This document shows, in pieces, positions 1 through 64,000 of a stretch of DNA of 64,000 nt. Within the stretch, counting starts at the first letter, position 1. The number at the start of each line of letters is the position of its first letter. This DNA comes from Cutibacterium acnes (GTDB lineage Bacteria; Actinomycetota; Actinomycetes; Propionibacteriales; Propionibacteriaceae), in NCBI RefSeq assembly GCF_003030305.1, contig NZ_CP023676.1:806001-870000 (forward strand), given 5' to 3'. The position numbers and the translations under genes were made by a program. The notes below the pieces were generated by a model that saw only the letters and a program-made list of their open reading frames with translations, was not told where the DNA came from and searched no databases.

Positions 1-330
1 AATCACCGACGGGGTAAGCGTGCCGTAGTAGCCACGCCCAATGAGGGCACGAGTAACGCGGTTTCCTGAGGCGATCTCGACGAGTTCAGCGCGAGCGGTC
101 GTTTCGGCGGCGGCAGGGGGAAAGCTCGGGGTGCGAACGGAGGACTCCCCCTCATTGGAGTCGAGCACAGAGGCTGGGATGGCGTCGCGAATGATCTGCT
201 CGGGACTCGTCACCCCGATGGTCTCGGCGATGTATCGCAGGTCGTCTTCGACGGATCCAACGTGGCGGCTCGAGAAAGGGTGCGGCCCTTCGAGGCCGCA
301 CCGATTCTCAGCGTGGTCAGTCATGATCAT
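1..330 (-). CDS. gcvP: Glycine dehydrogenase (decarboxylating), GcvP, N-terminal part
   Basis: The P protein of the glycine cleavage system decarboxylates glycine with pyridoxal phosphate and passes the aminomethyl group to lipoylated GcvH. Only about the first 110 residues are in the window; the gene continues past the left edge. The visible N-terminus contains HPFSSRHVGSVEDD followed by an IGV...LI-type helix, the usual beginning of GcvP (F..RHIG). The first ATG at 330 overlaps the gcvH stop codon by one base (TGATG). A second in-frame ATG at 324 (MTDHAEN) is equally likely. It is the third gene of gcvT-gcvH-gcvP and is translationally coupled to gcvH. The catalytic lysine region is outside the window. 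Confidence 0.85.
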   Translation of the reverse strand, partial: MIMTDHAENRCGLEGPHPFSSRHVGSVEDDLRYIAETIGVTSPEQIIRDAIPASVLDSNEGESSVRTPSFPPAAAETTARAELVEIASGNRVTRALIGRGYYGTLTPSVI

Positions 331-701
331 CACTCGGCGGTGAGCTTGAGGTAGGCGTTACGGTCCATGAGGTCGTCACCCAGCTGACCACCGGAAACCT
401 TGAACAACCATCCCTGTCCGAACGGATCGGAGTTGACAAGCTCGGGAGACTCGGTGATGGCCTCATTAACTTCCGAGACGGTGCCCGTCACGGGGCTAAA
501 GAGGTCGGAGACCGATTTAGTCGATTCGACCTCGCCAATGGCGGATCCGGCAGAAACATCGCTGCCGACCTCGGGGACGTCGACAAAGACGACGTCACCC
601 AGGGCCTCTGCGGCGTAGTCGGTGATGCCTACGGTCACGGTGTCACCATCAACGGCGACCCACTCGTGCTCGGCGGAGTACTTGAGTTCGGACAGTTCCA
701 T
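330..701 (-). CDS. gcvH: Glycine cleavage system H protein
   Basis: This 123-residue lipoyl carrier shuttles the aminomethyl intermediate between GcvP, GcvT and dihydrolipoamide dehydrogenase. The fold signature is clear: an N-terminal YSAEHEWV, then GITDYAAEALGDVVFVDVP, and the lipoylation motif ESTKS with the acceptor lysine at about residue 63, followed by SPVTGTVSEVN. Start: the open frame extends to 845, but the ATG at 701 has an AGGAG ribosome-binding site 5-6 bases upstream and gives the standard family length, so the longer form is rejected. Second gene of the gcv operon, 40 bases after gcvT. Confidence 0.95.
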   Translation of the reverse strand: MELSELKYSAEHEWVAVDGDTVTVGITDYAAEALGDVVFVDVPEVGSDVSAGSAIGEVESTKSVSDLFSPVTGTVSEVNEAITESPELVNSDPFGQGWLFKVSGGQLGDDLMDRNAYLKLTAE

Positions 702-741
702 GTCTGCTCCTAAGTATTTTGTGTGGGGATTGTGGTTGGGG

Positions 742-1857
742 TCAGGACCGCTTGTAGAACGGTAATTCGACGACGGTAGTGTTGAGGGCTTTGCCCCGCA
801 CATCAACGCTAAGCGAGGTGCCGGTCTTAGCGACGTCAGGATCAACGAAAGCCATTGCGATGGGATGACCCAGAGTGGGGGAGAGGATGCCGGAGGTGAT
901 GGCTCCGACCGTTTTGCCCTCGTTCACGACAGCATATCCAGCACGCCCAGCTCGGCGCCCTTCCCCGGCCAGCCCGACTAACATACGATCGGTAGTGGTA
1001 TCGCGGTTCTCGAGGGCGCAGCGACCGACGAAGTCGCCCTCCTTCTTGAAATTGACGACTCGCCCAAGCCCGGCTTGAGAGGGATGGATGTCGGTGCCCA
1101 ATTCGTGTCCGTAGAGAGGCATCCCGGCTTCCAGGCGCAGAGTGTCACGGCAGGCGAGACCGCACGGTGTGAGATCCTCGCCGCCAGCGTCCATGAGGAG
1201 CTGCCACAGATGCTCGGCGGCTTCGGCCGGAACGTACAGCTCGTAGCCGTCCTCCCCGGTGTAACCGGTGCGAGCGACGAGCACGGGGAAACCATCCAGT
1301 TCTCCGGTGAGGCAACGGTAGTACTTGACGTCGCGGACCTCGTCGGAGTCGAGGGTGGTATTAGCCTTCTGGAGGGCCGCCAGCACGATCGTCACAGCTT
1401 TGGGGCCTTGCACGGCGACGAGGGCGGTCTGGGCTGACTCGTCTGTGACGGTGACGTCGAACCGTGCACAGCGCTTGGTGAACTCTGCGAGATCAGTTTC
1501 GGCATTGGCAGCATTGGCAACGACGAGGTAGTCACCGTCAGGCAGGTGGTAGGTCACGAGGTCATCAACGACACCCCCCTCGTCTGTGAGTAGGAGGGAA
1601 TACTTCGCGCGGCCTTCCGCCACAGCGGAGAGCTTGCCGGCCAAGGCGTAATCGAGGGCAGCTCCAGAATCAGGGCCAGAGATCCTGATTTCTCCCATGT
1701 GGGATAGGTCGAAGATGCCGGCATTCTTGCGGACGGCGTGGTGTTCGGCCAGGTCGGAGGAGTACCGCACGGGCATGTTCCAGCCCGCGAAATCGGTGAA
1801 GGATGCTCCGAGGCTCTCGTGTACGGCCGCCAGTGGTGTACGTCGAAGCGTAGTCAT
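742..1857 (-). CDS. gcvT: Aminomethyltransferase (glycine cleavage T protein)
   Basis: GcvT transfers the methylene carbon of the H-protein-bound intermediate to tetrahydrofolate and releases ammonia. The 371-residue product has the full family length. It opens with TPLAAVHESLGASFTDFAGWNMPV, carries FDLSHMGEI, then the folate-pocket stretch ARTGYTGEDGYELY, and CGLACRDTLRLEAGMPLYGHE toward the middle, all typical of GcvT. It is the first gene of the leftward gcvT-gcvH-gcvP operon. The 126-base gap to the divergent DUF3040 gene should hold both promoters; I see no convincing glycine riboswitch there. Confidence 0.96.
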   Translation of the reverse strand: MTTLRRTPLAAVHESLGASFTDFAGWNMPVRYSSDLAEHHAVRKNAGIFDLSHMGEIRISGPDSGAALDYALAGKLSAVAEGRAKYSLLLTDEGGVVDDLVTYHLPDGDYLVVANAANAETDLAEFTKRCARFDVTVTDESAQTALVAVQGPKAVTIVLAALQKANTTLDSDEVRDVKYYRCLTGELDGFPVLVARTGYTGEDGYELYVPAEAAEHLWQLLMDAGGEDLTPCGLACRDTLRLEAGMPLYGHELGTDIHPSQAGLGRVVNFKKEGDFVGRCALENRDTTTDRMLVGLAGEGRRAGRAGYAVVNEGKTVGAITSGILSPTLGHPIAMAFVDPDVAKTGTSLSVDVRGKALNTTVVELPFYKRS

Positions 1858-1983
1858 GCTTCGAAGTATGGCATGACGAGGGACCGTGTGCTTGCTCGTA
1901 GGGAGAACTGAGGAAGTAGACTGAGCGGCGTACGACGGAGTCCATTCCAGCGAACTCCGCGGCAGGTCAGGTAGGAGTTCGAG

Positions 1984-2412
1984 ATGCCCTTGTCAGCAGA
2001 GGAGCAGCGGCGGCTCGCCGAGCTTGAGGAAGCGCTGTCCACTGACGATCTTGACTTTGCTCGGTCTTTCTCTCGGCGTGCTTCCGCGACTTGTCCTCAC
2101 CCCAGTCGCAATGCTTTAGAGCAGCGACGTATGCAGCATCGTCGGGCTCGACGCCGTCAGATTCTTCTCGGGTCTGTCATGGTGCTGCTGGGTTTAGCGG
2201 GCGTTGTCGGTGGGGTGGTCCTCACCAGTGGAGTTCTTGCTGTTGTCGGTTTCGCCATTATGGCCCTCGCCGTCGGAGTACTGCTGTCGACCGGTGGAGG
2301 TGTGATGCCACGGAGCAGCGGAGTTAGACCACGTGGTGGGCAACGCGAGCCCCATTCCGAATCCTTCACCGCTCGAATGGAAGAGCGCTGGCGTCGACGT
2401 CAGTCGAGGTAA
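1984..2412 (+). CDS. DUF3040 membrane protein
   Basis: This small protein (142 residues) matches the actinobacterial DUF3040 pattern: N-terminal MPLSAEEQRRLAELEEAL, a basic linker (RRMQHRRARRR) and two adjacent hydrophobic helices at about residues 60-80 and 83-102. The C-terminal tail is basic. The function of the family is unknown. In actinobacteria it often sits beside the moxR/DUF58/transglutaminase operon and the mraZ cluster, as here. A GGTAGGAGTTCG ribosome-binding site lies just before the ATG. It converges with the transglutaminase gene, 26 bases between stops. Confidence 0.85.
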   Translation: MPLSAEEQRRLAELEEALSTDDLDFARSFSRRASATCPHPSRNALEQRRMQHRRARRRQILLGSVMVLLGLAGVVGGVVLTSGVLAVVGFAIMALAVGVLLSTGGGVMPRSSGVRPRGGQREPHSESFTARMEERWRRRQSR

Positions 2413-2438
2413 CACTCCGTCGTCAGTCGCGGTGACTT

Positions 2439-4652
2439 TCACTTTTTGACAAGGGATGTCGGTAACCAGGTCGCCAGCCAGTGTGGCCTGGGGGTGGGGG
2501 TTCGTGCTAACCAGGCCTTGACAGCCCCGAGATCGTCGGGAAGAGAGTTGTCATGACCATCCTTGCTAGACCAGCGGTCCATCTCCTCTGCCAGGGCCAG
2601 CTTCTTGACCGCAGCGGAGGTGTCCGGATCCATGTCGGTGACTAAGGCCGCGGCTTGACGACGCGGGGTACCGTCAGGCCAGGCCAAACCGTGATCGATC
2701 CACAGGTCGCGGATTTCCCGCCAAATGCCGGCTATCGAACCACGGGTAATCCTGCGGCGTGAGATGAGCATGCGAATGAGCATTGGCAGCGCGAGTATGA
2801 CGAGAATGACGAGGACTGCACTGAGAGGTGCCCAATTGAAGCCTTCATGGTCGGCGGTACTGATAGGTGCGGGGCTGCTGGTGGGTGTCGAAGTATGTGC
2901 AGCTGCCGGGGATGGCTCAGGCGATGGGGTGGAGGTCTGTGTCGAAGGAGTCGGGGATGACGATGGGGTGGAGGAGGGGGAAGGAATAGTGGTTTCCTTG
3001 TCGGTCCAGGTGGGAGCTGGTGCCACCGCTGCGGTCGGCTCGAACCTAACCCATCCGTAGTCCTGGAAGTACAACTCGGGCCAAGCGTGCATCTGGTTGG
3101 CGCGTATCTTCCAGGTGTCTCTTGCATGATCGCCGGGAAGGAACCCCACGGATACGCGTGACGGAATACCTTCAAGTCGTGCCATAAGTGCCATTGACGC
3201 CGCGAAATGGATGCAATAACCACGGTGGGTGCGCAGCAAGAAGTTTTCCAGTACTTGATAGCCGTCACCTTCGGGTGCGTTGATGTCGTAATGGAATCGA
3301 GCGCTGTCACGAAGCCAGTTTTGAATCGCGATGGCCTTGGTTACGGGGGTAGATTTCCCCTTGATAATTCGGCTAGTTAAGTCCCTTATGCTGGATGGAA
3401 CGTTAGCAGGGACTTCGGTGTACACCGAGTTATTTGGGGTGCCGGCCTTCGCGTTATCGAAGGTTACTGGATCGGGGTCGGGCTCCTGCGCCGAAATGCT
3501 GTACTGCATATCGGAGGTTGCATGGTCGTGATCAGCAGAGGTTGAGACAATCGTCAGATCCTGTGGGTCCCACGCCCAGGTCTGATCGACGTCCGCAGCA
3601 ATTGGTCCATAGGGGGCGGGTAAATACTGTGAAGAAAACCCAGTGATATTGATATCGACCGTACGAGTTCGTGACGGGCCAAACAATCCCGGTACAGATT
3701 CAGGGGCAGAGTGTTCTAGATCAACTGGGATGAGGCCCCACCCTCGATCAGTCACCTTCGATAGGGAGGTCATGCGCAGGTATTCACCGTCAGGGCTATT
3801 AGTGGTGTAGGTGATGACTGATGCCGTCGATGTGTTATGGAGATTGCGACGCAGTTCGATGGTCGGATCACTCATCCGTACCGGACTCGACGGGGCCGCT
3901 GCTGGGCGAGAGAAGTCAAGATGTCCCCAGACGGGTGCGATCGCGGCGAACACTGTAGCGATCGTGATGGCGATAATACTGAATATAGCCGCGGCCAACC
4001 AGGTCAGAGGGCCACCTCCTCGAAGCGCATGATCGACGGTGAGGATGATGAGCCAGCTCGCCGCGACCAAGGCGAAACTCCACCAGGGCGTGTCGTGTCT
4101 GACGATGAGAACCGCCGCAAGATGGATAACTAGCAGCGGAGCGAGAGACCACCCAGGGCTTTCGAGAGTAATGGTTAGCAGGTCTGCCAGAACAGTCAGA
4201 ACCGCCACCACGGTCGTTGTCAACCAGATAACCCCGATTGACGGGGGAAGATGTCCATCGGTCGTCTGGATCAGAGTGAGGGTGTCGCGATACAGATGAA
4301 GGGCATTAACCGGGAATGAGCCGGAGGAACCAACCGCCGATGCACTGATGCCTCCCATCATCACGACGATGACGACGACGAGAATGGCTTGCACGCCTTG
4401 TACCTCGGCGTGGTCCCAGTGGTGGTGTCGGCACAGCAGGCCGACGACTTCGAGGAAGACGATGACGGCAGTCGGACCGATCCAAAAAGACGGATCGGTA
4501 GTGAGCCCTATCAGCGAAAAGGTGGCCAACATCATGGCCAGGGCTACCGCGAGGTGAATAGCCAGAAGGCCGGGGTACTCAGATGCCTTGGTCAGATCGA
4601 GATGTTCGGACAGCTGGGTGACAGGCTGAGCGGCACGACGTGGGTTTGTCAT
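2439..4652 (-). CDS. TgpA-like membrane transglutaminase (DUF3488 + transglutaminase core)
   Basis: A 737-residue membrane protein. The N-terminal third has several hydrophobic helices (DUF3488/TgpA type). It is followed by an extracellular transglutaminase-like core with catalytic Cys480 (HRGYCIHFA) and His522 (QMHAWPELYF). A Ser/Thr/Pro-rich segment, one more membrane helix and a DUF4129-like cytoplasmic tail complete it. The third catalytic position is Glu538 (GWVRFEPT) where the classical triad has Asp. Start: ATG at 4652 gives a 4-base ATGA overlap with the DUF58 gene; the open frame to 4736 would overlap it by 88 bases and is rejected. Its substrate is unknown; a cell-envelope role is inferred from the operon with moxR and DUF58. 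Confidence 0.85.
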   Translation of the reverse strand: MTNPRRAAQPVTQLSEHLDLTKASEYPGLLAIHLAVALAMMLATFSLIGLTTDPSFWIGPTAVIVFLEVVGLLCRHHHWDHAEVQGVQAILVVVIVVMMGGISASAVGSSGSFPVNALHLYRDTLTLIQTTDGHLPPSIGVIWLTTTVVAVLTVLADLLTITLESPGWSLAPLLVIHLAAVLIVRHDTPWWSFALVAASWLIILTVDHALRGGGPLTWLAAAIFSIIAITIATVFAAIAPVWGHLDFSRPAAAPSSPVRMSDPTIELRRNLHNTSTASVITYTTNSPDGEYLRMTSLSKVTDRGWGLIPVDLEHSAPESVPGLFGPSRTRTVDINITGFSSQYLPAPYGPIAADVDQTWAWDPQDLTIVSTSADHDHATSDMQYSISAQEPDPDPVTFDNAKAGTPNNSVYTEVPANVPSSIRDLTSRIIKGKSTPVTKAIAIQNWLRDSARFHYDINAPEGDGYQVLENFLLRTHRGYCIHFAASMALMARLEGIPSRVSVGFLPGDHARDTWKIRANQMHAWPELYFQDYGWVRFEPTAAVAPAPTWTDKETTIPSPSSTPSSSPTPSTQTSTPSPEPSPAAAHTSTPTSSPAPISTADHEGFNWAPLSAVLVILVILALPMLIRMLISRRRITRGSIAGIWREIRDLWIDHGLAWPDGTPRRQAAALVTDMDPDTSAAVKKLALAEEMDRWSSKDGHDNSLPDDLGAVKAWLARTPTPRPHWLATWLPTSLVKK

Positions 4653-5875
4653 AAAGCTGCCGTCCTTGCGGTCTGCAGCAAGTTCTGCCATGCCGAATCG
4701 ATAGAGGTGCGAGAATCGACGGGAACGACTGCCCACCCAGCATCATCCAACTCTGCGACGGCACGCTCGTGCTCCTCGGCCTGCTCAAGGGGGCTGCGGA
4801 ATCGTCGAGCGGTGAAGGTATCGGAATCTAGGACAAGGGCAAGGCCAGCGACCCGGTCCCGTCTCAAGTCCACGAGAGGATCAATATCGGTCGTCTCCAA
4901 CCGGCCGAGGATGGCGATCGCCGGGCCGTCAATTCCCTGGCATGACTCGATAGCCTTGGTCAGGGCGGTGTCGGGACGCAGCGGTTCGTCGACGAGGGCG
5001 TCGAGAATATCGCCCTTGAGCGTGCCGGATGAGTCACACACGTGAGTGACGTATCCGTCGGAAGCCAGACGCGTCGAGATGGATGCCACCGCGTTGACGG
5101 CCCATTCAAAGGATGCGTCGGGGCCAGTTCCAACGTGACGCCGAGCCCGAGAATCCAACACGATGACGACGGATGGGTTCCAGGCCTGCTCCTCGCATCG
5201 GACCATGAGGTCCCCGCGGTGAGCGGTGGAGCGCCAGTGAATGCGTCGCACCGAGTCTCCGGTGTGCCAATCGCGCACCATGGCATCGTCGGGACCACGT
5301 CGTCCGGCATGGATCGCTGAGGACCTTGTGTCGAATCCCTGACCCCCGAGCTCCCCGGAGGCGCCCAAATCGACGATCCTTGGCGTGACAATGACTTCGG
5401 CAACCTGACCGAGATCGGTGTGATGGCGGGCCATGCCAAACGGGTCGACGGTGCGCATCATGACGGGGCCGATCACGAATCGACCACGTGTAGTAGGTAT
5501 GACTGGGGTCTGGATGGTGGCCGTCGACCATCGTGACTGGCCTAGCGGCGCGGGGATGGTATCGGTGAATCGGGCTGCTCCAAGTGGTAGTCCGCCACGA
5601 CGCTCTACCGTGACGGTTTCGCAGGCTTGGGAGCCTAACGCTATCCGCATTGGAGCGAGACTCCGCGCGGTCTGCACGCGCGGTCGAAACCATGCGACGA
5701 CACTAATGGCTATCAGCGGCAGCAGGATAAGGAGAAACCCAATTCTCGCCAGGCCACGCTGGTCAATGCTGAGGCCGATGATCGTGAGCACGATCCCCAC
5801 GATCCCGACCGTGCGTCCTCGTAGTGTGAGCAGTCCCTGACGGCGAGGGGCGCTGGACGTTGAGGCGGCGCTCAT
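4649..5875 (-). CDS. DUF58 domain protein (VWA-like, MoxR partner)
   Basis: A 408-residue protein with two N-terminal membrane helices (about residues 22-62) and a DUF58 domain containing the diagnostic core RDWHTGDSVRRIHWRSTAHR and LMVRCEEQ. A VWA-like C-terminal region follows (VVIVLDSRARR). Family members work with MoxR AAA ATPases as chaperone-like modules for envelope or enzyme assembly; the exact client is not known. It is the middle gene of a tightly coupled operon: ATGA overlaps with moxR upstream and with the transglutaminase gene downstream. Confidence 0.85.
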   Translation of the reverse strand: MSAASTSSAPRRQGLLTLRGRTVGIVGIVLTIIGLSIDQRGLARIGFLLILLPLIAISVVAWFRPRVQTARSLAPMRIALGSQACETVTVERRGGLPLGAARFTDTIPAPLGQSRWSTATIQTPVIPTTRGRFVIGPVMMRTVDPFGMARHHTDLGQVAEVIVTPRIVDLGASGELGGQGFDTRSSAIHAGRRGPDDAMVRDWHTGDSVRRIHWRSTAHRGDLMVRCEEQAWNPSVVIVLDSRARRHVGTGPDASFEWAVNAVASISTRLASDGYVTHVCDSSGTLKGDILDALVDEPLRPDTALTKAIESCQGIDGPAIAILGRLETTDIDPLVDLRRDRVAGLALVLDSDTFTARRFRSPLEQAEEHERAVAELDDAGWAVVPVDSRTSIDSAWQNLLQTARTAAL

Positions 5876-6915
5876 CGGTCTTGATGCGCCCGCTCAGGCA
5901 GGGGAACCTGACGCAGAATTGACCCAATGACTGACTCGGCTGCCCGGGCAGACTCATGGCTGGCGATTCCACTGCGTCCAGAAAAGACCAATCGGTGAGC
6001 CAAGATCGGCGCAGCGAGAGCCTGAACGTCGTCGGGGATGACGTAGTCGCGTCCACTCATGGCCGCGCGAGCTCGGCACGCGCGGACCAAGTGGAGGGCT
6101 GCGCGGGGAGATGCTCCCAACCGAATGCTCTCGTGTGAGCGGGTGGCGCCGATGATGTCGAGGACGTACTCGTGAATGTCAACGGCTACGTGCACTCCAA
6201 GTACGGTCGAAATGAGCCTTCGGATCGTCTGAGTGTCGGTAACTGGTCTGACCTCATCAAGAGGAGAGGTCGCGCCATGATGCTCGAGCATGGCAAGCTC
6301 TGCTGATCGCGTTGGATAACCCATAGTGATACGAGCCATAAATCGGTCACGTTGGGCCTCTGGTAGGCGGTACGTGCCCTCCATCTCAATGGGGTTTTGG
6401 GTGGCCATCACCATGAACGGGGCTTCGAGGGGATGAGTCAGGCCATCTGCTGAGACTTGACGTTCTCCCATGGCCTCGAGCAGAGCTGACTGGGTCTTGG
6501 GAGAGGCGCGGTTGATTTCGTCACCCACCACGATGTTGGCGAAAATCCCGCCAGGTTTAAAGACGAATTCCCGCTTCTCTTGGTCATAGACGCTGACGCC
6601 GGTGATGTCTGACGGGAGTAGGTCAGGAGTGAACTGAATGCGGTGAACGGTGCAGTCAATGGCGCGCCCTAGTGCTCGAGCGAGTGTCGTCTTACCCACA
6701 CCGGGGACGTCCTCCACCAGCAGATGCCCTTGGGCAAGGAGGACGACAAGCGCGGTATCGATGCGTTCGCTCTTTCCCTCAATCGCCCCTGCGACGGCCG
6801 ACCGGACCGCGTTAGTGATGGCCACCACACCATCAATTGATGCGGCACGCGGATCAACGGTCTCAAGAGGCTGGGCGTGTGCCGGAATGACCGGCTGTGA
6901 TTCTCGGTGGTTCAA
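5872..6915 (-). CDS. MoxR family AAA+ ATPase
   Basis: A 347-residue AAA+ ATPase. Walker A is PGVGKTTLARALGRA, Walker B is IVVGDEINRASPKTQSALLEAM, and the sensor region has MATQNPIEMEGTYRLPEAQRDRF, all characteristic of the MoxR/RavA group. It probably powers conformational remodelling of the membrane-bound DUF58/transglutaminase partners encoded just downstream. It is the first gene of the operon and is divergent from mraZ; the 275-base gap between them holds the MraZ boxes on the mraZ side. Confidence 0.9.
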   Translation of the reverse strand: MNHRESQPVIPAHAQPLETVDPRAASIDGVVAITNAVRSAVAGAIEGKSERIDTALVVLLAQGHLLVEDVPGVGKTTLARALGRAIDCTVHRIQFTPDLLPSDITGVSVYDQEKREFVFKPGGIFANIVVGDEINRASPKTQSALLEAMGERQVSADGLTHPLEAPFMVMATQNPIEMEGTYRLPEAQRDRFMARITMGYPTRSAELAMLEHHGATSPLDEVRPVTDTQTIRRLISTVLGVHVAVDIHEYVLDIIGATRSHESIRLGASPRAALHLVRACRARAAMSGRDYVIPDDVQALAAPILAHRLVFSGRSGIASHESARAAESVIGSILRQVPLPERAHQDR

Positions 6916-7119
6916 CGGGATCCTCCTGGCGTGCGCGGCAGTGACCGAAGCCCATGTTATCTGGCGGCGGTGACGCTATTTCCATCGCGATGGGAGCCGT
7001 GGAACAGGTTCGAGCGACTTGCTCAAGTTCATGTCGACATTCTTCGTTGCCATGCGACGGCTGTATGACGCGATGCAAGTGGGGAGAAGCGGAGAAAAGG
7101 GTGTAAGGGAGGTGACGGG

Positions 7120-7155
7120 GTGGAGCGTCGTGGAGTATGGTGGAGGCAGGTGGAG
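7120..7155 (+). promoter_or_regulatory. Four MraZ boxes (GTGGAG, exact 10-bp period)
   Basis: GTGGAG occurs at 7120, 7130, 7140 and 7150, each separated by four variable bases, so all lie on one face of the helix. Tandem 10-bp-phased short repeats directly upstream of mraZ are the known binding pattern of the MraZ regulator (TGGGN with 5-bp spacers in E. coli). The array ends 35 bases before the mraZ start. I infer autoregulation of the dcw cluster. A further similar sequence (GTGGGGAG) lies about 40 bases upstream, out of register. Confidence 0.75.
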
Positions 7156-7190
7156 GAAATTGCCTCGATCGTGGAGCAAGGAGGTGCCCG

Positions 7191-7619
7191 GTGTTTCTGG
7201 GTACGCATACTCCCAAGCTCGACGAGAAGGGCCGCTTCTTTCTACCGGCGAAGTTCCGCGACGAGTTGGACGATGGGTTGGTCATCACCAGAGGCCAGGA
7301 CAGGTGTCTGGCGATCTACCCGACCGAAACTTTCGTGGAGATGACCCGGGAAATCGCCAAGGGATCGGTGAGCGTCAAGAAGGTTCGTGACTATCAGCGC
7401 ATGCTGGCAGCCGGGGCTAGCGACACCGCTCCTGACAAGCAGGGGCGGGTCATGATTCCGCCGATGCTGAGGCGCTACGCCGCTCTTAATAAAGAGATCG
7501 TCGTGGTGGGAGCGATTACTCGAGTTGAGGTGTGGGACGCCACCGAGTGGGAGAAGTACTCCGAAGCTCAGGAGGAGGCCTTCGCCGATATGAACGAGGA
7601 GGTCTTCGCCGAACAGTGA
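7191..7619 (+). CDS. mraZ: MraZ transcriptional regulator
   Basis: MraZ is an AbrB-like ring-forming DNA-binding protein that represses its own operon. The 142-residue product begins VFLGTHTPKLDEKGRFFLPAKFRDEL and repeats the fold with DKQGRVMIPPMLRRYA, the two expected SpoVT/AbrB half-domains. Start: GTG at 7191 has AAGGAGGTG six bases upstream; the open frame from 7137 is rejected because it runs through the operator. First gene of the dcw cluster. Confidence 0.95.
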   Translation: MFLGTHTPKLDEKGRFFLPAKFRDELDDGLVITRGQDRCLAIYPTETFVEMTREIAKGSVSVKKVRDYQRMLAAGASDTAPDKQGRVMIPPMLRRYAALNKEIVVVGAITRVEVWDATEWEKYSEAQEEAFADMNEEVFAEQ

Positions 7620-7761
7620 TCTCGCGGTCCGCGGGTCCGGGCCGACCGGGCCCCCTGACACAACTTCCCCTGTGCCAGGTGGTTCAGCCGGAACGGAACC
7701 TCGGATCACGGGTCGTCGACACCGGTCGAAGACGTTGCTGGCATATCATGCCGGGGAAGGG

Positions 7762-8775
7762 ATGCTCATGGCGACCGATGCCATTGGTAGCGATGCTGTC
7801 CATATCCCCGTCATGCGTGCCCGTATCCTCGACCTTCTTGCTGTCGTTCTCAAGAGTGGTCGACGTGTCCATGTTGATGGCACCCTCGGTATGGGAGGTC
7901 ATGCTGAGGCTGTTCTGAGGCGATTCCCTGACGTTGAGTTGGTCGGTATCGATCGCGATCAGCAGGCCCTGACAATGGCCGAGGCGCGGCTTGAGCCTTT
8001 TGCAGACCGCGTTCATCTCGTCCACGCTGTTCATGACGAACTTCCTGAGGTGCTTGACGATCTCGGCCTGGACTATGTCGACTCCGTACTGCTTGACCTT
8101 GGGCTGTCCTCTTTCCAAATTGACGAGGTTGAGCGCGGGTTCTCGTACTCGGTTGATTCCCCGCTGGACATGCGGATGGACCAGTCCAGTGGTCGTACTG
8201 CTGCCCAGATCCTCAATGAGTCTGATCCTGGTGCCTTGGTGCGTATGCTTCGCGAGTACGGTGAGGAAAAGTTCGCTGACCGCATTGTTCGCGCCATCGT
8301 TACCGAACGTGACCGCCAACCCATCGAGACTTCGGGGCGGCTCGTCGAGATTATTACCGAAGCTATTCCTGCCACAGTGCGTCGCAAGCGCCACAGCCAT
8401 CCCGCCAAGCGTACCTTCCAGGCCCTGCGGATTGCCGTTAACCGTGAGATGGAGACCTTGCCCGCGGTGCTCCCGCGAGCTCTCGATCGTCTTGATGTCG
8501 GCGGCCGGATCGCTGTGTTGTCCTATCACTCCCTGGAGGACCGCCCCGTCAAGGAGGCCTTCCGCGACGCATGCGCGGATACAGCCCCAGCCGGATTGCC
8601 GATGGTCCCCGAGTCAATGGCAGCAAAGTTCAACCCTGTTACTCGGGGGGCGGAACGTCCCGACGCCGATGAGGTGGCCACCAATCCACGATCCGCCTCG
8701 GCACGGTTGCGGGTCATTGAGCGGGTTCGATCTGGGCCCGTTAACCGTCAGCATGCGACCAAGGAGAGCCGATGA
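7762..8775 (+). CDS. rsmH: 16S rRNA (cytosine1402-N4)-methyltransferase
   Basis: RsmH (MraW) methylates C1402 of 16S rRNA in the P site. The 337-residue protein shows HIPVMRARILDLL, the SAM-binding VDGTLGMGGHAEAVL, the DRDQQAL segment and the C-terminal SYHSLEDRPVKEAFR, all family hallmarks. The ATG at 7762 follows GGGGAAGGG; a second in-frame ATG two codons later is also possible. The longer frame from 7672 lacks conserved sequence. It overlaps ftsL by four bases. Confidence 0.95.
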   Translation: MLMATDAIGSDAVHIPVMRARILDLLAVVLKSGRRVHVDGTLGMGGHAEAVLRRFPDVELVGIDRDQQALTMAEARLEPFADRVHLVHAVHDELPEVLDDLGLDYVDSVLLDLGLSSFQIDEVERGFSYSVDSPLDMRMDQSSGRTAAQILNESDPGALVRMLREYGEEKFADRIVRAIVTERDRQPIETSGRLVEIITEAIPATVRRKRHSHPAKRTFQALRIAVNREMETLPAVLPRALDRLDVGGRIAVLSYHSLEDRPVKEAFRDACADTAPAGLPMVPESMAAKFNPVTRGAERPDADEVATNPRSASARLRVIERVRSGPVNRQHATKESR

Positions 8776-9236
8776 GCGCTGAACTAGCACCGCGTCCACA
8801 GCAGGCCAGGACTGCTGCTGCACGGCCTACCTCGTTGCGTCCAGTATTGCGTGCACTGCCGCAACGGGTGCGTCAGCAGCAGATGGGGCGACTGGGCTTT
8901 GCCATTCTCATTGTTGTCATGTTAGCTGCTGGATTGGCCGGGCTGTTGGTGCTCAACACCACCATCCAGGCGCAGTCCATGCAGATTGCCCAGGAGACGC
9001 GCAATCTCAACGTCTTGCAACACCAGCAGGCTGTTCTGGCTGCTGAGGTCGATCACCTTCGTGGTCCGCAGAATCTCCAGGAACAGGCCAAGAAGCTCGG
9101 CATGAGGCCGAATCCTTACGGCTCCTATATTGACCTGCGTACTGGCAAGGTCATCGGAACCCAGACCAAGGTCGACGGCAAGGAGGTACCAGGAGTCATC
9201 GGGGAGACGGCTAAGCCTGAGGTGGGCCAGCCGTGA
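8772..9236 (+). CDS. ftsL: FtsL-like septum formation protein
   Basis: A 154-residue bitopic protein: basic cytoplasmic N-terminus, one membrane helix at about residues 41-59 (FAILIVVMLAAGLAGLLVL), then a periplasmic coiled-coil (IQAQSMQIAQETRNLNVLQHQ). Sequence similarity within this family is low, so the call rests mainly on topology, size and position between rsmH and ftsI, the normal ftsL slot. FtsL forms a complex with FtsB/FtsQ that activates FtsWI. ATGA overlap with rsmH and GTGA overlap with ftsI. Confidence 0.85.
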   Translation: MSAELAPRPQQARTAAARPTSLRPVLRALPQRVRQQQMGRLGFAILIVVMLAAGLAGLLVLNTTIQAQSMQIAQETRNLNVLQHQQAVLAAEVDHLRGPQNLQEQAKKLGMRPNPYGSYIDLRTGKVIGTQTKVDGKEVPGVIGETAKPEVGQP

Positions 9237-11158
9237 GTTCCCGGCATCCTACGGGCCCGAACTCACGGCCCGGGTCCGCCAGGCGGCCCGCGTCCAACCG
9301 TGGTCCCGGGCGAGCGCGACCTGGGTCTCGCTTGGAGGGTCGGGAGCCGCATAGTAGGCCCGTGCTCGAAATGGCTTCCCAACGGGGTCGTTTGACGATC
9401 GTTATGGCGGTATTTCTCGTGCTTGCGGTGAGCTTAGCTAGCCGTGCTTTGCAACTGCAGGCGATCGAGGCGCCTGCGTATGCGGCGTCGGCGGCGGCGA
9501 GGATGAAGTACACCTACGCTCTTCAGCCCAACCGAGGCGAGCTCACCGATCGCAATGGCATTGTGATGGCGCAAACCCAGCCTGCGGTATTGGTTTTTGT
9601 GGACCCTCGGATGATCTCCCGCAACGGCGTTGACGAGCGGGTGACGATGACTCGTGAACAACAGGAGAAGGCAGCCGCTGCGCCTAAGGCCGTCGCGAAG
9701 ATCCTTGCTACGCGATTGGGCGGGCAGCCGGAGGATTACCGCAAGGCGGTAACGGCCACTGATGCTAAGGGAAAGCTGAGCCGCTACTCGGTAGTACGCC
9801 ACCACGTTGACAGCTACACCTTCGACCTCATCAAGAAGGACATGAAGCAAGGTGGCTGGTACGGAGTATTTAGTTCAAATGACCCGATCCGTACCTATCC
9901 GTCGGGGCAGGTTGCCTCCAACGTCGTGGGCTTCGTGAATGCCGAGGGCAAAGGAGCTGGCGGTTTCGAATACTCCCATAACAAACAGCTTGCTGGTGTG
10001 CCGGGTAAAGAGTCGTATGAGGCCTCGACCTGGGGCCGTATTCCGCTGGGTTCTAATACTCTGGTGCCTGCGGTCGACGGCACAAGTTACACTCTGACTC
10101 TCGACGCTCAGCTACAGCTGATGGCTCAGCAGGCCCTCGGTACAGCGATTAAGAATGCCAAGGCAAAGAGCGGCGAGATCGTCATGATGGACGTGACTAA
10201 TGGTGAGGTCCTGGCGATGGCGTCAATGCCCACTTTTGACTCAAATAAGCCCGGCAAAGCTAAAGAGAACCAGACCCGCAATCGGGTCATCCAGGATGCG
10301 TACGAGCCAGGATCGGTGCAAAAAGTCCTGACTATGGCTGCGCTGACCGATCAGGGGATCATCACTCCCGATAGCCACATCGTCGTTCCGCGTGCTTTGT
10401 CGTCTGGTGGCGGCAAGATCACTGATGCTGAGCCTCACGGCACCGAGTACCTCACCGCCCGTGGGGTGCTAGTGCATTCGTCAAATATTGGGACGGCATT
10501 GTTTGCCCGAAAGTTAGACAAGGCGACCATGGTGTCTTATCTCAAGGCATTCGGGCTAGGGGCTCCTACCCGAATCGGTCTGCCAGGTGAGGCGAGTGGT
10601 CAGATACCGAAGCCCACTATGCCTGACTACACCCGGGACCAGGTTGCGTTCGGCCAGGGGCTGTCAGTGACGGCTCTTCAGGAGGCCGCTGCCGTTGCCG
10701 GAATCGTCAATGGCGGGGTCTACCACTCGCCGACGATTATCAAGTCTGCCGTTGACGGCCACGGCGAGCCTTCCGAGATTCCTAAGACGACTACCCGCAG
10801 AGTGATCTCGCAACGAGCCTCTGAGGAGGTTCGCGACATGATGGAGAACGTGGTATCTACCGCCAAGGGCCGACCTATTCCGGACTACCGGATGGGTGCC
10901 AAGACGGGTACTGCCCAGCGGATTGACCCTGAGTGTCACTGCTACCACGGGTACATCTCGTCGTTTATTGCCGTCGCTCCTATCGAGAAGCCGCGTATTC
11001 TCACGTACGTTGTCATCAATCAGCCCACCAACGGGCATACTGGCACGGCGGTGGCACAGCCAGCGGCGCGGCAACTCATGTCTGTTGCCCTGCCGCGATA
11101 CGGTGTGCAACCGTCCACCGACAAAGCGCGCAAGGAACCCTTGGAGTACCAGCCGTGA
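9233..11158 (+). CDS. ftsI: Septal class B penicillin-binding protein (FtsI/PBP3)
   Basis: A 641-residue septal transpeptidase that crosslinks peptidoglycan together with FtsW. A Pro/Arg-rich cytoplasmic tail and a membrane helix (about residues 55-75) precede the PBP dimerisation domain, which contains NRGELTDRNGIVMA. The transpeptidase motifs are all present: SxxK as SVQK in YEPGSVQKVL, SxN as SSN in VHSSNIG, and KTG in GAKTGTAQ. The GTG start overlaps the ftsL stop (GTGA). Essential division gene and a beta-lactam target. Confidence 0.95.
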   Translation: MSSRHPTGPNSRPGSARRPASNRGPGRARPGSRLEGREPHSRPVLEMASQRGRLTIVMAVFLVLAVSLASRALQLQAIEAPAYAASAAARMKYTYALQPNRGELTDRNGIVMAQTQPAVLVFVDPRMISRNGVDERVTMTREQQEKAAAAPKAVAKILATRLGGQPEDYRKAVTATDAKGKLSRYSVVRHHVDSYTFDLIKKDMKQGGWYGVFSSNDPIRTYPSGQVASNVVGFVNAEGKGAGGFEYSHNKQLAGVPGKESYEASTWGRIPLGSNTLVPAVDGTSYTLTLDAQLQLMAQQALGTAIKNAKAKSGEIVMMDVTNGEVLAMASMPTFDSNKPGKAKENQTRNRVIQDAYEPGSVQKVLTMAALTDQGIITPDSHIVVPRALSSGGGKITDAEPHGTEYLTARGVLVHSSNIGTALFARKLDKATMVSYLKAFGLGAPTRIGLPGEASGQIPKPTMPDYTRDQVAFGQGLSVTALQEAAAVAGIVNGGVYHSPTIIKSAVDGHGEPSEIPKTTTRRVISQRASEEVRDMMENVVSTAKGRPIPDYRMGAKTGTAQRIDPECHCYHGYISSFIAVAPIEKPRILTYVVINQPTNGHTGTAVAQPAARQLMSVALPRYGVQPSTDKARKEPLEYQP

Positions 11159-12744
11159 GCCCTGAATCTACTGTCACCCCCACTCCACCTGCTGGTGCTG
11201 CCCTCCGACCATCCCAGGGTGATCCTGTCGGGTGGACCGATCTAGTGGCCTCCTTCGACAGCTGCCGAGCTAATGACAACGGTCCTGCGATCACCGGGAT
11301 CACATTGGACTCCCGCCAGGTTCGCCCGGGCGATCTCTACGTCGGTCTGCACGGCCTGCATGCTCACGGGGCGAGTTTCGCTGCCTCTGCTGTTGAGTCG
11401 GGTGCAGTGGCAGTGCTCACCGACGAGGACGGTGCCACACTGGCGGCGGAGGCGGGTGTGCCGATCATCGTCGTCGACGATCCGCGCGCTGCCATGGCTG
11501 TTGCGGCCGCTAAGATCTTTGGACGCCCCTCGGATGCCATGACGATGTTTGGTATTACGGGGACTAACGGTAAAACCACAACGGCCTTCCTCGTGGAGGC
11601 CGGATTGCGTGCGGCTGGCCACCATGTTGGGACTATCGGGACAATTGGATTCCGGCTCGACGGTGAGGAGTTGCCTAGTGCTCGCACCACCGTCACGACG
11701 CCGGAGTCCCCAGATCTGCAAGGGCTATTCGCGGCGATGGCTGAGCGAGGTGCTTCTGACGTCGTGATGGAGGTGTCGTCGCACGCTCTGGCCTTGCAGC
11801 GGGTGGATGGAACCTGTTTCGATGTCGTGGCTTTCACCAACCTGGGCCGTGACCATCTGGATTTCCATAACACCCTTGATAATTATTTCAACGCTAAAGC
11901 CCGTTTGTTCACCCCCGATCTGGCTCGGGTTGGCGTTATCAATGTCGATGACCCGCGTGGTCGTCAGCTAGTTGAGCGTATGCAAGCCAACGGGGTTAAG
12001 GCCGTGACAACGTCAATCCATCAGCCCTCTGACTATCAGGTGACGTCATGGCAGGCCGCGCGTGCCGGGGCAATTTTCGACGTGAGCACTCCGTCGGGGG
12101 AGCGCACCCTCGAGCTGTCCTTGCCCGGCGAATTCAATGTCCGCAACGCAGCTATGGCTCTGGCCATGCTCGAGGCTGCCGGGCTCGCTTTTGACGATGT
12201 TGCAGATGGTTTGTGTTCCGCGCAGGTGCCTGGCCGTATGGAGCGGGTCGATCTCGCAGATGACGCCCCGACGGCCCTCGTGGACTTTGCGCACACTCCG
12301 CAAGCGATTGCATCAGCTCTTGATGCCGCTCGGTCGTCAGTCGATGGCGGCCGTCTTATCGCCGTGCTCGGTGCTGGGGGAGACCGTGACGTGGCCAAGC
12401 GTGGTCCAATGGGCCAGATTGCCGCTGAGCGTGCCGATATCGTCATCGTTACTGATGACAACCCACGTACCGAAGATCCTGCGGTGATCCGTGCAGCCGT
12501 GCTGGAGGGGGCCCATGAAGCTGCTGGTGACGGGGTCATTGTGATCGACGGGGGACGTCGTCGTGAGGCGATTAACGAGGCCCTGCGGATGGCGGAGGCT
12601 GGCGACGTTATCTGCGTGCTCGGCAAGGGACATGAGACCGGGCAGAACATTGGCAGTGAGGTGCTGCCGTTCGACGATCGTGAGGTTATCCGGGCCGAAT
12701 GGAAGATCATGGCCCGGCAGAGCGAGGAGGATCAGGCACGATGA
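11155..12744 (+). CDS. murE: UDP-MurNAc-tripeptide synthetase
   Basis: This 529-residue Mur ligase adds the diamino acid to UDP-MurNAc-L-Ala-D-Glu. It shows the ATP loop [16 protein letters not shown], the central TTPESPDLQ and EVSSHALALQRV motifs, and the C-terminal DNPRTEDP. The DNPR motif indicates a diaminopimelate-type substrate (propionibacteria use LL-DAP; that detail is family knowledge, not visible here). Start: GTG at 11155 overlaps the ftsI stop; the open frame to 10933 lies inside ftsI and is rejected. Confidence 0.95.
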   Translation: MSPESTVTPTPPAGAALRPSQGDPVGWTDLVASFDSCRANDNGPAITGITLDSRQVRPGDLYVGLHGLHAHGASFAASAVESGAVAVLTDEDGATLAAEAGVPIIVVDDPRAAMAVAAAKIFGRPSDAMTMFGITGTNGKTTTAFLVEAGLRAAGHHVGTIGTIGFRLDGEELPSARTTVTTPESPDLQGLFAAMAERGASDVVMEVSSHALALQRVDGTCFDVVAFTNLGRDHLDFHNTLDNYFNAKARLFTPDLARVGVINVDDPRGRQLVERMQANGVKAVTTSIHQPSDYQVTSWQAARAGAIFDVSTPSGERTLELSLPGEFNVRNAAMALAMLEAAGLAFDDVADGLCSAQVPGRMERVDLADDAPTALVDFAHTPQAIASALDAARSSVDGGRLIAVLGAGGDRDVAKRGPMGQIAAERADIVIVTDDNPRTEDPAVIRAAVLEGAHEAAGDGVIVIDGGRRREAINEALRMAEAGDVICVLGKGHETGQNIGSEVLPFDDREVIRAEWKIMARQSEEDQAR

Positions 12745-14198
12745 GAGTTCTCGACGTTGCCACCCTCGCGCAGTGGGTCGAAGCAGCACCGGTAAATGAT
12801 TCTGCCCAGGTGGGCCCGGACGTCGTCATTGATACCCGGAAGGTAACTCCGGGCGCTCTGTTTATCGCTCTTCCCGGCACCCGGGTAGACGGTCATGACT
12901 TCACTCAGGCGGCTCAGGACACGGGCGCTGCCGCTGTCCTGGTCACTCGGCGCACCGACGCACAGTTGCCCCATCTCGTTGTTGACGATGGTCAAGCCGG
13001 CCTATCTCGACTGGCGCGTCATGTCGTGGCGACTGAACGAGAACGTGGCATGCGTACCATCGCTTTGACTGGTTCCAGCGGTAAGACAAGCACCAAGGAC
13101 ATGCTGGCCCAGATCCTTGAGACTTTTGGCCCAACGGTGGCTCCGGTGGGATCGTTCAACAATGAAATCGGAGTTCCTCTGACGGCGTGCCGCAGTAACG
13201 AGAACACCTCTTTCTTGGTGTCGGAAATGGGGACTCGCGGTCTGGGTCATATCTCCTGGCTCACCTCCATCGTTACTCCCGACGTAGCCATGGTCCTCAA
13301 CGTCGGGAATGCCCACCTGGGCGAGTTTGGTTCGCGAGAGGTCATTGCCCAGGCTAAGGGTGAGATCGTTGAGGCCCTCAGCGTTGACGGTTGGGCTGTG
13401 CTCAACGCCGCCGATACCCTTGTCGCCGGGATGGCACCGCGCACCCGTGGACATATTGCATGGTTCAGCCCTGATGCTGACCATCGTCGCCCAGATGCCG
13501 ACATCGAGGTGTGGGCCGAATCAACCCATGCCGACGACCTGGATCGTCACTCCTTTACCCTTGCCGCCCGCCGGGGTGAGTCCACCTGGCGTAGCCCTGT
13601 CCGGCTGATGACGATGGGTGCTCATCAGGTCGCAAATGCCGTGGCTGCTACTGCTGCTGCGCTGGCAGCCTTGGCTATGAATGACGACATCGATGACCAA
13701 ACTGTCACTCGGATCGCCGAGGCGCTCAGCAACGCCGTGTCCAGGTCAGCTATGAGAATGCAGTTGCGTGAACGCGCCGATGGCCTGGTGCTGGTCGAGG
13801 ACTGCTACAACGCCAACCCTGACTCGATGGCCGCTTCGTTGACAGCGATGGGGCATGTCTTGGCGACGCGCCGAGTTCGGGACCCTCAGACTAGGGGCGT
13901 CGCCGTCTTGGGCGACATGCTCGAGCTTGGACAGGACTCTGCTCGTCTCAATGCCGAGTCCGGTCGGCTAGCAGCCCACGCTGGATTCGACGTCATTATC
14001 GCTGTTGGCGATGAGGCCGAGAACATTGCCGAAGGTGCCCGGGCCGAAGGCGCACGTGTGATTGTTTCCACCGTGGAAGGTGCTTCTGGGTCACTAGGTT
14101 GGACCTCACACGATGTCGTTTTACTCAAAGCTTCCAGAGGTCTGGCCTTGGAGCGAGTAGGACGCGAAGTGTTCGAGGAAAGGGAGGCCCAGGCGTGA
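12741..14198 (+). CDS. murF: UDP-MurNAc-tripeptide:D-Ala-D-Ala ligase
   Basis: MurF completes the UDP-MurNAc-pentapeptide. The 485-residue product has DTRKVTPGALFIALPG near the N-terminus, the ATP loop LTGSSGKTSTKDMLAQIL, SFNNEIGVPLT, SEMGTRGLGHI, and DCYNANPDSMAASL toward the C-terminus, all MurF signatures. ATGA overlap with murE and GTGA overlap with mraY indicate translational coupling. Confidence 0.95.
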   Translation: MRVLDVATLAQWVEAAPVNDSAQVGPDVVIDTRKVTPGALFIALPGTRVDGHDFTQAAQDTGAAAVLVTRRTDAQLPHLVVDDGQAGLSRLARHVVATERERGMRTIALTGSSGKTSTKDMLAQILETFGPTVAPVGSFNNEIGVPLTACRSNENTSFLVSEMGTRGLGHISWLTSIVTPDVAMVLNVGNAHLGEFGSREVIAQAKGEIVEALSVDGWAVLNAADTLVAGMAPRTRGHIAWFSPDADHRRPDADIEVWAESTHADDLDRHSFTLAARRGESTWRSPVRLMTMGAHQVANAVAATAAALAALAMNDDIDDQTVTRIAEALSNAVSRSAMRMQLRERADGLVLVEDCYNANPDSMAASLTAMGHVLATRRVRDPQTRGVAVLGDMLELGQDSARLNAESGRLAAHAGFDVIIAVGDEAENIAEGARAEGARVIVSTVEGASGSLGWTSHDVVLLKASRGLALERVGREVFEEREAQA

Positions 14199-15265
14199 AG
14201 AACATCCTGCTCGCCGGTGCGGTGTCAATGATCGGCACCCTCGTCGGCACGCGGTGGTTCATCCATTGGCTCGCCGCGAAGGGCTATGGCCAGTTCATTC
14301 GCGACGACGGCCCGACAACCCATAAGACGAAAAAGGGCACCCCGACCATGGGCGGCGCTGTCATTATTGTCTCCGTACTGCTGGCGTACCTCGTAGCACA
14401 CCTGGTGACATGGACCCATCCCTCCATCTCGGCGCTGCTGGTGTTGTGGCTGTTTTCGGGATTGGGTTTCATCGGTTTTCTTGACGACTGGACAAAGATT
14501 TCTAAGCAGCGTTCCTTGGGTCTTAAACCCAAAGGAAAGCTCCTCGGCCAGGCTTTTGTCGCTATCACTTTCGCTATCGGGGTGATGTATTTCCCTGATG
14601 TCCACGGTGTGACGCCAGGGTCGCCAGCTATCTCTTTCCTGCGTGATATTTCGTGGCTGTACCTACCCGTCTGGCTGGGCATCGTCTGGGTGATCCTGCT
14701 TATTGCAGGAAGTTCCAACGCTGTCAACCTCACCGACGGTCTTGACGGCTTAGCTACCGGTGCGTCCACGATGGTTTTCGGCGCCTATACCGTGCTGAGC
14801 ATCTGGCAGTTCAATCAGTGGTGCTCTCGCCCGACCACCGCAGGAAACCACTGTTATGCAGTGCGTGACCCTCACGATATTGCAGTGGTTGCCATCGCTA
14901 TCGCCGGAGCGTGTTTTGGGTTTCTGTGGTGGAATGCTAAGCCCGCCCAGATCTTTCTTGGCGACACAGGATCATTGGCTCTTGGTGGCGCTGTTGCCGG
15001 TATGGCCGTCGTCAGTCGCACTGAGCTGCTCCTGGTCATTATTGGTGCTCTCTTCGTCATCGAAACGGTCTCGGTTATGTTGCAGGTCAGTGTGTTTAAG
15101 ATCACTGGCGGAAAACGTGTCTTTAAAATGGCCCCGTTGCACCATCACTTTGAGCTGAAGGGGTGGGCTGAGGTGACGGTAGTCATCAGGTTCTGGATTA
15201 TTTGCGGCCTTGCTGTTTCGGCTGGCCTAGGAATCTTCTATGCAGAATGGGTGGCAGGGCAGTGA
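14195..15265 (+). CDS. mraY: Phospho-MurNAc-pentapeptide translocase
   Basis: MraY transfers phospho-MurNAc-pentapeptide to undecaprenyl phosphate, making lipid I in the membrane. The 356-residue polytopic protein carries the catalytic signatures [16 protein letters not shown], the aspartate cluster [20 protein letters not shown], and the C-terminal [13 protein letters not shown] histidine motif. The GTG start overlaps the murF stop. The longer frame from 14099 is within murF. Confidence 0.96.
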
Positions 15266-16743
15266 CGTTCTCCGGAAAGGTTGATCTCAGCGCGGCTGAC
15301 CGGCTCTTCGACTGGTCTGGTGTGCATGTTGTCATCGCTGGTTTAGGCACGTCCGGCTATGCCGCCGCTGACGCGTTACTTGAGCTTGACGCCACGGTCC
15401 TCGTCCTTGACGACTCCGATGACGACTCCCACCGTGACAAAGGTGGTCTGCTGGAGGTCCTCGGGGCCGAAGTGCGTTTGGGCCCCGGATCAGCATCCGA
15501 CTTGCCGGAGGAAACGGACCTCGTCGTCGTCTCTCCTAGCTGGCGTCCTACCCAACCGCTGGTAGCTCGTGCCCTTACGCGAGGGATCCCCGTTTGGGGT
15601 GAGCCTGAACTGGCCTGGCGCCTCATGCATCCCGACCGTGTTATTCCGTGGCTGGCGATTACCGGCACCAATGGCAAGACGACGACTACCCAGATGACCG
15701 AGTCGATTCTTCATGCGGCAGGTCTGAAGGCATGTGCTGTCGGTAACATTGGCCGACCCATCCTTGAGGCCATGGCTGACGAGATCAACTACGACGTTTT
15801 TGCAGTGGAGCTGTCCAGCTTCCAGCTGCACTGGTCAAACTCACTATCTCTCCATTCCGCGGCAGTGCTCAACCTTCATCAAGACCACCTGGAGTGGTAC
15901 GCCCACGAATCGGATCCGCTCGGTTCGTACGCCGCCGATAAGGCTCGGATCTACCACCAGGTGACCAACTCCTGCGTCTACAACGTTGCCGATCCCGCCA
16001 CCGAACACATGGTGGAGGATGCCGACGTCGTTGAGGGGGCTCGCGCTATCGGGTTCACGACCGGGACCCCGGGGCCGTCCATGATCGGAATTGTGGACGG
16101 CCTCATCGTCGATCGTGCCTTCGTTGAGCAGCGCGCGACCTCGGCGATGAAGCTGGCTCGCCTTGAGGACGTGCACCCTTTCGCTCCGCACAATGTCGAA
16201 AACGCGTTGGCTGCTGCGGCACTGACCCGCTCCTTTGGTGTTCCTGCGCCTGCCGTCGGACAGGGTTTGCGTGACTTGCATCTTGGTGGACACCGCATCG
16301 AGACGGTGCACCAGGCCGGTGGCATTACCTGGGTCGATGATTCCAAGGCGACGAACCCCCATGCTGCAAACTCCTCGATGCGGGCCTTTGAACACATCGT
16401 GTGGATCGCTGGTGGGCAGGCCAAGGGCACGCATTTTGACAACCTCGTGACCACTCATGCTGGCAAGCTGCGTGGCGTCGTAGTGCTGGGAACTGACCGC
16501 GGCATCATCGCGAGATCTTTGGCCGAGCATGCTCCACAGGTTCCGGTCGTCGTCATTGACGACATGTCCCGCGAGGCGATGGCTCGTGCGGTCCACGAGG
16601 CTGCCAAGATGGCTCGTCCTGGGGATACCGTCTTGATGGCACCTGGCTGTGCCAGCTTGGATATCTGGCCCGGCTATGCCGCACGCGGTGAGGACTTTGC
16701 CAATGCTGCTCAACACGTTGACGGGCCAGATGCCGATGGCTGA
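15262..16743 (+). CDS. murD: UDP-MurNAc-L-alanine:D-glutamate ligase
   Basis: A 493-residue Mur ligase adding D-glutamate. The N-terminal Rossmann segment ([20 protein letters not shown]) binds the UDP moiety. The ATP loop is [14 protein letters not shown], followed by [10 protein letters not shown] and [11 protein letters not shown] in the central domain and HRIETVHQ...[11 protein letters not shown] toward the end, as in the family. The GTG start at 15262 overlaps the mraY stop by four bases. Confidence 0.95.
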
Positions 16744-18025
16744 GAAATCGGTAGATTCACGGGTCCGCCGTACCACCCGACGCCGGACTCCCGGCAGCTG
16801 GTTGAGGCATTTACTGCGACTTGACGGTGGTGACGGTTCCTCACGCCGATTGCTGGCTCAGCCGTTTCTGGATTACTACGTCATCCTGGCTACTACCGTG
16901 CTGCTGTGCGGTATTGGCGCGCTGATGGGATTGTCATCCTCGTCGGTGTACTCCCAGTCCCTGGGTCACGGGCCTTATCACTTTGCGATTCGTCAGATCC
17001 TGTTCCTGGTAGTGGGCGCTATCGCGGCAGCCGTGGTGTCGCGGCTCTCGGAGACACATCTGAGGCAACTTGGTGGGTTCGCCTATGCCGTCGTGTGTCT
17101 CATGCTCGTTTTGGTGCTGACCTTTTTGGGTTCAGACGCTGGAAAGGGAAACCAGTCATGGCTGTCTCTCGGACCGGTTAGTTTGCAGCCCTCAGAGTTC
17201 GCAAAATTCGCCCTGGTGCTCCTTGGGGCGAGTTACATGTCTTCACGACGTGGCGAGATGGCGACTCCGAAGGGCGTGGGGGGTTACCTTGGTCTATATG
17301 GGGTCGTCGGTCTGCTTGTTGTAGCTCAGGGAGACCTCGGCACAACGATGATTATTGGCCTTATCATGTTGGCCCAGATGTGGAACTTTGGAGTGCCCAA
17401 GCGTTATTTGGGTGCCCTCATTGGCCTCGGTCTCTTGGCGGTGCTGCTGCTCACTGCCATCACCCCCTATCGCGCCGAGCGCGTGTTGTCGTTCCTGCAC
17501 CCAGACAATGGCGCCAGCACCTCCCAGCAGCCTCTTTCGGCGATTTATGCGCTGGCGACCGGTGGCTGGTGGGGTGTTGGTATCGGTGCCTCCCGACAGA
17601 AATGGGGCGGCCTTTATGATGGCGCTCAGAACGACTTCGTCTTTGCCGTTCTTGGTGAGGAAATGGGCCTGCTGGGTACCCTGGGTGTCATCCTGCTGTT
17701 TACCTTGCTGATATGGGCTGGCGTGCGCACAGCGATGCGGCAGGATTCGTTGTTTCGTCGTTCAGCCGCGTCGACGGCCACCGCGTGGATTGCAGCTCAG
17801 GCCCTCATCAACATGTCTGTATCGCTGAACCTCTTGCCGGTCGTGGGCGTCCCGCTTCCGTTCATTTCTATCGGTGGTTCTGCACTAGTGTCGGCGCTGT
17901 TAGCAGTGGGGCTTTTGTTGGCATGTGCCCGCACCGAGCCTGATGCCCGGCGAAGTACTGCTGCCTCGCAACGCACTGAGCCGGCCCGAGTAACGAGCGT
18001 CGTCGATGGTGGCAACCGTGGCTGA
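16736..18025 (+). CDS. ftsW: Septal peptidoglycan polymerase FtsW (SEDS)
   Basis: FtsW is the SEDS glycosyltransferase that polymerises lipid II at the septum with FtsI. The 429-residue protein has a long basic cytoplasmic N-terminus and about ten membrane helices. It contains the SEDS motifs [30 protein letters not shown] and, near the end, [16 protein letters not shown]. Start: ATG at 16736 overlaps murD by eight bases; ATG at 16730 in the same frame is an alternative. The long basic N-terminus is normal for actinobacterial FtsW. Confidence 0.93.
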
Positions 18026-18067
18026 TCTGAGCCTCATTTGCCGTCTTTCTTCCCCAGAGGAGTACTC

Positions 18068-19186
18068 ATGGTAAACGTTGTCTTGGCTGGCGGAGGAACG
18101 GCTGGCCATACATCGCCGTTGATCGCGACCGCGATGGCGCTGCAGGAACGTGGGGCGACGGTCTCGTGTATTGGTACGCCAAGGGGACTCGAGGGACGAG
18201 TTATCCCGGAAGCGGGGCTGCAACTTGACATGATTCCGCCGGTGCCGTTGCCCCGTACCGTTAATGCTGACCTATTCAAGGTTCCTGCTCGGCTAGCCGG
18301 GGCGGTGCGTAAGGCTGGCGAGGTGCTTCAGCGTCGCCAGACCGACGTCGTCGTCGGGTTTGGTGGCTACGTGTCGTTGCCTGCGTATTTAGCGGCCAGG
18401 CGAGCCAAGATCCCGGTCGTCATCCACGAGCAGAATGCTGTGCCGGGGTTGGCAAACAAGATTGCCGCACGCTTTGCCGTCTTCGTCGGTACGGCTTTCC
18501 CCGACACGCCCTTGCCCAAAGCGCGGTTTGTTGGCATGCCGTTGCGTTCACAGATCACCGATTTGGCTGACGCTAGTGGGCAAGCCCGAGCTGAGCGTTG
18601 TGCCCGTGCTCGTGCTGACCTTGGTCTTGACATCAACCGTCCAACTTTGTTGGTGTCGGGGGGCTCTCAGGGGGCGGTGGCCATTAATGAGGCGGTTGTT
18701 GCTGCGCGGACACGTCTACTTGCAGACGGTGTGCAGATTCTTCACGTGCTCGGGCCGAAGAACATCCGGGGGGCTACGAGGATTACCGACGAGTTGACCG
18801 GAGCGTCATGGTTGCCCATGGGATACGTTGACGACATGGCGAGTGCTTATGCGGCTGCCGACCTCATGGTGGCCCGTTCTGGCGCTGGAACAGTGGTGGA
18901 AACAGCGACCGTCGGTTTGCCGACTATCTATGTGCCGTTGCCGCACGGTAATGGCGAGCAGGCGCGCAATGCCACCTCGGCGGTCGACGCCGGAGCTGGC
19001 GTTGTCGTCGCTAATGCTGATCTGGACGTTGAGCGCCTCCTTGCGGAGACTGCCCGCATCCATGATGCTGATGTTCTTGCCCAGATGTCAGCGGCAGGAC
19101 GGGGACTCATGCCCGCTCACGCTGCTGAGGAGATGGCGGTCCGGGTGATCTCGGCGGCGACGTCGATAGACCCTACGATTGGTTGA
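18068..19186 (+). CDS. murG: UDP-GlcNAc:lipid I N-acetylglucosaminyltransferase
   Basis: MurG makes lipid II from lipid I on the cytoplasmic face of the membrane. The 372-residue GT-B enzyme opens with VVLAGGGTAGHTSPLIATA (the glycine-rich loop) and has GFGGYVSLPAYLAA, HEQNAVPGLANK, VSGGSQGAVAINEAV and the C-terminal RSGAGTVVETATVGLPTIYVPLPHG...EQARNA. Start: ATG at 18068 is preceded by AGAGGAGTACTC; the frame from 18038 adds only unconserved residues. A 42-base gap separates it from ftsW. Confidence 0.95.
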   Translation: MVNVVLAGGGTAGHTSPLIATAMALQERGATVSCIGTPRGLEGRVIPEAGLQLDMIPPVPLPRTVNADLFKVPARLAGAVRKAGEVLQRRQTDVVVGFGGYVSLPAYLAARRAKIPVVIHEQNAVPGLANKIAARFAVFVGTAFPDTPLPKARFVGMPLRSQITDLADASGQARAERCARARADLGLDINRPTLLVSGGSQGAVAINEAVVAARTRLLADGVQILHVLGPKNIRGATRITDELTGASWLPMGYVDDMASAYAAADLMVARSGAGTVVETATVGLPTIYVPLPHGNGEQARNATSAVDAGAGVVVANADLDVERLLAETARIHDADVLAQMSAAGRGLMPAHAAEEMAVRVISAATSIDPTIG

Positions 19187-19197
19187 GGAGATATCTC

Positions 19198-20613
19198 ATG
19201 TCACTGCGGGAACCTGTCGAGCTACTTGATCCCAGCGCCGTAGGGCCGGTCTACTTCATCGCCATCGGCGGAGCCGGAATGAGCGGTGTGGCACGGATTT
19301 ACCACGACTTGGGAGTTGAGGTGCGCGGCTCCGACCAGGTCGACTCGGCTAATTTGCGTGACCTTGCAAGTCTCGGCGTTCAGACCTGGGTAGGTCATGA
19401 TCCGTCCCACCTGGCGGGGGCTCGTACCGTGGTCGTCTCCTCGGCTATTCGTCCTGACAACCCCGAGCTGGTCGAGGCACACCGGCTGGGTTTGCGGATC
19501 TGGCATCGCTCGGCCGCTTTGGCGGCACTCATGCTCGGCCGGGAAGGCGTCTCAATCGCTGGTACGCACGGCAAGACAACGACAACCGGCATGGTTGCCA
19601 CCATGCTCGATTGTGCCGGAGCTGACCCGTCCTATGTCATTGGCTCTCCACTGGCTGCCACGGGCATGTCCTCCCATCTTGGTGGGGGAGAAGCATTCGT
19701 GGTGGAGGCTGATGAATCCGATGGGTCTTTCCTGCAGTACCCAAGCCAGATCGTCGTCGTCACCAATGTGGAAGCCGATCACCTAGACAATTGGGGTACC
19801 CCGCAGGCGTACTTCGACGGCTTCGTGTCGATGGCAACCCGTCCCGAGGTGCGCTACGTCGTGACTAATGCCGACGATCCGGGGGCAGCCGAATTGGCCT
19901 GCCGACTGGAAAGCACCGGCACAGTGCGAGTCGTTACTTACGGAGAATCTGAGCAAGCTGAGGTCAGGCTCGTTGACCTTGACTTAAATGGGACGACGGC
20001 TTCGGCGACTCTCGTTCATGGCCCTACCCAGGGACGCCTGGAGCTCCAGGTGCCTGGTCGCTACAACCTCTCTAATGCGGCAGCCGCCTACTGCGTCGGT
20101 TCCCTGCTGGGAATTAGTCACCAGGATCTGTTGACCGGGATCGCATCCTTCACGGGGACGTTGCGACGCTTCCAACTGGTGGGTCGGGTTGCTGACGTCT
20201 CAGTCTTTGACGATTACGCCCATCACCCGACCGAATTGCGCGCCACCCTTGGCGCGGCACGTCGTGTCGTGACGGGGCAGGGGAGGGTCATCGCCTGCTT
20301 CCAGCCTCATCTGTTTTCCCGTACCAGAGATTTCGCCGGGGAGTTCGGATCGGCGCTTACCCTTGCAGACCGGGTCATCGTTTCCGACATATATCCGGCC
20401 CGTGAGGATCCGATTCCCGGTGTGACCGGCGAGTTGGTGCACGACGCCGTTATCGCCGCAGGCGGGGATTCCCGGTATGTGCCCGATAAGCAGGACCTTC
20501 CGGAGGCCCTCGCTGAAGAGGTACGTCCTGGGGACCTCGTCATCACCCTTGGCGCAGGAGATGTCACTTTAGTTGGCCCGGTTCTGGTGGGCCTACTGGA
20601 GGGCAAGGCTTGA
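19198..20613 (+). CDS. murC: UDP-MurNAc:L-alanine ligase
   Basis: MurC is the first amino-acid ligase of the pathway. The 471-residue protein begins with the UDP-binding segment YFIAIGGAGMSGVARIYHDLG and GSDQVDSANL. It has the ATP loop AGTHGKTTTTGMVA, EADESDGSFLQYP and the C-terminal DDYAHHPTELRATL. The ATG at 19198 has a TGAGGAGATATCTC ribosome-binding site; the frame from TTG 19183 is less likely. Confidence 0.95.
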   Translation: MSLREPVELLDPSAVGPVYFIAIGGAGMSGVARIYHDLGVEVRGSDQVDSANLRDLASLGVQTWVGHDPSHLAGARTVVVSSAIRPDNPELVEAHRLGLRIWHRSAALAALMLGREGVSIAGTHGKTTTTGMVATMLDCAGADPSYVIGSPLAATGMSSHLGGGEAFVVEADESDGSFLQYPSQIVVVTNVEADHLDNWGTPQAYFDGFVSMATRPEVRYVVTNADDPGAAELACRLESTGTVRVVTYGESEQAEVRLVDLDLNGTTASATLVHGPTQGRLELQVPGRYNLSNAAAAYCVGSLLGISHQDLLTGIASFTGTLRRFQLVGRVADVSVFDDYAHHPTELRATLGAARRVVTGQGRVIACFQPHLFSRTRDFAGEFGSALTLADRVIVSDIYPAREDPIPGVTGELVHDAVIAAGGDSRYVPDKQDLPEALAEEVRPGDLVITLGAGDVTLVGPVLVGLLEGKA

Positions 20614-21326
20614 TGCCGGTTTCCGACATCAGCGTCGCGATGGAGCTACGACGTCGACGCCGTAGGAAGCGTAACCGGATCATTGCGGGTGTTGTCGCCG
20701 CTGTGGTGGTGCTCGTCCTTGTGGCGATGTGGATCGTCCGCAGCTCGTCGTTGTTGTGCGTCAACACCATCGAGGTACACGGCACTCGCCTTGTGACGGC
20801 GTCCCAAGTCGAGCAAGTCGCCAAGATCCCGAAGGGTCAGCCGCTGGCCAGGGTGAACACCGACGACGTAGCTGCGCGCGTAACGCGCATGGATATCGTC
20901 CAACAGGCTGAGGTGTACCGGAAGTGGCCGCACACTGTCGTCATTGACATCACCGAGTTGAAGATCTCGTATCAGGTGAAGACTCTTGGGGGCTACCTCT
21001 GGATCGATCCCTCCGGGAGAATCTTTAACCGAACCGCGAAACCCACTCCGAACGTGGTGTGGGCGACGACCTCATCTGGAAATCGTGGCTTATTGCGAGA
21101 CGTCGCAACCGTCGCTGATTCCTTTCCCACCGAGCTTAGACGCCATGTTGACCATATCGAGGCCACATCTCGCGATGCCATTGTCGTGGTGCTGTCGGGC
21201 AAGCGAACGGTGGTGTGGGGATCGGCGGATCAATCTGTTCTCAAGGCCAAGGTCACCACAGCGATGCTCCACGTCAAGGCGACTCGTTATGACGTCTCGT
21301 CCCCTGAGCATCCGACCTCTCGCTGA
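20613..21326 (+). CDS. ftsQ: Cell division protein FtsQ
   Basis: FtsQ links FtsL/FtsB to the divisome. The 237-residue bitopic protein has a very basic cytoplasmic tail (ELRRRRRRKRNR), one membrane helix at about residues 25-45 and a POTRA domain beginning VNTIEVHGTRLVTASQVEQVAKI. The ATG at 20613 shares its A with the murC stop (TGATG). Length is near the lower end of the family. It is the last gene before a 122-base gap in front of ftsZ. Confidence 0.9.
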   Translation: MPVSDISVAMELRRRRRRKRNRIIAGVVAAVVVLVLVAMWIVRSSSLLCVNTIEVHGTRLVTASQVEQVAKIPKGQPLARVNTDDVAARVTRMDIVQQAEVYRKWPHTVVIDITELKISYQVKTLGGYLWIDPSGRIFNRTAKPTPNVVWATTSSGNRGLLRDVATVADSFPTELRRHVDHIEATSRDAIVVVLSGKRTVVWGSADQSVLKAKVTTAMLHVKATRYDVSSPEHPTSR

Positions 21327-21386
21327 GTAGTCTCAAGCTACGGTTGAGGGTCAAGGTCAAGGTTGGCTGCAGCGTTGGACACCCTT

Positions 21387-21416
21387 TTGACGTGCTCATA
21401 GCCTTGCCCCTAGACC
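21387..21416 (+). promoter_or_regulatory. Possible ftsZ promoter
   Basis: TTGACG at 21387-21392 and TAGACC at 21411-21416 are separated by 18 bases, a fair -35 and a weak -10 for a housekeeping sigma factor. They lie in the 122-base ftsQ-ftsZ gap, where an independent ftsZ promoter is commonly found. Evidence is sequence resemblance only. Confidence 0.35.
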
Positions 21417-21448
21417 GGTCCGTCAGACAAGAGTGAGGCAGAACTCCA

Positions 21449-22702
21449 GTGGCTATTCCATCCCAGAACTACCTCGCCGTGATCAAGGTCGTGGGGGTAG
21501 GCGGTGGCGGTTGCAATGCCGTGAACCGCATGATCGAGGCGGGGCTCAAGGGAGTCGAGTTCCTCGCCGTCAACACCGATGCCCAGGCCCTCCTCACGAG
21601 CGACGCCGACGTTAAGCTTGACATCGGCAGGGACCTCACTCGAGGTTTGGGAGCCGGCGCTGACCCGGATAAGGGACGCCAGGCTGCCGAGGACCATGCT
21701 GACGAGATCGAGGAGTCCCTCAAAGGTGCCGACATGGTTTTCGTCACCGCTGGTGAGGGCGGCGGAACCGGCACTGGTGCTGCTCCCGTCGTCGCTAAGA
21801 TCGCTCGATCCCTCGGCGCTTTGACGATTGGTGTTGTCACCCGCCCGTTCTCCTTTGAGGGCCACCGTCGGTCCTCCCAGGCCGAGCAGGGCATTGACAA
21901 TCTGCGCGACGAGGTCGATACCCTCATCGTCATCCCGAACGACAAGTTGCTGGACATGACCGACCAGCAGATCGCCATTCTTGACGCTTTCAAGCAGGCT
22001 GATCAGGTGCTAATGCAAGGTGTTTCGGGTATTACTGACCTCATCACCACCCCCGGCCAGATCAACTTGGATTTCGCCGATGTCAAATCGGTCATGTCGA
22101 ATGCTGGATCCGCCCTCATGGGTATTGGTCGTGCATCTGGAGAGGACCGTGCACGGGCAGCCGCAGAGATGGCTATCTCGTCTCCGCTGCTCGAAGTGTC
22201 CATCGACGGCGCTCGCGGCGTCTTGCTGTCTATCGCTGGTGGTTCCGACCTTGGCCTGTTTGAAGTTGCCAGCGCGGCCAATCTCATTGAGGCTGCTGCC
22301 CATGACGAGGCCAACATCATCTTCGGCACGATCATCGACGACGCCCTCGGTGACGAGGTGCGCGTTACGGTTATCGCGGCTGGATTCGAGAACGGCCAGC
22401 TCACCAGCACCAAGCAGCCTGGAATCAGTCAGCGTCCTGCTTCCCGTCCTGCCATGACCAACCGGTCTTCAGCGGGAGTTTTTGGCGCTGGAACGGGATC
22501 TGCTGCATCAACCTCGGCTGGGTCGAGTTCGTCTGCGAGCCGTCAGCCCGCTGATAACCAGCGGCCGACGCCGATCCGTCCGCAGACTCAAGGCAGCCCG
22601 TTCGGAAAGGCCCAGTCACAGCAGCAGAGTCATCCTGTGGAGCCTGTTAATCCGCCTGAGGAGCCGGATGACGACCTTGATGTCCCTGACTTCCTGAAGT
22701 GA
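21449..22702 (+). CDS. ftsZ: Cell division GTPase FtsZ
   Basis: FtsZ polymerises into the Z ring. The 417-residue product has [23 protein letters not shown] at the start, the tubulin signature [13 protein letters not shown], and the T7/synergy region [23 protein letters not shown] Pro/Ser/Gln-rich linker of about 80 residues ends in [11 protein letters not shown], the C-terminal peptide that binds SepF. FtsA is absent, as in other actinobacteria, so SepF encoded downstream is the expected membrane tether. GTG start. Confidence 0.97.
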
Positions 22703-22703
22703 C

Positions 22704-23489
22704 GTGCTGAGATTCGTTATCGACCCCGGTGCCAATCATGGCGTCGGGGTCGCCTTCACTGATCGTGTCGACGCTTCCGGACAAGGACGCGGGGGTGCTG
22801 GTTTTGAAGGATTTAACCTCGGCCGCGCTGATGAAGACCCCACTGTCCTCGAGCATGTTGACTCTCTTCGTTCTCGGCTTGGCTTGGGTCCGGTGATGGT
22901 TTGCCATCAAGTACATGGCAACGAAGTGTGGCGGGTCCGCCCAGACGACGTCGAGGGATGGATTCCCCAGAGGTATCTTGGGAATCGCGTTGAGGGCCAG
23001 CCGAAGCTTCCCATTGCCGACGCGATGGTCACCGATCTGCCCGGAGTTGCGCTGGCTATTCGAGTGGCCGACTGTATGCCGATTATGCTGGCAGACCCAA
23101 AGGCTGGAGTGGTTGGTGCCGCTCACGCCGGGCGAGTGGGATTCTTAGCAGGTGTGTTGCCCGCGACCGTCAAGATCATGTGTGACATGGGGGCCACGGA
23201 GTTGCTTGCGTGGTTGGGTCCCCATATCTGTGGTAGGTGTTACGAGGTCCCCGCAGAGATGGCCGAGCAAGTCTGGGCCAAGTATCCAGCTACTCGTGCG
23301 GTCACTCGGCAGGGCGCTCCGGCCCTTGATCTAGGTGCAGGAGCGTTAGCTCAGCTCGAGTCACTGGGTGTGGCCGCTGTGGGGCTGGATCCTTGCACGT
23401 TTGAAGGGGATGACTTTTTTTCCCATCGTCGAGATCATGGCGCTGGTCGGCTAGCTGGCCTAGTGTGGAATGCTCACGACGCCCATTGA
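22704..23489 (+). CDS. pgeF: PgeF/YlmD-type purine nucleoside phosphorylase (laccase-domain protein)
   Basis: A 261-residue member of the DUF152/YfiH family, known to act on purine nucleosides and, in peptidoglycan quality control, on misincorporated amino acids (E. coli PgeF). The metal and catalytic motifs are present: CHQVHGNEVW, VADCMPIML, GAAHAGRVG and GPHICGRCYEVP. The GTG start is one base after the ftsZ stop. The pyridoxal-phosphate gene yggS that often follows in actinobacteria is missing here; sepF comes next after 126 bases. Confidence 0.88.
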   Translation: MLRFVIDPGANHGVGVAFTDRVDASGQGRGGAGFEGFNLGRADEDPTVLEHVDSLRSRLGLGPVMVCHQVHGNEVWRVRPDDVEGWIPQRYLGNRVEGQPKLPIADAMVTDLPGVALAIRVADCMPIMLADPKAGVVGAAHAGRVGFLAGVLPATVKIMCDMGATELLAWLGPHICGRCYEVPAEMAEQVWAKYPATRAVTRQGAPALDLGAGALAQLESLGVAAVGLDPCTFEGDDFFSHRRDHGAGRLAGLVWNAHDAH

Positions 23490-23615
23490 CGACAGATGTA
23501 CTCAGTCCATGATGTCTTAGACGTTCGCGTGTCCCACCAAACCGTGGCAATATCAGTGGCAGGCTTGAATGGTGAGAACCCCGCCCGGGGATAAGCCCAC
23601 GAGAAGGAGCTCCAG

Positions 23616-24134
23616 ATGGCAGGAATCGGCAGGAAGATTGCCTCGTACGTCGGGATCGTTGACGATCGTCGGTACGACGAGGAGGATCTTCCCGACGAGG
23701 AGCTCACCACGGAGGTCTACTCCGACGACGGGTATGAGCCATCTTCGGAGGTGACCCAGTTGCATCATCACGATTCCAATGAGCAGCACGGTCGGGGGCA
23801 CAAGGCGGTTCAACACCGTCGCCGTTCGGAACTTGAGGAGCCGAGCATCGCTGACATTAACCGCATCCTGACCGTCCACCCGCGCAACTACAACGAGGCG
23901 CGGACCATCGGTGAGCAGTTCCGCGAAGGTATTCCGGTCATCATGAACCTCACTGAGATGGACGATGCAGACGCTAAACGTCTCGTCGATTTCGCTGCTG
24001 GCCTCATCTTTGGCCTGCGCGGAACCATCGAGAGGGTGACCAGCAAGGTTTTCCTGCTGTGCCCGCGCAACGTCAATGTCACTCCGGAGGACAAGGCCCG
24101 CATCGCTAGCGGCGGATTCTTCAATCAGTCTTGA
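23616..24134 (+). CDS. sepF: Cell division protein SepF
   Basis: SepF bundles FtsZ and anchors it to the membrane in bacteria that lack FtsA. The 172-residue protein has an N-terminal amphipathic segment ([17 protein letters not shown]), an acidic/His-rich linker and the conserved C-terminal SepF domain ([23 protein letters not shown], then [20 protein letters not shown] and a terminal [12 protein letters not shown]). AAGGAGCTCCAG precedes the ATG. It probably forms a transcription unit with yggT. Confidence 0.95.
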
Positions 24135-24144
24135 CGAGGAAGCC

Positions 24145-24435
24145 ATGATCCTGACTGGCACCATCCTCACCTGGATCATTGAGATCTACACGGTGTTACT
24201 CATCGTGCGGATGTTGATGTCCTGGGTACCGCTTCTGATACGGGGTTTCGAGCCGCGCGGTGTCCTTGCTGTAGTGTTTGAGGCGGTCTACACCGTGACT
24301 GATCCGCCAATCAAGTTCTTTGATCGTCTGGTGCCGCCGGTGGGATTCGGCAACGTCGGGTTCTCGGTGGGGTTCATCATCGTTTTTGTGCTATTGGCGA
24401 TACTCCAGCGAGTTGTTATCGTCATCTTCTGGTGA
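24145..24435 (+). CDS. YggT family membrane protein
   Basis: A 96-residue protein with two membrane helices (about residues 5-25 and 67-93) and the conserved segment YTVTDPPIKFFDRLVPP between them, the family signature. YggT proteins are linked to division and osmotic tolerance, but no activity is established. The ATG at 24145 has ACGAGGAAGCC just before it; the frame from 24076 overlaps sepF and is rejected. It lies ten bases after sepF. Confidence 0.88.
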   Translation: MILTGTILTWIIEIYTVLLIVRMLMSWVPLLIRGFEPRGVLAVVFEAVYTVTDPPIKFFDRLVPPVGFGNVGFSVGFIIVFVLLAILQRVVIVIFW

Positions 24436-24587
24436 TGAGACCGATCCATACTCCGAAGGTGAGGTTGAGCCTCCTAAGTGACGCGAGCGCCTTGGTGGAG
24501 TAGCCTTAAAGTCATCTCGTGTCCACCCCGGGCCATCATAGGTCCGCCTCACGGGTCCTGACTGTTCCCGACATCTTGGAGTGCACA

Positions 24588-25673
24588 ATGACGCTGACCC
24601 TCGAAGAGGTGCGTAAGGTTCGTTTCCCGATGGTCAAACGCCCCGGGGAGGGCTACCGCGCCATTGAAGTTGACGACTTCGTCGACAAGGTTGAAGCGGC
24701 GTTTATGACCCTCACCGATGAGAATGAGCGTCTTAAAGCCCAGGTCGAGGCTCTCAGGTCGGGTGAGCCGGGGGAACAGAGGCCGGATCAGGATCTCCTT
24801 AACGAGAACGAGCACCTGCGTGCTCAGGTTGAGGAACTCCGCTCCCAGCAGAATGGGCGCTCGGTCAATTCCGGCGAGGTTGACCGTGCCAAAGCTGCTC
24901 AGCAGGACGCCGAGAAACGTGCCCGCCAGTTGGAGCAGGAGAGGGTCTCCCTGCAGTCCCAGATCGAGGAGCTGCGTCAGGCTGCACGGCGTCCTGGCCA
25001 GGATATTGACCCGGCTGAGGTCGCCCGCCTGCGCAGCGAAAATGAGCGTCTTGGCGCACAGCTTCGTGATGCCCAGTCCCTTGCCGCCCGTAGCCGGACG
25101 TCCTCCGTCGCGCAGCAGCCTGCGACGACCGACGACGGGGTCAGGAAGCTCGTTGTCACCACCAGTGCTGAGGCCTCTCCGGCTGTCGTCCGGATGGTTG
25201 AGCTTGCTCTTGCGGATGCCGAGCGCGTCGTCCATGAGGCTGAGAGTGAGGCTGGCCGCAAGGTTCAGGCCGCTGAAACCAAGGCCCATGAGCTTACCGT
25301 TGATGCCCAGACCCGCGCTGAGCGTATCGAATCTAGTGCCCGTGTCAATGCTGAAAAGTTGACTTCTGACGCTAAGAGCAACGCCGACAGGGTTAATGCT
25401 GACGCTCAGACTCGCCGCACGGAGCTCTTCCGTGAGCTTGAGGCTGAGCGCGACAACCTTGCAGGGAGGGTTGATCACTTGCGTTCCTTCGAGGCTAGCT
25501 ACCGCGAGGCCCTCACTTCCCACCTGCGTGCCCAGGCCGACAACCTTGACCAGGGCGTTTTTGAGCCCGCAGAGTTGCCTGAGCTTCTCAAGTCTGAGAA
25601 CCGTGTTGCTCCCGGTGGCTCCTCTACCCCGCGTTTGGATGCCCTCATCGGACGCGGCCAGCAGCAAAACTGA
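24588..25673 (+). CDS. divIVA: DivIVA/Wag31 polar growth protein
   Basis: A 361-residue coiled-coil scaffold that marks curved membrane and directs polar cell-wall growth in actinobacteria. The N-terminal membrane-binding domain is clear (LTLEEVRKVRFPMVKRPGEGYRAIEVDDFVDKVE). Two long coiled-coil segments rich in Glu/Gln/Arg follow, separated by a Ser/Gln linker around residues 170-190. A repetitive AETKAHELTVDAQTRAERIE-type stretch fills the second half. Start: ATG at 24588, 5' of which the frame carries no family sequence. Confidence 0.93.
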   Translation: MTLTLEEVRKVRFPMVKRPGEGYRAIEVDDFVDKVEAAFMTLTDENERLKAQVEALRSGEPGEQRPDQDLLNENEHLRAQVEELRSQQNGRSVNSGEVDRAKAAQQDAEKRARQLEQERVSLQSQIEELRQAARRPGQDIDPAEVARLRSENERLGAQLRDAQSLAARSRTSSVAQQPATTDDGVRKLVVTTSAEASPAVVRMVELALADAERVVHEAESEAGRKVQAAETKAHELTVDAQTRAERIESSARVNAEKLTSDAKSNADRVNADAQTRRTELFRELEAERDNLAGRVDHLRSFEASYREALTSHLRAQADNLDQGVFEPAELPELLKSENRVAPGGSSTPRLDALIGRGQQQN

Positions 25674-25893
25674 CAAGCGCACACGTCGTAAAGCTCCGTG
25701 CTCTCGGTCGAAGGATCGGGGGCATGGAGTTGTTGTCATACAGTGTTTGGGTAGAGAAGACCCACGAGGATGACGAGTGAGTGCCATGGGTGTAATGTCG
25801 GCCCACAGTTCATGACACCCCCATGTAGGTGATGATATGAACGGCACACACCACGGAGCCGGGGACAATCCCCGCATGACGACGGAGAGTTCC

Positions 25894-26316
25894 ATGTCAG
25901 ACCACGATGTCGAGGCGATTGCTGCATCCCTGCCGGTGCGTGACGGCGATGAGCCGTGGACGGCCGATGAGATTAGCGAAATCGTCGGCACTCTTGAATC
26001 CGATGTTCAGAGGATGGGCACGGCCCTTGCCAAAGCCGAGAATGATCTTGCTGACCTCATGAAGCAGGGGAATGACGGTGCTGGAATGGATACCATCGAC
26101 GTCGGTTCCTCTCAGTTCGAGCGCGATCAGGAGATCTCCGTCACCCGTAACGCTCGCGCTGTGTACGACCAGTCGAAGCTGGCTCTTCAACTTCTCGACG
26201 GGGGCACCTGGGGAACCTGCGAATCCTGCGGCGAGCCGATTGGAAAAGCTCGGCTGCAGGCGTTCCCGCGGGCCACCATGTGCGTCAAGTGCAAGCAGCG
26301 CCAAGAGCGTCGGTGA
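25894..26316 (+). CDS. TraR/DksA-type C4 zinc-finger protein
   Basis: A 140-residue protein with a helical coiled-coil N-terminal half (TADEISEIVGTLESDVQRMG) and a C-terminal four-cysteine zinc finger, CESCGEPIGKARLQAFP followed by CVKC. Such proteins bind the RNA polymerase secondary channel region or act as small regulators. The actinobacterial type usually precedes lspA, as here. Start is uncertain: ATG at 25894 has the best-spaced site (GGAGAG), but in-frame ATGs at 25876 and 25837 would add 6 or 19 residues. A GTGA overlap couples it to lspA. Confidence 0.85.
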   Translation: MSDHDVEAIAASLPVRDGDEPWTADEISEIVGTLESDVQRMGTALAKAENDLADLMKQGNDGAGMDTIDVGSSQFERDQEISVTRNARAVYDQSKLALQLLDGGTWGTCESCGEPIGKARLQAFPRATMCVKCKQRQERR

Positions 26317-26828
26317 GCTCTAACCCGACCGTGTTGGTAGGTGGGCAGCTGAAGCGCTGGCGCGTCGTCATGGTCGCCATAGGTGTGCTCGGCTACGGAC
26401 TTGATCAATGGACGAAAGCTGAGGCAGTTGCCCGTCTCGATCCTTACGACCCGCCGAGCTGGTTCGGTGGTTTCCTCACCCTGCGCCTGATCCGCAATCC
26501 CGGGGCGGCTTTTTCGATGGGCTCGACAGCCACTGTGTTGATTAGCCTTTTTGCGATCGCCATGCTTATTGCCGTATGCGTGTGGGGGGTGCCTCGCGCT
26601 CGTCATCGTTGGTCTCTTATTGCCTGCGGCATGCTCATTGCCGGGGTCTGCGGCAATCTGACCGATCGGATTTTCCGAGCCCCTGGTCCACTGCGTGGCC
26701 ATGTTGTCGACTTCATGAGCCTGCCGCATTTCGCGGTATTCAACGTTGCCGACATATTCATCACGAGCACCGCCATACTCGTCGTAGTGGTGGCTGTGTT
26801 CGGGCACCACGAGGACGATGCAGGTTGA
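26313..26828 (+). CDS. lspA: Lipoprotein signal peptidase II
   Basis: LspA cleaves signal peptides of prelipoproteins such as HmuT and the other lipoproteins in this window. The 171-residue protein has four membrane helices and the two catalytic aspartate motifs: CGNLTDRIF (with LRNPGAAFS-like RLIRNPGAAFS before it) and VFNVADIFIT. The GTG start overlaps the stop of the DksA-like gene. Followed 41 bases later by rluD, the usual partner. Confidence 0.95.
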   Translation: MSSNPTVLVGGQLKRWRVVMVAIGVLGYGLDQWTKAEAVARLDPYDPPSWFGGFLTLRLIRNPGAAFSMGSTATVLISLFAIAMLIAVCVWGVPRARHRWSLIACGMLIAGVCGNLTDRIFRAPGPLRGHVVDFMSLPHFAVFNVADIFITSTAILVVVVAVFGHHEDDAG

Positions 26829-26869
26829 GATAGATGACCATTCATGAGATGTGATGAGTAGGAGGGGAT

Positions 26870-27790
26870 GTGAGCGTCCTGTTAGTACCCGACGGTCTTG
26901 ACGGGGAACGGGTCGATGTCGCTGCTGCTCGCATGAGTGGGGTATCCCGATCCCGGATCAGCAGCCTTATTGAAGACGGCGGGGTCTTTCTGGACGGCCA
27001 GCAGGTCTCTCGGGCGTCGGTCCGGGTAGCCACCGGTCAGATGCTTGACGTCGATCTCTGTGATCCTGTCGCGACGCCGTCCATTACCCCCCAGATCGTT
27101 GAGGGGATGCGGATCATCCACGACGACTCGGACATTGTCGTCGTTGACAAGCCTGCCGGGGTTGCTGCCCACCCGTCCTTGGGATGGGAGGGGCCAAGTG
27201 TCGTCGAGCATCTCGCGGCAGCTGGATTCGCAATTTCCACAAGTGGTGCACCGGAGCGTCAAGGGATCGTTCAGCGTCTTGACGTCGGTACATCCGGACT
27301 CATGGTGGTGGCCAAAAGCGAGCACGCTTATACCTTGTTGAAGCAGGCTTTTCGGGACCGCACCGTTGACAAGGTCTATCTCGCCCTGGTGCAGGGCCAC
27401 CCTGATCCCTTCACAGGTACTATCGACGCTCCGATCGGCCGCGATCACCGTCATGATTGGAAGATGGCCATTGTCGATGGGGGTCGTCACTCGGTGACCC
27501 ACTATGAGACGGTGGAGGCGTTCCGGCATGCGACCTTGCTCAAAGTACACCTTGAAACCGGTCGGACTCACCAGATTCGCGTGCACATGGCGGCGATCAA
27601 GCACCCCTGCTGTGGGGACCCGCTCTACGGTTGCGACCCCGCGCTTGCGAAGGAATTGGGTTTGGAGAGGCAATGGTTGCACGCTGGTGAGCTGTCTTTC
27701 ACCCATCCGGGCAGTGGCGAGTGGGTAACGTTTCATGCTGATCTTCCGGCGGATCTCCAGAATGCTCTCGATGTGGTGAGGCAAGCCTGA
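26870..27790 (+). CDS. rluD: RluA/RluD family rRNA pseudouridine synthase
   Basis: A 306-residue pseudouridine synthase, probably acting on helix 69 region uridines of 23S rRNA. An N-terminal S4 RNA-binding domain ([26 protein letters not shown]) precedes the catalytic domain with [14 protein letters not shown] (active-site Asp), [13 protein letters not shown] and the C-terminal [21 protein letters not shown] start after GTAGGAGGGG. The symbol rests on the lspA-rluD neighbourhood; another RluA-type substrate is possible. Confidence 0.9.
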
Positions 27791-27907
27791 GCAGTCGCTC
27801 GGTATGTGGTGGTCATTTGTGCACTATAGGTGAACGTCTAGTGTACATCCGACGGTGACTGGCATTCCGGCTCGGGCCCGCGTTGCCTTGAGCGGTATCG
27901 TGTAGGC

Positions 27908-29341
27908 GTGCGTAGAGCTAAGATTGTGAATACCCTTGGGCCCGCTGTGACCAGCCATGACGCCATGAAGGAGCTCATGGAGGCTGGCATGAATATTGCC
28001 CGTCTCAACATGAGCCACGGCGACTACTCCGAGCACCAGGAGCGTCTTGACCTGGTTCGCTCGGTCTCGAAAGAGCTTGGTCTCAACGTGGCAGCCTTGG
28101 CCGACCTCCAAGGCCCGAAGATCCGTACCGGCCTGTTCGAGAAGGCCGAAGGAGAGTCGAACGGCAAGATCGACCTCAAGATTGGTGGCAAGTTCACTAT
28201 CACCACTGACGACATTGTGGGCAATCAGGAGCGCGTCTCCACCACTTTCAAGGGTCTGCCCCAGGACTGCAAGCCCGGCGACGTCATCCTCATCGACGAC
28301 GGCAAGACCGTCCTCCAGGTTGACTCTGTGAGCGGCAACGACGTCAATTGTCACTGCACTGTCGCTGGCCCGGTTGGCGACCACAAGGGCATCAACCTCC
28401 CCGGTGTTGCCGTGTCTATTCCCGCCCTCACCAAAAAGGACGAGGAGAACCTGCGCTGGGCTCTCAAAGCTGGCATCGACCTTGTTGCTCTGTCCTTCGT
28501 CCGACACGGCTCTGACATCGACCGTGTCCACGAGATTATGGACGAGGAGGGACGTACCGTCCCCGTTATAGCCAAGCTCGAGAAGCCGCAGGCTATCGAG
28601 AACCTGGACGAGATTATTGACGTCTTTGACGCCGTCATGGTTGCTCGTGGCGATATGGCCGTCGAGTGCCCGCTCGAGGAGGTTCCGCTGATCCAAAAGC
28701 AGATCATCGAGAAGGCTCGGTTACAGGCTAAGCCCGTCATCGTGGCCACCCAGATGCTCGAGTCGATGATCCACGCTCCCCGCCCGACCCGCGCTGAGGC
28801 CGCCGACGTCGCCAACGCCATCCTTGACGGCGCCGACGGCGTCATGACGTCCGCTGAGACCAGCGTTGGTGACTTCCCAGGTGAGACTGTCCGCACCATG
28901 GCCAAGATCGTTGAGTCTACTGAGGCCCGTGGCTTGGACAAGATCGCCAAGATCGACTGGGATCCGCACACCACCAGTGGCATCATGTCGAAGGCAGCTG
29001 CTGAGATCGCTGAGCGCGCCGAGGCCAAGTTCATCGTGGCCTTTACCAAGTCCGGTGACACCGCCCGTCGTATCGCTCGTCTGCGTCCGAGCACCCCGCT
29101 CATCGTTTTCACCTCTGATGAGACCACGACCAAGACCCTCGCCTGGGTCTGGGGCGCTCACGCCGTCGTTACCCCGGTGTTTAAGAATGCGGAGGAGCTG
29201 TACCGCTGGGTTAACGCGTACCTGCGCGACAAGGGTTTCGTGCCGATCGGTGACCGCGTCGTCGTGTTGTCCGGTTCCCCGATGGATATTCCGGGTAAGA
29301 CCAACAATCTGCGCATCCTTCGTATCAAGGAAGATGACTGA
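27908..29341 (+). CDS. pyk: Pyruvate kinase
   Basis: Pyruvate kinase makes pyruvate and ATP from phosphoenolpyruvate. The 477-residue protein has RRAKIVNTLGPA, MNIARLNMSHGDY, DLQGPKIRTG, the active-site region IAKLEKPQAIENLDEIID with MVARGDMAVE, and TQMLESMIHAPRPTRAEAADVANAI. Codon use is strongly biased to C/G-ending codons, as expected for a highly expressed gene. The GTG start gives the family's normal N-terminus. A strong hairpin terminator follows at 29364. Confidence 0.97.
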   Translation: MRRAKIVNTLGPAVTSHDAMKELMEAGMNIARLNMSHGDYSEHQERLDLVRSVSKELGLNVAALADLQGPKIRTGLFEKAEGESNGKIDLKIGGKFTITTDDIVGNQERVSTTFKGLPQDCKPGDVILIDDGKTVLQVDSVSGNDVNCHCTVAGPVGDHKGINLPGVAVSIPALTKKDEENLRWALKAGIDLVALSFVRHGSDIDRVHEIMDEEGRTVPVIAKLEKPQAIENLDEIIDVFDAVMVARGDMAVECPLEEVPLIQKQIIEKARLQAKPVIVATQMLESMIHAPRPTRAEAADVANAILDGADGVMTSAETSVGDFPGETVRTMAKIVESTEARGLDKIAKIDWDPHTTSGIMSKAAAEIAERAEAKFIVAFTKSGDTARRIARLRPSTPLIVFTSDETTTKTLAWVWGAHAVVTPVFKNAEELYRWVNAYLRDKGFVPIGDRVVVLSGSPMDIPGKTNNLRILRIKEDD

Positions 29342-29363
29342 TCGCGGGTATGCCTCGATCGTT

Positions 29364-29394
29364 ACGACGTCCCTCATTCCGTGAGGGACGTCGT
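29364..29394 (+). terminator. Hairpin terminator after pyk
   Basis: A perfect 13-bp inverted repeat (ACGACGTCCCTCA / TGAGGGACGTCGT) with a 5-base loop lies 22 bases after the pyk stop and is followed by CGCTTT. The stem is strong; the U-tract is short. Confidence 0.75.
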
Positions 29395-29622
29395 CGCTTT
29401 CCTGGACGGCCCATCCCGAAGCGGCCTAGCGTTTCCGAGGAGCCCCGGCTGGACCTAGTGATAGAGCAGATACGTGGCTCATAGGGAGATCGGGCATGAA
29501 TGATCTCGTAGTACCTCAATCGTGCCCCTCCCAGATGGTCGACTTCGATGGGCATCCCATCATCAGCATCGTCTGGTACTCCTGGTGCTGACCGCTATCG
29601 TCGACTGGAAGGATTCCTCACC

Positions 29623-30054
29623 ATGGCAATGAGATCGGGATTCCTCGATCGTCGTCCTGTGCTGGTGGGGTTGGTATTTCTGGGGGGATGCCTAGGTACT
29701 CTCATACGCTCCGTAATTGCCCATGCGTGGCCGTCCCGGGCAGACGGTGTGCCGTGGGGGACGTTGGCTATCAATCTTGTCGGAGCTTTCGTACTGGCGA
29801 CTTTGCTCGAGCTGCTCGTCCACGCTGGCCCTGACCGAGGGGTTCGTCGAGCGGTGCGGCTATGCATCGGTACCGGATTGTTAGGTGGATTTACGACTTA
29901 TTCCGCCCTCACGGTGGAAGCCGGCCAACGTGTGATGTCAGGGCAGTGGTTATGGGGTATTGCCTATCTTTTGACGAGTGTCGCGGCAGGTGCATTGTTG
30001 GCATGGGTCGTGATCGCCGCGGTGCGTTGTGTCATGGGTAAAAGATCGTCATGA
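29623..30054 (+). CDS. crcB: CrcB/Fluc fluoride channel subunit 1
   Basis: CrcB proteins form dual-topology fluoride exporters; paired genes often make antiparallel heterodimers. The 143-residue product has four hydrophobic helices, GGCLGTLIRSVI near the start, GTLAINLVGAFVL and the signature GTGLLGGFTTYSALTVE. Start: ATG at 29623 (MAMRSGF), preceded by GGAAGGATTCC; upstream residues in the longer frame are not family-like. ATGA overlap with the second crcB. About 280 bases between pyk and this gene hold the terminator and nothing else I can identify. Confidence 0.9.
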   Translation: MAMRSGFLDRRPVLVGLVFLGGCLGTLIRSVIAHAWPSRADGVPWGTLAINLVGAFVLATLLELLVHAGPDRGVRRAVRLCIGTGLLGGFTTYSALTVEAGQRVMSGQWLWGIAYLLTSVAAGALLAWVVIAAVRCVMGKRSS

Positions 30055-30422
30055 CGATGTTGTGGGTATGCCTGGCTGGTGGTCTTGGGGCGGTAGCGCG
30101 TTTCCTGCTTGACTCGCGCATTAACTCGCGGTTCTCGGTTCCAGTTCCGCTAGGAACCCTAGTTATCAATGTGATGGGATCGCTGTTGTTGGGGCTCATT
30201 ACTGCGGCAGCTCTCAACCATCTGGGATTTTCACAGAATCTCAAAGAGCCATTGGGAACGGGCTTTTGTGGTGGGTTTACGACCTTCAGCACAGCCTCTG
30301 TCGAAACAGCGCGTGCTGCATACGGGTGCGGGAGGCGCGTGGGAGCGCTGCACTGTATGGGAATGGCGATTGCGGGAGTACTGGCAGCGATCCTGGGACT
30401 AGCCCTGGGATCACGGGTATAA
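30051..30422 (+). CDS. crcB: CrcB/Fluc fluoride channel subunit 2
   Basis: The second half of the pair, 123 residues and four helices. It contains LAGGLGAVARFLLDSRI, GTLVINVMGSLLLG and GTGFCGGFTTFSTASVE, matching the subfamily 1 motifs position for position. A four-base overlap with the first crcB implies coupled translation in equal amounts, consistent with a heterodimer. Ends ten bases before the 3' end of the convergent tRNA-Leu gene. Confidence 0.9.
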   Translation: MTMLWVCLAGGLGAVARFLLDSRINSRFSVPVPLGTLVINVMGSLLLGLITAAALNHLGFSQNLKEPLGTGFCGGFTTFSTASVETARAAYGCGRRVGALHCMGMAIAGVLAAILGLALGSRV

Positions 30423-30430
30423 GCCGACGG

Positions 30431-30513
30431 TGCCCGAGAGGGGAGTCGAACCCCTACGCCCGCAAGGACAGCGCATTTTGAGTGCGCCGCGTCTACCATT
30501 CCGCCACTCGGGC
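30431..30513 (-). tRNA. tRNA-Leu (anticodon CAA)
   Basis: An 83-base cloverleaf on the minus strand. The acceptor stem is GCCCGAG/CTCGGGC with discriminator A. The anticodon arm is GCGCA-CTCAAAA-TGCGC with anticodon CAA (genomic 30478-30480), reading UUG. A long variable arm typical of tRNA-Leu and a GGGGTTCGACTCCCC T arm are present. CCA is not encoded. Confidence 0.95.
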
Positions 30514-30691
30514 CGGCTTGCCTATTGTGCCACAGTTGCGCCCGGATGCCGATTCGCCGCTCACGAGGGTCGATTGGGCGGGCACTCTAGACGAGGAGAT
30601 CCGCTAGTCGGGGGCATGTGCATGTGCGGTAAGACCTCATAACCACTAAGATTAAACCGAGTTGTCAACGTTCGACATGCAAGGAATCACC

Positions 30692-31324
30692 GTGAGCAAG
30701 CCACAGGACCTCACTCGGTCAACCTCTGACTCGGGGGCGGAGGCGGAACATCCACGTGTCGTAGTCGCCGAGGACGAGGCTCTTATCCGTCTCGATCTCG
30801 TCGAGCTGCTCGAGGAGCATGGTTACGAGATTGTCGGCCAAGCTAGCGACGGCGAGGAGGCTGTCCGTCTTGCCAACGAGCTCGAGCCCGACCTGATCGT
30901 CATGGACGTCAAGATGCCCAAGATGGACGGCATCACTGCGGCCGACAAGATTGCCGAAGACCGTATCTGTGCTGTCGTCATGCTGACCGCTTTCTCACAG
31001 CGTGACCTCATCAAACGTGCCAAAGAAGCGGGTGCGATGGCCTACGTCGTCAAGCCTTTCGATGCTTCGGATGTCATTCCGGCTATCGAGATTGCTATGG
31101 CCCGTTTTGCCGAGATCCGCGGCGTTGAGGACGAGGTCATGGACCTGGAGGAGCGCCTCGAGTCGCGCAAGATTGTCGACCAGGCCAAGGGTATTTTGCA
31201 GACCAGCCTTGACCTTACTGAGCCAGAGGCCTTCCGGTGGATCCAGAAGACCGCCATGGATCTGCGTAAGTCAATGCCAGAGGTCGCTCAAGGAGTTATC
31301 GATCACGCCGAGAGCGAGAAGTGA
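30692..31324 (+). CDS. pdtaR: ANTAR-domain response regulator (PdtaR-like)
   Basis: A 210-residue two-domain regulator. The receiver has the acidic pair EDEALIRLDL, phospho-acceptor Asp in LIVMDVKMPKMDG, conserved Thr in MLTAFSQRDL and Lys in YVVKPFDAS. The C-terminal ANTAR domain (SRKIVDQAKGILQTSLDLTEPEAFRWIQ) binds tandem RNA hairpins and acts as an antiterminator. In mycobacteria the PdtaS/PdtaR pair senses copper/NO. The GTG at 30692 has AAGGAATCACC before it; earlier in-frame starts are possible. No kinase gene is adjacent. Confidence 0.9.
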   Translation: MSKPQDLTRSTSDSGAEAEHPRVVVAEDEALIRLDLVELLEEHGYEIVGQASDGEEAVRLANELEPDLIVMDVKMPKMDGITAADKIAEDRICAVVMLTAFSQRDLIKRAKEAGAMAYVVKPFDASDVIPAIEIAMARFAEIRGVEDEVMDLEERLESRKIVDQAKGILQTSLDLTEPEAFRWIQKTAMDLRKSMPEVAQGVIDHAESEK

Positions 31325-31343
31325 TCTCGGGCTGCTGGTCCTT

Positions 31344-31757
31344 TTAGATGACCTGACAGGTCATCCTTCCAATAGCACAGATGCGGCCCTCATCGTCGAC
31401 GATTTCGACGATGTGGGTTGTTGTGCGTTTACCGAGATGCACGGCTGTCGCGGTAGCGATGACCTGATGACCGTGGGGCGGGCGCAGGTGCGAGACTGAC
31501 AGTTCGGTTCCCACGGCTGAATGCTCGAGCGTCCGTGCGTGGGCCATGGCTGCCAGCGACCCGGCGGTCTCCACCAGGACTCCCGAGCCGCCCCCGTGCC
31601 ACAGGCCCATAGGTTGGGTATTGCCGTCGAGCGGCGCGGTGACGACGCAGCGGTGAGGTGAGATCTCTCGGACTTTGACGCCGAGCTTGTCGTCAAGAGG
31701 ACTGACGAGTTGTGCCAGCCAGTCGGGAAGCGGATGTTCAGGAACGGAATACGTCAC
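31344..31757 (-). CDS. PaaI-type hotdog-fold thioesterase
   Basis: A 137-residue hotdog protein. It has APLDGNTQPMGLWHGGGSGVLVETAGSLAAM, the PaaI/YbgC-like acyl-CoA thioesterase core, followed by HLRPPHGHQVIATATAVHLGKRT. It probably hydrolyses an aromatic or medium-chain acyl-CoA; the substrate cannot be read from the sequence. It converges with pdtaR (20 bases) and diverges from polA, with 71 bases shared as promoter space. Confidence 0.8.
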   Translation of the reverse strand: MTYSVPEHPLPDWLAQLVSPLDDKLGVKVREISPHRCVVTAPLDGNTQPMGLWHGGGSGVLVETAGSLAAMAHARTLEHSAVGTELSVSHLRPPHGHQVIATATAVHLGKRTTTHIVEIVDDEGRICAIGRMTCQVI

Positions 31758-31828
31758 AGGTGAAGCATGCCACCGTGTGCCACCTTGATCGCATCCCGTT
31801 GTCCGTGGCGTCCTCTAAAGTCAACGAT

Positions 31829-34507
31829 ATGAGCGAGACGACGCAGCCCATCCTCATGGTCCTTGACGGGCATTCGATGGCCTTCCGGGCTTTTTACGCC
31901 CTGCCGGTCGAGAACTTCACCACCTCGACGGGGCAGCACACTAATGCAGTGCATGGCTTCGTCGCGATGCTTATCAACCTGCTGCGTAACGAGAAGCCCA
32001 CCCACGTCGCGGTGGCATGGGATCTTGCCGGAGGCACTTTCCGCACCACCGAATACTCCGAGTACAAAGCCGGTCGTGCCGCTATTCCGCCAGAGTTCCC
32101 CGGTCAGATTGACCTCATCAAAGAGGTCCTCGATGCTCTTCGCATCGTTCACTTGTCTAAGGAGAACTACGAGGCCGACGACATCCTTGCCACTTTGTCG
32201 ACCCGGGCGACTACAGAGGGATTCAAAACGCTGCTGGTTTCTGGGGACCGTGACGCCATGCAGCTGGTTAACGATCAGGTGACGGTGCTTTACCCACGCA
32301 AGGGCGTTTCAGACCTTGCTCGCATGACGCCGGAGGCCGTTGAGGAGAAATACCTGGTGCCTCCGGCACGGTACCCGGAGCTGGCAGCTTTGGTGGGGGA
32401 GAGCGCCGACCATCTGCTCGGGGTTCCCGGTGTTGGCCCTAAGACAGCGGTGAAGTGGCTAACGGCTTATGACGGTCTGGAAAACCTCATCCGTCAGGCC
32501 GACACCGTTAAGGGGAAGGCGGGACAGTCCTTCCGCGATCACCTCGACGACGTCATCCGTAACCGCAAGCTCAATGCCTTGGTCCGTGACCTTGACCTTG
32601 ACCTCACCCTGGCCGAGCTTGCCCGTCATCCCTGGGACCCGAAGGCTACTCGCGCGGTCTTTGACACCCTGGAATTTCGCACCCTGTGGGACCGCGTTCG
32701 TGCCCTGGCCACCGAATCTGATGCCGATGGGGTCGATGAAGTCGACGACACCCTCGAGATCTCAGGGACGGTCCTGGAACCACGGACATTGAATGATTGG
32801 CTGTCCACAACTGCAGGTCGCATAGGCGTCGACGTCACTGGTAGCTGGGGAAGTGGATCTGGAGATGTGGAAGCTGTCGCGCTGGGAGGCGTCGACGGTA
32901 ATGCAGTGTGGTTCGACGCCGCCGAGTTGAGCCCTGAAGACGAGGACGTCTTTGCCGCCTGGCTGGCCGACAAAGACCGTCCTAAGGTCATGCATTCAGC
33001 CAAGGGTCCGGTAGAGGCCCTCGCCGAGCGCGGCTGGGAGGTCGCGGGCCTGACCTGTGATACCGAGCTTGCCTCGTACTTGCTGCATCCAGATCGCCGT
33101 GCCCACAAGTTTGACGATGCGGTACGTACCCACCTCAACGTCGCCCTGGGTGAGGCAGAGGAAAACTCTGACCAGGCCATGCTCGATTTTGGGGAAGACC
33201 ATTTTGCTGAGTCGATGGAGAGAGCAGTGGCTGTCACCAGGCTGGCTGACGTCATGGAGAAAGAGGTCGAGGCGCGCGGCGGGGCCGAGCTGCTGCATGA
33301 TGTCGAGATGGGGGTACAGAGGTGCCTTATCTCAATGGAGCGTGCCGGTATCGCCGTCGATACGGACATCTTTGAAGGGTTGCGCTCCGAGTTCGACGAG
33401 CGGGTAACACGAGCCCAGGAGGCTGCGTGGGAAGCAGCTGGGGAGAAGATCAATCTGTCCTCGCCTAAACAGTTGCAGGGAGTGCTGTTCGACAAGCTCG
33501 ATATGCCTAAGACCCGGCGTACTAAGTCCGGGTACACGACTGACGCGGACGCTCTGGCTGGGTTGTACGAGACGACCGAGCATCCTTTCCTTGCCCATCT
33601 TCTCGAGCACCGAGACGCCATCAAGTTGCGTCAGACCGTTGATGGGTTGCTCAAGGAGATCCGTGATGACGGTCGAGTCCACACCACGTATATGCAGACG
33701 GTTGCCGTGACTGGAAGATTGTCGAGCAAGGACCCGAACCTTCAAAACATTCCGATGCGTACCGAAGAGGGACGACGCATCCGCGAAGGGTTTGTTGTCG
33801 GTGAGGGGTACGAATCCCTCCTGAGCGCTGACTACTCGCAGATCGAGATGCGGATTATGGCGCACGTATCTGGGGACCAATCTCTCATTGACGCCTTCCA
33901 GTCGGGTCAGGACTTTCACACCGTGACGGCATCACACGTATTCGGCGTTGCTCCCGAGGATGTCAGCGTGGCGCAACGTTCCAAGATCAAGGCCATGAAT
34001 TACGGACTGGCCTATGGATTGAGTGCCTATGGGTTATCTAACCAGCTCAAGGTCAGCGTGGGTGAGGCTAAAGAACTCATGGCCGACTACTTCAGCCGGT
34101 TCGGAAAGGTACATGAGTATCTCGAAGAAGTCGTTGACCAGGCGCGTCGTCAGGGATACACCGAGACTCTCCTGGGACGTCGTCGTTACCTTCCTGACCT
34201 CACCTCAACAAACCGTCAGCGCCGAGACATGGCCGAGCGTGCCGCCCTCAACGCTCCCATTCAGGGATCGGCAGCGGACCTCATCAAACTGGCCATGCTC
34301 GCCACCGACCAGAAACTTGCTGAGGCAGCTTTGACAAGCCGGGTGTTGCTGCAGGTTCATGATGAACTCATCCTTGAGGTTGCCAAGGGTGAAGAGGAGA
34401 AGGTTCGCGAGATCGTTACCAACGCTATGGGACACGCCATGGACCTATCGGTCCCGTTGACGGTGTCAATTGGGGTCGGACGGTCCTGGTTCGATGCTGC
34501 GCACTGA
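31829..34507 (+). CDS. polA: DNA polymerase I
   Basis: An 892-residue enzyme for Okazaki fragment processing and repair. The 5' nuclease has LMVLDGHSMAFRAFYA, YEADDILATL, VSGDRDAMQLV and GVPGVGPKTAVKWL. The central 3'-5' exonuclease fold is present but degenerate: the first catalytic motif reads RIGVDVTGSWG instead of D-x-E, so proofreading is probably absent, as in mycobacterial and Thermus enzymes. The polymerase has LSADYSQIEMRIMAHVSGD, KIKAMNYGLAYGLSAYGL and LLQVHDELILEV. Start: ATG 31829, since upstream residues overlap the divergent gene and are not conserved. Confidence 0.95.
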   Translation: MSETTQPILMVLDGHSMAFRAFYALPVENFTTSTGQHTNAVHGFVAMLINLLRNEKPTHVAVAWDLAGGTFRTTEYSEYKAGRAAIPPEFPGQIDLIKEVLDALRIVHLSKENYEADDILATLSTRATTEGFKTLLVSGDRDAMQLVNDQVTVLYPRKGVSDLARMTPEAVEEKYLVPPARYPELAALVGESADHLLGVPGVGPKTAVKWLTAYDGLENLIRQADTVKGKAGQSFRDHLDDVIRNRKLNALVRDLDLDLTLAELARHPWDPKATRAVFDTLEFRTLWDRVRALATESDADGVDEVDDTLEISGTVLEPRTLNDWLSTTAGRIGVDVTGSWGSGSGDVEAVALGGVDGNAVWFDAAELSPEDEDVFAAWLADKDRPKVMHSAKGPVEALAERGWEVAGLTCDTELASYLLHPDRRAHKFDDAVRTHLNVALGEAEENSDQAMLDFGEDHFAESMERAVAVTRLADVMEKEVEARGGAELLHDVEMGVQRCLISMERAGIAVDTDIFEGLRSEFDERVTRAQEAAWEAAGEKINLSSPKQLQGVLFDKLDMPKTRRTKSGYTTDADALAGLYETTEHPFLAHLLEHRDAIKLRQTVDGLLKEIRDDGRVHTTYMQTVAVTGRLSSKDPNLQNIPMRTEEGRRIREGFVVGEGYESLLSADYSQIEMRIMAHVSGDQSLIDAFQSGQDFHTVTASHVFGVAPEDVSVAQRSKIKAMNYGLAYGLSAYGLSNQLKVSVGEAKELMADYFSRFGKVHEYLEEVVDQARRQGYTETLLGRRRYLPDLTSTNRQRRDMAERAALNAPIQGSAADLIKLAMLATDQKLAEAALTSRVLLQVHDELILEVAKGEEEKVREIVTNAMGHAMDLSVPLTVSIGVGRSWFDAAH

Positions 34508-34669
34508 TACCACTCCCAACCAGCCGGATTCGGAATGGGGGCACCTGAGACGCCCCTCATACCTCGACCGCCATTCCCCGTCGAGCTACGCGGGATTGAA
34601 GTGGCCATTGTGAACCCGGTGGATAACGGTGCCGACGTGCAGCGTTGGAAGAAGCTCTCATGCGTGGGG

Positions 34670-37512
34670 TCATGCTGGGGCATACTCCACCATGCGCTCG
34701 GCGAGTACCGAGAGGGCGTGACGCCAGGGCTTGCCCGTAGCTCGTTCCATGCCGAGTTCGCAGGTGCGGTTGGCGGACAGATAGAGGTCGAATTCTCGTT
34801 CTGCTAGCTCCGTTGCCTCGCGGCGAGTGGCTGACTTGGTGAGCTCTGGATGTAGCATGCCGCGGTCCCCAGCGAACCCGCAGCAGCCCCAGGCGTCGGC
34901 GACGACGACTTCGTCTGCCACCGCTTCGGCACAGCGCTGCAACGAGGCGTTCCAGTCTATCCGGGTCGACGAGCATGTTGGGTGGAGTGCCGCCGACGCG
35001 ACCTTGGGTAGCCCCGGCATGATAGGCAGAACCTCGTCGGCGACGTACTGGACAGCATCGACTACTCGAATGTCCTTGACACCTTCATACTCGAGCTCGT
35101 GGACGAAGCCTTCCGAGCAACTCACCGCGTCGGAGATCACCGTCAGTTCGCCGTCTCGGGTAGATTGGCGCATGATGTCAACCACACGACGACGCATCGT
35201 CGCGTACCCCTGTGTCATCCCCTTGGATTTCCACGGGGTGCCGCAGCACAGCGAATTGATCCCCTCAGGAACAGTCACCCCGATCCCAGCCGCGGTAAGC
35301 AGAGAAATTATCGCAAACTCGGTTGTCTTCTCGCCCGGCATGACGCCACCGAACATGGTGTTGACACAGGCCGCAGGTACACCACCTCGGGGCGTCCATG
35401 CGGGGCGCTGCGGTGACCGGAGCTGCGTCGTTTACCACCACCAGGCAACTCATCGGAAACTTGCGGAATACGGTCGGCTCCCAAGACGGCGCGGGCAGCT
35501 CCGGTGAGGACATTGGTTGCTGCTGCGGGAACAGGTTTGATCGCTGACATCCCGGCGCTTGCTGCCGTGACGAAGGGCCCCCACCCCTTAGCCGCTAGAT
35601 CCCAGGTGGCCTGCCAGGCTGCTGGGTTATGTTCGGCTCGGAGCCGCCGTACCAGATCGCCGGTATTGATGTGTACAGGACAGTTGGTTTGGCACATGCC
35701 GTCAACGGCACAGGTCTGCACTACCGGGTAGGTCGCACGCTCTTCAAGGTCGGTCGCGAGCACTTCATCCCCGTCAGCTCGTGCTTGAGCGATGGCGCGT
35801 TGCATGACGATCCGCTGGCGAGGCGTCAATGTGAGATCCCGTGACGGGCAGACTGGTTCGCAGTACCCACATTCGACACACCGATCGACCTCATCTTGGA
35901 CAGTTGGGGTGAGCTTGACCTCCTTGAGGTGCAATTTCGGGTCGTCGGTGATGATGGTGCCGCGGTTGAGCACTCCTGCCGGGTCCACTGATTTTTTGAC
36001 CTGACGCATGATTCGGTAAAGGTCAGGCCCGTATTGGCGTGCGACGAAGGGCGCCATGATGCGTCCGGTGCCATGCTCGGCCTTGAGGGTGCCGTGGGTA
36101 TTGAGGACAAGGGTCACCATGTCCTCGGTGAATTTTTCGTAACGATCCAAGCCCGCTTTGTTGCGGAAGTCTTCGATGACGAGGAAGTGAATGTTCCCGT
36201 CCTTGGCATGGCCGAAGATGATCGACTCTGGGTAATTGTGTTCGCTGAAAAGTTGCTGCAGGTCTTCGCACACCGCGGCGAGGTTTTCGACGGGAACGGC
36301 GATGTCCTCCAGCAGGGCTGTCTGGCCCGACTGCCGTGTGCCGGCGACCTTGGCATAAAGGCCACTGCGCAGGGTCCAGATTGGGCCACGCACAGCGGGG
36401 TCGTCGGTGAACGTGGGCTTATTGACCAGATCCAGTTCGGAGGTGACGGAGTTGCCAGCTGCGACAGCCTCATTTCGTGATTTTCGATCTGGGCAGTGGT
36501 ACTCGACGAGAAGAGCGGCATCTCCGCTCCCGGGAGCTGGCGGGATGATGTGACCGTTGACCGGGTCATCGCGACACAACTGGAGGGACGAGGAATCCAT
36601 CAGCTCAGTGACGGTCACCCCGGATTTCACTAAAGCTGGTAGTGCCTTGGTGGCAGCGTCAAGAGTGGGGAAGTGGAGCAAGGCAGTGGCCAGGTTTGGC
36701 ATGATCTTCACGGTGTTCATAACGGCCGAGGAGATGAATCCAAGGGTCCCCTCCGAACCGATCATGAGGTGGGAGAGGATCTGCGCTGGAGTGTCGTAGT
36801 CGAGGAAGGCGTTGAGCCCATAACCCATCGTGTTCTTGCGCGAGAATTGGAAAGTGATTTCGTCGGCACGGGCCTGCTCTCGGCATTGGTCTCGTAGTGC
36901 CATGAGTGTCTCGACGAGTTCGGGCTCGTCATGGGCCAGTTTGTCCTCACATTGTGGGTCAGCGGTGTCAATGACGGTGCCTGATGCCAACACGAAGATC
37001 ATGGAGTCGAGGGTGCGGTAAGAATTGGCGACGGTGCCGCAACTCATACCCGAGGAGTTGTCGGCCAGCACTCCGCCGAGGGTGCATGCCACTGACGACG
37101 CCGGGTCGGGGCCGAGTTTGCGTCCGTACCTGGCAAGGACGGAATTGACGGCGACGATCGTCGCCCCAGGCTGGACGCGAACCTTGCGGCCGCCGTCGAG
37201 CACCTCAATGCCGCGGAAGGACCGTCGGGCGTCGACCATGACACCGTTCGTCAAGCCCTGCCCGGACAGACTCGTTCCGCCGGAGCGGAAATTGACAGCC
37301 ACCTTGTGGCGTTTGGCGGCCGCCATGGCTGCAGCGACGTCGGAGGTGGATCCGGCGCGGACGAGGACGCTAGGAGTGAGCAGGTAGTGGGATGCATCAG
37401 GAGCTACTGCGGCGAGGTCGAGCGGATCTTGGCTGACCTTGCTTTCTCCAAGGGCCTCTAAAAGATCTGTGAGGAGCGAGGATGGAAAGGGCGAGCGCGC
37501 ACTACGGTTCAT
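34670..37512 (-). pseudogene. FAD-linked dehydrogenase with Fe-S and CCG domains, frameshifted
   Basis: Product would be about 947 residues of the D-lactate/2-hydroxyacid dehydrogenase type: FAD-binding domain (NFRSGGTSLSGQG, ACTLGGVLADNSSGM), FAD-oxidase C-terminal domain, 4Fe-4S motifs (CVECGYCEPVCPSRDL, CAVDGMCQTNCPVHINTGDL) and two CCG domains (CCGTPW, WGCCGFAG). The frame breaks near 35373. Restoring one C on the coding strand joins VVYL to PACVNTMFGG, exactly the expected start of the first CCG domain, and the total length (2843) is one base short of a multiple of three. Real mutation or sequencing error cannot be told apart. The 162 bases between polA and this gene show only an imperfect hairpin. 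Confidence 0.85.
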
Positions 37513-37591
37513 AAGCCTCAGAATAGAAGTGGCTGAATGTGCGCGCTCGCCTCAGGGTGGCCTTAGATGAAATTATGGAGCCTGATAAAAA

Positions 37592-38369
37592 TCATGCGAC
37601 TGGATATGCGTAGAAGATGACGCGAGAGTCAAATTCTCCAGTTTTCTTGACGTAATCCCAGCAGATCACAATGGCGGCCTGGGCCGGACCATTGTTGTCG
37701 TAAAGGATATTTGAATTAGGGTTGTAGTCCTTGACCATGACCTTGGTGTCGTGATCGTAGCGATAACACACGGTCTGCCCCGTCTTGTCAGTCAGGCGGA
37801 TAATGTCGCCCTTCTTAATGCCGTTGTTTTTGTCGTAGAGGCGGTTACCAAGAGCCCCACCCTTGTGGTAAGTTATGCGCGGTCAACACAGTGTTCCCCT
37901 TGTCGGAACCGATCTTCGGGCCTTGGTTAAACCAAGCCATTGACGAGGGGTCATTCTTTGGCGGTGCCCCAGCGGCCCCAGTCTCATCTACGCCTCGGGA
38001 TAGTACCTTCGCGGACGCCTTCATCCCGTCGATGGAATATTTCACCGGCACGATCGGCTTGGGGGTTTTCATGCAGCCGGCTGGAACCGGGCCTTTTTTC
38101 GCGGCCGAAGCGGCGGGAATGCCCGACGTGCTAGATGTCGTGGTCGCGGTGGTTGATGATGCTGCTCCAGCAGCAGAGTCGCTGTCATTGTTGCGCTGAA
38201 TGAAGATAACGGCGATAGCGGCGATGATGAGAGCAATGACCACCACGAGCGCAACGATTCGCCACTTCGGGCCGCCCGGCTGTGCGCTGTCGCCGGCATG
38301 GGTAGTCGAACTGTTCGACGGGGTTGACCTGGTGGAAGGTTCTTGGCGTCGGGGAGACCGATCGGTCAT
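37592..38369 (-). pseudogene. srtF: Class F sortase, frameshifted
   Basis: Sortases attach LPXTG proteins to peptidoglycan. The protein has a cytoplasmic tail, a membrane helix (IVALVVVIALIIAAIAVIFI), a Ser/Thr linker and a class F core starting GCMKTPKPIVPVKYSI. The frame stops after VLTAHNLPQGWGSW, but removing one A near 37871-37874 gives LTAH-TYHKGGALGNRLYD, the family's conserved histidine region. This continues to VICWDY (catalytic Cys) and SRVIFYAYPVA (catalytic Arg) with stop at 37592. The span of 778 bases is one more than a multiple of three. It would be needed to anchor the HtaA protein at 40411. Confidence 0.85.
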
Positions 38370-38507
38370 AACTGTGATGTCCTCCAGGGCTTGCGAGGGT
38401 TCAGACTCGGGATGGATTTCCCGAATGCGGACGGGGTCCGAGGGAACGGATCCAGATGTAGGCTACCTTCTTGTAGGATAGACCTCCTATTGTGCTCAAC
38501 TTTCGTG

Positions 38508-38537
38508 TTGACGGTGAGCACGGCAAGAACCGTTAAT
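38508..38537 (+). promoter_or_regulatory. Candidate rpsA promoter
   Basis: TTGACG (38508) and GTTAAT (38532) with 18-base spacing fit a housekeeping promoter, leaving an rpsA leader of roughly 150 bases. The rest of the 324-base sortase-rpsA gap has a 7-bp inverted repeat GTGCTCA/TGAGCAC (38492-38521) overlapping the -35 and no gene that I can support. Confidence 0.4.
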
Positions 38538-38693
38538 GAAAAGAAGGTTGGTTGACCCTTCGTGGTTTCGGGTATTACGCTGGCTACTGCGTTGTGGTCT
38601 GTGCGATCTCGGACGGGAGTAGATCGTGCTCGACCCCACGGTCGGGGCTGCGGCGTGTTTCAAGCCATATAACATCAATCGGAGTCCTACTAC

Positions 38694-40190
38694 ATGACCT
38701 CCTCCACTGAGGCCTCCACCTCGAACCCGGTCGACACTGACCAGCAGAATGTCGCCAACACCGCCGATGGATCCGTGGCGGTTGACGACCTTGGTAGCCC
38801 GGAGGCCTTTCTGGCCGCTGTGGACGCCACCATCAAGTACTTCAATGACGGCGACATCGTCTCTGGGACCGTCGTCAAGGTGGACCGCGACGAGGTCCTC
38901 CTTGACATCGGTTACAAGACCGAAGGTGTCATCCCGTCCAAAGAGTTGTCGATCAAGCACGACGTGGACCCCTTTGAGGTAGTCAACGTCGGTGATGAGA
39001 TCGAGGCCCTCGTTCAGCAGAAGGAGGACAAGGAAGGTCGTCTGATCCTGTCCAAGAAGCGTGCCCAGTATGAGCGCGCCTGGGGCACGATTGAGCAGAT
39101 CAAGGAAGAAGACGGCGTCGTCACCGGTACCGTCATCGAGGTCGTCAAGGGTGGACTTATTGTCGACATCGGCCTGCGTGGCTTCCTTCCCGCCTCTCTT
39201 GTTGAGATGCGCCGAGTCCGTGACCTCCAGCCCTACGTGGGTCAGGAGATCGAGGCCAAGATCATCGAGCTCGACAAGAACCGCAACAACGTTGTGCTGT
39301 CGCGTCGTGCGTGGCTCGAGCAGACTCAGTCTGAGGTTCGTCAGAACTTCCTGCATCAGCTGCAGAAGGGTCAGATCCGCAAGGGCGTCGTCTCCTCGAT
39401 CGTCAACTTCGGTGCCTTTGTTGACCTGGGCGGTGTGGACGGCTTAGTCCACGTCTCCGAGCTGTCCTGGAAGCATATCGACCACCCGAGCGAGGTCGTC
39501 GAGGTTGGTCAGCCTGTCACTGTCGAGGTGCTGGACGTCGACATGGATCGTGAGCGCGTCTCGCTGTCTCTCAAGGCGACCCAGGAGGATCCGTGGCAGG
39601 CGTTCGCCCGTCTGCACCAGATTGGTCAGATTGTTCCTGGCAAGGTCACCAAGCTCGTTCCGTTCGGCGCTTTCGTCCGCGTCGAGGACGGCATTGAGGG
39701 TCTGGTCCACGTGTCCGAGCTGGCCGAGCGCCACGTCGAAATCCCTGAGCAGGTCGTTAGCGTCAACGACGATGTCATGGTCAAGATCATCGACATCGAC
39801 CTCGACCGTCGCCGCATCTCGCTGTCCCTTAAGCAGGCCAACGAGGGTATCGACGTGGAGTCTGACGAGTTCGATCCGTCGCTGTACGGGATGGCTGCCT
39901 CCTATGATGAGGACGGTAACTACATCTACCCCGAGGGCTTTGATCCGGAGACCAATGAGTGGAAGCCGGGTTACGACGAGCAGCGCATCGCTTGGGAGCA
40001 GCAGTACGCCGAGGCTCAGGCTCGCTGGGAGGCTCACCGCAAGCAGGTCATCGAGGCCGAGCAGGCCGATCAGGAAGCCGCTCTTACCGATGGTGGCGCC
40101 CAGTCGTCCTACACCAGTGGCCCGGCTGAGGGTTCGCTGGCGTCCGACGAGGCTCTGCAGGCTCTTCGTGACAAGTTGACCCATAACTGA
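38694..40190 (+). CDS. rpsA: 30S ribosomal protein S1
   Basis: S1 binds mRNA and aids translation initiation. The 498-residue protein has four S1 OB-fold repeats, visible as GDIVSGTVVKVDRDEVLLDIGYKTEG, GTVIEVVKGGLIVDIGLRGF, GVVSSIVNFGAFVDLGGVDG and GKVTKLVPFGAFVRVEDGIEG, with each ending in an R(V/I)SLSLK-type strand. The C-terminal tail is acidic and Gln-rich. Four repeats and about 490 residues are normal for actinobacteria. GGAG precedes the ATG by nine bases. Strong bias to C/G-ending codons. Confidence 0.97.
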   Translation: MTSSTEASTSNPVDTDQQNVANTADGSVAVDDLGSPEAFLAAVDATIKYFNDGDIVSGTVVKVDRDEVLLDIGYKTEGVIPSKELSIKHDVDPFEVVNVGDEIEALVQQKEDKEGRLILSKKRAQYERAWGTIEQIKEEDGVVTGTVIEVVKGGLIVDIGLRGFLPASLVEMRRVRDLQPYVGQEIEAKIIELDKNRNNVVLSRRAWLEQTQSEVRQNFLHQLQKGQIRKGVVSSIVNFGAFVDLGGVDGLVHVSELSWKHIDHPSEVVEVGQPVTVEVLDVDMDRERVSLSLKATQEDPWQAFARLHQIGQIVPGKVTKLVPFGAFVRVEDGIEGLVHVSELAERHVEIPEQVVSVNDDVMVKIIDIDLDRRRISLSLKQANEGIDVESDEFDPSLYGMAASYDEDGNYIYPEGFDPETNEWKPGYDEQRIAWEQQYAEAQARWEAHRKQVIEAEQADQEAALTDGGAQSSYTSGPAEGSLASDEALQALRDKLTHN

Positions 40191-40212
40191 TTCTACTTTT
40201 CGTCGAAACTTT

Positions 40213-40243
40213 GAGGGGCTCCGCCATAATGGCGGAGCCCCTC
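40213..40243 (+). terminator. Rho-independent terminator after rpsA
   Basis: A perfect 13-bp stem GAGGGGCTCCGCC / GGCGGAGCCCCTC with an ATAAT loop, followed by GTTTGTGTTTGTT. It lies 22 bases after the rpsA stop and separates it from the haem operon. Confidence 0.92.
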
Positions 40244-40345
40244 GTTTGTGTTTGTTGGGCTGCTTGGGGGGCGAACGGTCCTTCCTTTGCCAGCTTGATG
40301 TAGGAGTCCGATTATGGGGCGCGGTTTCATGCTTGCGCGCACGAA

Positions 40346-40364
40346 TTAGGCAAGGCTAACCTTA
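40346..40364 (+). promoter_or_regulatory. DtxR/IdeR iron-box-like operator
   Basis: TTAGGCAAGGCTAACCTTA matches the DtxR/IdeR consensus TTAGGTTAGCCTAACCTAA at 15 of 19 positions with the right dyad. It lies 46 bases upstream of the htaA start, overlapping the likely promoter region (TTGCGC at 40333). Iron repression of the haem operon is inferred from established DtxR biology. Confidence 0.75.
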
Positions 40365-40410
40365 TAGGTGGCCCAAGGTGGGCCGTATTCACAACCGAAG
40401 GGGACGTCTC

Positions 40411-41814
40411 ATGACCACATCGGCCATGCGCAAAATCGTCGCCAGTGTGCTCGGGGCCATCTTGGCCCTTACCGGAGTGTTGATCACTCCGGCGGCATGG
40501 GCAGCTGGTCCGACGGTAACCGTGATACCAGTAGGTCGGGAGGGAGGTGATATCACCATCAGTGGGAAGGGATTCTCGACTACCGGCTTCGGTGTCTACG
40601 TTGCTGTGGCACCGGCCTCGGTGCCCGAGTTCTATGGCAATTCGGACAAGTTCTACGGCTATGACCCGAGCAAGGACACGACGGAGTCCCCATCGACAAT
40701 CTGGGTCTATACCCCGAGTCAAAAAGCTATTGGCTCCCGGTTCGCTCAAGGTAGGCCGATGAATAACGATGGGTCTTTTACCATCACGATGAAAGCCCCT
40801 CCCTTTGAACAAGGCAAGGATTTCGTCGTCCTCACCACGAAGGCTCATGGAGTTGGTAAGACAGATCACTCTGACGATACCCGTACTCCGGTGACCTATC
40901 GGGAAGCTACACCGGCTCCTACAGGGCCGAAGACCCCAATTGCCCCGTCGAAGCAGCCGAGTAAGCAAGCTGCCCCGTCGAAGCAGGTTAAGCCCAGTAA
41001 GCAGGCCGGCCCGAACAAGCAGAGCACGACACCACAGCAGAAGACGGCAGAACACAGGTCCCAGACTCCGGCCGCCCATCGCACCATGACCAAACAGGTC
41101 TGCACAATCGGTGCGTCCAAGGTGACCTCGGGTTCGCTGACCTGGGGTATCCGAACATCCTTCACCAGTTACCTGCGTGGTCCTATTGCCAATGGCTCGT
41201 GGAAGCTTTCGGGCGGCGCCAACTGGAACGGTTCGGCCTTCACTTTCCCTCTCACCAGCGGCTCATTCGATCCTGCTACCAAATCTGGATCTTTTAAGTA
41301 CTCCGGCTCGGTTCACATGACTGGCCATCACGGCATTCTGGACATGACGCTGGCTGAGCCTTCCCTACAGATCAAGGGCTCGACTGGGCACCTCTATCTT
41401 GACGTCAAGTCCTCTTCGATGGATGGAAAGAAAACCAACTATGGTCGCGTTGATTTTGCCACTTTCGGGGTATCGGTCTCCGGTAACGCCGCCATTAAAG
41501 GTTCGCCGGTCAAGCTGACCGCGACTGGGGCCAAGGCTTTTGCCGGTTTTTACAGGGCTGGTGAGCCGATGAACCCGTTGTCGACGAACCTCACCTTGTC
41601 AGCGGAGAAGGTCTGCCACAACGTCACTGTTGACGCTGTCACCGGAAAGGTCATCGGTGACGACTCCGGTAAGGGTGCGGGACGGGGACTGCCCGTTACC
41701 GGTGCTGAGGGCCCATCCAGTGACGAAATCGATCTCGGCATCGTCGGAGGGCTCGCCCTCACCGCCGTGGTCTCGACGGTGGTCGTCTGCCGTCGTTACG
41801 CTGCCCGGATCTGA
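40411..41814 (+). CDS. htaA: HtaA-domain haem-binding surface protein, LPXTG-anchored
   Basis: A 467-residue cell-wall protein. Signal peptide: residues 1-31 (VLGAILALTGVLITPAAWA). N-terminal beta-rich domain about 33-165, then a Pro/Lys/Gln linker (APSKQPSKQAAPSKQ), one HtaA domain about 245-405, and a sorting signal LPVTG at 427-431 with a membrane helix and RRYAARI tail. The HtaA domain keeps the tyrosine expected to ligate haem (Tyr254 in SFTSYLRG) and the GH histidine (His306 in MTGHHGILDM). Cys231 and Cys402 flank the domain and could form a disulfide. Start: ATG at 40411 after AAGGGGACGTCTC. It leads the htaA-hmuTUV operon behind a DtxR-like box. Confidence 0.9.
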   Translation: MTTSAMRKIVASVLGAILALTGVLITPAAWAAGPTVTVIPVGREGGDITISGKGFSTTGFGVYVAVAPASVPEFYGNSDKFYGYDPSKDTTESPSTIWVYTPSQKAIGSRFAQGRPMNNDGSFTITMKAPPFEQGKDFVVLTTKAHGVGKTDHSDDTRTPVTYREATPAPTGPKTPIAPSKQPSKQAAPSKQVKPSKQAGPNKQSTTPQQKTAEHRSQTPAAHRTMTKQVCTIGASKVTSGSLTWGIRTSFTSYLRGPIANGSWKLSGGANWNGSAFTFPLTSGSFDPATKSGSFKYSGSVHMTGHHGILDMTLAEPSLQIKGSTGHLYLDVKSSSMDGKKTNYGRVDFATFGVSVSGNAAIKGSPVKLTATGAKAFAGFYRAGEPMNPLSTNLTLSAEKVCHNVTVDAVTGKVIGDDSGKGAGRGLPVTGAEGPSSDEIDLGIVGGLALTAVVSTVVVCRRYAARI

Positions 41815-41858
41815 TCCGTTCGTCGAACGCCGTCATTTCGCACGCAGACAAAGTGCCG

Positions 41859-41890
41859 GCAGGGATGGGGGCACTCGTCCCCATCCCTGC
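41859..41890 (+). terminator. Intercistronic hairpin between htaA and hmuT
   Basis: A perfect 12-bp stem GCAGGGATGGGG / CCCCATCCCTGC with an 8-base loop, 45 bases after htaA and 37 before hmuT. No U-tract follows (TACATTCCC), so it is more likely a partial terminator or mRNA-stabilising element that sets the htaA to hmuTUV ratio than a complete stop. Confidence 0.6.
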
Positions 41891-41926
41891 TACATTCCCG
41901 AAAACGAGTTTCGAAAGTTGAGAACC

Positions 41927-43039
41927 ATGATCCGGATGTACCGTCGAGTTGCCGGAGTCGGCTTGGCTCTGACCATGTTGGTGGCCGGCTGTGGTCATTC
42001 CTCCTCGACCTCCCAAGGTCCTGCCACATCCTCCACGCCGGTACCGTCCGTCGCGACATCGTCGACGAGGGCGGCATCAGCCACTTCACAGGCAGCGCGG
42101 GATTTGCCTGACCCGCACACCCTTCGCGGTCTCACGGAAGTGCCAGAACTACCTGATCCGAAGCCAGTCGAGGGGTCGTCTGCCCAAAAACTTCCAGTGA
42201 CCGTCACTGACGTCGAGGGGAACAAGGTGACGATCAAAAGCACCTCGAGAATTCTCGCTCTTGACCTCTACGGCACCTTGTCACGCACCCTCATTGGACT
42301 TGGATTGGGCGACAAGATCGTCGGGCGCACTGTTTCCTCCACTGAAAAGCAGTTGCATGACCGCCCCGTGGTGACAGAAAACGGACACGTTCTTAACGTC
42401 GAGGCCGTCGCAGGTCTGAAACCGTCGGTCATCATCGCCGACCGCAGCGTGGGTCCGAAGGAGGCCCTCGATCAGCTCCGTAAATCCGGGATTCCGGTGG
42501 TGCTCGTAGATCCCCACCGCAGTGTCGGCTCCACTCCTCAGCTTATTCGCACTATTGCCGATGCCGTCGGAAAGCCTGATGCAGGCGAAGCCCTGGTGAA
42601 ACGTACCCAAGAGCAGATCGACCAGGCCAAAAAGCAGATAGCAGCATGGAAACCTGCCAAGCCGATGCGAGTCGCTTTCCTCTACGTTCGCGGAAATGCT
42701 GGCGTTTTCTTCATTCTTGGTTCTGAGAACGGGGCCAGCGAGCTTATCCAGGGGGTGGGTGCCGATGACGTCGCCTCCGACAAAGGCATAACGACCCTCG
42801 TACCTGCCAACGCCGAATCCCTGGTCTCCATCAACCCGGATGCGATCTTCGTCATGAGGGATGGGCTTGCTTCCACCGGGGGGATGAAGGGACTGCTGGC
42901 TAGAGCTGGCGTCGCTAACACCACCGCAGGGCGCAAGCAACGGGTTATTTCCATTCCTGATGGAATCTCGCTGTCTTTCGGGCCCCAAACCGGGGAGGTC
43001 CTGACCGCTGTGGCCAAGGCTTTGTACGGAGTCAAATGA
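41927..43039 (+). CDS. hmuT: Haemin ABC transporter substrate-binding lipoprotein
   Basis: A 370-residue lipoprotein with lipobox LVAGC (Cys at about residue 24) and a Ser/Thr-rich spacer. The periplasmic-binding fold of the FecB/HmuT type follows: RILALDLYGTLSRTLIGLGLGDKIVGR, LNVEAVAGLKPSVIIADRSVGPKEAL. HmuT receives haem from HtaA at the membrane and gives it to HmuUV. Start: ATG at 41927, because the frame upstream overlaps htaA. ATGA overlap with hmuU. Confidence 0.93.
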   Translation: MIRMYRRVAGVGLALTMLVAGCGHSSSTSQGPATSSTPVPSVATSSTRAASATSQAARDLPDPHTLRGLTEVPELPDPKPVEGSSAQKLPVTVTDVEGNKVTIKSTSRILALDLYGTLSRTLIGLGLGDKIVGRTVSSTEKQLHDRPVVTENGHVLNVEAVAGLKPSVIIADRSVGPKEALDQLRKSGIPVVLVDPHRSVGSTPQLIRTIADAVGKPDAGEALVKRTQEQIDQAKKQIAAWKPAKPMRVAFLYVRGNAGVFFILGSENGASELIQGVGADDVASDKGITTLVPANAESLVSINPDAIFVMRDGLASTGGMKGLLARAGVANTTAGRKQRVISIPDGISLSFGPQTGEVLTAVAKALYGVK

Positions 43040-44097
43040 GCGCCCTGTCACAGCCGGTTGTCCAGCGTTCTGGGATTGAGCGACGGACTCGGGTTCGCGT
43101 TATCTCCACCATCTGCCTCGTCATCATCGTATGTGGTTTAGTGCTGTTGTCAGCGATGGTTGGTCAGTACCGCGTCGAGGCCGCCGACGTCATCAAAATC
43201 GTTTTCGGGAGGTCGGCCACTGACGCCATGGCCGAGTCGGTGCTGTGGCAGATCCGCTTTCCGCGCATTGTTCTTGGCCTGCTAGTGGGGGCTAGTCTTG
43301 CTGTGGCCGGAGCCGTCATGCAGGCGCTGTTTTCCAATCCGCTCGCTGAACCCGGTGTCATTGGCGTGTCATCGGGGGCGGCTGTGGGGGCATCGATCAT
43401 GATTGTGGTCGCCCCCAATTTTTTGTCCGGGTTCGGGGTGCCGGCAGCGGCATTTGTGTCCGGACTGCTTGCGGCCAGTTCGGTCTACATTATGGCGCGG
43501 TCCGGACGACGAGCTGAGTCGACGACCCTAGTTCTGACTGGCATCGCGGTGACGGCCGTGTGTTCGGCTATCACCTCAATATCCACTTATGTTGCGCCGA
43601 CTACCGCCCGGGACCAAATTGTCTTCTGGCAGATGGGATCCCTGAGCGGGACAACCTGGAGTCACGTGGCAACGGTCGGGACGGTAGCCAGTGTCGGGAT
43701 TGTCTGGGCCATCCTTATTGCTGGCAAGCTCGACACTCTGGCCTTGGGTGAGAGGGCTGCAGGGCACTTGGGAGTCAACGTCAATCGGTTACGGTTGTCA
43801 TCGATAGCTTTGACAGCACTGCTAACTTCGGCGGCGGTGGCTTATGCCGGAGTTATCACATTTGTGGGGCTCATAGTGCCGCATGTTTTGAGGCTGCTCA
43901 TCGGGCCAGCCAACAAATGGCTCATCCCGTCTGCCTTGTTGGGAGGTTGTCTGTTGGTCACACTGTCCGACATCGCTGCTCGAACTGTGGTGCCCTACGC
44001 CGATCTGCCCATTGGCATCTTTACTGCCATCGTTGGCGGTCCTACTTTCTTCATATTGTTGAGACGAGGCATGGGTGGTGAGAAGGCCCTGGGATGA
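43036..44097 (+). CDS. hmuU: Haemin ABC transporter permease (FecCD family)
   Basis: A 353-residue inner-membrane permease with about ten helices. FecCD signatures: WQIRFPRIVLGLLVGASLAV, AGAVMQALFSNPLAEPGVIGVSSGAAVGAS, and the C-terminal VGLIVPHVLRLLIG with ITFVG before it. ATGA overlaps with both hmuT and hmuV indicate tight stoichiometry. Confidence 0.95.
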   Translation: MSALSQPVVQRSGIERRTRVRVISTICLVIIVCGLVLLSAMVGQYRVEAADVIKIVFGRSATDAMAESVLWQIRFPRIVLGLLVGASLAVAGAVMQALFSNPLAEPGVIGVSSGAAVGASIMIVVAPNFLSGFGVPAAAFVSGLLAASSVYIMARSGRRAESTTLVLTGIAVTAVCSAITSISTYVAPTTARDQIVFWQMGSLSGTTWSHVATVGTVASVGIVWAILIAGKLDTLALGERAAGHLGVNVNRLRLSSIALTALLTSAAVAYAGVITFVGLIVPHVLRLLIGPANKWLIPSALLGGCLLVTLSDIAARTVVPYADLPIGIFTAIVGGPTFFILLRRGMGGEKALG

Positions 44098-44873
44098 TCC
44101 GTGCGCGGGACGTGACCTTTTGTTACGGGGAGCGAAGGATCCTCGACGGGATCAACCTCGACGTCCAAGCAGGTGAATTCGTCGGTTTGCTGGGGCCGAA
44201 CGGCGCGGGTAAATCCACCCTACTGAGCGTGCTCTGTGGTGACCTTGAGGGTTGGCAGGGAACGGTTGAACTCGACGGAGCGCCTCTTCAAAAGCTCTCT
44301 CGTCCCCAGCTGGCGCTGCGTCGCTCAGTGATGCCCCAGTTCAGCGAGTTCCCTTTCTCCTATCTCGTTCACGACATTGTCATGATGGGACGATCCCCAC
44401 ATCCACGCGGCCCTGACGACGCCGTCATCGTCGATAGGGCGATGGAACGTACCGAGGTCACTGACCTTGTCGATCGAGAGGTGACGCGTCTGTCAGGTGG
44501 CGAACGCGCCCGGGTGACGTTGGCCAGGGTGCTTGCCCAGCAGGCACCCTGTGTTTTCCTTGATGAGCCGACTGCTGCCCTCGATATCTGTCATCAGGAA
44601 CGCACTATGGCGATCTGTCACGAATTGGCCGATGCGGGGTGCGCGGTCGTTGCCGTCATGCACGACGTGGCGTTGGCGGCAGCGTGCTGCGACCGGATCG
44701 CTTTGTTGTCCGGAGGAAAAATACTGGCCGTGGGGCCAGCTGTGGAGGTGCTCACCGAGGATAATCTCACCACGGTGTATCGATGGCCCATCGAGGTCGT
44801 CGCCTTGCCGGGAGGGGAGCTCGTCATCCTGCCGAGACGCGCTCGAACCGCCAGCCACGATGAGCGAAGGTAG
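44094..44873 (+). CDS. hmuV: Haemin ABC transporter ATP-binding protein
   Basis: A 259-residue ABC ATPase: Walker A GPNGAGKSTLL, Q-loop VMPQFSEF, signature LSGGERARVTLAR, Walker B CVFLDEPTAALD, H-loop VMHDVALA. It belongs with HmuTU. The MPQFSEFPFSYLVHDIVMMGRSPH stretch is typical of HmuV rather than generic FepC proteins. Two bases separate its stop from the next ABC gene, so the two CydDC-like genes are very likely in the same operon. Confidence 0.95.
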   Translation: MIRARDVTFCYGERRILDGINLDVQAGEFVGLLGPNGAGKSTLLSVLCGDLEGWQGTVELDGAPLQKLSRPQLALRRSVMPQFSEFPFSYLVHDIVMMGRSPHPRGPDDAVIVDRAMERTEVTDLVDREVTRLSGGERARVTLARVLAQQAPCVFLDEPTAALDICHQERTMAICHELADAGCAVVAVMHDVALAAACCDRIALLSGGKILAVGPAVEVLTEDNLTTVYRWPIEVVALPGGELVILPRRARTASHDERR

Positions 44874-44875
44874 CC

Positions 44876-46606
44876 ATGTCGGGTTCAGTATCGGTGATGT
44901 CGCCACAGTCGGGTTCGCGAGCCCGACGTGTGGCTGCCGTTCATATTGTGGAGGTCGTCGCTACTTGCCTTTTCCTCGTCGCAGTAGGCCAAATTATCGG
45001 TGGTCGTTTCGAGGATTTCGCCCCGGCTCCTGGCTGGTACTGGGCGATGGGCATCGGTGGGGTGGTGGCGGCTGTTGCGGCTGGGGCTGCGGTGTCGATG
45101 TCGGGCCGTCACGCCCGTGCTGAGGAGGCAGCTCTGCACGCCAAGGTTCTCGATGTTCTTTACCGTCGATCCCTCACTGGCCCGCCTGCCGCAGACGAGG
45201 GGGAACGAGTCATTACCTTAGCTACCGATAATGTTGAGCGGGTCAGTGAGTATCGTCAAGTTTTTCTCCCTGACATCCTTGCGGCCCTGGCCACTCCGGT
45301 GTTGGTGTGTCTGGTCATCCTCGTCGGTTTGGACTGGTTCACCGGCCTGGTCGTGTTACTAGCCTGCCCCCTCATTCCGACGCTGATTGGTGGATTCGTC
45401 AAGCTGTTTCGCAAGCGATCGTCAGATTCTCGTCGTGAGCGTGCCCGCCTTACTGCTCGCTACTTGGATGCTCTGTCAAATCTCGTCCTCATCCGAATGC
45501 TGGGTGCGGGACAGCGAGTGGAGGACGATCTGCGTCGACGAGGTGAGACTAACCGCGGGACCATCATGAAGCTATTGGCTGGCAATCAGATCGTCATTGT
45601 TGTCGTTGATGGTCTGTTCTCCCTGCTCTTCATCGCTATGGCTGCGGGTTTGGCCACGACGAGGTGGCAGGGTGGCGATATTTCGGCGACTTCGGCGATT
45701 ACCATCGTGCTGCTGTCGGTGCTGCTGCTGGAACCGCTGCACCAGGTCGCTGCTTTCTTCTACATCGGTATGGGGGGTATCGCCTCTCAGAAGGCACTGA
45801 GAAAGTGGTTCGACGCGGCTCCGTCAGCGCTAATGACTTCGGATTCCGCATCCTCGACGCCGACACCGCAGCGGTCAGCTCATGTCCCTGTGCCAGAGGA
45901 CGGAACTATTTGGCTGCGTAACGTCAGCGTCGGATACGGTGAAACCGAGGTCCTGCACGGGGTCAGCCTCGATATTACCCACGGTGGTCGTACCGCCATC
46001 ATTGGCCGTTCTGGGGCTGGCAAGTCGACGTTGCTTTCTGTCCTTAGCGGAACTCTGCCTCCTAAGAGCGGGGAGGTCTATGTCAGTGGTCTCGACGCCT
46101 TAACAGCTGCACCGGGGGCAATCAGGAGTATTAGTGCTTCGGTGAACCAGCGCACCTGGCTCTTTGCGGGCACCGTGGCAGACAACCTTGCGATCGCGAA
46201 CCCGAACGCCACACGTGAGCAGATGTGGGATGCATTACGACGAGCTGGCGTGGCCGACGAAGTTGAGGCGATGCCGAAGGGTCTGGACTCCGATGTGGGG
46301 GAGCAAGGAAGATTGATGTCGGGTGGGCAGGCTCAACGGATCTCGTTAGCCAGGGCTTTCCTGTCAGGACGTAACATCCTGCTGCTTGATGAGCCGACGT
46401 CTCACGTCGATGTTGATTCCGAGCGCCGCATTATCGACGCTATCTCGCAGATTAGTGACAACACCACCGTCGTGATGGTGACACATCGTCGCCGGTTGTT
46501 GAGACTGGCCCACGACGTCCAGCGGGTCAGCGCAGGCACGCTCTTACCGGCTGACGATGTCGATTCCATCGAGGATGACCGAACTGAGACGGAGGACTGG
46601 GCATGA
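44876..46606 (+). CDS. ABC half-transporter, CydD-like, in haem operon
   Basis: A 576-residue exporter-type ABC protein: six-helix membrane domain (about residues 20-300) fused to an ATPase with GRSGAGKSTLLSVLSG, MSGGQAQRISLARAF and ILLLDEPTSHVD. It pairs with the next gene (ATGA overlap). The fold is like CydD, the thiol/haem transporter of the cydABCD cluster, but no cydAB genes are nearby. Being placed directly after hmuV suggests a role in moving haem, a haem breakdown product or a siderophore. Some exporter-fold pairs (IrtAB type) import siderophores, so direction is uncertain. Confidence 0.82.
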   Translation: MSGSVSVMSPQSGSRARRVAAVHIVEVVATCLFLVAVGQIIGGRFEDFAPAPGWYWAMGIGGVVAAVAAGAAVSMSGRHARAEEAALHAKVLDVLYRRSLTGPPAADEGERVITLATDNVERVSEYRQVFLPDILAALATPVLVCLVILVGLDWFTGLVVLLACPLIPTLIGGFVKLFRKRSSDSRRERARLTARYLDALSNLVLIRMLGAGQRVEDDLRRRGETNRGTIMKLLAGNQIVIVVVDGLFSLLFIAMAAGLATTRWQGGDISATSAITIVLLSVLLLEPLHQVAAFFYIGMGGIASQKALRKWFDAAPSALMTSDSASSTPTPQRSAHVPVPEDGTIWLRNVSVGYGETEVLHGVSLDITHGGRTAIIGRSGAGKSTLLSVLSGTLPPKSGEVYVSGLDALTAAPGAIRSISASVNQRTWLFAGTVADNLAIANPNATREQMWDALRRAGVADEVEAMPKGLDSDVGEQGRLMSGGQAQRISLARAFLSGRNILLLDEPTSHVDVDSERRIIDAISQISDNTTVVMVTHRRRLLRLAHDVQRVSAGTLLPADDVDSIEDDRTETEDWA

Positions 46607-48273
46607 CTGAACCATCGACCTGCCAAGTCATGAGGTGGCTCACCAGTATCACCCGTCCGGTGCACCCACCGCTGTACTTTTCGGCCCTCATGAGGGTTGT
46701 TCACCTGCTAGCCGACATCGGTCTGTTCGCGATGGCCGCCGGGGGAATGGTCGCTGTTGTTACCGCCGGCTGGTCAGCGTGGGCGTGGTTGGGATGGGTT
46801 GTCGGGCTGGCAGCTGTACAGGCCCTCGCCTACTATCTGGAGCAGTTCAGCGGGCACTATGTGGCTTTCAAAGCCCTGGAGATATTGCGCACCTACGCTT
46901 TCTCCCAGCTGTGGCCCAAGGCTCCGGCAGTTGTTTCGCACTCGCGTACTGGCGATGTGCTGGCCAGTCTTACTCGCGATGTCGAGCGCATCGAGGTGGT
47001 CTATACTCACACCTTCGCTCCCGTGGTGGCAGCCATCGTGGCCCCGCTTGTCGCTGTGGTTACGGGGGGAGTCCTATACGGATGGTTTGTGGTAGCCATT
47101 CCAGCCGTTATCCTCGTCGTCCTCATCGTGGCCCTGCTGGTCATCGGGACACGTGCCAGTCTGGATGCCACCCACGAGATGCTTGGGGTGAGACGCGAAC
47201 TGGCTGCTCACTTCACGGACTCGGTCTTCGGTGCCGCGGAGATCGTCGGGTATGGCCGTCAGTCCGACCGGATTATGCAAATGGCTCGTCTCGATGCGGA
47301 CATTGCTACTGGGTCCGCCAAAGCCCGCCGTTATGCCGCCATGCGTCGGGCCTCCTGTGTGGCCGCCACGATGGGGATCGTCGCTTGGGTGTCTGTTGTG
47401 GGTGTGAGTGGTGGTGTGGATGGTATCGGGGTGTGTGTTTTGGTGGTTGCGGGTTTAAGGGTTGTTGAGGGGTTGCGGGGTGTGGAGGATGCTGTCGGGT
47501 ATCTTGATCATTCGTTGGCAGCTGCGAGGCGTCTGTGGTGTCTGAGTTATTCACCGGTGGAAGTTGTTGATGGGCCGGAGGAATTGTGTTTGGATCATGC
47601 TCCGGCGCTGGAGTGGCGGGGTGTGAGTTTTTGTTATCGTGACGCGGATGGTGTGCCGGTGCCTGCGGTGCTTGAGGATGTCACTTTGGGTGTTCCGGCT
47701 GGGGGTCATGTCGTTGTGACGGGGGCGTCGGGTTCGGGTAAGACGACGTTGGTGAATTTGTTGTTGCGTCATCATGATCCGGATGTTGGGCAGGTTCTGG
47801 TGGATGGTGAGCCGGTGTCGTCGTTCACTCTTGATTCGTTGCGTAGGTGTGTTGGGGTGGTTTCGCAGCGGGTGGAGTTGTTGAATGCTTCTATTGCTGA
47901 CAATTTGAGGTTGGTAGTGCCTGCTGCTGGTGATGGTGAGTTGTGGCGTGTTCTTGGTGAGGTTGGTTTAGCTGATGAGGTGCGTGGTATGGAGGCTGGA
48001 TTGCGTACCGTTGTTGGGCCGGCTGGTACGAGGCTTTCGGGGGGTCAGGCTCAGCGGTTAACAGTGGCCAGGGTGATTCTGCAGCGGCCGAGGGTCCTTA
48101 TTCTTGATGAGTTTACTGCGTCTGTGGATCCTGATTTGGCAGCTGAGATTCGTGTGAATTTGGCGCGATGTTTGCCTGGGGTCACTGTGGTGGAGATTAG
48201 TCATGAATGCGATTGTGGTGGTGAGACTGTTGTGTTGGATCGTGGCAGGGTTGTGAAGCATCTGCGTCGGTAA
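46603..48273 (+). CDS. ABC half-transporter, CydC-like, in haem operon
   Basis: A 556-residue partner of the preceding ABC protein. Membrane domain about residues 25-300; ATPase domain with GASGSGKTTLVNLLL, LSGGQAQRLTVARV and VLILDEFTASVD. ATGA overlap with its partner. From about 47390 onward codon use changes abruptly to T-ending codons (GGT, GTT, TTG), unlike the first half of the same gene. A degenerate copy of 47941-48072 occurs at 62117-62249. The reading frame is intact here. Confidence 0.82.
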   Translation: MTEPSTCQVMRWLTSITRPVHPPLYFSALMRVVHLLADIGLFAMAAGGMVAVVTAGWSAWAWLGWVVGLAAVQALAYYLEQFSGHYVAFKALEILRTYAFSQLWPKAPAVVSHSRTGDVLASLTRDVERIEVVYTHTFAPVVAAIVAPLVAVVTGGVLYGWFVVAIPAVILVVLIVALLVIGTRASLDATHEMLGVRRELAAHFTDSVFGAAEIVGYGRQSDRIMQMARLDADIATGSAKARRYAAMRRASCVAATMGIVAWVSVVGVSGGVDGIGVCVLVVAGLRVVEGLRGVEDAVGYLDHSLAAARRLWCLSYSPVEVVDGPEELCLDHAPALEWRGVSFCYRDADGVPVPAVLEDVTLGVPAGGHVVVTGASGSGKTTLVNLLLRHHDPDVGQVLVDGEPVSSFTLDSLRRCVGVVSQRVELLNASIADNLRLVVPAAGDGELWRVLGEVGLADEVRGMEAGLRTVVGPAGTRLSGGQAQRLTVARVILQRPRVLILDEFTASVDPDLAAEIRVNLARCLPGVTVVEISHECDCGGETVVLDRGRVVKHLRR

Positions 48274-48301
48274 TTGGCAGGGTGCCCGGGGGAGACGGGA
48301 T

Positions 48302-49009
48302 ATGAGGCGCACGGTGGTAGGTGATGAGACGACGGCGCGGGATGTTGCGCGAGCTGGTTGGGTCGCCGGGGCCGATGGTGTTGTTCGGGTGGGTCTGACT
48401 GGTGGTATTGCCAGTGGTAAGTCGACGGTGTCGCAGATGCTGGGTGAGCGTGGAGCTGTCATTATCGATTATGACCGGCTCTCCCGGGATGTCGTCGCGG
48501 TGGGGACGCAAGGGCTTGCTCGGGTCGTTGAGGCCTTTGGGCGTGAGGTTCTTGTTGCTGATGGTTCTCTTAATCGGTCGGCTCTGGGGTCGATCGTGTT
48601 TGCTGATTTGCAGGCGCGTCGCCGTCTTGAAGCCATTATTCATCCGCTGGTAGAAGAAGCTGCCCATCGGGTCGACGAGGAAGCCCGGGCCGCCGATGGA
48701 CTCGTGGTCGTTGTCCATGACATCCCGCTGCTCGTCGAAACTGGGCGTGCCGACGAGTTCGATGTCGTGATGGTGACCGACGTCGATCCGGCTGAGCAGG
48801 TACGTCGGGTTGTCGAGAGGGATGGGTGCAGTCAGGCCGATGCATGGGCGAGGATTCGCGCTCAGGCTTCTCGTGAGGAACGTCTGGCAGTTGCCGATGT
48901 CGTTATCGATACCAGCGTTCCGCTGGAGGATCTGCCCGCGCAGATCGATCGGGTGTGGTCACAGATTGGGGGAGCTCTCCGCTTTGATCGGCGACGAGGA
49001 AAAATGTGA
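48302..49009 (+). CDS. coaE: Dephospho-CoA kinase
   Basis: CoaE phosphorylates dephospho-CoA in the last step of CoA synthesis. The 235-residue protein has P-loop GLTGGIASGKSTVSQML, DYDRLSRDVVAVG, HPLVEEAAHRV and VVHDIPLLVETG. An N-terminal extension of about 25 residues precedes the P-loop; a GTG at VVRVGLTGG would be a shorter start, but ATG 48302 has GGGGGAGACGGGAT upstream. The first half shares the T-rich codon use of the end of the preceding ABC gene. coaE usually lies beside rpsA in actinobacteria; here the haem operon lies between them. Confidence 0.93.
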   Translation: MRRTVVGDETTARDVARAGWVAGADGVVRVGLTGGIASGKSTVSQMLGERGAVIIDYDRLSRDVVAVGTQGLARVVEAFGREVLVADGSLNRSALGSIVFADLQARRRLEAIIHPLVEEAAHRVDEEARAADGLVVVVHDIPLLVETGRADEFDVVMVTDVDPAEQVRRVVERDGCSQADAWARIRAQASREERLAVADVVIDTSVPLEDLPAQIDRVWSQIGGALRFDRRRGKM

Positions 49010-49309
49010 CTATTGTTTGTCGGGTGACTTTTACGAAGGTTGTGCGGTAGCGAAGGCGGACAAAGAACATCTATATGTTCCATGAACATGTGCGATAACT
49101 GCTACATGAGAACAAGAGCCCTGGAATATGGGAGATGGAAAATATTTGCATGCACTAACGTTCATCAATCGACCTATCTTGATGCAAAAATATCTCCTAT
49201 GAGTACCCGGGAAGAGTATGCGATCCAGAGGACGCTTCTTTGCTTAACGCTTTGGCTGAGAGGAAATCGTCAGTGGTTCAGGGGGGTCGATGTGATGAAT
49301 ATATGCCAT

Positions 49310-49436
49310 GTTACAGTTACGCCATCAGCTGATGCTGAGAGCTTATCCTCGTGGGGAAGCCGGTGAGTATTCCGGCGCTGTCCCGCAACCGTGACCTGGA
49401 TGTGTTAATTCATCTGGAAGCCGGAACGCCAGGAGG
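49310..49436 (+). ncRNA. Cobalamin riboswitch
   Basis: The core matches the B12 element closely: GGGGAAGCCGGTGAG at 49353, then TATTCCGGCGCTGTCCCGC and AACCGTGACC, and a downstream B12 box GGAAGCCGGAACGCC at 49416-49430. An AGGAGG at 49431-49436 directly abuts the box, so adenosyl- or hydroxocobalamin binding could hide this site and block translation. It precedes the HtaA-domain gene at 49528 on the same strand. The 5' boundary is approximate. The 300 bases before it (49010-49309) are AT-richer and hold no gene I can support. Confidence 0.9.
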
Positions 49437-49527
49437 ATGAGTGGAAAGGAACATCCGTCGTGGGTTGCGGAGGATCCTTGGGGAATATAGGTTTCCCACC
49501 CCCGCTCCTCAGAAGGGAGTAGACGCG

Positions 49528-51099
49528 ATGGTGAGTATTGTTAGCCGTGCTACTCGTGTAGTTCGGCTTGCGGCTGTGGCTGCGGTGGCTGCCAGTGTAG
49601 GTATGAGTACCGGGCCAGCTTGGGCTGATCAACCTGATGCAGACCAGAGTCAACGGCAGGTTGCATTGGGTGCAATGCAATGGACCATAAATTCTCATTT
49701 TTTGAATGCTCTAAAAATGATGATGCATGGATCGTGGTCCACGAGTAGCGGCGCAAGTTGGAATGGCAAAGCATTTTCATTCCCGGTGAGCAAAGGCAGC
49801 TTGAGTTCCACTGCGCAGAAGGCAGATGTGAAGTACTCCGGTTCTGTTCATTTTACCGGTGTTGGCGGAAGAATGGATCTTACTCTCGCCGACCCTGAGA
49901 TTGTCGTTAACAATGGCGATGATCATGTGATTATGTCCGTGAAGTCCAAGACTATGGTCGGGCAGTCGGTTGATTATGGCCGTATAACTTTCGTTGATAT
50001 GACCGGCTCTATTACGCAGGGTCAAAACGATGCAGCTCAGGTTGTGGGAACCAATGTCAAGCTGAATAGCCAAGCTGTCGATGCATTCGCTGGTTTCTAT
50101 CAAGCTGGAAAGCCCATGGATGACATCGATTCGTCCTTGAAGCTTGGGCCTCAATCCTCTCGCCCGGAACCGACGGTGACTCCCAAGCCGAGTGTTACCC
50201 CTAAGCCGAGTGTTAAGCCAAAGCCGACGGTGGCTCCCAAGCCGAGTGTTAAACCAAAGCCGAGAGTGTCTCCTAAGCCCAGTGCTAAGCCGAAGCCGAC
50301 GGTGGCTCCCAAACCTGACCAAAGCACAATTATGGCGCCACAGTCGGATGCTGCGACGGAGGCTGCTGCTGGTGAGGCTCCGTCCGCGGGTGCTCACAAG
50401 ATTATCCGCAAGCAGGTGTGCACGGTCGTCCCTGGAGCGTCGAGGGCTACGTCACCTACCTCTACGCCAGCCAAGGTTGGCAAGGGCAGCATGAACTGGG
50501 GGGTTTCGACCTCATTCGTCAATGCTCTCAAGGGCCCGATGCAAGGCAAGTGGACGATGTCGGGGGGAGCCTCCGCTGATGGGACTCGGTTCAACTTCCC
50601 GTTCAGTGGGGGTAACTACGATAGGGCCACGAAGACGGGAAATCTCAATTTTTCTGGCGGTGTTCACTTTACGGGGGTGCATGGGCTCCTTGATCTATCG
50701 CTGAGTGATCCGTCCCTTTCTTTGAAGAATGGGAAAGGCGTTATGAAGCTTACCTTGAATGCTGGAGGAATGGCACCCTTTAAAGGTAGGGTTGACTTTG
50801 CGAATGTTTCCGTTGTTCCATCCGGGTCTGGTTTTACTGCGACGTCTGTTGTTTTGACTGGGAACGGCGTACAGGTGTGGAATGGTTTCTATAAGAAGGG
50901 CCATTCAATGGATAACTTCTCTGTTTCGTTGGGGGACAAATCGGATTCCGCGTCCGCTGCGAAGCAAAATTCTGCTTCTCTGGTGAAAAAGAGCGCTGCG
51001 TCTCCGACGAAGCGGGAATGTCACGATGTCCTGGTTGATGCTAAGACGGGTCAGATCATATCCGGTAGCAATGGATCACTGCCTAATACTGGTGTGTGA
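49528..51099 (+). CDS. Two-domain HtaA-like secreted protein under B12 riboswitch
   Basis: A 523-residue exported protein: signal peptide about 1-33 (ending GPAWA), HtaA domain 1 about 45-215, Pro/Lys repeat linker 214-263, HtaA domain 2 about 320-470, and C-terminal LPNTG (518-522) followed by one Val and the stop, so the usual membrane anchor is missing. Compared with the haem-operon HtaA, the haem tyrosine is Ala61 and Ala333 and the GH histidine is Val112 and Val384 in the two domains, although surrounding motifs (FTGV.G..DL.L.DP, AFAGFY) are kept. Start: ATG 49528 has AAGGGAG eight bases upstream; GTG 49441, right after the riboswitch AGGAGG, would add 29 residues. Ligand probably not haem (inference). 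Confidence 0.87.
   Translation: MVSIVSRATRVVRLAAVAAVAASVGMSTGPAWADQPDADQSQRQVALGAMQWTINSHFLNALKMMMHGSWSTSSGASWNGKAFSFPVSKGSLSSTAQKADVKYSGSVHFTGVGGRMDLTLADPEIVVNNGDDHVIMSVKSKTMVGQSVDYGRITFVDMTGSITQGQNDAAQVVGTNVKLNSQAVDAFAGFYQAGKPMDDIDSSLKLGPQSSRPEPTVTPKPSVTPKPSVKPKPTVAPKPSVKPKPRVSPKPSAKPKPTVAPKPDQSTIMAPQSDAATEAAAGEAPSAGAHKIIRKQVCTVVPGASRATSPTSTPAKVGKGSMNWGVSTSFVNALKGPMQGKWTMSGGASADGTRFNFPFSGGNYDRATKTGNLNFSGGVHFTGVHGLLDLSLSDPSLSLKNGKGVMKLTLNAGGMAPFKGRVDFANVSVVPSGSGFTATSVVLTGNGVQVWNGFYKKGHSMDNFSVSLGDKSDSASAAKQNSASLVKKSAASPTKRECHDVLVDAKTGQIISGSNGSLPNTGV
50167..50316 (+). repeat. Coding repeat for Pro/Lys linker
   Basis: Short imperfect units of about 24 bases (AAGCCGAGTGTT / AAGCCGACGGTG alternating) encode (V/T)xPKPSVKPKPT-type repeats between the two HtaA domains. 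Such linkers span the cell wall. The unit count could vary between strains by slippage. Confidence 0.8.
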
Positions 51100-51135
51100 T
51101 GATTATTTGTTGATCAGCATGTGCTGACGACGGTG

Positions 51136-51165
51136 ATAGGTGGGGGTCATTTGGCTCCCACCTAT
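51136..51165 (+). terminator. Terminator after HtaA-like gene
   Basis: ATAGGTGGG / CCCACCTAT stem, extended by one G-U and one G-C pair, loop TCATTT-like, followed by TTGTTGTTG. It lies 37 bases after the stop codon and also faces the end of the convergent chelatase operon. Confidence 0.8.
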
Positions 51166-51273
51166 TTGTTGTTGCGTATGTGGTTAGTGCCGCGTAGTAG
51201 TTCTGGTAGCTGACGGCGTTTTCGACTCGCAGTGTCACATGTGGCTAGAATCGAGCATTAAGCACTGACCAGG

Positions 51274-51504
51274 TCACATGCCGTGGCCGCCTCGACAGGA
51301 ATCGTGACTGCCGTTATAGACCTCCAGTCGCAGCAAGATCACTGAGTGTTCGGCTGTGATCGCGTTGGGCTCCACTCCATTAGCCCGTAGGGCGTTGTTG
51401 AGGGGGCTATCACGTATGCTGGAAAAGCCAGGCAGGACCGATATCGTTAGGGACCCAAGCCCCGACTCACCAGACCCCCAAGAAACCGGAGCCTTCCGTG
51501 CCGT
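51274..51504 (-). other. Unrecognised open frame without start codon (possible gene remnant)
   Basis: In the 460-base gap between the HtaA-like gene and chlI, one minus-strand frame stays open for 76 codons between a TAG and a TGA. It reads protein-like (for example LTISVLPGFSSIRDSPLNN and AEHSVILLRLEVYNG). No ATG and no ribosome-binding site are present, and I recognise no family. It may be the remains of a deleted gene; chance openness at this GC content is also possible. Confidence 0.3.
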
Positions 51505-51559
51505 CTAGTTGTATCTCCGAGGTCTTTGTGTTTGATGGGGTCCTGTTACTTGATCTTGT

Positions 51560-52540
51560 CTATCCGCGTGGAGCCCGCGCGACGCCCGACGCATATTGTA
51601 ACCGATGATTGAGGACCAGGGGGGCGACTTTTTCGAGATCGTCCTGAATAATTCGGTCTCGTCCCGCCCACGCTGCTAAGGCTCTTGCGGCGTGAATGAT
51701 GGTGATGTCGCCTCGATGGCCGTCGATGTTGGAATCCAGACAGATCTGTACCGCTGTGGAAAGAATATTTTTCGGAATCTCGACGGATTGGACTAGGGTC
51801 ATGGCATTTTCGATGCGTTCGGCTAATCGTCTGCTATGCGAGGACCATTCTGTAATAAATCCATCCGGATCGTCTTCGAATGATAGTCGACGTTGTACGA
51901 TCTCCATCCGTACCTCGGGATCGGTCTCTCCCTGGACCGTAACGCACAGTCCGAACCGATCCAGCAATTGTGGACGTAGCTGGCCTTCTTCGGGATTCAT
52001 CGTTCCTACCAAGCTGAAACGGGATGGATGGATCACGCTCATGCCTTCCCGTTCAACGGTATTCACTCCCATAGCTGCAGAATCCAGCAAGATGTCGACG
52101 ATGTGATCGTCAAGAAGATTGACCTCATCGACGTACAGTATTCCTCGGTGTGCCGACGCTAGCAGGCCTGGCTGGAACCTTTGCTGCCCCCGGACTAAGG
52201 CTGTTTCTACGTCAAGTGTCCCGGCAACCCTGTCTTCGGTGACCCCAACCGGTAGCTCCACTACTGGAACTTGCCGAAGCTGTAGATTCGTGCAGCTTGG
52301 AACCCCTAAAGGATCTCCGTAGATATGTTGCTCATCAGCGCTTAGATGATAAACGTCGTCAACCTGAGAAATGGTAGGCATTATTTGCGCCATTCCTCTG
52401 ACGGCTGTTGATTTTGCTGTTCCCTTGTCTCCTTGGATGAGCACTCCTGATAAGCGTGGGTATATAGCGCACAGGATAAGACTAAGCTTCATCTCCTCCT
52501 GACCAACGATCGCTGCGAAAGGATAGATAGGTTTTTCCAT
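51560..52540 (-). CDS. ChlI/BchI-like chelatase ATPase subunit
   Basis: A 326-residue AAA+ protein of the magnesium/cobalt chelatase I-subunit family. Walker A GDKGTAKST (37-45), Walker B ILYVDEVNLLDD (about 134-145), sensor GTMNPEEGQLRPQLLDRFG and a C-terminal helical lid GHRGDITIIHAARALAA, all close to BchI. I subunits drive metal insertion together with the D and H/N subunits. It is the last gene of the seven-gene leftward operon and starts one base after chlD ends. Confidence 0.92.
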   Translation of the reverse strand: MEKPIYPFAAIVGQEEMKLSLILCAIYPRLSGVLIQGDKGTAKSTAVRGMAQIMPTISQVDDVYHLSADEQHIYGDPLGVPSCTNLQLRQVPVVELPVGVTEDRVAGTLDVETALVRGQQRFQPGLLASAHRGILYVDEVNLLDDHIVDILLDSAAMGVNTVEREGMSVIHPSRFSLVGTMNPEEGQLRPQLLDRFGLCVTVQGETDPEVRMEIVQRRLSFEDDPDGFITEWSSHSRRLAERIENAMTLVQSVEIPKNILSTAVQICLDSNIDGHRGDITIIHAARALAAWAGRDRIIQDDLEKVAPLVLNHRLQYASGVARAPRG

Positions 52541-52541
52541 G

Positions 52542-54344
52542 TCAATCTCTCTGAGAATAAGAAAGGGCTCGACTCGTGGATCGAATGAAAGGGATGAAGA
52601 CTCCGGATTGCAGATCGTCGATGGTCATGCGAGGCGCATGAAGAATTCCTGACAGTGCTTCGCAGTCCCTTTGATGGACTCGGTTGACGGAGGTATCTAC
52701 GATGATCCACGAGGTTCTTGTGTCGTCGGACAAAGTTTGTGCGACATCGAATGCCTGATTGGTGGCAGTTCGGTCCACCCGACCGTCAAGTCCAACGTTA
52801 CCGCCACCATCGGTCACCACGATGGCGACGGGGCGAAGGGTAGAATCCCGTCGCAACTCTGTCTCGATGAGTCTTCCAGCGCATGAGAGCCCTGATGCCA
52901 GCGGCGTCTGTCCGCCGACTGCCATCGTCGTCAGAAGCCGCTGTGCACGCTCGATACTCGATGTCGCAGGCACGATCACTCGAGCGTTATTGCCAGAGAA
53001 CGTGATCACGGCGACACGATCACGTTTTACGTAGGCATCTTGGAGCAGGCCGATGACTGCTGCCTTGCTGGCTGCCATTCGGCCCCGGGCACCCATGGAT
53101 CCACTTGCGTCGACGATGAATACGACGAGAGTCGACGTCCGACTCTCGCGCACCTTGCGTCTCCAGTCAGAGCGTTTGACGACTACGGACAACCCATCAA
53201 GTCCCTCTCCTGATGCACGCCGCGCTCTTTGGTGAGGGGCAGCTGCTCGTAGGGTAGCCGGCAGTGACAGATCGACCGGTTGCCTAGTCGGTTGTGAGCT
53301 GATCACATGGCCCCGAAGATCTGCTGATCGGGTGACCATTCGGCGTCCCCGGGCCCGACGTTGAGTTCGGTCATATGCTGCGGGGGTGGATGTGAGTACG
53401 TTAAAGGTTTCCTCAGGGGCGATGACCCTCGGGGAAGCTGCCGTGCTGTCGTCGTGGCCTTTTTCATCCAGTTGCTCGTTTCCGTCGTGCGGCGATGAGG
53501 GGCCACTGTGGGAGTGAGCATCATTGAGATCCGGTGAGGGGGCCTGAGACGAAGACAAGTTTCGCCGGCGGTGTCTCAGGACGAGTTCGGCCACCGCAGT
53601 GACGTCTTCGACGACGACATTATTGTCTCCCCGCCACGCCGCGTAAGCAGTCGCCGATCGAGCCAAACCAAGATCGGCGCGCTGTCCGGGAGCATGCGCT
53701 TGTGTCAAGAGCTCTGTGAACTTGTTTCGTGCAGCGTCGGTCCATTCCAGGTCAGGAAGTTTGTTTCGAGCAGCACAAATACGGTTCACGACCTCATTGG
53801 TGGCATCTGTGCATGTAGTAATGAAGGAGTCTGGGCCATCGTCGAACGTAAGGCGATGATTGACAATGAGCTCCCGGTCCTTTGGGTTACGACAGGGAAC
53901 AGTCACGGCGCACAGACCAAAGCGGTCGAGGAGCTGGGGATGGACGGTGTCCGCCCCTACGGCCATTGTTGCTATGAGGGGTAGGTCTTCGGGCCGACCA
54001 ATGAGGGCAGCTGTTACGGCGTCGTCAAAGAGGTTAACATCGTCGGCGCACAGAGCCTGGGCTTCGGTGAGGAGGCCGACATGATCACGGCGCCGTCCGC
54101 TGGCTAATGCAGCCTCGAGATCCATGCTGCCGATCAATCGGTCCACGGTAGTGCCTGCCGTGACGTCACGGACGACGATCCCTGGAACGAGGTCAACGAA
54201 GGACCTCGCACAGGTTGATTTGGCCGTGCCGAGAGGGCCTGTGATGAGGACCCCACCGATCATTGGATCGATGGCTAGCAGCGTGAGGGCCAATCTGGGT
54301 TCAGACTGGCCCACGATCGCTACAAAGGGAAAATGACGAGGCAT
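52542..54344 (-). CDS. ChlD/BchD-like chelatase subunit (AAA + VWA)
   Basis: A 600-residue subunit with three parts: AAA+ domain (Walker A GPLGTAKST at 36-44; Walker B weakened to ALCADDVNLFDD, Asp in place of Glu), an acidic/Ser/His linker (about 262-305) and a C-terminal VWA domain with MIDAS motif DASGS at 412-416, GGQTPLASGL and VTDGGGNVG. This is the standard D-subunit architecture with a likely inactive ATPase site. The real start is ATG 54344, sharing a base with the lipoprotein stop (TGATG). Confidence 0.92.
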   Translation of the reverse strand: MPRHFPFVAIVGQSEPRLALTLLAIDPMIGGVLITGPLGTAKSTCARSFVDLVPGIVVRDVTAGTTVDRLIGSMDLEAALASGRRRDHVGLLTEAQALCADDVNLFDDAVTAALIGRPEDLPLIATMAVGADTVHPQLLDRFGLCAVTVPCRNPKDRELIVNHRLTFDDGPDSFITTCTDATNEVVNRICAARNKLPDLEWTDAARNKFTELLTQAHAPGQRADLGLARSATAYAAWRGDNNVVVEDVTAVAELVLRHRRRNLSSSQAPSPDLNDAHSHSGPSSPHDGNEQLDEKGHDDSTAASPRVIAPEETFNVLTSTPAAYDRTQRRARGRRMVTRSADLRGHVISSQPTRQPVDLSLPATLRAAAPHQRARRASGEGLDGLSVVVKRSDWRRKVRESRTSTLVVFIVDASGSMGARGRMAASKAAVIGLLQDAYVKRDRVAVITFSGNNARVIVPATSSIERAQRLLTTMAVGGQTPLASGLSCAGRLIETELRRDSTLRPVAIVVTDGGGNVGLDGRVDRTATNQAFDVAQTLSDDTRTSWIIVDTSVNRVHQRDCEALSGILHAPRMTIDDLQSGVFIPFIRSTSRALSYSQRD

Positions 54345-54877
54345 CAAGCGGAAGCAGCCTGCTTGATGGTCATTCCGTAACGATTCTTGAAGTATTTTTC
54401 GAGACGCTTTTCGGCATCGCTCGTTGAGTCTTGAGCTGGTTTCCAGAATCCCATCTGTTTTACTTGGGGGGTGATGTCGTTATGGTGGAAATCTTTGATC
54501 TTGGTCATCTTGTGCGTGGTTAAGGAGAATGTGTAGTCAAAGGCTTGACCCATAGCGGATACCCACTTGTGCCAAGAAAGCGTTTGCGCTTTCTCGTTGA
54601 ACATGTACCAATCCTTCATTGGTTTCTTGGTCTTGGGATCGACAGTCTGGAAAGTTACCTGCTGCTTGCCCTTGTCTACGGTGATAGCTAGTCCTGCCCC
54701 CTTGATGACCTTGGTCTTTACATCGAGATCTTTGGATACGTTTCCACTCGGTGTCATGGTGGCATCCGGGGCTGCGCTGGGAGTAACACGAGACAATCCC
54801 TGAGAGCTCTGTGAACAGCCCGTAAGGAGAAGCCCGAGTGCGCAGGTAAATGCTAAGTATGGAAGTGTTTTTGTCAT
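54344..54877 (-). CDS. Small lipoprotein of unknown function in chelatase operon
   Basis: A 177-residue lipoprotein. Signal peptide MTKTLPYLAFTCALGLLL ends in lipobox LTGC (Cys about residue 21). The rest is Lys/Asp-rich with aromatic residues (DWYMFNEKAQTLSWHKW, KMTKIKDFHHND). I recognise no domain. The FHHND and WHKW histidines could bind metal or a tetrapyrrole edge, but this is speculation. Start: ATG 54877 has AAAGGAGT upstream; the frame to 54916 would overlap cobN by four bases. Its location between the large and D chelatase subunits suggests an extracytoplasmic accessory role. Confidence 0.8.
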   Translation of the reverse strand: MTKTLPYLAFTCALGLLLTGCSQSSQGLSRVTPSAAPDATMTPSGNVSKDLDVKTKVIKGAGLAITVDKGKQQVTFQTVDPKTKKPMKDWYMFNEKAQTLSWHKWVSAMGQAFDYTFSLTTHKMTKIKDFHHNDITPQVKQMGFWKPAQDSTSDAEKRLEKYFKNRYGMTIKQAASA

Positions 54878-54912
54878 CAGTACTCCTTTCTCGGTTTTAT
54901 GAGACTGCCTCT

Positions 54913-57900
54913 TCATGGGTAGTCGATTTCTTGCGTTCCAGCTTCCAAACTGGAATCAAGCTTGAAAGTGAGGTCGTGAAGCTTGTCCAGGTGCTCGGCG
55001 CTAGCGTTCCACAGTGACCTGTCGTGTGCTTCGACCATGCGTTGGGCCATGCTGGCAAGGGAATGCGGATTTAATGTCGATAGCCTTTGCACCATCTCAG
55101 GATCATCGATGTAGGTGTCGCAGACCTCGTCGAACATCCAATCGTCGATCTGGTCTGTCGTAGCAGCTAGACCGACGAGATTGGTGACTCGTTTCTCGAT
55201 TTCAGTGACCCCACGGTGCCCGTGGGCAAGCATGGCTTCCATCCAGTCCTTGTTGAGGAGGCGAGTACGCAGCCCCTTGGCAGCTGCCCTTCCAACGGAA
55301 GTCGTGTACACCTCATCTTGGGTGGTATCGGTCACAAGGATCGGGATTGATGTACCTTTGGCGGCGCGAACTGAATTACCCAATCCCCCTAAGTATTCGA
55401 AATAGTGGTCGAGATCGGTAATCTCGTACTCGTTGGACGATCGAGTCTGCGACACGAGGTCGACATCTTTGAGCCGGGAGTCATAGAGACCGTCTGTATG
55501 GGAGCCGTGATCATAACGGGTGTAGACGTGGCCTGAAGCAGCTGTGAAGGCCGTGGCAAGGTCTTCGGGACTTTGCCATTGTCCAGAATCGACGATGTCG
55601 GTCAGCCCCGAACCGTATTGGCCTGGAGGTGGCCCGAAAATTCGCGCGTGTGCCAGAGCTTCGATTCGTTCTTCGGGTTCGCCGGATTGACGCATGGCTT
55701 GTGCCTGTTGACGCGTTCGGGCAGCGAGGGGATTGATGTCAGCTGGTTCGTCCAGGGCCGCCACCGCATGAAGAATGTCGTCTAACTCATCGATGAGATT
55801 GCTGAAGAGGTCGCGGAAAAACCCGCAGATCGTGACGACGACATCCACCCTTGGGCGTTCAAGTTCATTGCTTGGAATGATTTCCCAGTGCGGAGAGTTC
55901 GGACGTCGTGGTGTCAAAGACCGCACTCCTAAAAGGCTCAGGATTTGGGCGTAAGTTTCACCTTGGGTACGGGTGGTCTCCAATCCCCACAGCACGACGG
56001 CGATCGTGGTGGGATCAGCGCCGTCATGGCTGGCGCGGTAGGCAGAACAAACGTGGTTGGCGATGTCACGCCCTCGTCGCACTGCGATGGGGGTGGGTAC
56101 TCGCCGTGAGTCGAACTGGTACAGCGAATGCCCCGAGGGCAAGACTTCTGGATTACGTATGGGATCGCCACCTAAGCGTGCATCAACGTGACGTCCTTCG
56201 AGGGCGTGGAATAAACCTTCTATCTCGTCATTGTGTTGTAGCCGCGCGTACAGATTTCGTGCCCAAGACGCCAGGTACCCGACTCCCTGAGTGAGCGCCT
56301 CGTCTTCGGGGTTTTTGGGTTCCACAGATTTTTCGGGTAAAGATGTTTCGTTGGATGAGTCTGAAACCTCTCCCAGCACCTTGCCGACGACCTTGGCCTG
56401 CTCGCTAGGGGAGAGTGCGGGGGCTAGTTCACCGTCAAATGAACCGTGCTCGGCCATTCCGCGCACCATGAGTCGAGCCTCCTGCGGGGTATAAGCCTGT
56501 CCCCAGACGTGTAGACCCATGGGGACAAGCGAACGCTTGGTCCGTGCTAGCTCTACCTCGAGTTCATCGAGATCGGTCGGAAGATGTAGAGCTGTGGCGC
56601 GTCCGTGCACCTGTTCCAACAACTCGGCGCTGGTTTGGGGCATGAGGGTGACACTGCGTCGGTATTCGGAGATGAGATCGTCTAGTTCTGCCAACTCACC
56701 GTCGAGTCTTGTGGGTTGCATCACGGGAGGTTGATAACTCACGAGAACCGCGTGTGCGCGACGACGCGCAATCAGCCCCTCTGCAGCGTTTCCACAGTAA
56801 TAGATGTACACGTGGGGGATATCACCGATGAGCATGTCGGGGAAGCATTCCGCGCTGACCGCGTTCTCTTTACCTTGGAGGAATTCCAAGGTGCCGTGTG
56901 TTCCGACATGGATGATGACGTCTGGTTTCCAGATTTGGCTCAGCCATGTGTAGAAACCGGCGTACTGCGGGTGTGGGGGACGAGTGGTGTCGTGGGTGTC
57001 AGTGGTAGCCATCTTGACTGAGCCACGACCTGGTTGGATACCGACCAAGACGTTCCCGTAGTCGACTGCGGGGATGATGAAATCGCCCTCAGGAGTCGTC
57101 ATAGGGCAGTCGCTTGGGCTTGGGTGTGTTTCATACATACTTTGCCACGCACGGGGGTGCGGCAGATCTTGTTCGGCATCGGCGCGTAGGTAAGTTTTCG
57201 GCCGTACAGTCTGCGAATATTCAGGGGAGTTTACGGCTTGGGCCAGTAAGTCATTGAGAAGTTGTTGCCCACTAGGGGTCTTGGTCTGATAGCCGCGGTG
57301 CGACAGTTCGCGCATGATTGCCGCCATAGATTCGCTGACGTCCAGAAAGGCTCCGTTGAGGAGGTTCCCCTCTCCTGCAGGATAATCGTAGCCAATGAGT
57401 GCGATTCGTTTCTGAGGAGCCGGAGTTGTCGATAGTCTCAATTGGCCACGAACTCGTCGTGCAAATCTTTCAATTTGCTTTGGGATTGGCACGAGTACCG
57501 ATGTGACGACTCCCGTGGTCGTGTTTTGAGCTGGCTCAGTCATCGCCGCTATCGGTATCTCGGCCAGACAACCGTCCATTTCGGGTAACATGAGCATGAC
57601 CATGGCTTCACTCTGACCGAGGCCGTGTCGTGACTCGTTCCATTGTTTCTCGGTGTATCGGGAGAGTATGAGGGGATGCATAATCGGGGCATTGATCGAT
57701 TTGAGCATGGCCGTGCTGGAATCAACATCACCCCCCATCGGCCCCCCGCCAATGCGGAAGCCCTGCATGCTGATAATAAGTTTTGGTGCGGCTTCGCTCA
57801 GAAGTGTGCGCAGAGCCTCCAAGGATTCGCCACCGGCGGCCACGATGCTGATGGGCACAACCCAGCAGTCCTTACGTAACGAATCCATTAAGGCGCGTAC

Positions 57901-58746
57901 GACATCGTTACTGTCGTAGGGATATGTGAGGCCGCTGTAAAGAAGGACGACAGTGGGTCTTCCGTGTGGAGCGTCACATTCCTGGCGGTATTTTTCGACG
58001 GTGGAGAAGTGTCTACTAGGCCACGGTGCACCGACGCTCGCAGGGGCTAGAGCCTCGGGTGGTGTGGGCACAACGACCTCTGGGTGACCGCCGTCGAAAT
58101 GAAGCAGATGGCGAAGGAAAAAATCTGCTTGCGGTTCTCGCATCGAGTGGAAGGCTTTACCCAGCGCGGAAAATCTCTTCGCGTCGGCCATAAATTTTGG
58201 TGCGGTTCGCATCCCTTTCACTGTGGCATGTACACGATTTATCCCAGAGATTTCACCTCCAGAGTCTGTGGATGACCCCATTTCTGTGATGATAGGAATC
58301 ATTTTTTTGGCACTATTCAGTATGCCCTTAATGCTCTTTTGGGCTCCCGTGTTTCCGAGCATCGACTTCATGTCTGGCGGCATGTGTTTCATGTCAGCGT
58401 GGCTGTCAGTTTTTTCTATGGCATTGCGGGCTGTCGCCATGGAGAACGATCCTAATCTCACCTTGTCGATAAACTCGGCTCCCCAAGAAAGGACTGCCCC
58501 ATCAAAGTCGTCCAAAGTTAATCGTGTAGCCCGAATCCACTGGGGGTCACCACCCATGGCGTCAAGGACGACGATATCGCTGTCGTGAATAGCTCTTGTC
58601 AGTGCCTCAAGTTCTTCTGGAGTGGGCCTCGTGGTAGAGTTAAAGAAATGCAGTTCGAGAAGATCGTGGCTTGGATCAATGGTCTTGGCTGCTTCGGAAA
58701 CATGTTTCACGAGATCGGGGAACACAGTCAAGAACGTAATTTTCAT
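54913..58746 (-). CDS. cobN: CobN/BchH-like large chelatase subunit
   Basis: A 1277-residue protein of the CobN/BchH family, the subunit that binds the tetrapyrrole and the metal ion. Recognisable segments: IALIGYDYPAGEGNLLNGAF, the active-site block HVGTHGTLEFLQGKENAVS, PHVYIYYCGNAAEGLIARRRAHA, and toward the end GHVYTRYDHGSHTDGLYD and DWMEAMLAHGHRGVTEIEKRV. The Co or Mg preference cannot be read from the motifs. Length is at the upper end of the family, with an extra segment around residues 125-220. Start: ATG 58746 overlaps the ABC ATPase stop (ATGA). Partnered here by ChlI and ChlD rather than CobST. Confidence 0.9.
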   Translation of the reverse strand: MKITFLTVFPDLVKHVSEAAKTIDPSHDLLELHFFNSTTRPTPEELEALTRAIHDSDIVVLDAMGGDPQWIRATRLTLDDFDGAVLSWGAEFIDKVRLGSFSMATARNAIEKTDSHADMKHMPPDMKSMLGNTGAQKSIKGILNSAKKMIPIITEMGSSTDSGGEISGINRVHATVKGMRTAPKFMADAKRFSALGKAFHSMREPQADFFLRHLLHFDGGHPEVVVPTPPEALAPASVGAPWPSRHFSTVEKYRQECDAPHGRPTVVLLYSGLTYPYDSNDVVRALMDSLRKDCWVVPISIVAAGGESLEALRTLLSEAAPKLIISMQGFRIGGGPMGGDVDSSTAMLKSINAPIMHPLILSRYTEKQWNESRHGLGQSEAMVMLMLPEMDGCLAEIPIAAMTEPAQNTTTGVVTSVLVPIPKQIERFARRVRGQLRLSTTPAPQKRIALIGYDYPAGEGNLLNGAFLDVSESMAAIMRELSHRGYQTKTPSGQQLLNDLLAQAVNSPEYSQTVRPKTYLRADAEQDLPHPRAWQSMYETHPSPSDCPMTTPEGDFIIPAVDYGNVLVGIQPGRGSVKMATTDTHDTTRPPHPQYAGFYTWLSQIWKPDVIIHVGTHGTLEFLQGKENAVSAECFPDMLIGDIPHVYIYYCGNAAEGLIARRRAHAVLVSYQPPVMQPTRLDGELAELDDLISEYRRSVTLMPQTSAELLEQVHGRATALHLPTDLDELEVELARTKRSLVPMGLHVWGQAYTPQEARLMVRGMAEHGSFDGELAPALSPSEQAKVVGKVLGEVSDSSNETSLPEKSVEPKNPEDEALTQGVGYLASWARNLYARLQHNDEIEGLFHALEGRHVDARLGGDPIRNPEVLPSGHSLYQFDSRRVPTPIAVRRGRDIANHVCSAYRASHDGADPTTIAVVLWGLETTRTQGETYAQILSLLGVRSLTPRRPNSPHWEIIPSNELERPRVDVVVTICGFFRDLFSNLIDELDDILHAVAALDEPADINPLAARTRQQAQAMRQSGEPEERIEALAHARIFGPPPGQYGSGLTDIVDSGQWQSPEDLATAFTAASGHVYTRYDHGSHTDGLYDSRLKDVDLVSQTRSSNEYEITDLDHYFEYLGGLGNSVRAAKGTSIPILVTDTTQDEVYTTSVGRAAAKGLRTRLLNKDWMEAMLAHGHRGVTEIEKRVTNLVGLAATTDQIDDWMFDEVCDTYIDDPEMVQRLSTLNPHSLASMAQRMVEAHDRSLWNASAEHLDKLHDLTFKLDSSLEAGTQEIDYP

Positions 58747-59552
58747 CGTGCTTCCTTCAAGGGGCGACGTGGTTGGATGACTGGGAGCTTGCCTTGGGGA
58801 TCCGTCGTAATCCACGCTTCGATGTCGAAGTTCTCTTCGATGGGCCCGGAGGATAGCGCGTCAGGTGGTCCTTCGAGTGTCAGCTGGCCATTTTTAAGAA
58901 TGGCGCATCTGTCGCAATAGCGGGCGGCTTGAGTGAGGTCATGCATGACGGCTATGACGGTGATTCCCCGTTCCTGGTTCAGCGATCGAACAAGATCGAG
59001 GACTCGCAGTTGATGGGTGACATCTAGATAGGTTGTGGGCTCATCGAGGATAAGGACAGTGGGTTCCTGTGCCAGGGCCGCCGCCAGCCACACTTTCTGT
59101 CGCTCTCCGCCTGAAAGAGTGGTGACGCGTCGATCGGCGAAGCACGTGACATCGGCCAGCTCCATTGCTTGTTCCACATGGTTGTCGGCGCTGGTGTCCC
59201 TTATCTGCCACCACGGTGTGTGGGCATATCTCCCGTAGCCAACGAGGTGACGTACGGTGAGGTCAGAGGGAGCGGTCGCGCTCTGCCAGACGATCGCAAT
59301 ACGACGCGCGATACAGGATGCGGACATCGTGGATAGATCCGTTCCATCGAATTTGACGCTCCCTGACTCGGGGGAGAGGGCTCCGCATAACGTGCGTACC
59401 AGGGTGGTCTTCCCAGAACCGTTGGGGCCAAGTATGGCGTGCATAACTCCCGCCTGGAATGATACGGAGACGTCATTGAGAATCTTGTGATTGCCCAAGG
59501 TGACGTTCAAGTGGGAGCCGGAAAGTATAGGTGTTTCCATGATATTTCCCAT
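58743..59552 (-). CDS. ABC transporter ATP-binding protein (BtuD/FecE type)
   Basis: About 269 residues: Walker A GPNGSGKTTLVRTLCG, Q-loop VWQSATAP, signature LSGGERQKVWLAAAL, Walker B VLILDEPTTYLDVTHQ, H-loop VMHDLTQAARYCD. The family serves B12, haem, siderophore or cobalt-corrinoid import with FecCD permeases. ATG at 59552 lies one base after the permease stop; ATG 59540 is a close alternative. It couples by ATGA to cobN. Confidence 0.92.
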   Translation of the reverse strand: MGNIMETPILSGSHLNVTLGNHKILNDVSVSFQAGVMHAILGPNGSGKTTLVRTLCGALSPESGSVKFDGTDLSTMSASCIARRIAIVWQSATAPSDLTVRHLVGYGRYAHTPWWQIRDTSADNHVEQAMELADVTCFADRRVTTLSGGERQKVWLAAALAQEPTVLILDEPTTYLDVTHQLRVLDLVRSLNQERGITVIAVMHDLTQAARYCDRCAILKNGQLTLEGPPDALSSGPIEENFDIEAWITTDPQGKLPVIQPRRPLKEAR

Positions 59553-59553
59553 C

Positions 59554-60597
59554 TCACAATGTCTTTCTGAGGAGGAAAAGAAAGAAGGGAACCCCCAGTG
59601 CTGTGAGCATGATGCCAACCGGTATCTCGAAAGGATCGAAGATGACCCGACTGCATGTGTCGCTCAGCATAACTAATGCAGCTCCGGCGAGCACACACGC
59701 TGGAACCAGGATGACGTGGCGATTTCCGACGATCAGCCGCATGATGTGCGGCACGATGAGACCGACGAACCCGAGCAACCCGATGGCGCTGACTGTGCTG
59801 GCGGCTAGGAGGGCCGCCACGGCAGTGAGGACAAGGCGATTCGCTTGAACGTTCATTCCCATGCCTTGTGCAACTTGATCACCCAGAGTGATGATGTCGA
59901 GTCTGCGGGACAGCACAACGGCGGCAATGATCCCTACCACGGTATATGGCCAGATGAGGGACACCTCGGCCCAACTGCGCATGGCGAGGCTGCCATTCAT
60001 GAACATGAGAGCGCCTTGCACATTGTCGGCCATAAGTACCATGACAGCGGAGATCCCTGCGCCGCACAGCGCTGAGACGGCAACCCCGGAAAGGATGATT
60101 CGCAGTGGTTGAACGCCACCCCTCCATGCGAGTGCATAGATTGCCATGGCTGCCAACATCGCACCGATGAACGCCATTACAGGTACAAGGTTTGCTCGTT
60201 CTGGGAAAATAAGCAGCGTGCCTATTCCTAGAAGCCCTGCGCCCGAGGAGACCCCGATGATGCTCGGATCGGCAAGGGGATTGCTCATCACGGCTTGAAG
60301 AATCACACCCGACGTTGCAAGGTTCATGCCGACCAGGGCAGCAAGGACGACCCTGGGGAATCTCACTCCCCATACCACCCTATGCCATTGGAAATCGGAC
60401 GGACCGAACAATCCTTTGACTACGTCAGAGGGTGACAACTGTATCGAACCGAACCCGATCCCTGTTATGACGCTGACGATCATGATCGCAACAAGGATGA
60501 CGAATACGATTGCCGTGAGGTGGTGCCTTCGGTGGCTGTTACTTGACGTTGTCTCCGTTGTCGATGTGAGTGTTTTTGTTTTGGCGGGTATTGTCAT
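59554..60597 (-). CDS. ABC transporter permease (BtuC/FecCD type)
   Basis: A 347-residue permease with about ten helices. FecCD motifs: WGVRFPRVVLAALVGMNLATSGVILQAVMSNPLADPSIIGVSSGAGLLG and LLGFVGLIVPHIMRLIVG (cited in pieces: WGVRFPRVVLAALVG, QAVMSNPLADPSIIGVSSGA, GLIVPHIMRLIVG). It is a paralogue of the HmuU permease in the haem operon but clearly different in sequence. ATGA overlap with the binding-protein gene upstream. Confidence 0.93.
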   Translation of the reverse strand: MTIPAKTKTLTSTTETTSSNSHRRHHLTAIVFVILVAIMIVSVITGIGFGSIQLSPSDVVKGLFGPSDFQWHRVVWGVRFPRVVLAALVGMNLATSGVILQAVMSNPLADPSIIGVSSGAGLLGIGTLLIFPERANLVPVMAFIGAMLAAMAIYALAWRGGVQPLRIILSGVAVSALCGAGISAVMVLMADNVQGALMFMNGSLAMRSWAEVSLIWPYTVVGIIAAVVLSRRLDIITLGDQVAQGMGMNVQANRLVLTAVAALLAASTVSAIGLLGFVGLIVPHIMRLIVGNRHVILVPACVLAGAALVMLSDTCSRVIFDPFEIPVGIMLTALGVPFFLFLLRKTL

Positions 60598-61607
60598 GGT
60601 TCAATGGGTTTTCCAAAGATTTCCGGATGCACAGAAGCTGCCATGTAAGCCACGGAATCTGGGTAGTTGGGGCCACCGTTGAACAGGAAGTATTGTTGAG
60701 GCAGGTAAATGATTTTCTTTTTTCGTACGGCATCCACTGCCTGCCAGGCTGGGTTGCTGGTCAATTCTCTGTTCACTATTTGCCGGGCTAGTGCGTTGTT
60801 CTGTACCATTGAGGTGACCATGATGATATCGGGCTGTTGCTGAGTTATTTTCTCGACACTGAGCGTGGCAGTTTCGGCATTTGGGTCATCTGGAATTGCC
60901 GACGAAGCGATGTTCTTCAACTTGAGAAGTTTGGCCATTGATCCGGCGATGCTGTTGTTTAACTTTAGTGATATTGACGTGGCTGTTGCGAACAGAATAG
61001 CGACCCGTTTGCCGTCTGCTGGCATCTTGTTAACGGTGGACTTGACCTGTGCGGAAATTTGAGAGGAACGCTTTTTGGCTTCTTTGGTGTGGCTGAGTAC
61101 TTTACCGAGGGTTTGATAAGTTTGGAGAACCTCATCCAGTGACCTCGTTTTGATGTTCAACACAGGAATTCCTTGAGAAGAAAGTTTGTCTGTTACGTTC
61201 TGGCTTACGGCTCCAGGTGCGATGACGAGGTCTGGGTTTGTAGCAAGTATTCGTTCTAAATTGACAGCATATATCATGCCGACCTTGGGGACCTTCTTTA
61301 TGGCTGCAGCATGGGCTGGTTGAAGTTTTTCATTTCCAGTTAAGGATGGCGTGCATGCCGCCGTGCCGCCCAAGTCATACCAAATGCTGAGTAGTGTCGC
61401 AGACAACAGGCATACTCGCTGTGGTCTTGTCTTAAAATCGACTTTATGGCCGAAGCTGTCGGTTACACTGAAGGACGTCTTTGCTTCTTCTGCTCTGGAT
61501 TCTCCTCCCTTTGAAGGATCTGAAGTGCCGCAGCCGACCATTGTCATGGCCAGTATTACAGCTATAGCTGCACTAATGCGCTTCCAGGCTGTTTTCTGTG
61601 TGTGCAA
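60594..61607 (-). CDS. ABC transporter substrate-binding lipoprotein (BtuF/FecB type)
   Basis: A 337-residue lipoprotein with lipobox MTMVGC (Cys about residue 26) and a FecB/BtuF fold: FSVTDSFGHKVDFKTRPQRVCLL, VNLERILATNPDLVIAPGAVS, and a C-terminal helix KKKIIYLPQQYFLFNGGPNYPDSV. The ligand is not evident; a corrinoid, haem or metallophore is possible. TTG start at 61607 with ACAGGAG nine bases upstream. First gene of the operon that also encodes the chelatase, which suggests that the imported ligand is what the chelatase acts on, or supplies its metal. Confidence 0.9.
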   Translation of the reverse strand: MHTQKTAWKRISAAIAVILAMTMVGCGTSDPSKGGESRAEEAKTSFSVTDSFGHKVDFKTRPQRVCLLSATLLSIWYDLGGTAACTPSLTGNEKLQPAHAAAIKKVPKVGMIYAVNLERILATNPDLVIAPGAVSQNVTDKLSSQGIPVLNIKTRSLDEVLQTYQTLGKVLSHTKEAKKRSSQISAQVKSTVNKMPADGKRVAILFATATSISLKLNNSIAGSMAKLLKLKNIASSAIPDDPNAETATLSVEKITQQQPDIIMVTSMVQNNALARQIVNRELTSNPAWQAVDAVRKKKIIYLPQQYFLFNGGPNYPDSVAYMAASVHPEIFGKPIEP

Positions 61608-62116
61608 CTGTTCAACTCCTGTTATTATGTGTGCGGTTTCTCTCTTCTGGCTTCTAGGGCCGGTAGAGGGTGTCAGGGTGAAGGGCTACCGTAGAAAGAA
61701 CTCTCCACATCCGGACTTGTTCGACGGTCCAGTTGTCGATGGGATGAATGATATCCCTCCCTAATTTGCCTGTTTATTGGGGGTGGGTGTTTAGGATGTC
61801 CGGTGGCGCTTCTGTTGGGTGGGTATGTGTCCTATCCTCAATGCCTGTGAGTTGCATAAACGTGCTGTAATGATAGTTGCGGGCTTGTGGTGGAGTGACT
61901 GATCGCACGGGATGGATTTGGTGTTAGGTTGCGGGAAGAAAACTTATGTTGACCTCTAGTTGTTGGCGGTCATGACGTTGTACTTCCCGGAACTGCAGCA
62001 TGAAAGAGCAGGCTCTGATCGGTGCGAGAGGTTTGGTTTCGCCCAGCCTATGCATACCCGTGCTGCAGTCGGTCAGCTGCTACAGGGGGGCGGCGGTGAT
62101 GCCTTTCTCGCGTCGG
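61608..62116. other. Leader and gene-free stretch upstream of the chelatase operon
   Basis: No supported gene. On the minus strand at 61655-61635 the sequence AGAAGCCAGAAGAGAGAAACC resembles the first part of a cobalamin B12 box, and a CGGTAG/CTACCG hairpin lies just 5' of it. The rest of the riboswitch core is not recognisable, so this is only a hint. From about 61760 to 62100 the plus strand is G/T-rich and unexplained. Confidence 0.35.
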
Positions 62117-62249
62117 TTGTGGCGTGTTCTTGGTGAGGTTGGTTTAGCTGATGAGGTGGGTGGTATGGAGGCTGGATTGCGTACCGTTGTTGGGTCGGGT
62201 GGTACGAGGCTTTCCGGGGGGTCAGGCCCAGCGGTTAACAGTGGCTAGG
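62117..62249 (+). pseudogene. Degenerate copy of a fragment of the CydC-like ABC gene
   Basis: These 133 bases match 47941-48072 with only about six differences, including one inserted C in front of the six-G run. The fragment encodes LWRVLGEVGLADEV...GMEAGLRTVVG and the start of the LSGG signature, after which the frameshift destroys the frame. There is no start, no Walker A and no continuation, so it is a dead duplicate. Confidence 0.9.
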
Positions 62250-62333
62250 AACCTGCCCACCGGAGTCGGTCGCACGTGGTCGAGGATACTGAGAGCGAGT
62301 CTTCCTGTCCCTTGGCGTGAGGCGGTTGGGCAG

Positions 62334-63008
62334 TTAATGGTGGTGCAGTGACAGCACCCGCGAACAACGACTCGCGACTCGGCCGCTGTGAGTGGCGAGA
62401 AGTATCACTTTGCCTTCATTGGCGAGATCTTGTAGAAGATTTAGGACCAGGTCCTCGTTGTCCCGGTCAAGTGACGCCGTGGGTTCGTCGGTCAGGATGA
62501 TCCGGCTCGGCTTGAGGAGCAATCGAGCCAAGGCGACACGCTGCTGTTCGCCTCCGCTAAGGGTGTGTACGGGAGTTTGTTCCTGCCCGGGCAGTCCAAC
62601 GCGTTCCAAGGCGGATGCGAAGGAGGGCTTGGGTAGTAAGGGTCTTGGGCGCGCCGCGATGTCTAGGTTTTCGCGTACCGTAGCGCTCTCGAGCAGAGCC
62701 TAATCCTGAAAGAGGTAGCCGATGGTCTCACGGCGGACGCGTTTGTGCCGTCGACGCGGGATGGTAAGGATGTCCGTGCCGTCGATCACGATGTGGCCGC
62801 TGTCGGGCCGAATGAGGAGACCGATTGTCGACAATAGGATCGATTTTCCGCAACCGCTAGGGCCACGTAGGGCGATTATCTCGCCGCCGGATGCCTGGAA
62901 GTCATGGCCCTTCCAGAGGGTTCTGGAACCGAAGGTCTTGGAGAGGTTCTCCACCCGTAACACGGGGCTATTCTCGTTCATGGTTGCCGTCCCATTCATT
63001 GTCGTCAT
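62334..63008 (-). pseudogene. ABC transporter ATPase (LolD/bacteriocin-export type) with in-frame amber stop
   Basis: A complete ATPase in one frame interrupted only by TAG at 62702-62700. Upstream part: VLRVENLSKTFGSRTLWKG, Walker A GPSGCGKSILLSTIG, Q-loop GYLFQD then the stop where most homologues have Tyr (FQxYALL). Downstream part: ALLESATVRENLDIA, signature LSGGEQQRVALARLLL, Walker B IILTDEPTASLD. The two halves need only one base change to be rejoined. It follows the permease gene by 13 bases. The family is like the lactococcin 972-group exporters (tentative). Confidence 0.85.
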
Positions 63009-63021
63009 GCTTCGCGCGTCC

Positions 63022-64000
63022 TCAATGTTCGATAGAACCTGCATAGGAGAGAATGCTCAGAGTCGCGATTCCCACGCCTGCCGTGCCTGCCCAAGCCCAC
63101 GGTGCGGTGTAAGCCCAGGACAGCAGGTCATGGGGTCGCCTTCCCTCCGCGATGGATTCGGTTCGTCCAGCCTGCCATGAGGTCACCGATCGCCATGCAA
63201 TAACTATGGCCAGGGTGCCCCACAAACCGGTTTCCCATGCGACAACTTGTCGGAACATGTAGAGCCCCGACCACCCATGGAGTTTGCGCACCAAGCTTCG
63301 TTGCCGGTGCACAGTGCTGTACATTCCGGTGATGCTCACCGACGTTGCCACGACAGTGAGTAAGCTGGCGAGCGCGCCGAGGCTCGCGATCAGCAACTGT
63401 TGGCGTTGTTGGGAAGCTTTCTGGGCTGTGGATGCCCCTGCAGGTGAGATGCTGGCAACTGCCCTGGCAAGCGAGGGACTGGACGTGACACGTCGGGACT
63501 CGGAATTGGGATCGAGTAGGAGAATTCCACCGGTAGTCAACGCTGTCGTGAGGTCATCGCCTGACAATAGTCCTGAGGGGGACGCGGATCATCACGGGAT
63601 CGGTCATCGTTGCCGACAGACCCTGTTCGGGGGACTGCGGTCCGTAGGTGAAATAGTCGTGAGAGCCCTCTTGCCGCGACCACTTGATTGTTGCCTTGCC
63701 GGCCTTTGCTGGTGCGGAGAGTTGTTGGGCAATAGCATGGCGGATGCGGGGTTCCACTGAGGACAGTGATACAGGTACGGTTCCCGTGACGGTGGATACA
63801 TTTGGGGAGGAAGCGCATGCCGGTACCGGATGACGTTGGCAGTATTCGTCATTGATGATGAACAACTGAATCGGTGCAGGAAGACCAACGTCAACCGGAC
63901 TGAGGTTTGCGACGATGAGACGGTGGTGTTCGTCCACGTCGCTCAGCCATGCGCCGACTGCGTCAACCATACGCTTCTCGCTGGCGGCGTCGATGACAGC
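63022..64000 (-). pseudogene. Membrane component beside ABC ATPase, frameshifted and cut by window edge
   Basis: The C-terminal part has three hydrophobic helices (LLIASLGALASLLTVVATSV, WGTLAIVIAWRS, WAGTAGVGIATLSIL). The upstream extracytoplasmic part (63555 onward) is in another frame. Removing one C from the five-C run on the coding strand (63577-63581) joins MIRVP to SGLLSGDDLTTAL. This gives one continuous protein that extends past the right edge. The gene order permease-ATPase and the topology suggest a bacteriocin-associated/immunity ABC system, but I do not recognise it firmly. Confidence 0.6.

Follow-up and report, generated by a model that had tools for sequence, protein, structure and literature searches.

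A seven-gene operon of Cutibacterium acnes joining an importer to a CobN-like chelatase, with a possible role in B12-responsive ring salvage

A window of 64,000 nucleotides of the Cutibacterium acnes genome was analyzed, and an operon of seven leftward genes was identified at 51560-61607 (Table 1). All seven ORFs were confirmed at their coordinates by an ORF check and Pfam searches. Adjacent ORFs overlapped or were separated by a few bases, the largest gap being 35 bases when the alternative LipX start at 54877 was used. The likely start codon of CobNx was ATG at 58746, giving a protein of 1277 amino acids and an overlap with the stop codon of the ATPase gene. The sequence-only reading had described tightly packed leftward genes for an importer, a CobN-like protein, a lipoprotein, ChlD, and ChlI, and the ORFs, Pfam matches, and spacing all agreed with this description. 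The Walker A and Walker B motifs of ChlI were intact, as were Walker A and the MIDAS motif of ChlD. SBP was about equally similar to binders of siderophores, haem, and B12; its top NCBIfam match was IsdE, with 96.5 bits, under the cut-off of 298.65. The G+C content of the seven genes ranged from 0.48 to 0.585, compared with 0.585 for the window.

Table 1. Features of the chelatase operon and its surroundings, in positions of the window.
Feature	Position	Strand	Remarks
SBP, substrate-binding lipoprotein, first gene	60594..61607	-	Peripla_BP_2; lipobox MVGC
FecCD-type permease	59554..60597	-	FecCD (Pfam)
ABC ATPase	58743..59618	-	ABC_tran (Pfam); likely start ATG 59552
CobNx, CobN-like large chelatase subunit	54913..58815	-	CobN-Mg_chel, 920 bits (Pfam)
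LipX, small lipoprotein	54344..54916	-	no family match in Pfam or NCBIfam searches
ChlD-like subunit	52542..54347	-	VWA and AAA lid; MIDAS DASGS
ChlI-like AAA+ subunit	51560..52540	-	Mg_chelatase and AAA lid; Walker A GDKGTAKS, Walker B LYVDEVN
HtaA-domain protein, two domains	49528..51099	+	likely ATG 49528; ends LPNTGV without membrane anchor
AdoCbl riboswitch-like element 5' of HtaA	49328..49479	+	RF01482, 38.2 bits, sub-threshold
Hairpin resembling a terminator, at the junction of the convergent units	51135..51166	.	14-pair stem
Haem-type HtaA-HmuTUV locus, then two ABC-exporter-type genes	40378..48273	+	outside the system
IdeR/DtxR-like box 5' of haem-type locus	40346..40364	.	1 mismatch to consensus

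An HtaA gene on the opposite strand converged tail to tail with the operon. Terminator-like sites such as the hairpin at this junction showed no excess as a class (10 observed, 10.4 in shuffles). The riboswitch-like element in front of HtaA had an E-value of 4.2e-4 (1.8e-5 for the genome), and its score was below the RF01482 gathering score of 50. Because the HtaA gene is convergent and on the other strand, its riboswitch cannot directly control the operon. Of the earlier proposal that the operon faces a B12-riboswitch HtaA gene, the convergent layout was therefore retained, but the riboswitch was sub-threshold and direct control of the operon was not possible. No cobalamin riboswitch was detected before the C. 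acnes operon itself, even under permissive filters.

HtaA and NEAT proteins belong to haem-protein families; the conserved Tyr of HtaA is a ligand of haem iron, and the haem-binding motif of NEAT domains is YxxxY. In both domains of the riboswitch-linked HtaA, Ala and Val occupied the positions of Tyr and His in haem-type HtaA, whereas both residues were retained by the HtaA encoded at 40378, as well as by 6jsa and 8smu. All three cassette-linked NEAT proteins, found in two clostridial loci, were without YxxxY. The haem-type HtaA-HmuTUV part (40378-44873; HmuTUV and the exporters were named by BLAST similarity, not by Pfam) was separate from the chelatase operon, and the IdeR-like box belonged to this locus, not to the operon. 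Scanning with the IdeR consensus gave one site within five mismatches, whereas 20 single-base shuffles gave 4.6 sites on average, and it is therefore the single mismatch alone that supports the box.

In the phylogenetic tree, the CobNx side (84 rows) was separated from the side of CobN and BchH (54 rows) with a split support of 0.999-1.00. The BchH anchors, taken from bch operons (L179 and L180), were placed outside the CobNx clade. The comparison with CobN and BchH that had been suggested from sequence alone was thus carried out, and it placed CobNx in a clade of its own, apart from both; CobNx did not cluster with CobN of cob operons. Profile scores of CobNx were 703 bits for ChlH, 611 for CobN, and 510 for HmuS, while the tree was built without a full HmuS sequence.

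CobNx contained the motifs IHVGTHG and TDLDHYFEYLGG. Its active-site residue His1137 was of the kind found in BchH and HmuS, not in CobN, and Asp was present at this place in all 43 CobN-group rows. Glu1140 was common to CobNx and HmuS only, being Asp in BchH and absent from CobN. The stretch LDHYFEYLGG aligned with LDHVYEFMGG of HmuS, in which His1209 and Glu1212 correspond to His1137 and Glu1140. CobNx thus has the HmuS catalytic residues given in PMC12583661, namely His and Glu of the DHxxE loop and, in IHVGTHG, the His of HFG(T/A)HG. By letters, the active-site loop was nearer to that of BchH (DHYFDTLGG, 7/9) than to that of HmuS (DHVYEFMGG, 5/9), and the full HmuS family motif LSLDHxxEFMGG was not found, since TDLDHYFEYLGG departs from it at several letters. 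Further, CobNx had neither a membrane anchor (highest mean hydropathy 1.44 over 19 amino acids) nor a Met-rich insertion (maximum 10 Met per 120 amino acids). The patterns used to search for related loci, by which 80 of 168 relatives were taken in, contained TDLDHY, so this motif was fixed by selection in those loci; in an unselected test, the motif was present in six of six clade members obtained from a genome search (L029-L032, L057, and L074).

Among 87 loci examined, the cassette was found in 31, of which 29 were distinct (the same genomes were counted under two labels in L088/L100 and L089/L098). The distinct loci spanned Propionibacteriaceae, Clostridia, Bacilli, and Chloroflexota, and LipX accompanied the cassette in 19 of them. 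The seven-gene operon is a real system that occurs in many anaerobes and links import across the membrane with an enzyme acting on metal rings and driven by ATP, and its arrangement is not due to chance because the gene order is kept in other genera. ChlI or ChlD was encoded nearby in 31 of 32 loci with the importer trio and CobNx, the exception being L115, which argues for an ATP-driven step. A cobalamin riboswitch was located at the operon head in 20 of 30 testable loci, which include close pairs (L101/L104, L103/L109, L106/L122, L110/L140, and L116/L170), or in 17 of 27 when only complete cassettes, which by definition need ChlI or ChlD, were counted; 10 of the 30 had none. Genes for HtaA, NEAT, or TonB receptors adjoined the cassette or its relatives. 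CbiK was encoded within or near the cassette in five loci, CobA and CbiJ in one each, and cbi genes continued from the cassette in one. CbiD was present in 21 of 24 tested hosts and CbiK or CbiX in all 24; the cassette is therefore unnecessary for ordinary cobalt insertion and constitutes an addition to B12 synthesis.

Comparable systems have been described. According to the accessible part of the report (PMC4285132), operon-2 of Dehalobacter restrictus increased 346-fold in mRNA and 46-fold in protein under corrinoid starvation. It resembles the C. acnes operon by gene set, with a FepBCD/BtuCDE-type transporter, CobN, and magnesium-chelatase subunits, but has a cobalamin riboswitch and two CbiZ, whereas the C. 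acnes operon has neither and faces HtaA. With this operon known, and cobalamin-riboswitch hmu-like operons occurring in Bacteroides too, the system is not entirely new, as the sequence-only reading had suggested it might be. HmuS of Bacteroidota shares the superfamily, HxGTHG, and the active-site His and Glu with CobNx; as far as the available text of PMC12583661 goes, HmuS is membrane-anchored, NADH-dependent, and equipped with a Met-rich insertion, while CobNx goes with ChlI/ChlD. BchH/ChlH magnesium chelatase is similar in its active-site His, loop, and three-subunit design, and differs in the Asp in place of Glu1140, its position in the tree, and its bch neighbours. Excerpts of PMC6460266 attribute to Rodionov 2003 a CobN-like group, BtuS, distinct from CobN and ChlH and proposed for metalloporphyrin salvage; it was studied as membrane-anchored Bacteroides proteins, unlike the anchorless CobNx, and Bacteroides fragilis without both BtuS proteins showed poor growth when haem was the only source of iron. 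Aerobic CobN (e.g., M. tuberculosis CobN, 7c6o) is likewise a Class I chelatase able to use ChlI/ChlD, but differs in the active-site Asp, HxGKHG in most rows, and the location of its tree anchors within cob operons. The HtaA-HmuTUV system by which corynebacteria take up haem also combines an HtaA domain with a FecCD-type importer, whereas the riboswitch-linked HtaA of C. acnes has lost Tyr and His and the haem-type locus is separate.

Annotation places CobNx-type proteins under CobN or Mg-chelatase, and a widespread B12-linked system is therefore hidden under misleading names. Most remaining sequences of the superfamily that includes CobNx and HmuS are not reliably annotatable, as stated in the accessible portion of PMC12583661; the CobNx group is now given a gene set, regulation, and host range. 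In addition, B12 metabolism of C. acnes is relevant to how cobamides are shared among skin microbes (PMC9600381).

The best explanation, with a probability of about 0.5 as judged from sequence, is a B12-responsive system that salvages corrinoids, or metal tetrapyrroles close to them, and uses ATP to insert or exchange the metal inside the cytoplasm. Salvage of B12-type rings is probable because many relatives carry a B12-sensing riboswitch in front. The SBP lipoprotein and the FecCD/ATPase pair would carry the ring into the cytoplasm, where CobNx, powered by the ChlI/ChlD AAA+ motor, would insert or exchange the metal at its centre, with cobalt as the likeliest candidate. On the outer side of the membrane, LipX may help to capture the ring or pass it on, as may the riboswitch-linked HtaA in C. 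acnes. The gene set, its conservation, the intact motor motifs, the separate clade, the riboswitch before most tested relatives, and the anchorless CobNx are the basis of this proposal, and from them we infer the substrate, the metal, the direction, and the roles of LipX and HtaA. Salvage is also favoured by the loss of the usual haem-ligand residues from the riboswitch-linked HtaA and the three NEAT proteins, which the adjoining haem-type locus keeps, by the cbi genes in or near some cassettes, by the rise of the similar D. restrictus operon in corrinoid starvation, and by a second importer-CobN-ChlID locus elsewhere in the C. acnes genome that repeats the design behind a sub-threshold AdoCbl-like riboswitch. 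Points against it are the operon without its own riboswitch, the 10 of 30 relatives that likewise have none, the His of the porphyrin-enzyme kind, the ambiguous likeness of SBP, the haem families of HtaA and NEAT, the broken genes in Cutibacterium modestum, and the haem phenotype of the BtuS mutants as given in the excerpts of PMC6460266. Import-coupled, B12-linked salvage, as the sequence-only reading had proposed, was strengthened by the riboswitches in relatives and the presence of CbiX, and the metal direction and ring identity stay putative.

A rather doubtful variant is ATP-driven cytoplasmic metal exchange or de-chelation of imported tetrapyrroles under B12 status, with surface proteins derived from haem uptake. 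HtaA/NEAT, their iron-ligand residues lost, would present a corrinoid, cobalt-free, or siroheme-like ring, CobNx-ChlID would strip or swap its metal, and CbiK/CbiX would reload cobalt; if true, anaerobes would have in this a second route for feeding B12 synthesis. It is unlikely that CobNx-ChlID is an ATP-driven de-chelatase stripping an imported corrinoid or metal tetrapyrrole for cobalt or for the free ring (e.g., siroheme to sirohydrochlorin, then loaded with cobalt by CbiK/CbiX). Glu1140 is shared with HmuS, a proven de-chelatase of the superfamily, CbiK lies in or close to five cassettes, and for the 21 hosts with CbiD the released cobalt or ring could be of use, but the loop is nearer to BchH, which inserts metal, and the presence of such rings outside the cell is an assumption. 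Moreover, HmuS depends on NADH, and its hmu operon is described without ChlI/ChlD in the accessible parts of PMC12583661 and PMC13227078.

A haem-iron system, in which CobNx would act like HmuS but in the cytoplasm and remove iron anaerobically from haem brought into the cell, would fit the adjoining HtaA, NEAT, and TonB-receptor genes, the His1137/Glu1140 pair, the IsdE match of SBP below its cut-off, and the impairment of the B. fragilis mutants on haem iron (PMC6460266, in part). This explanation is nevertheless distinctly improbable, given the B12 riboswitches in relatives, the missing haem ligands, the IdeR-like box at the haem-type locus instead of the operon, and the lack of an anchor or Met-rich insertion in CobNx. 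A role as the usual cobaltochelatase in making B12 de novo is far-fetched: although L154 encodes CobNx and ChlID within a cbi operon and the cassette of L110 lies amid cbi genes, CbiK or CbiX is present in C. acnes and all 24 tested hosts, CobNx forms a separate clade without the Asp of the CobN group, and the importer is usually attached within the C. acnes subclade. That this enzyme is not the ordinary cobaltochelatase of the anaerobic route had already been supposed, in agreement with the CbiX found in the C. acnes genome for that route.

It is very unlikely that the operon is an acquired island in decay, no longer functional in C. acnes, even though the operon genes extend to a lower G+C content than the window and CobNx was whole in only one of nine Cutibacterium genomes, that of the C. 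acnes studied. CobNx, ChlD, and HtaA were split in C. modestum, one other species kept a remnant, and six were without a close match. All seven C. acnes genes were open, however, with intact motor motifs, and dN/dS between C. acnes and C. modestum, calculated without ChlI, ChlD, and CobNx because their values mix overlapping or paralogous pieces, was 0.10-0.30 for LipX, the ATPase, the permease, and SBP.

The operon of seven leftward genes in the window was confirmed as the sequence-only reading had it, and comprised genes for a substrate-binding lipoprotein (SBP), FecCD permease, ATPase, CobN-like large chelatase subunit (CobNx), small lipoprotein without Pfam or NCBIfam match (LipX), ChlD, and ChlI. 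Motor motifs were kept in ChlI and ChlD. The riboswitch-linked HtaA gene that the operon had been said to face was found to be convergent with it, the riboswitch scoring under gathering.

Features of the window (C1:806001-870000 in a genome of 2,495,001 bases) and of related loci
Feature	Position	Strand	Remark
mraW RNA element	window 7616-7721		66.7 bits
IdeR/DtxR-like box	window 40346-40364		before haem-type HtaA-HmuTUV (40378); one mismatch to consensus
AdoCbl-like riboswitch before HtaA	window 49328-49479	+	38.2 bits, gathering 50
HtaA gene	window 49528-51099	+	convergent with seven-gene operon
LPNTGV end of this HtaA	window 51080-51099	+	sortase-type motif not followed by a membrane segment
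Seven-gene operon	window 51560-61607	leftward
CobN2 (second CobN) cluster	L003 7480-18933 and L004 1-4910		genome C1:113-130 kb
LipX/CobN-tail remnant	L093 9056-10309		one further Cutibacterium species; adjoins HtaA-HmuTUV
NEAT-cassette chain	L102 3974-15809		Alkalibaculum sporogenes

The cassette is a real, conserved system. Among 87 loci examined, with 80 of 168 relatives taken from the profile search, 31 (29 distinct) carried same-strand genes for SBP, permease, ATPase, CobNx, and at least one of ChlI and ChlD, accompanied by LipX in 20 (19 distinct). Hosts included Tissierella, Alkalibaculum, Vallitalea, Clostridium, Lutispora, Ruminococcus-type bacteria, Paenibacillus, Evansella, and Chloroflexota. 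In a Chitinivibrionales locus (L154), a CobNx-clade chelatase and ChlI/ChlD lay within a cbi operon, the importer not being in the DNA covered. TonB-dependent receptors adjoined CobNx relatives in L155, L158, L173, L116, and L170 (by Pfam for L116 and L155, by similarity for the rest).

Among 147 genomes of the family, matches of at least 45% identity came from C. modestum and five other genomes (one with fragments only) besides that of the window. Of nine Cutibacterium genomes, only the window genome encoded a whole CobNx, and a close match was absent in six. The C. modestum operon (L092/L097) was 93-99% identical, with CobNx, ChlD, and HtaA each split in two reading frames and the remaining cassette genes open; its HtaA riboswitch counterpart scored 25.8 bits as RF00174 (gathering 31.5), and its HtaA end was 98% identical.

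Rfam scanning covered 32 loci, two of which (L111 and L154) broke off too early to be assessed. In 20 of the remaining 30, and in 17 of 27 complete cassettes, the operon was headed by a cobalamin riboswitch that reached the gathering score; the weakest (L126) scored 31.6 against 31.5. Fourteen directly preceded a cassette gene and six an extra first gene, encoding a NEAT protein (L102), CbiK (L113), TonB receptor (L116, L170), or further importer (L110, L147). None was detected by Rfam at the operon head in the other ten (L086, L087, L098, L099, L105, L107, L120, L121, L123, L124); L098 had one on the other strand only and L107 one downstream. Genes for CbiK (L110, L113, L118, L119, L147), CobA (L118), and CbiJ (L102) were in or near the cassette, and cbi genes followed it in L110. 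CbiD was present in 21 of 24 hosts examined (complete cassette in 21 of the 24) and CbiK or CbiX in all 24, although the CbiX-type matches from Bacilli could instead represent siroheme enzymes. C. acnes had CbiX and no CbiK.

According to PMC4285132, Dehalobacter restrictus operon-2 consists of a cobalamin riboswitch followed by genes encoding a transporter, two copies of CbiZ, CobN, and Mg-chelatase, is syntenic with Acetobacterium woodii, rises 346-fold in mRNA and 46-fold in protein under corrinoid starvation, and is assigned to corrinoid transport and salvage. Other reports note that hmu-like operons of Bacteroides that carry cobalamin riboswitches probably serve a purpose other than haem (PMC10100974), that use of haem iron is impaired in B. 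fragilis without BtuS1 and BtuS2 (PMC6460266), and that C. acnes has cobalamin riboswitches before ABC transport genes (PMC9600381). A B12-linked salvage role is well supported for the cassette family; in C. acnes, where no riboswitch of the operon itself was detectable, the support is indirect.

The associated surface proteins were compared with the haem-type locus, where HtaA carried Tyr and His, and HmuT bore His and Tyr-x-Arg as reported for CgHmuT (PMC4926363). In contrast, the riboswitch-linked HtaA had Ala and Val at those Tyr/His positions in both domains, as did the C. modestum piece where readable. In L102, the chain ran from a cobalamin riboswitch through NEAT, the cassette, and a gene like the L107 sortase to a second NEAT, with CbiJ and its own riboswitch just upstream; YxxxY was missing in both NEAT proteins and in the single L107 NEAT. 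Proteins of two different surface-domain families, where associated with the cassette, were thus without the customary haem ligands, which suggests that their ligand is not ferric haem, other binding modes being possible. No paper linking either HtaA or NEAT proteins to cobalamin riboswitches was found.

In a phylogeny of 138 sequences, with CobN and BchH anchors from cob and bch operons, CobNx (84 rows) stood apart from both CobN and BchH (54 rows; support 0.999-1.00). The C. acnes protein joined five other Propionibacteriaceae (1.00); its next grouping, with clostridial cassettes, was weak (0.15). Active-site residues of HmuS were taken from PMC12583661. The HmuS His1209 position was His in 83 of 83 readable CobNx rows, relatives having been gathered with patterns containing TDLDHY (unselected clade members, 6 of 6), and in both BchH anchors, whereas it was Asp in 43 of 43 CobN-group rows. 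HmuS Glu1212 was matched by CobNx Glu1140, whereas BchH had Asp and CobN mostly Gln. By plain count, CobNx shared 7 of 9 loop letters with BchH and 5 of 9 with HmuS, and it was without the HmuS membrane anchors and Met-rich insertion. The shared His, the loop counts, and Glu1140 place the CobNx active site with those of the porphyrin enzymes, a single residue being shared with HmuS alone. Metal insertion or exchange is suggested by ChlI/ChlD and by the resemblance of the loop to BchH; given the HmuS-only Glu, the reaction may instead be metal removal, and the ring may be a corrin or another tetrapyrrole.

CobN2 (C1:120 kb; motif CTDFYNYYGG) fell on the CobN side of the tree on a long branch, and most other Cutibacterium genomes searched also carried it. 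Its cluster ran from an AdoCbl-like riboswitch (43.7 bits, under gathering) through two SBPs, FecCD, ATPase, radical SAM, CobN2, ChlD, and ChlI to two ABC exporters. Importer, CobN, and ChlID with a B12 link therefore occur in two superfamily branches. The L120 chain had CobN2-type genes and a gene resembling radical SAM ahead of the cassette.
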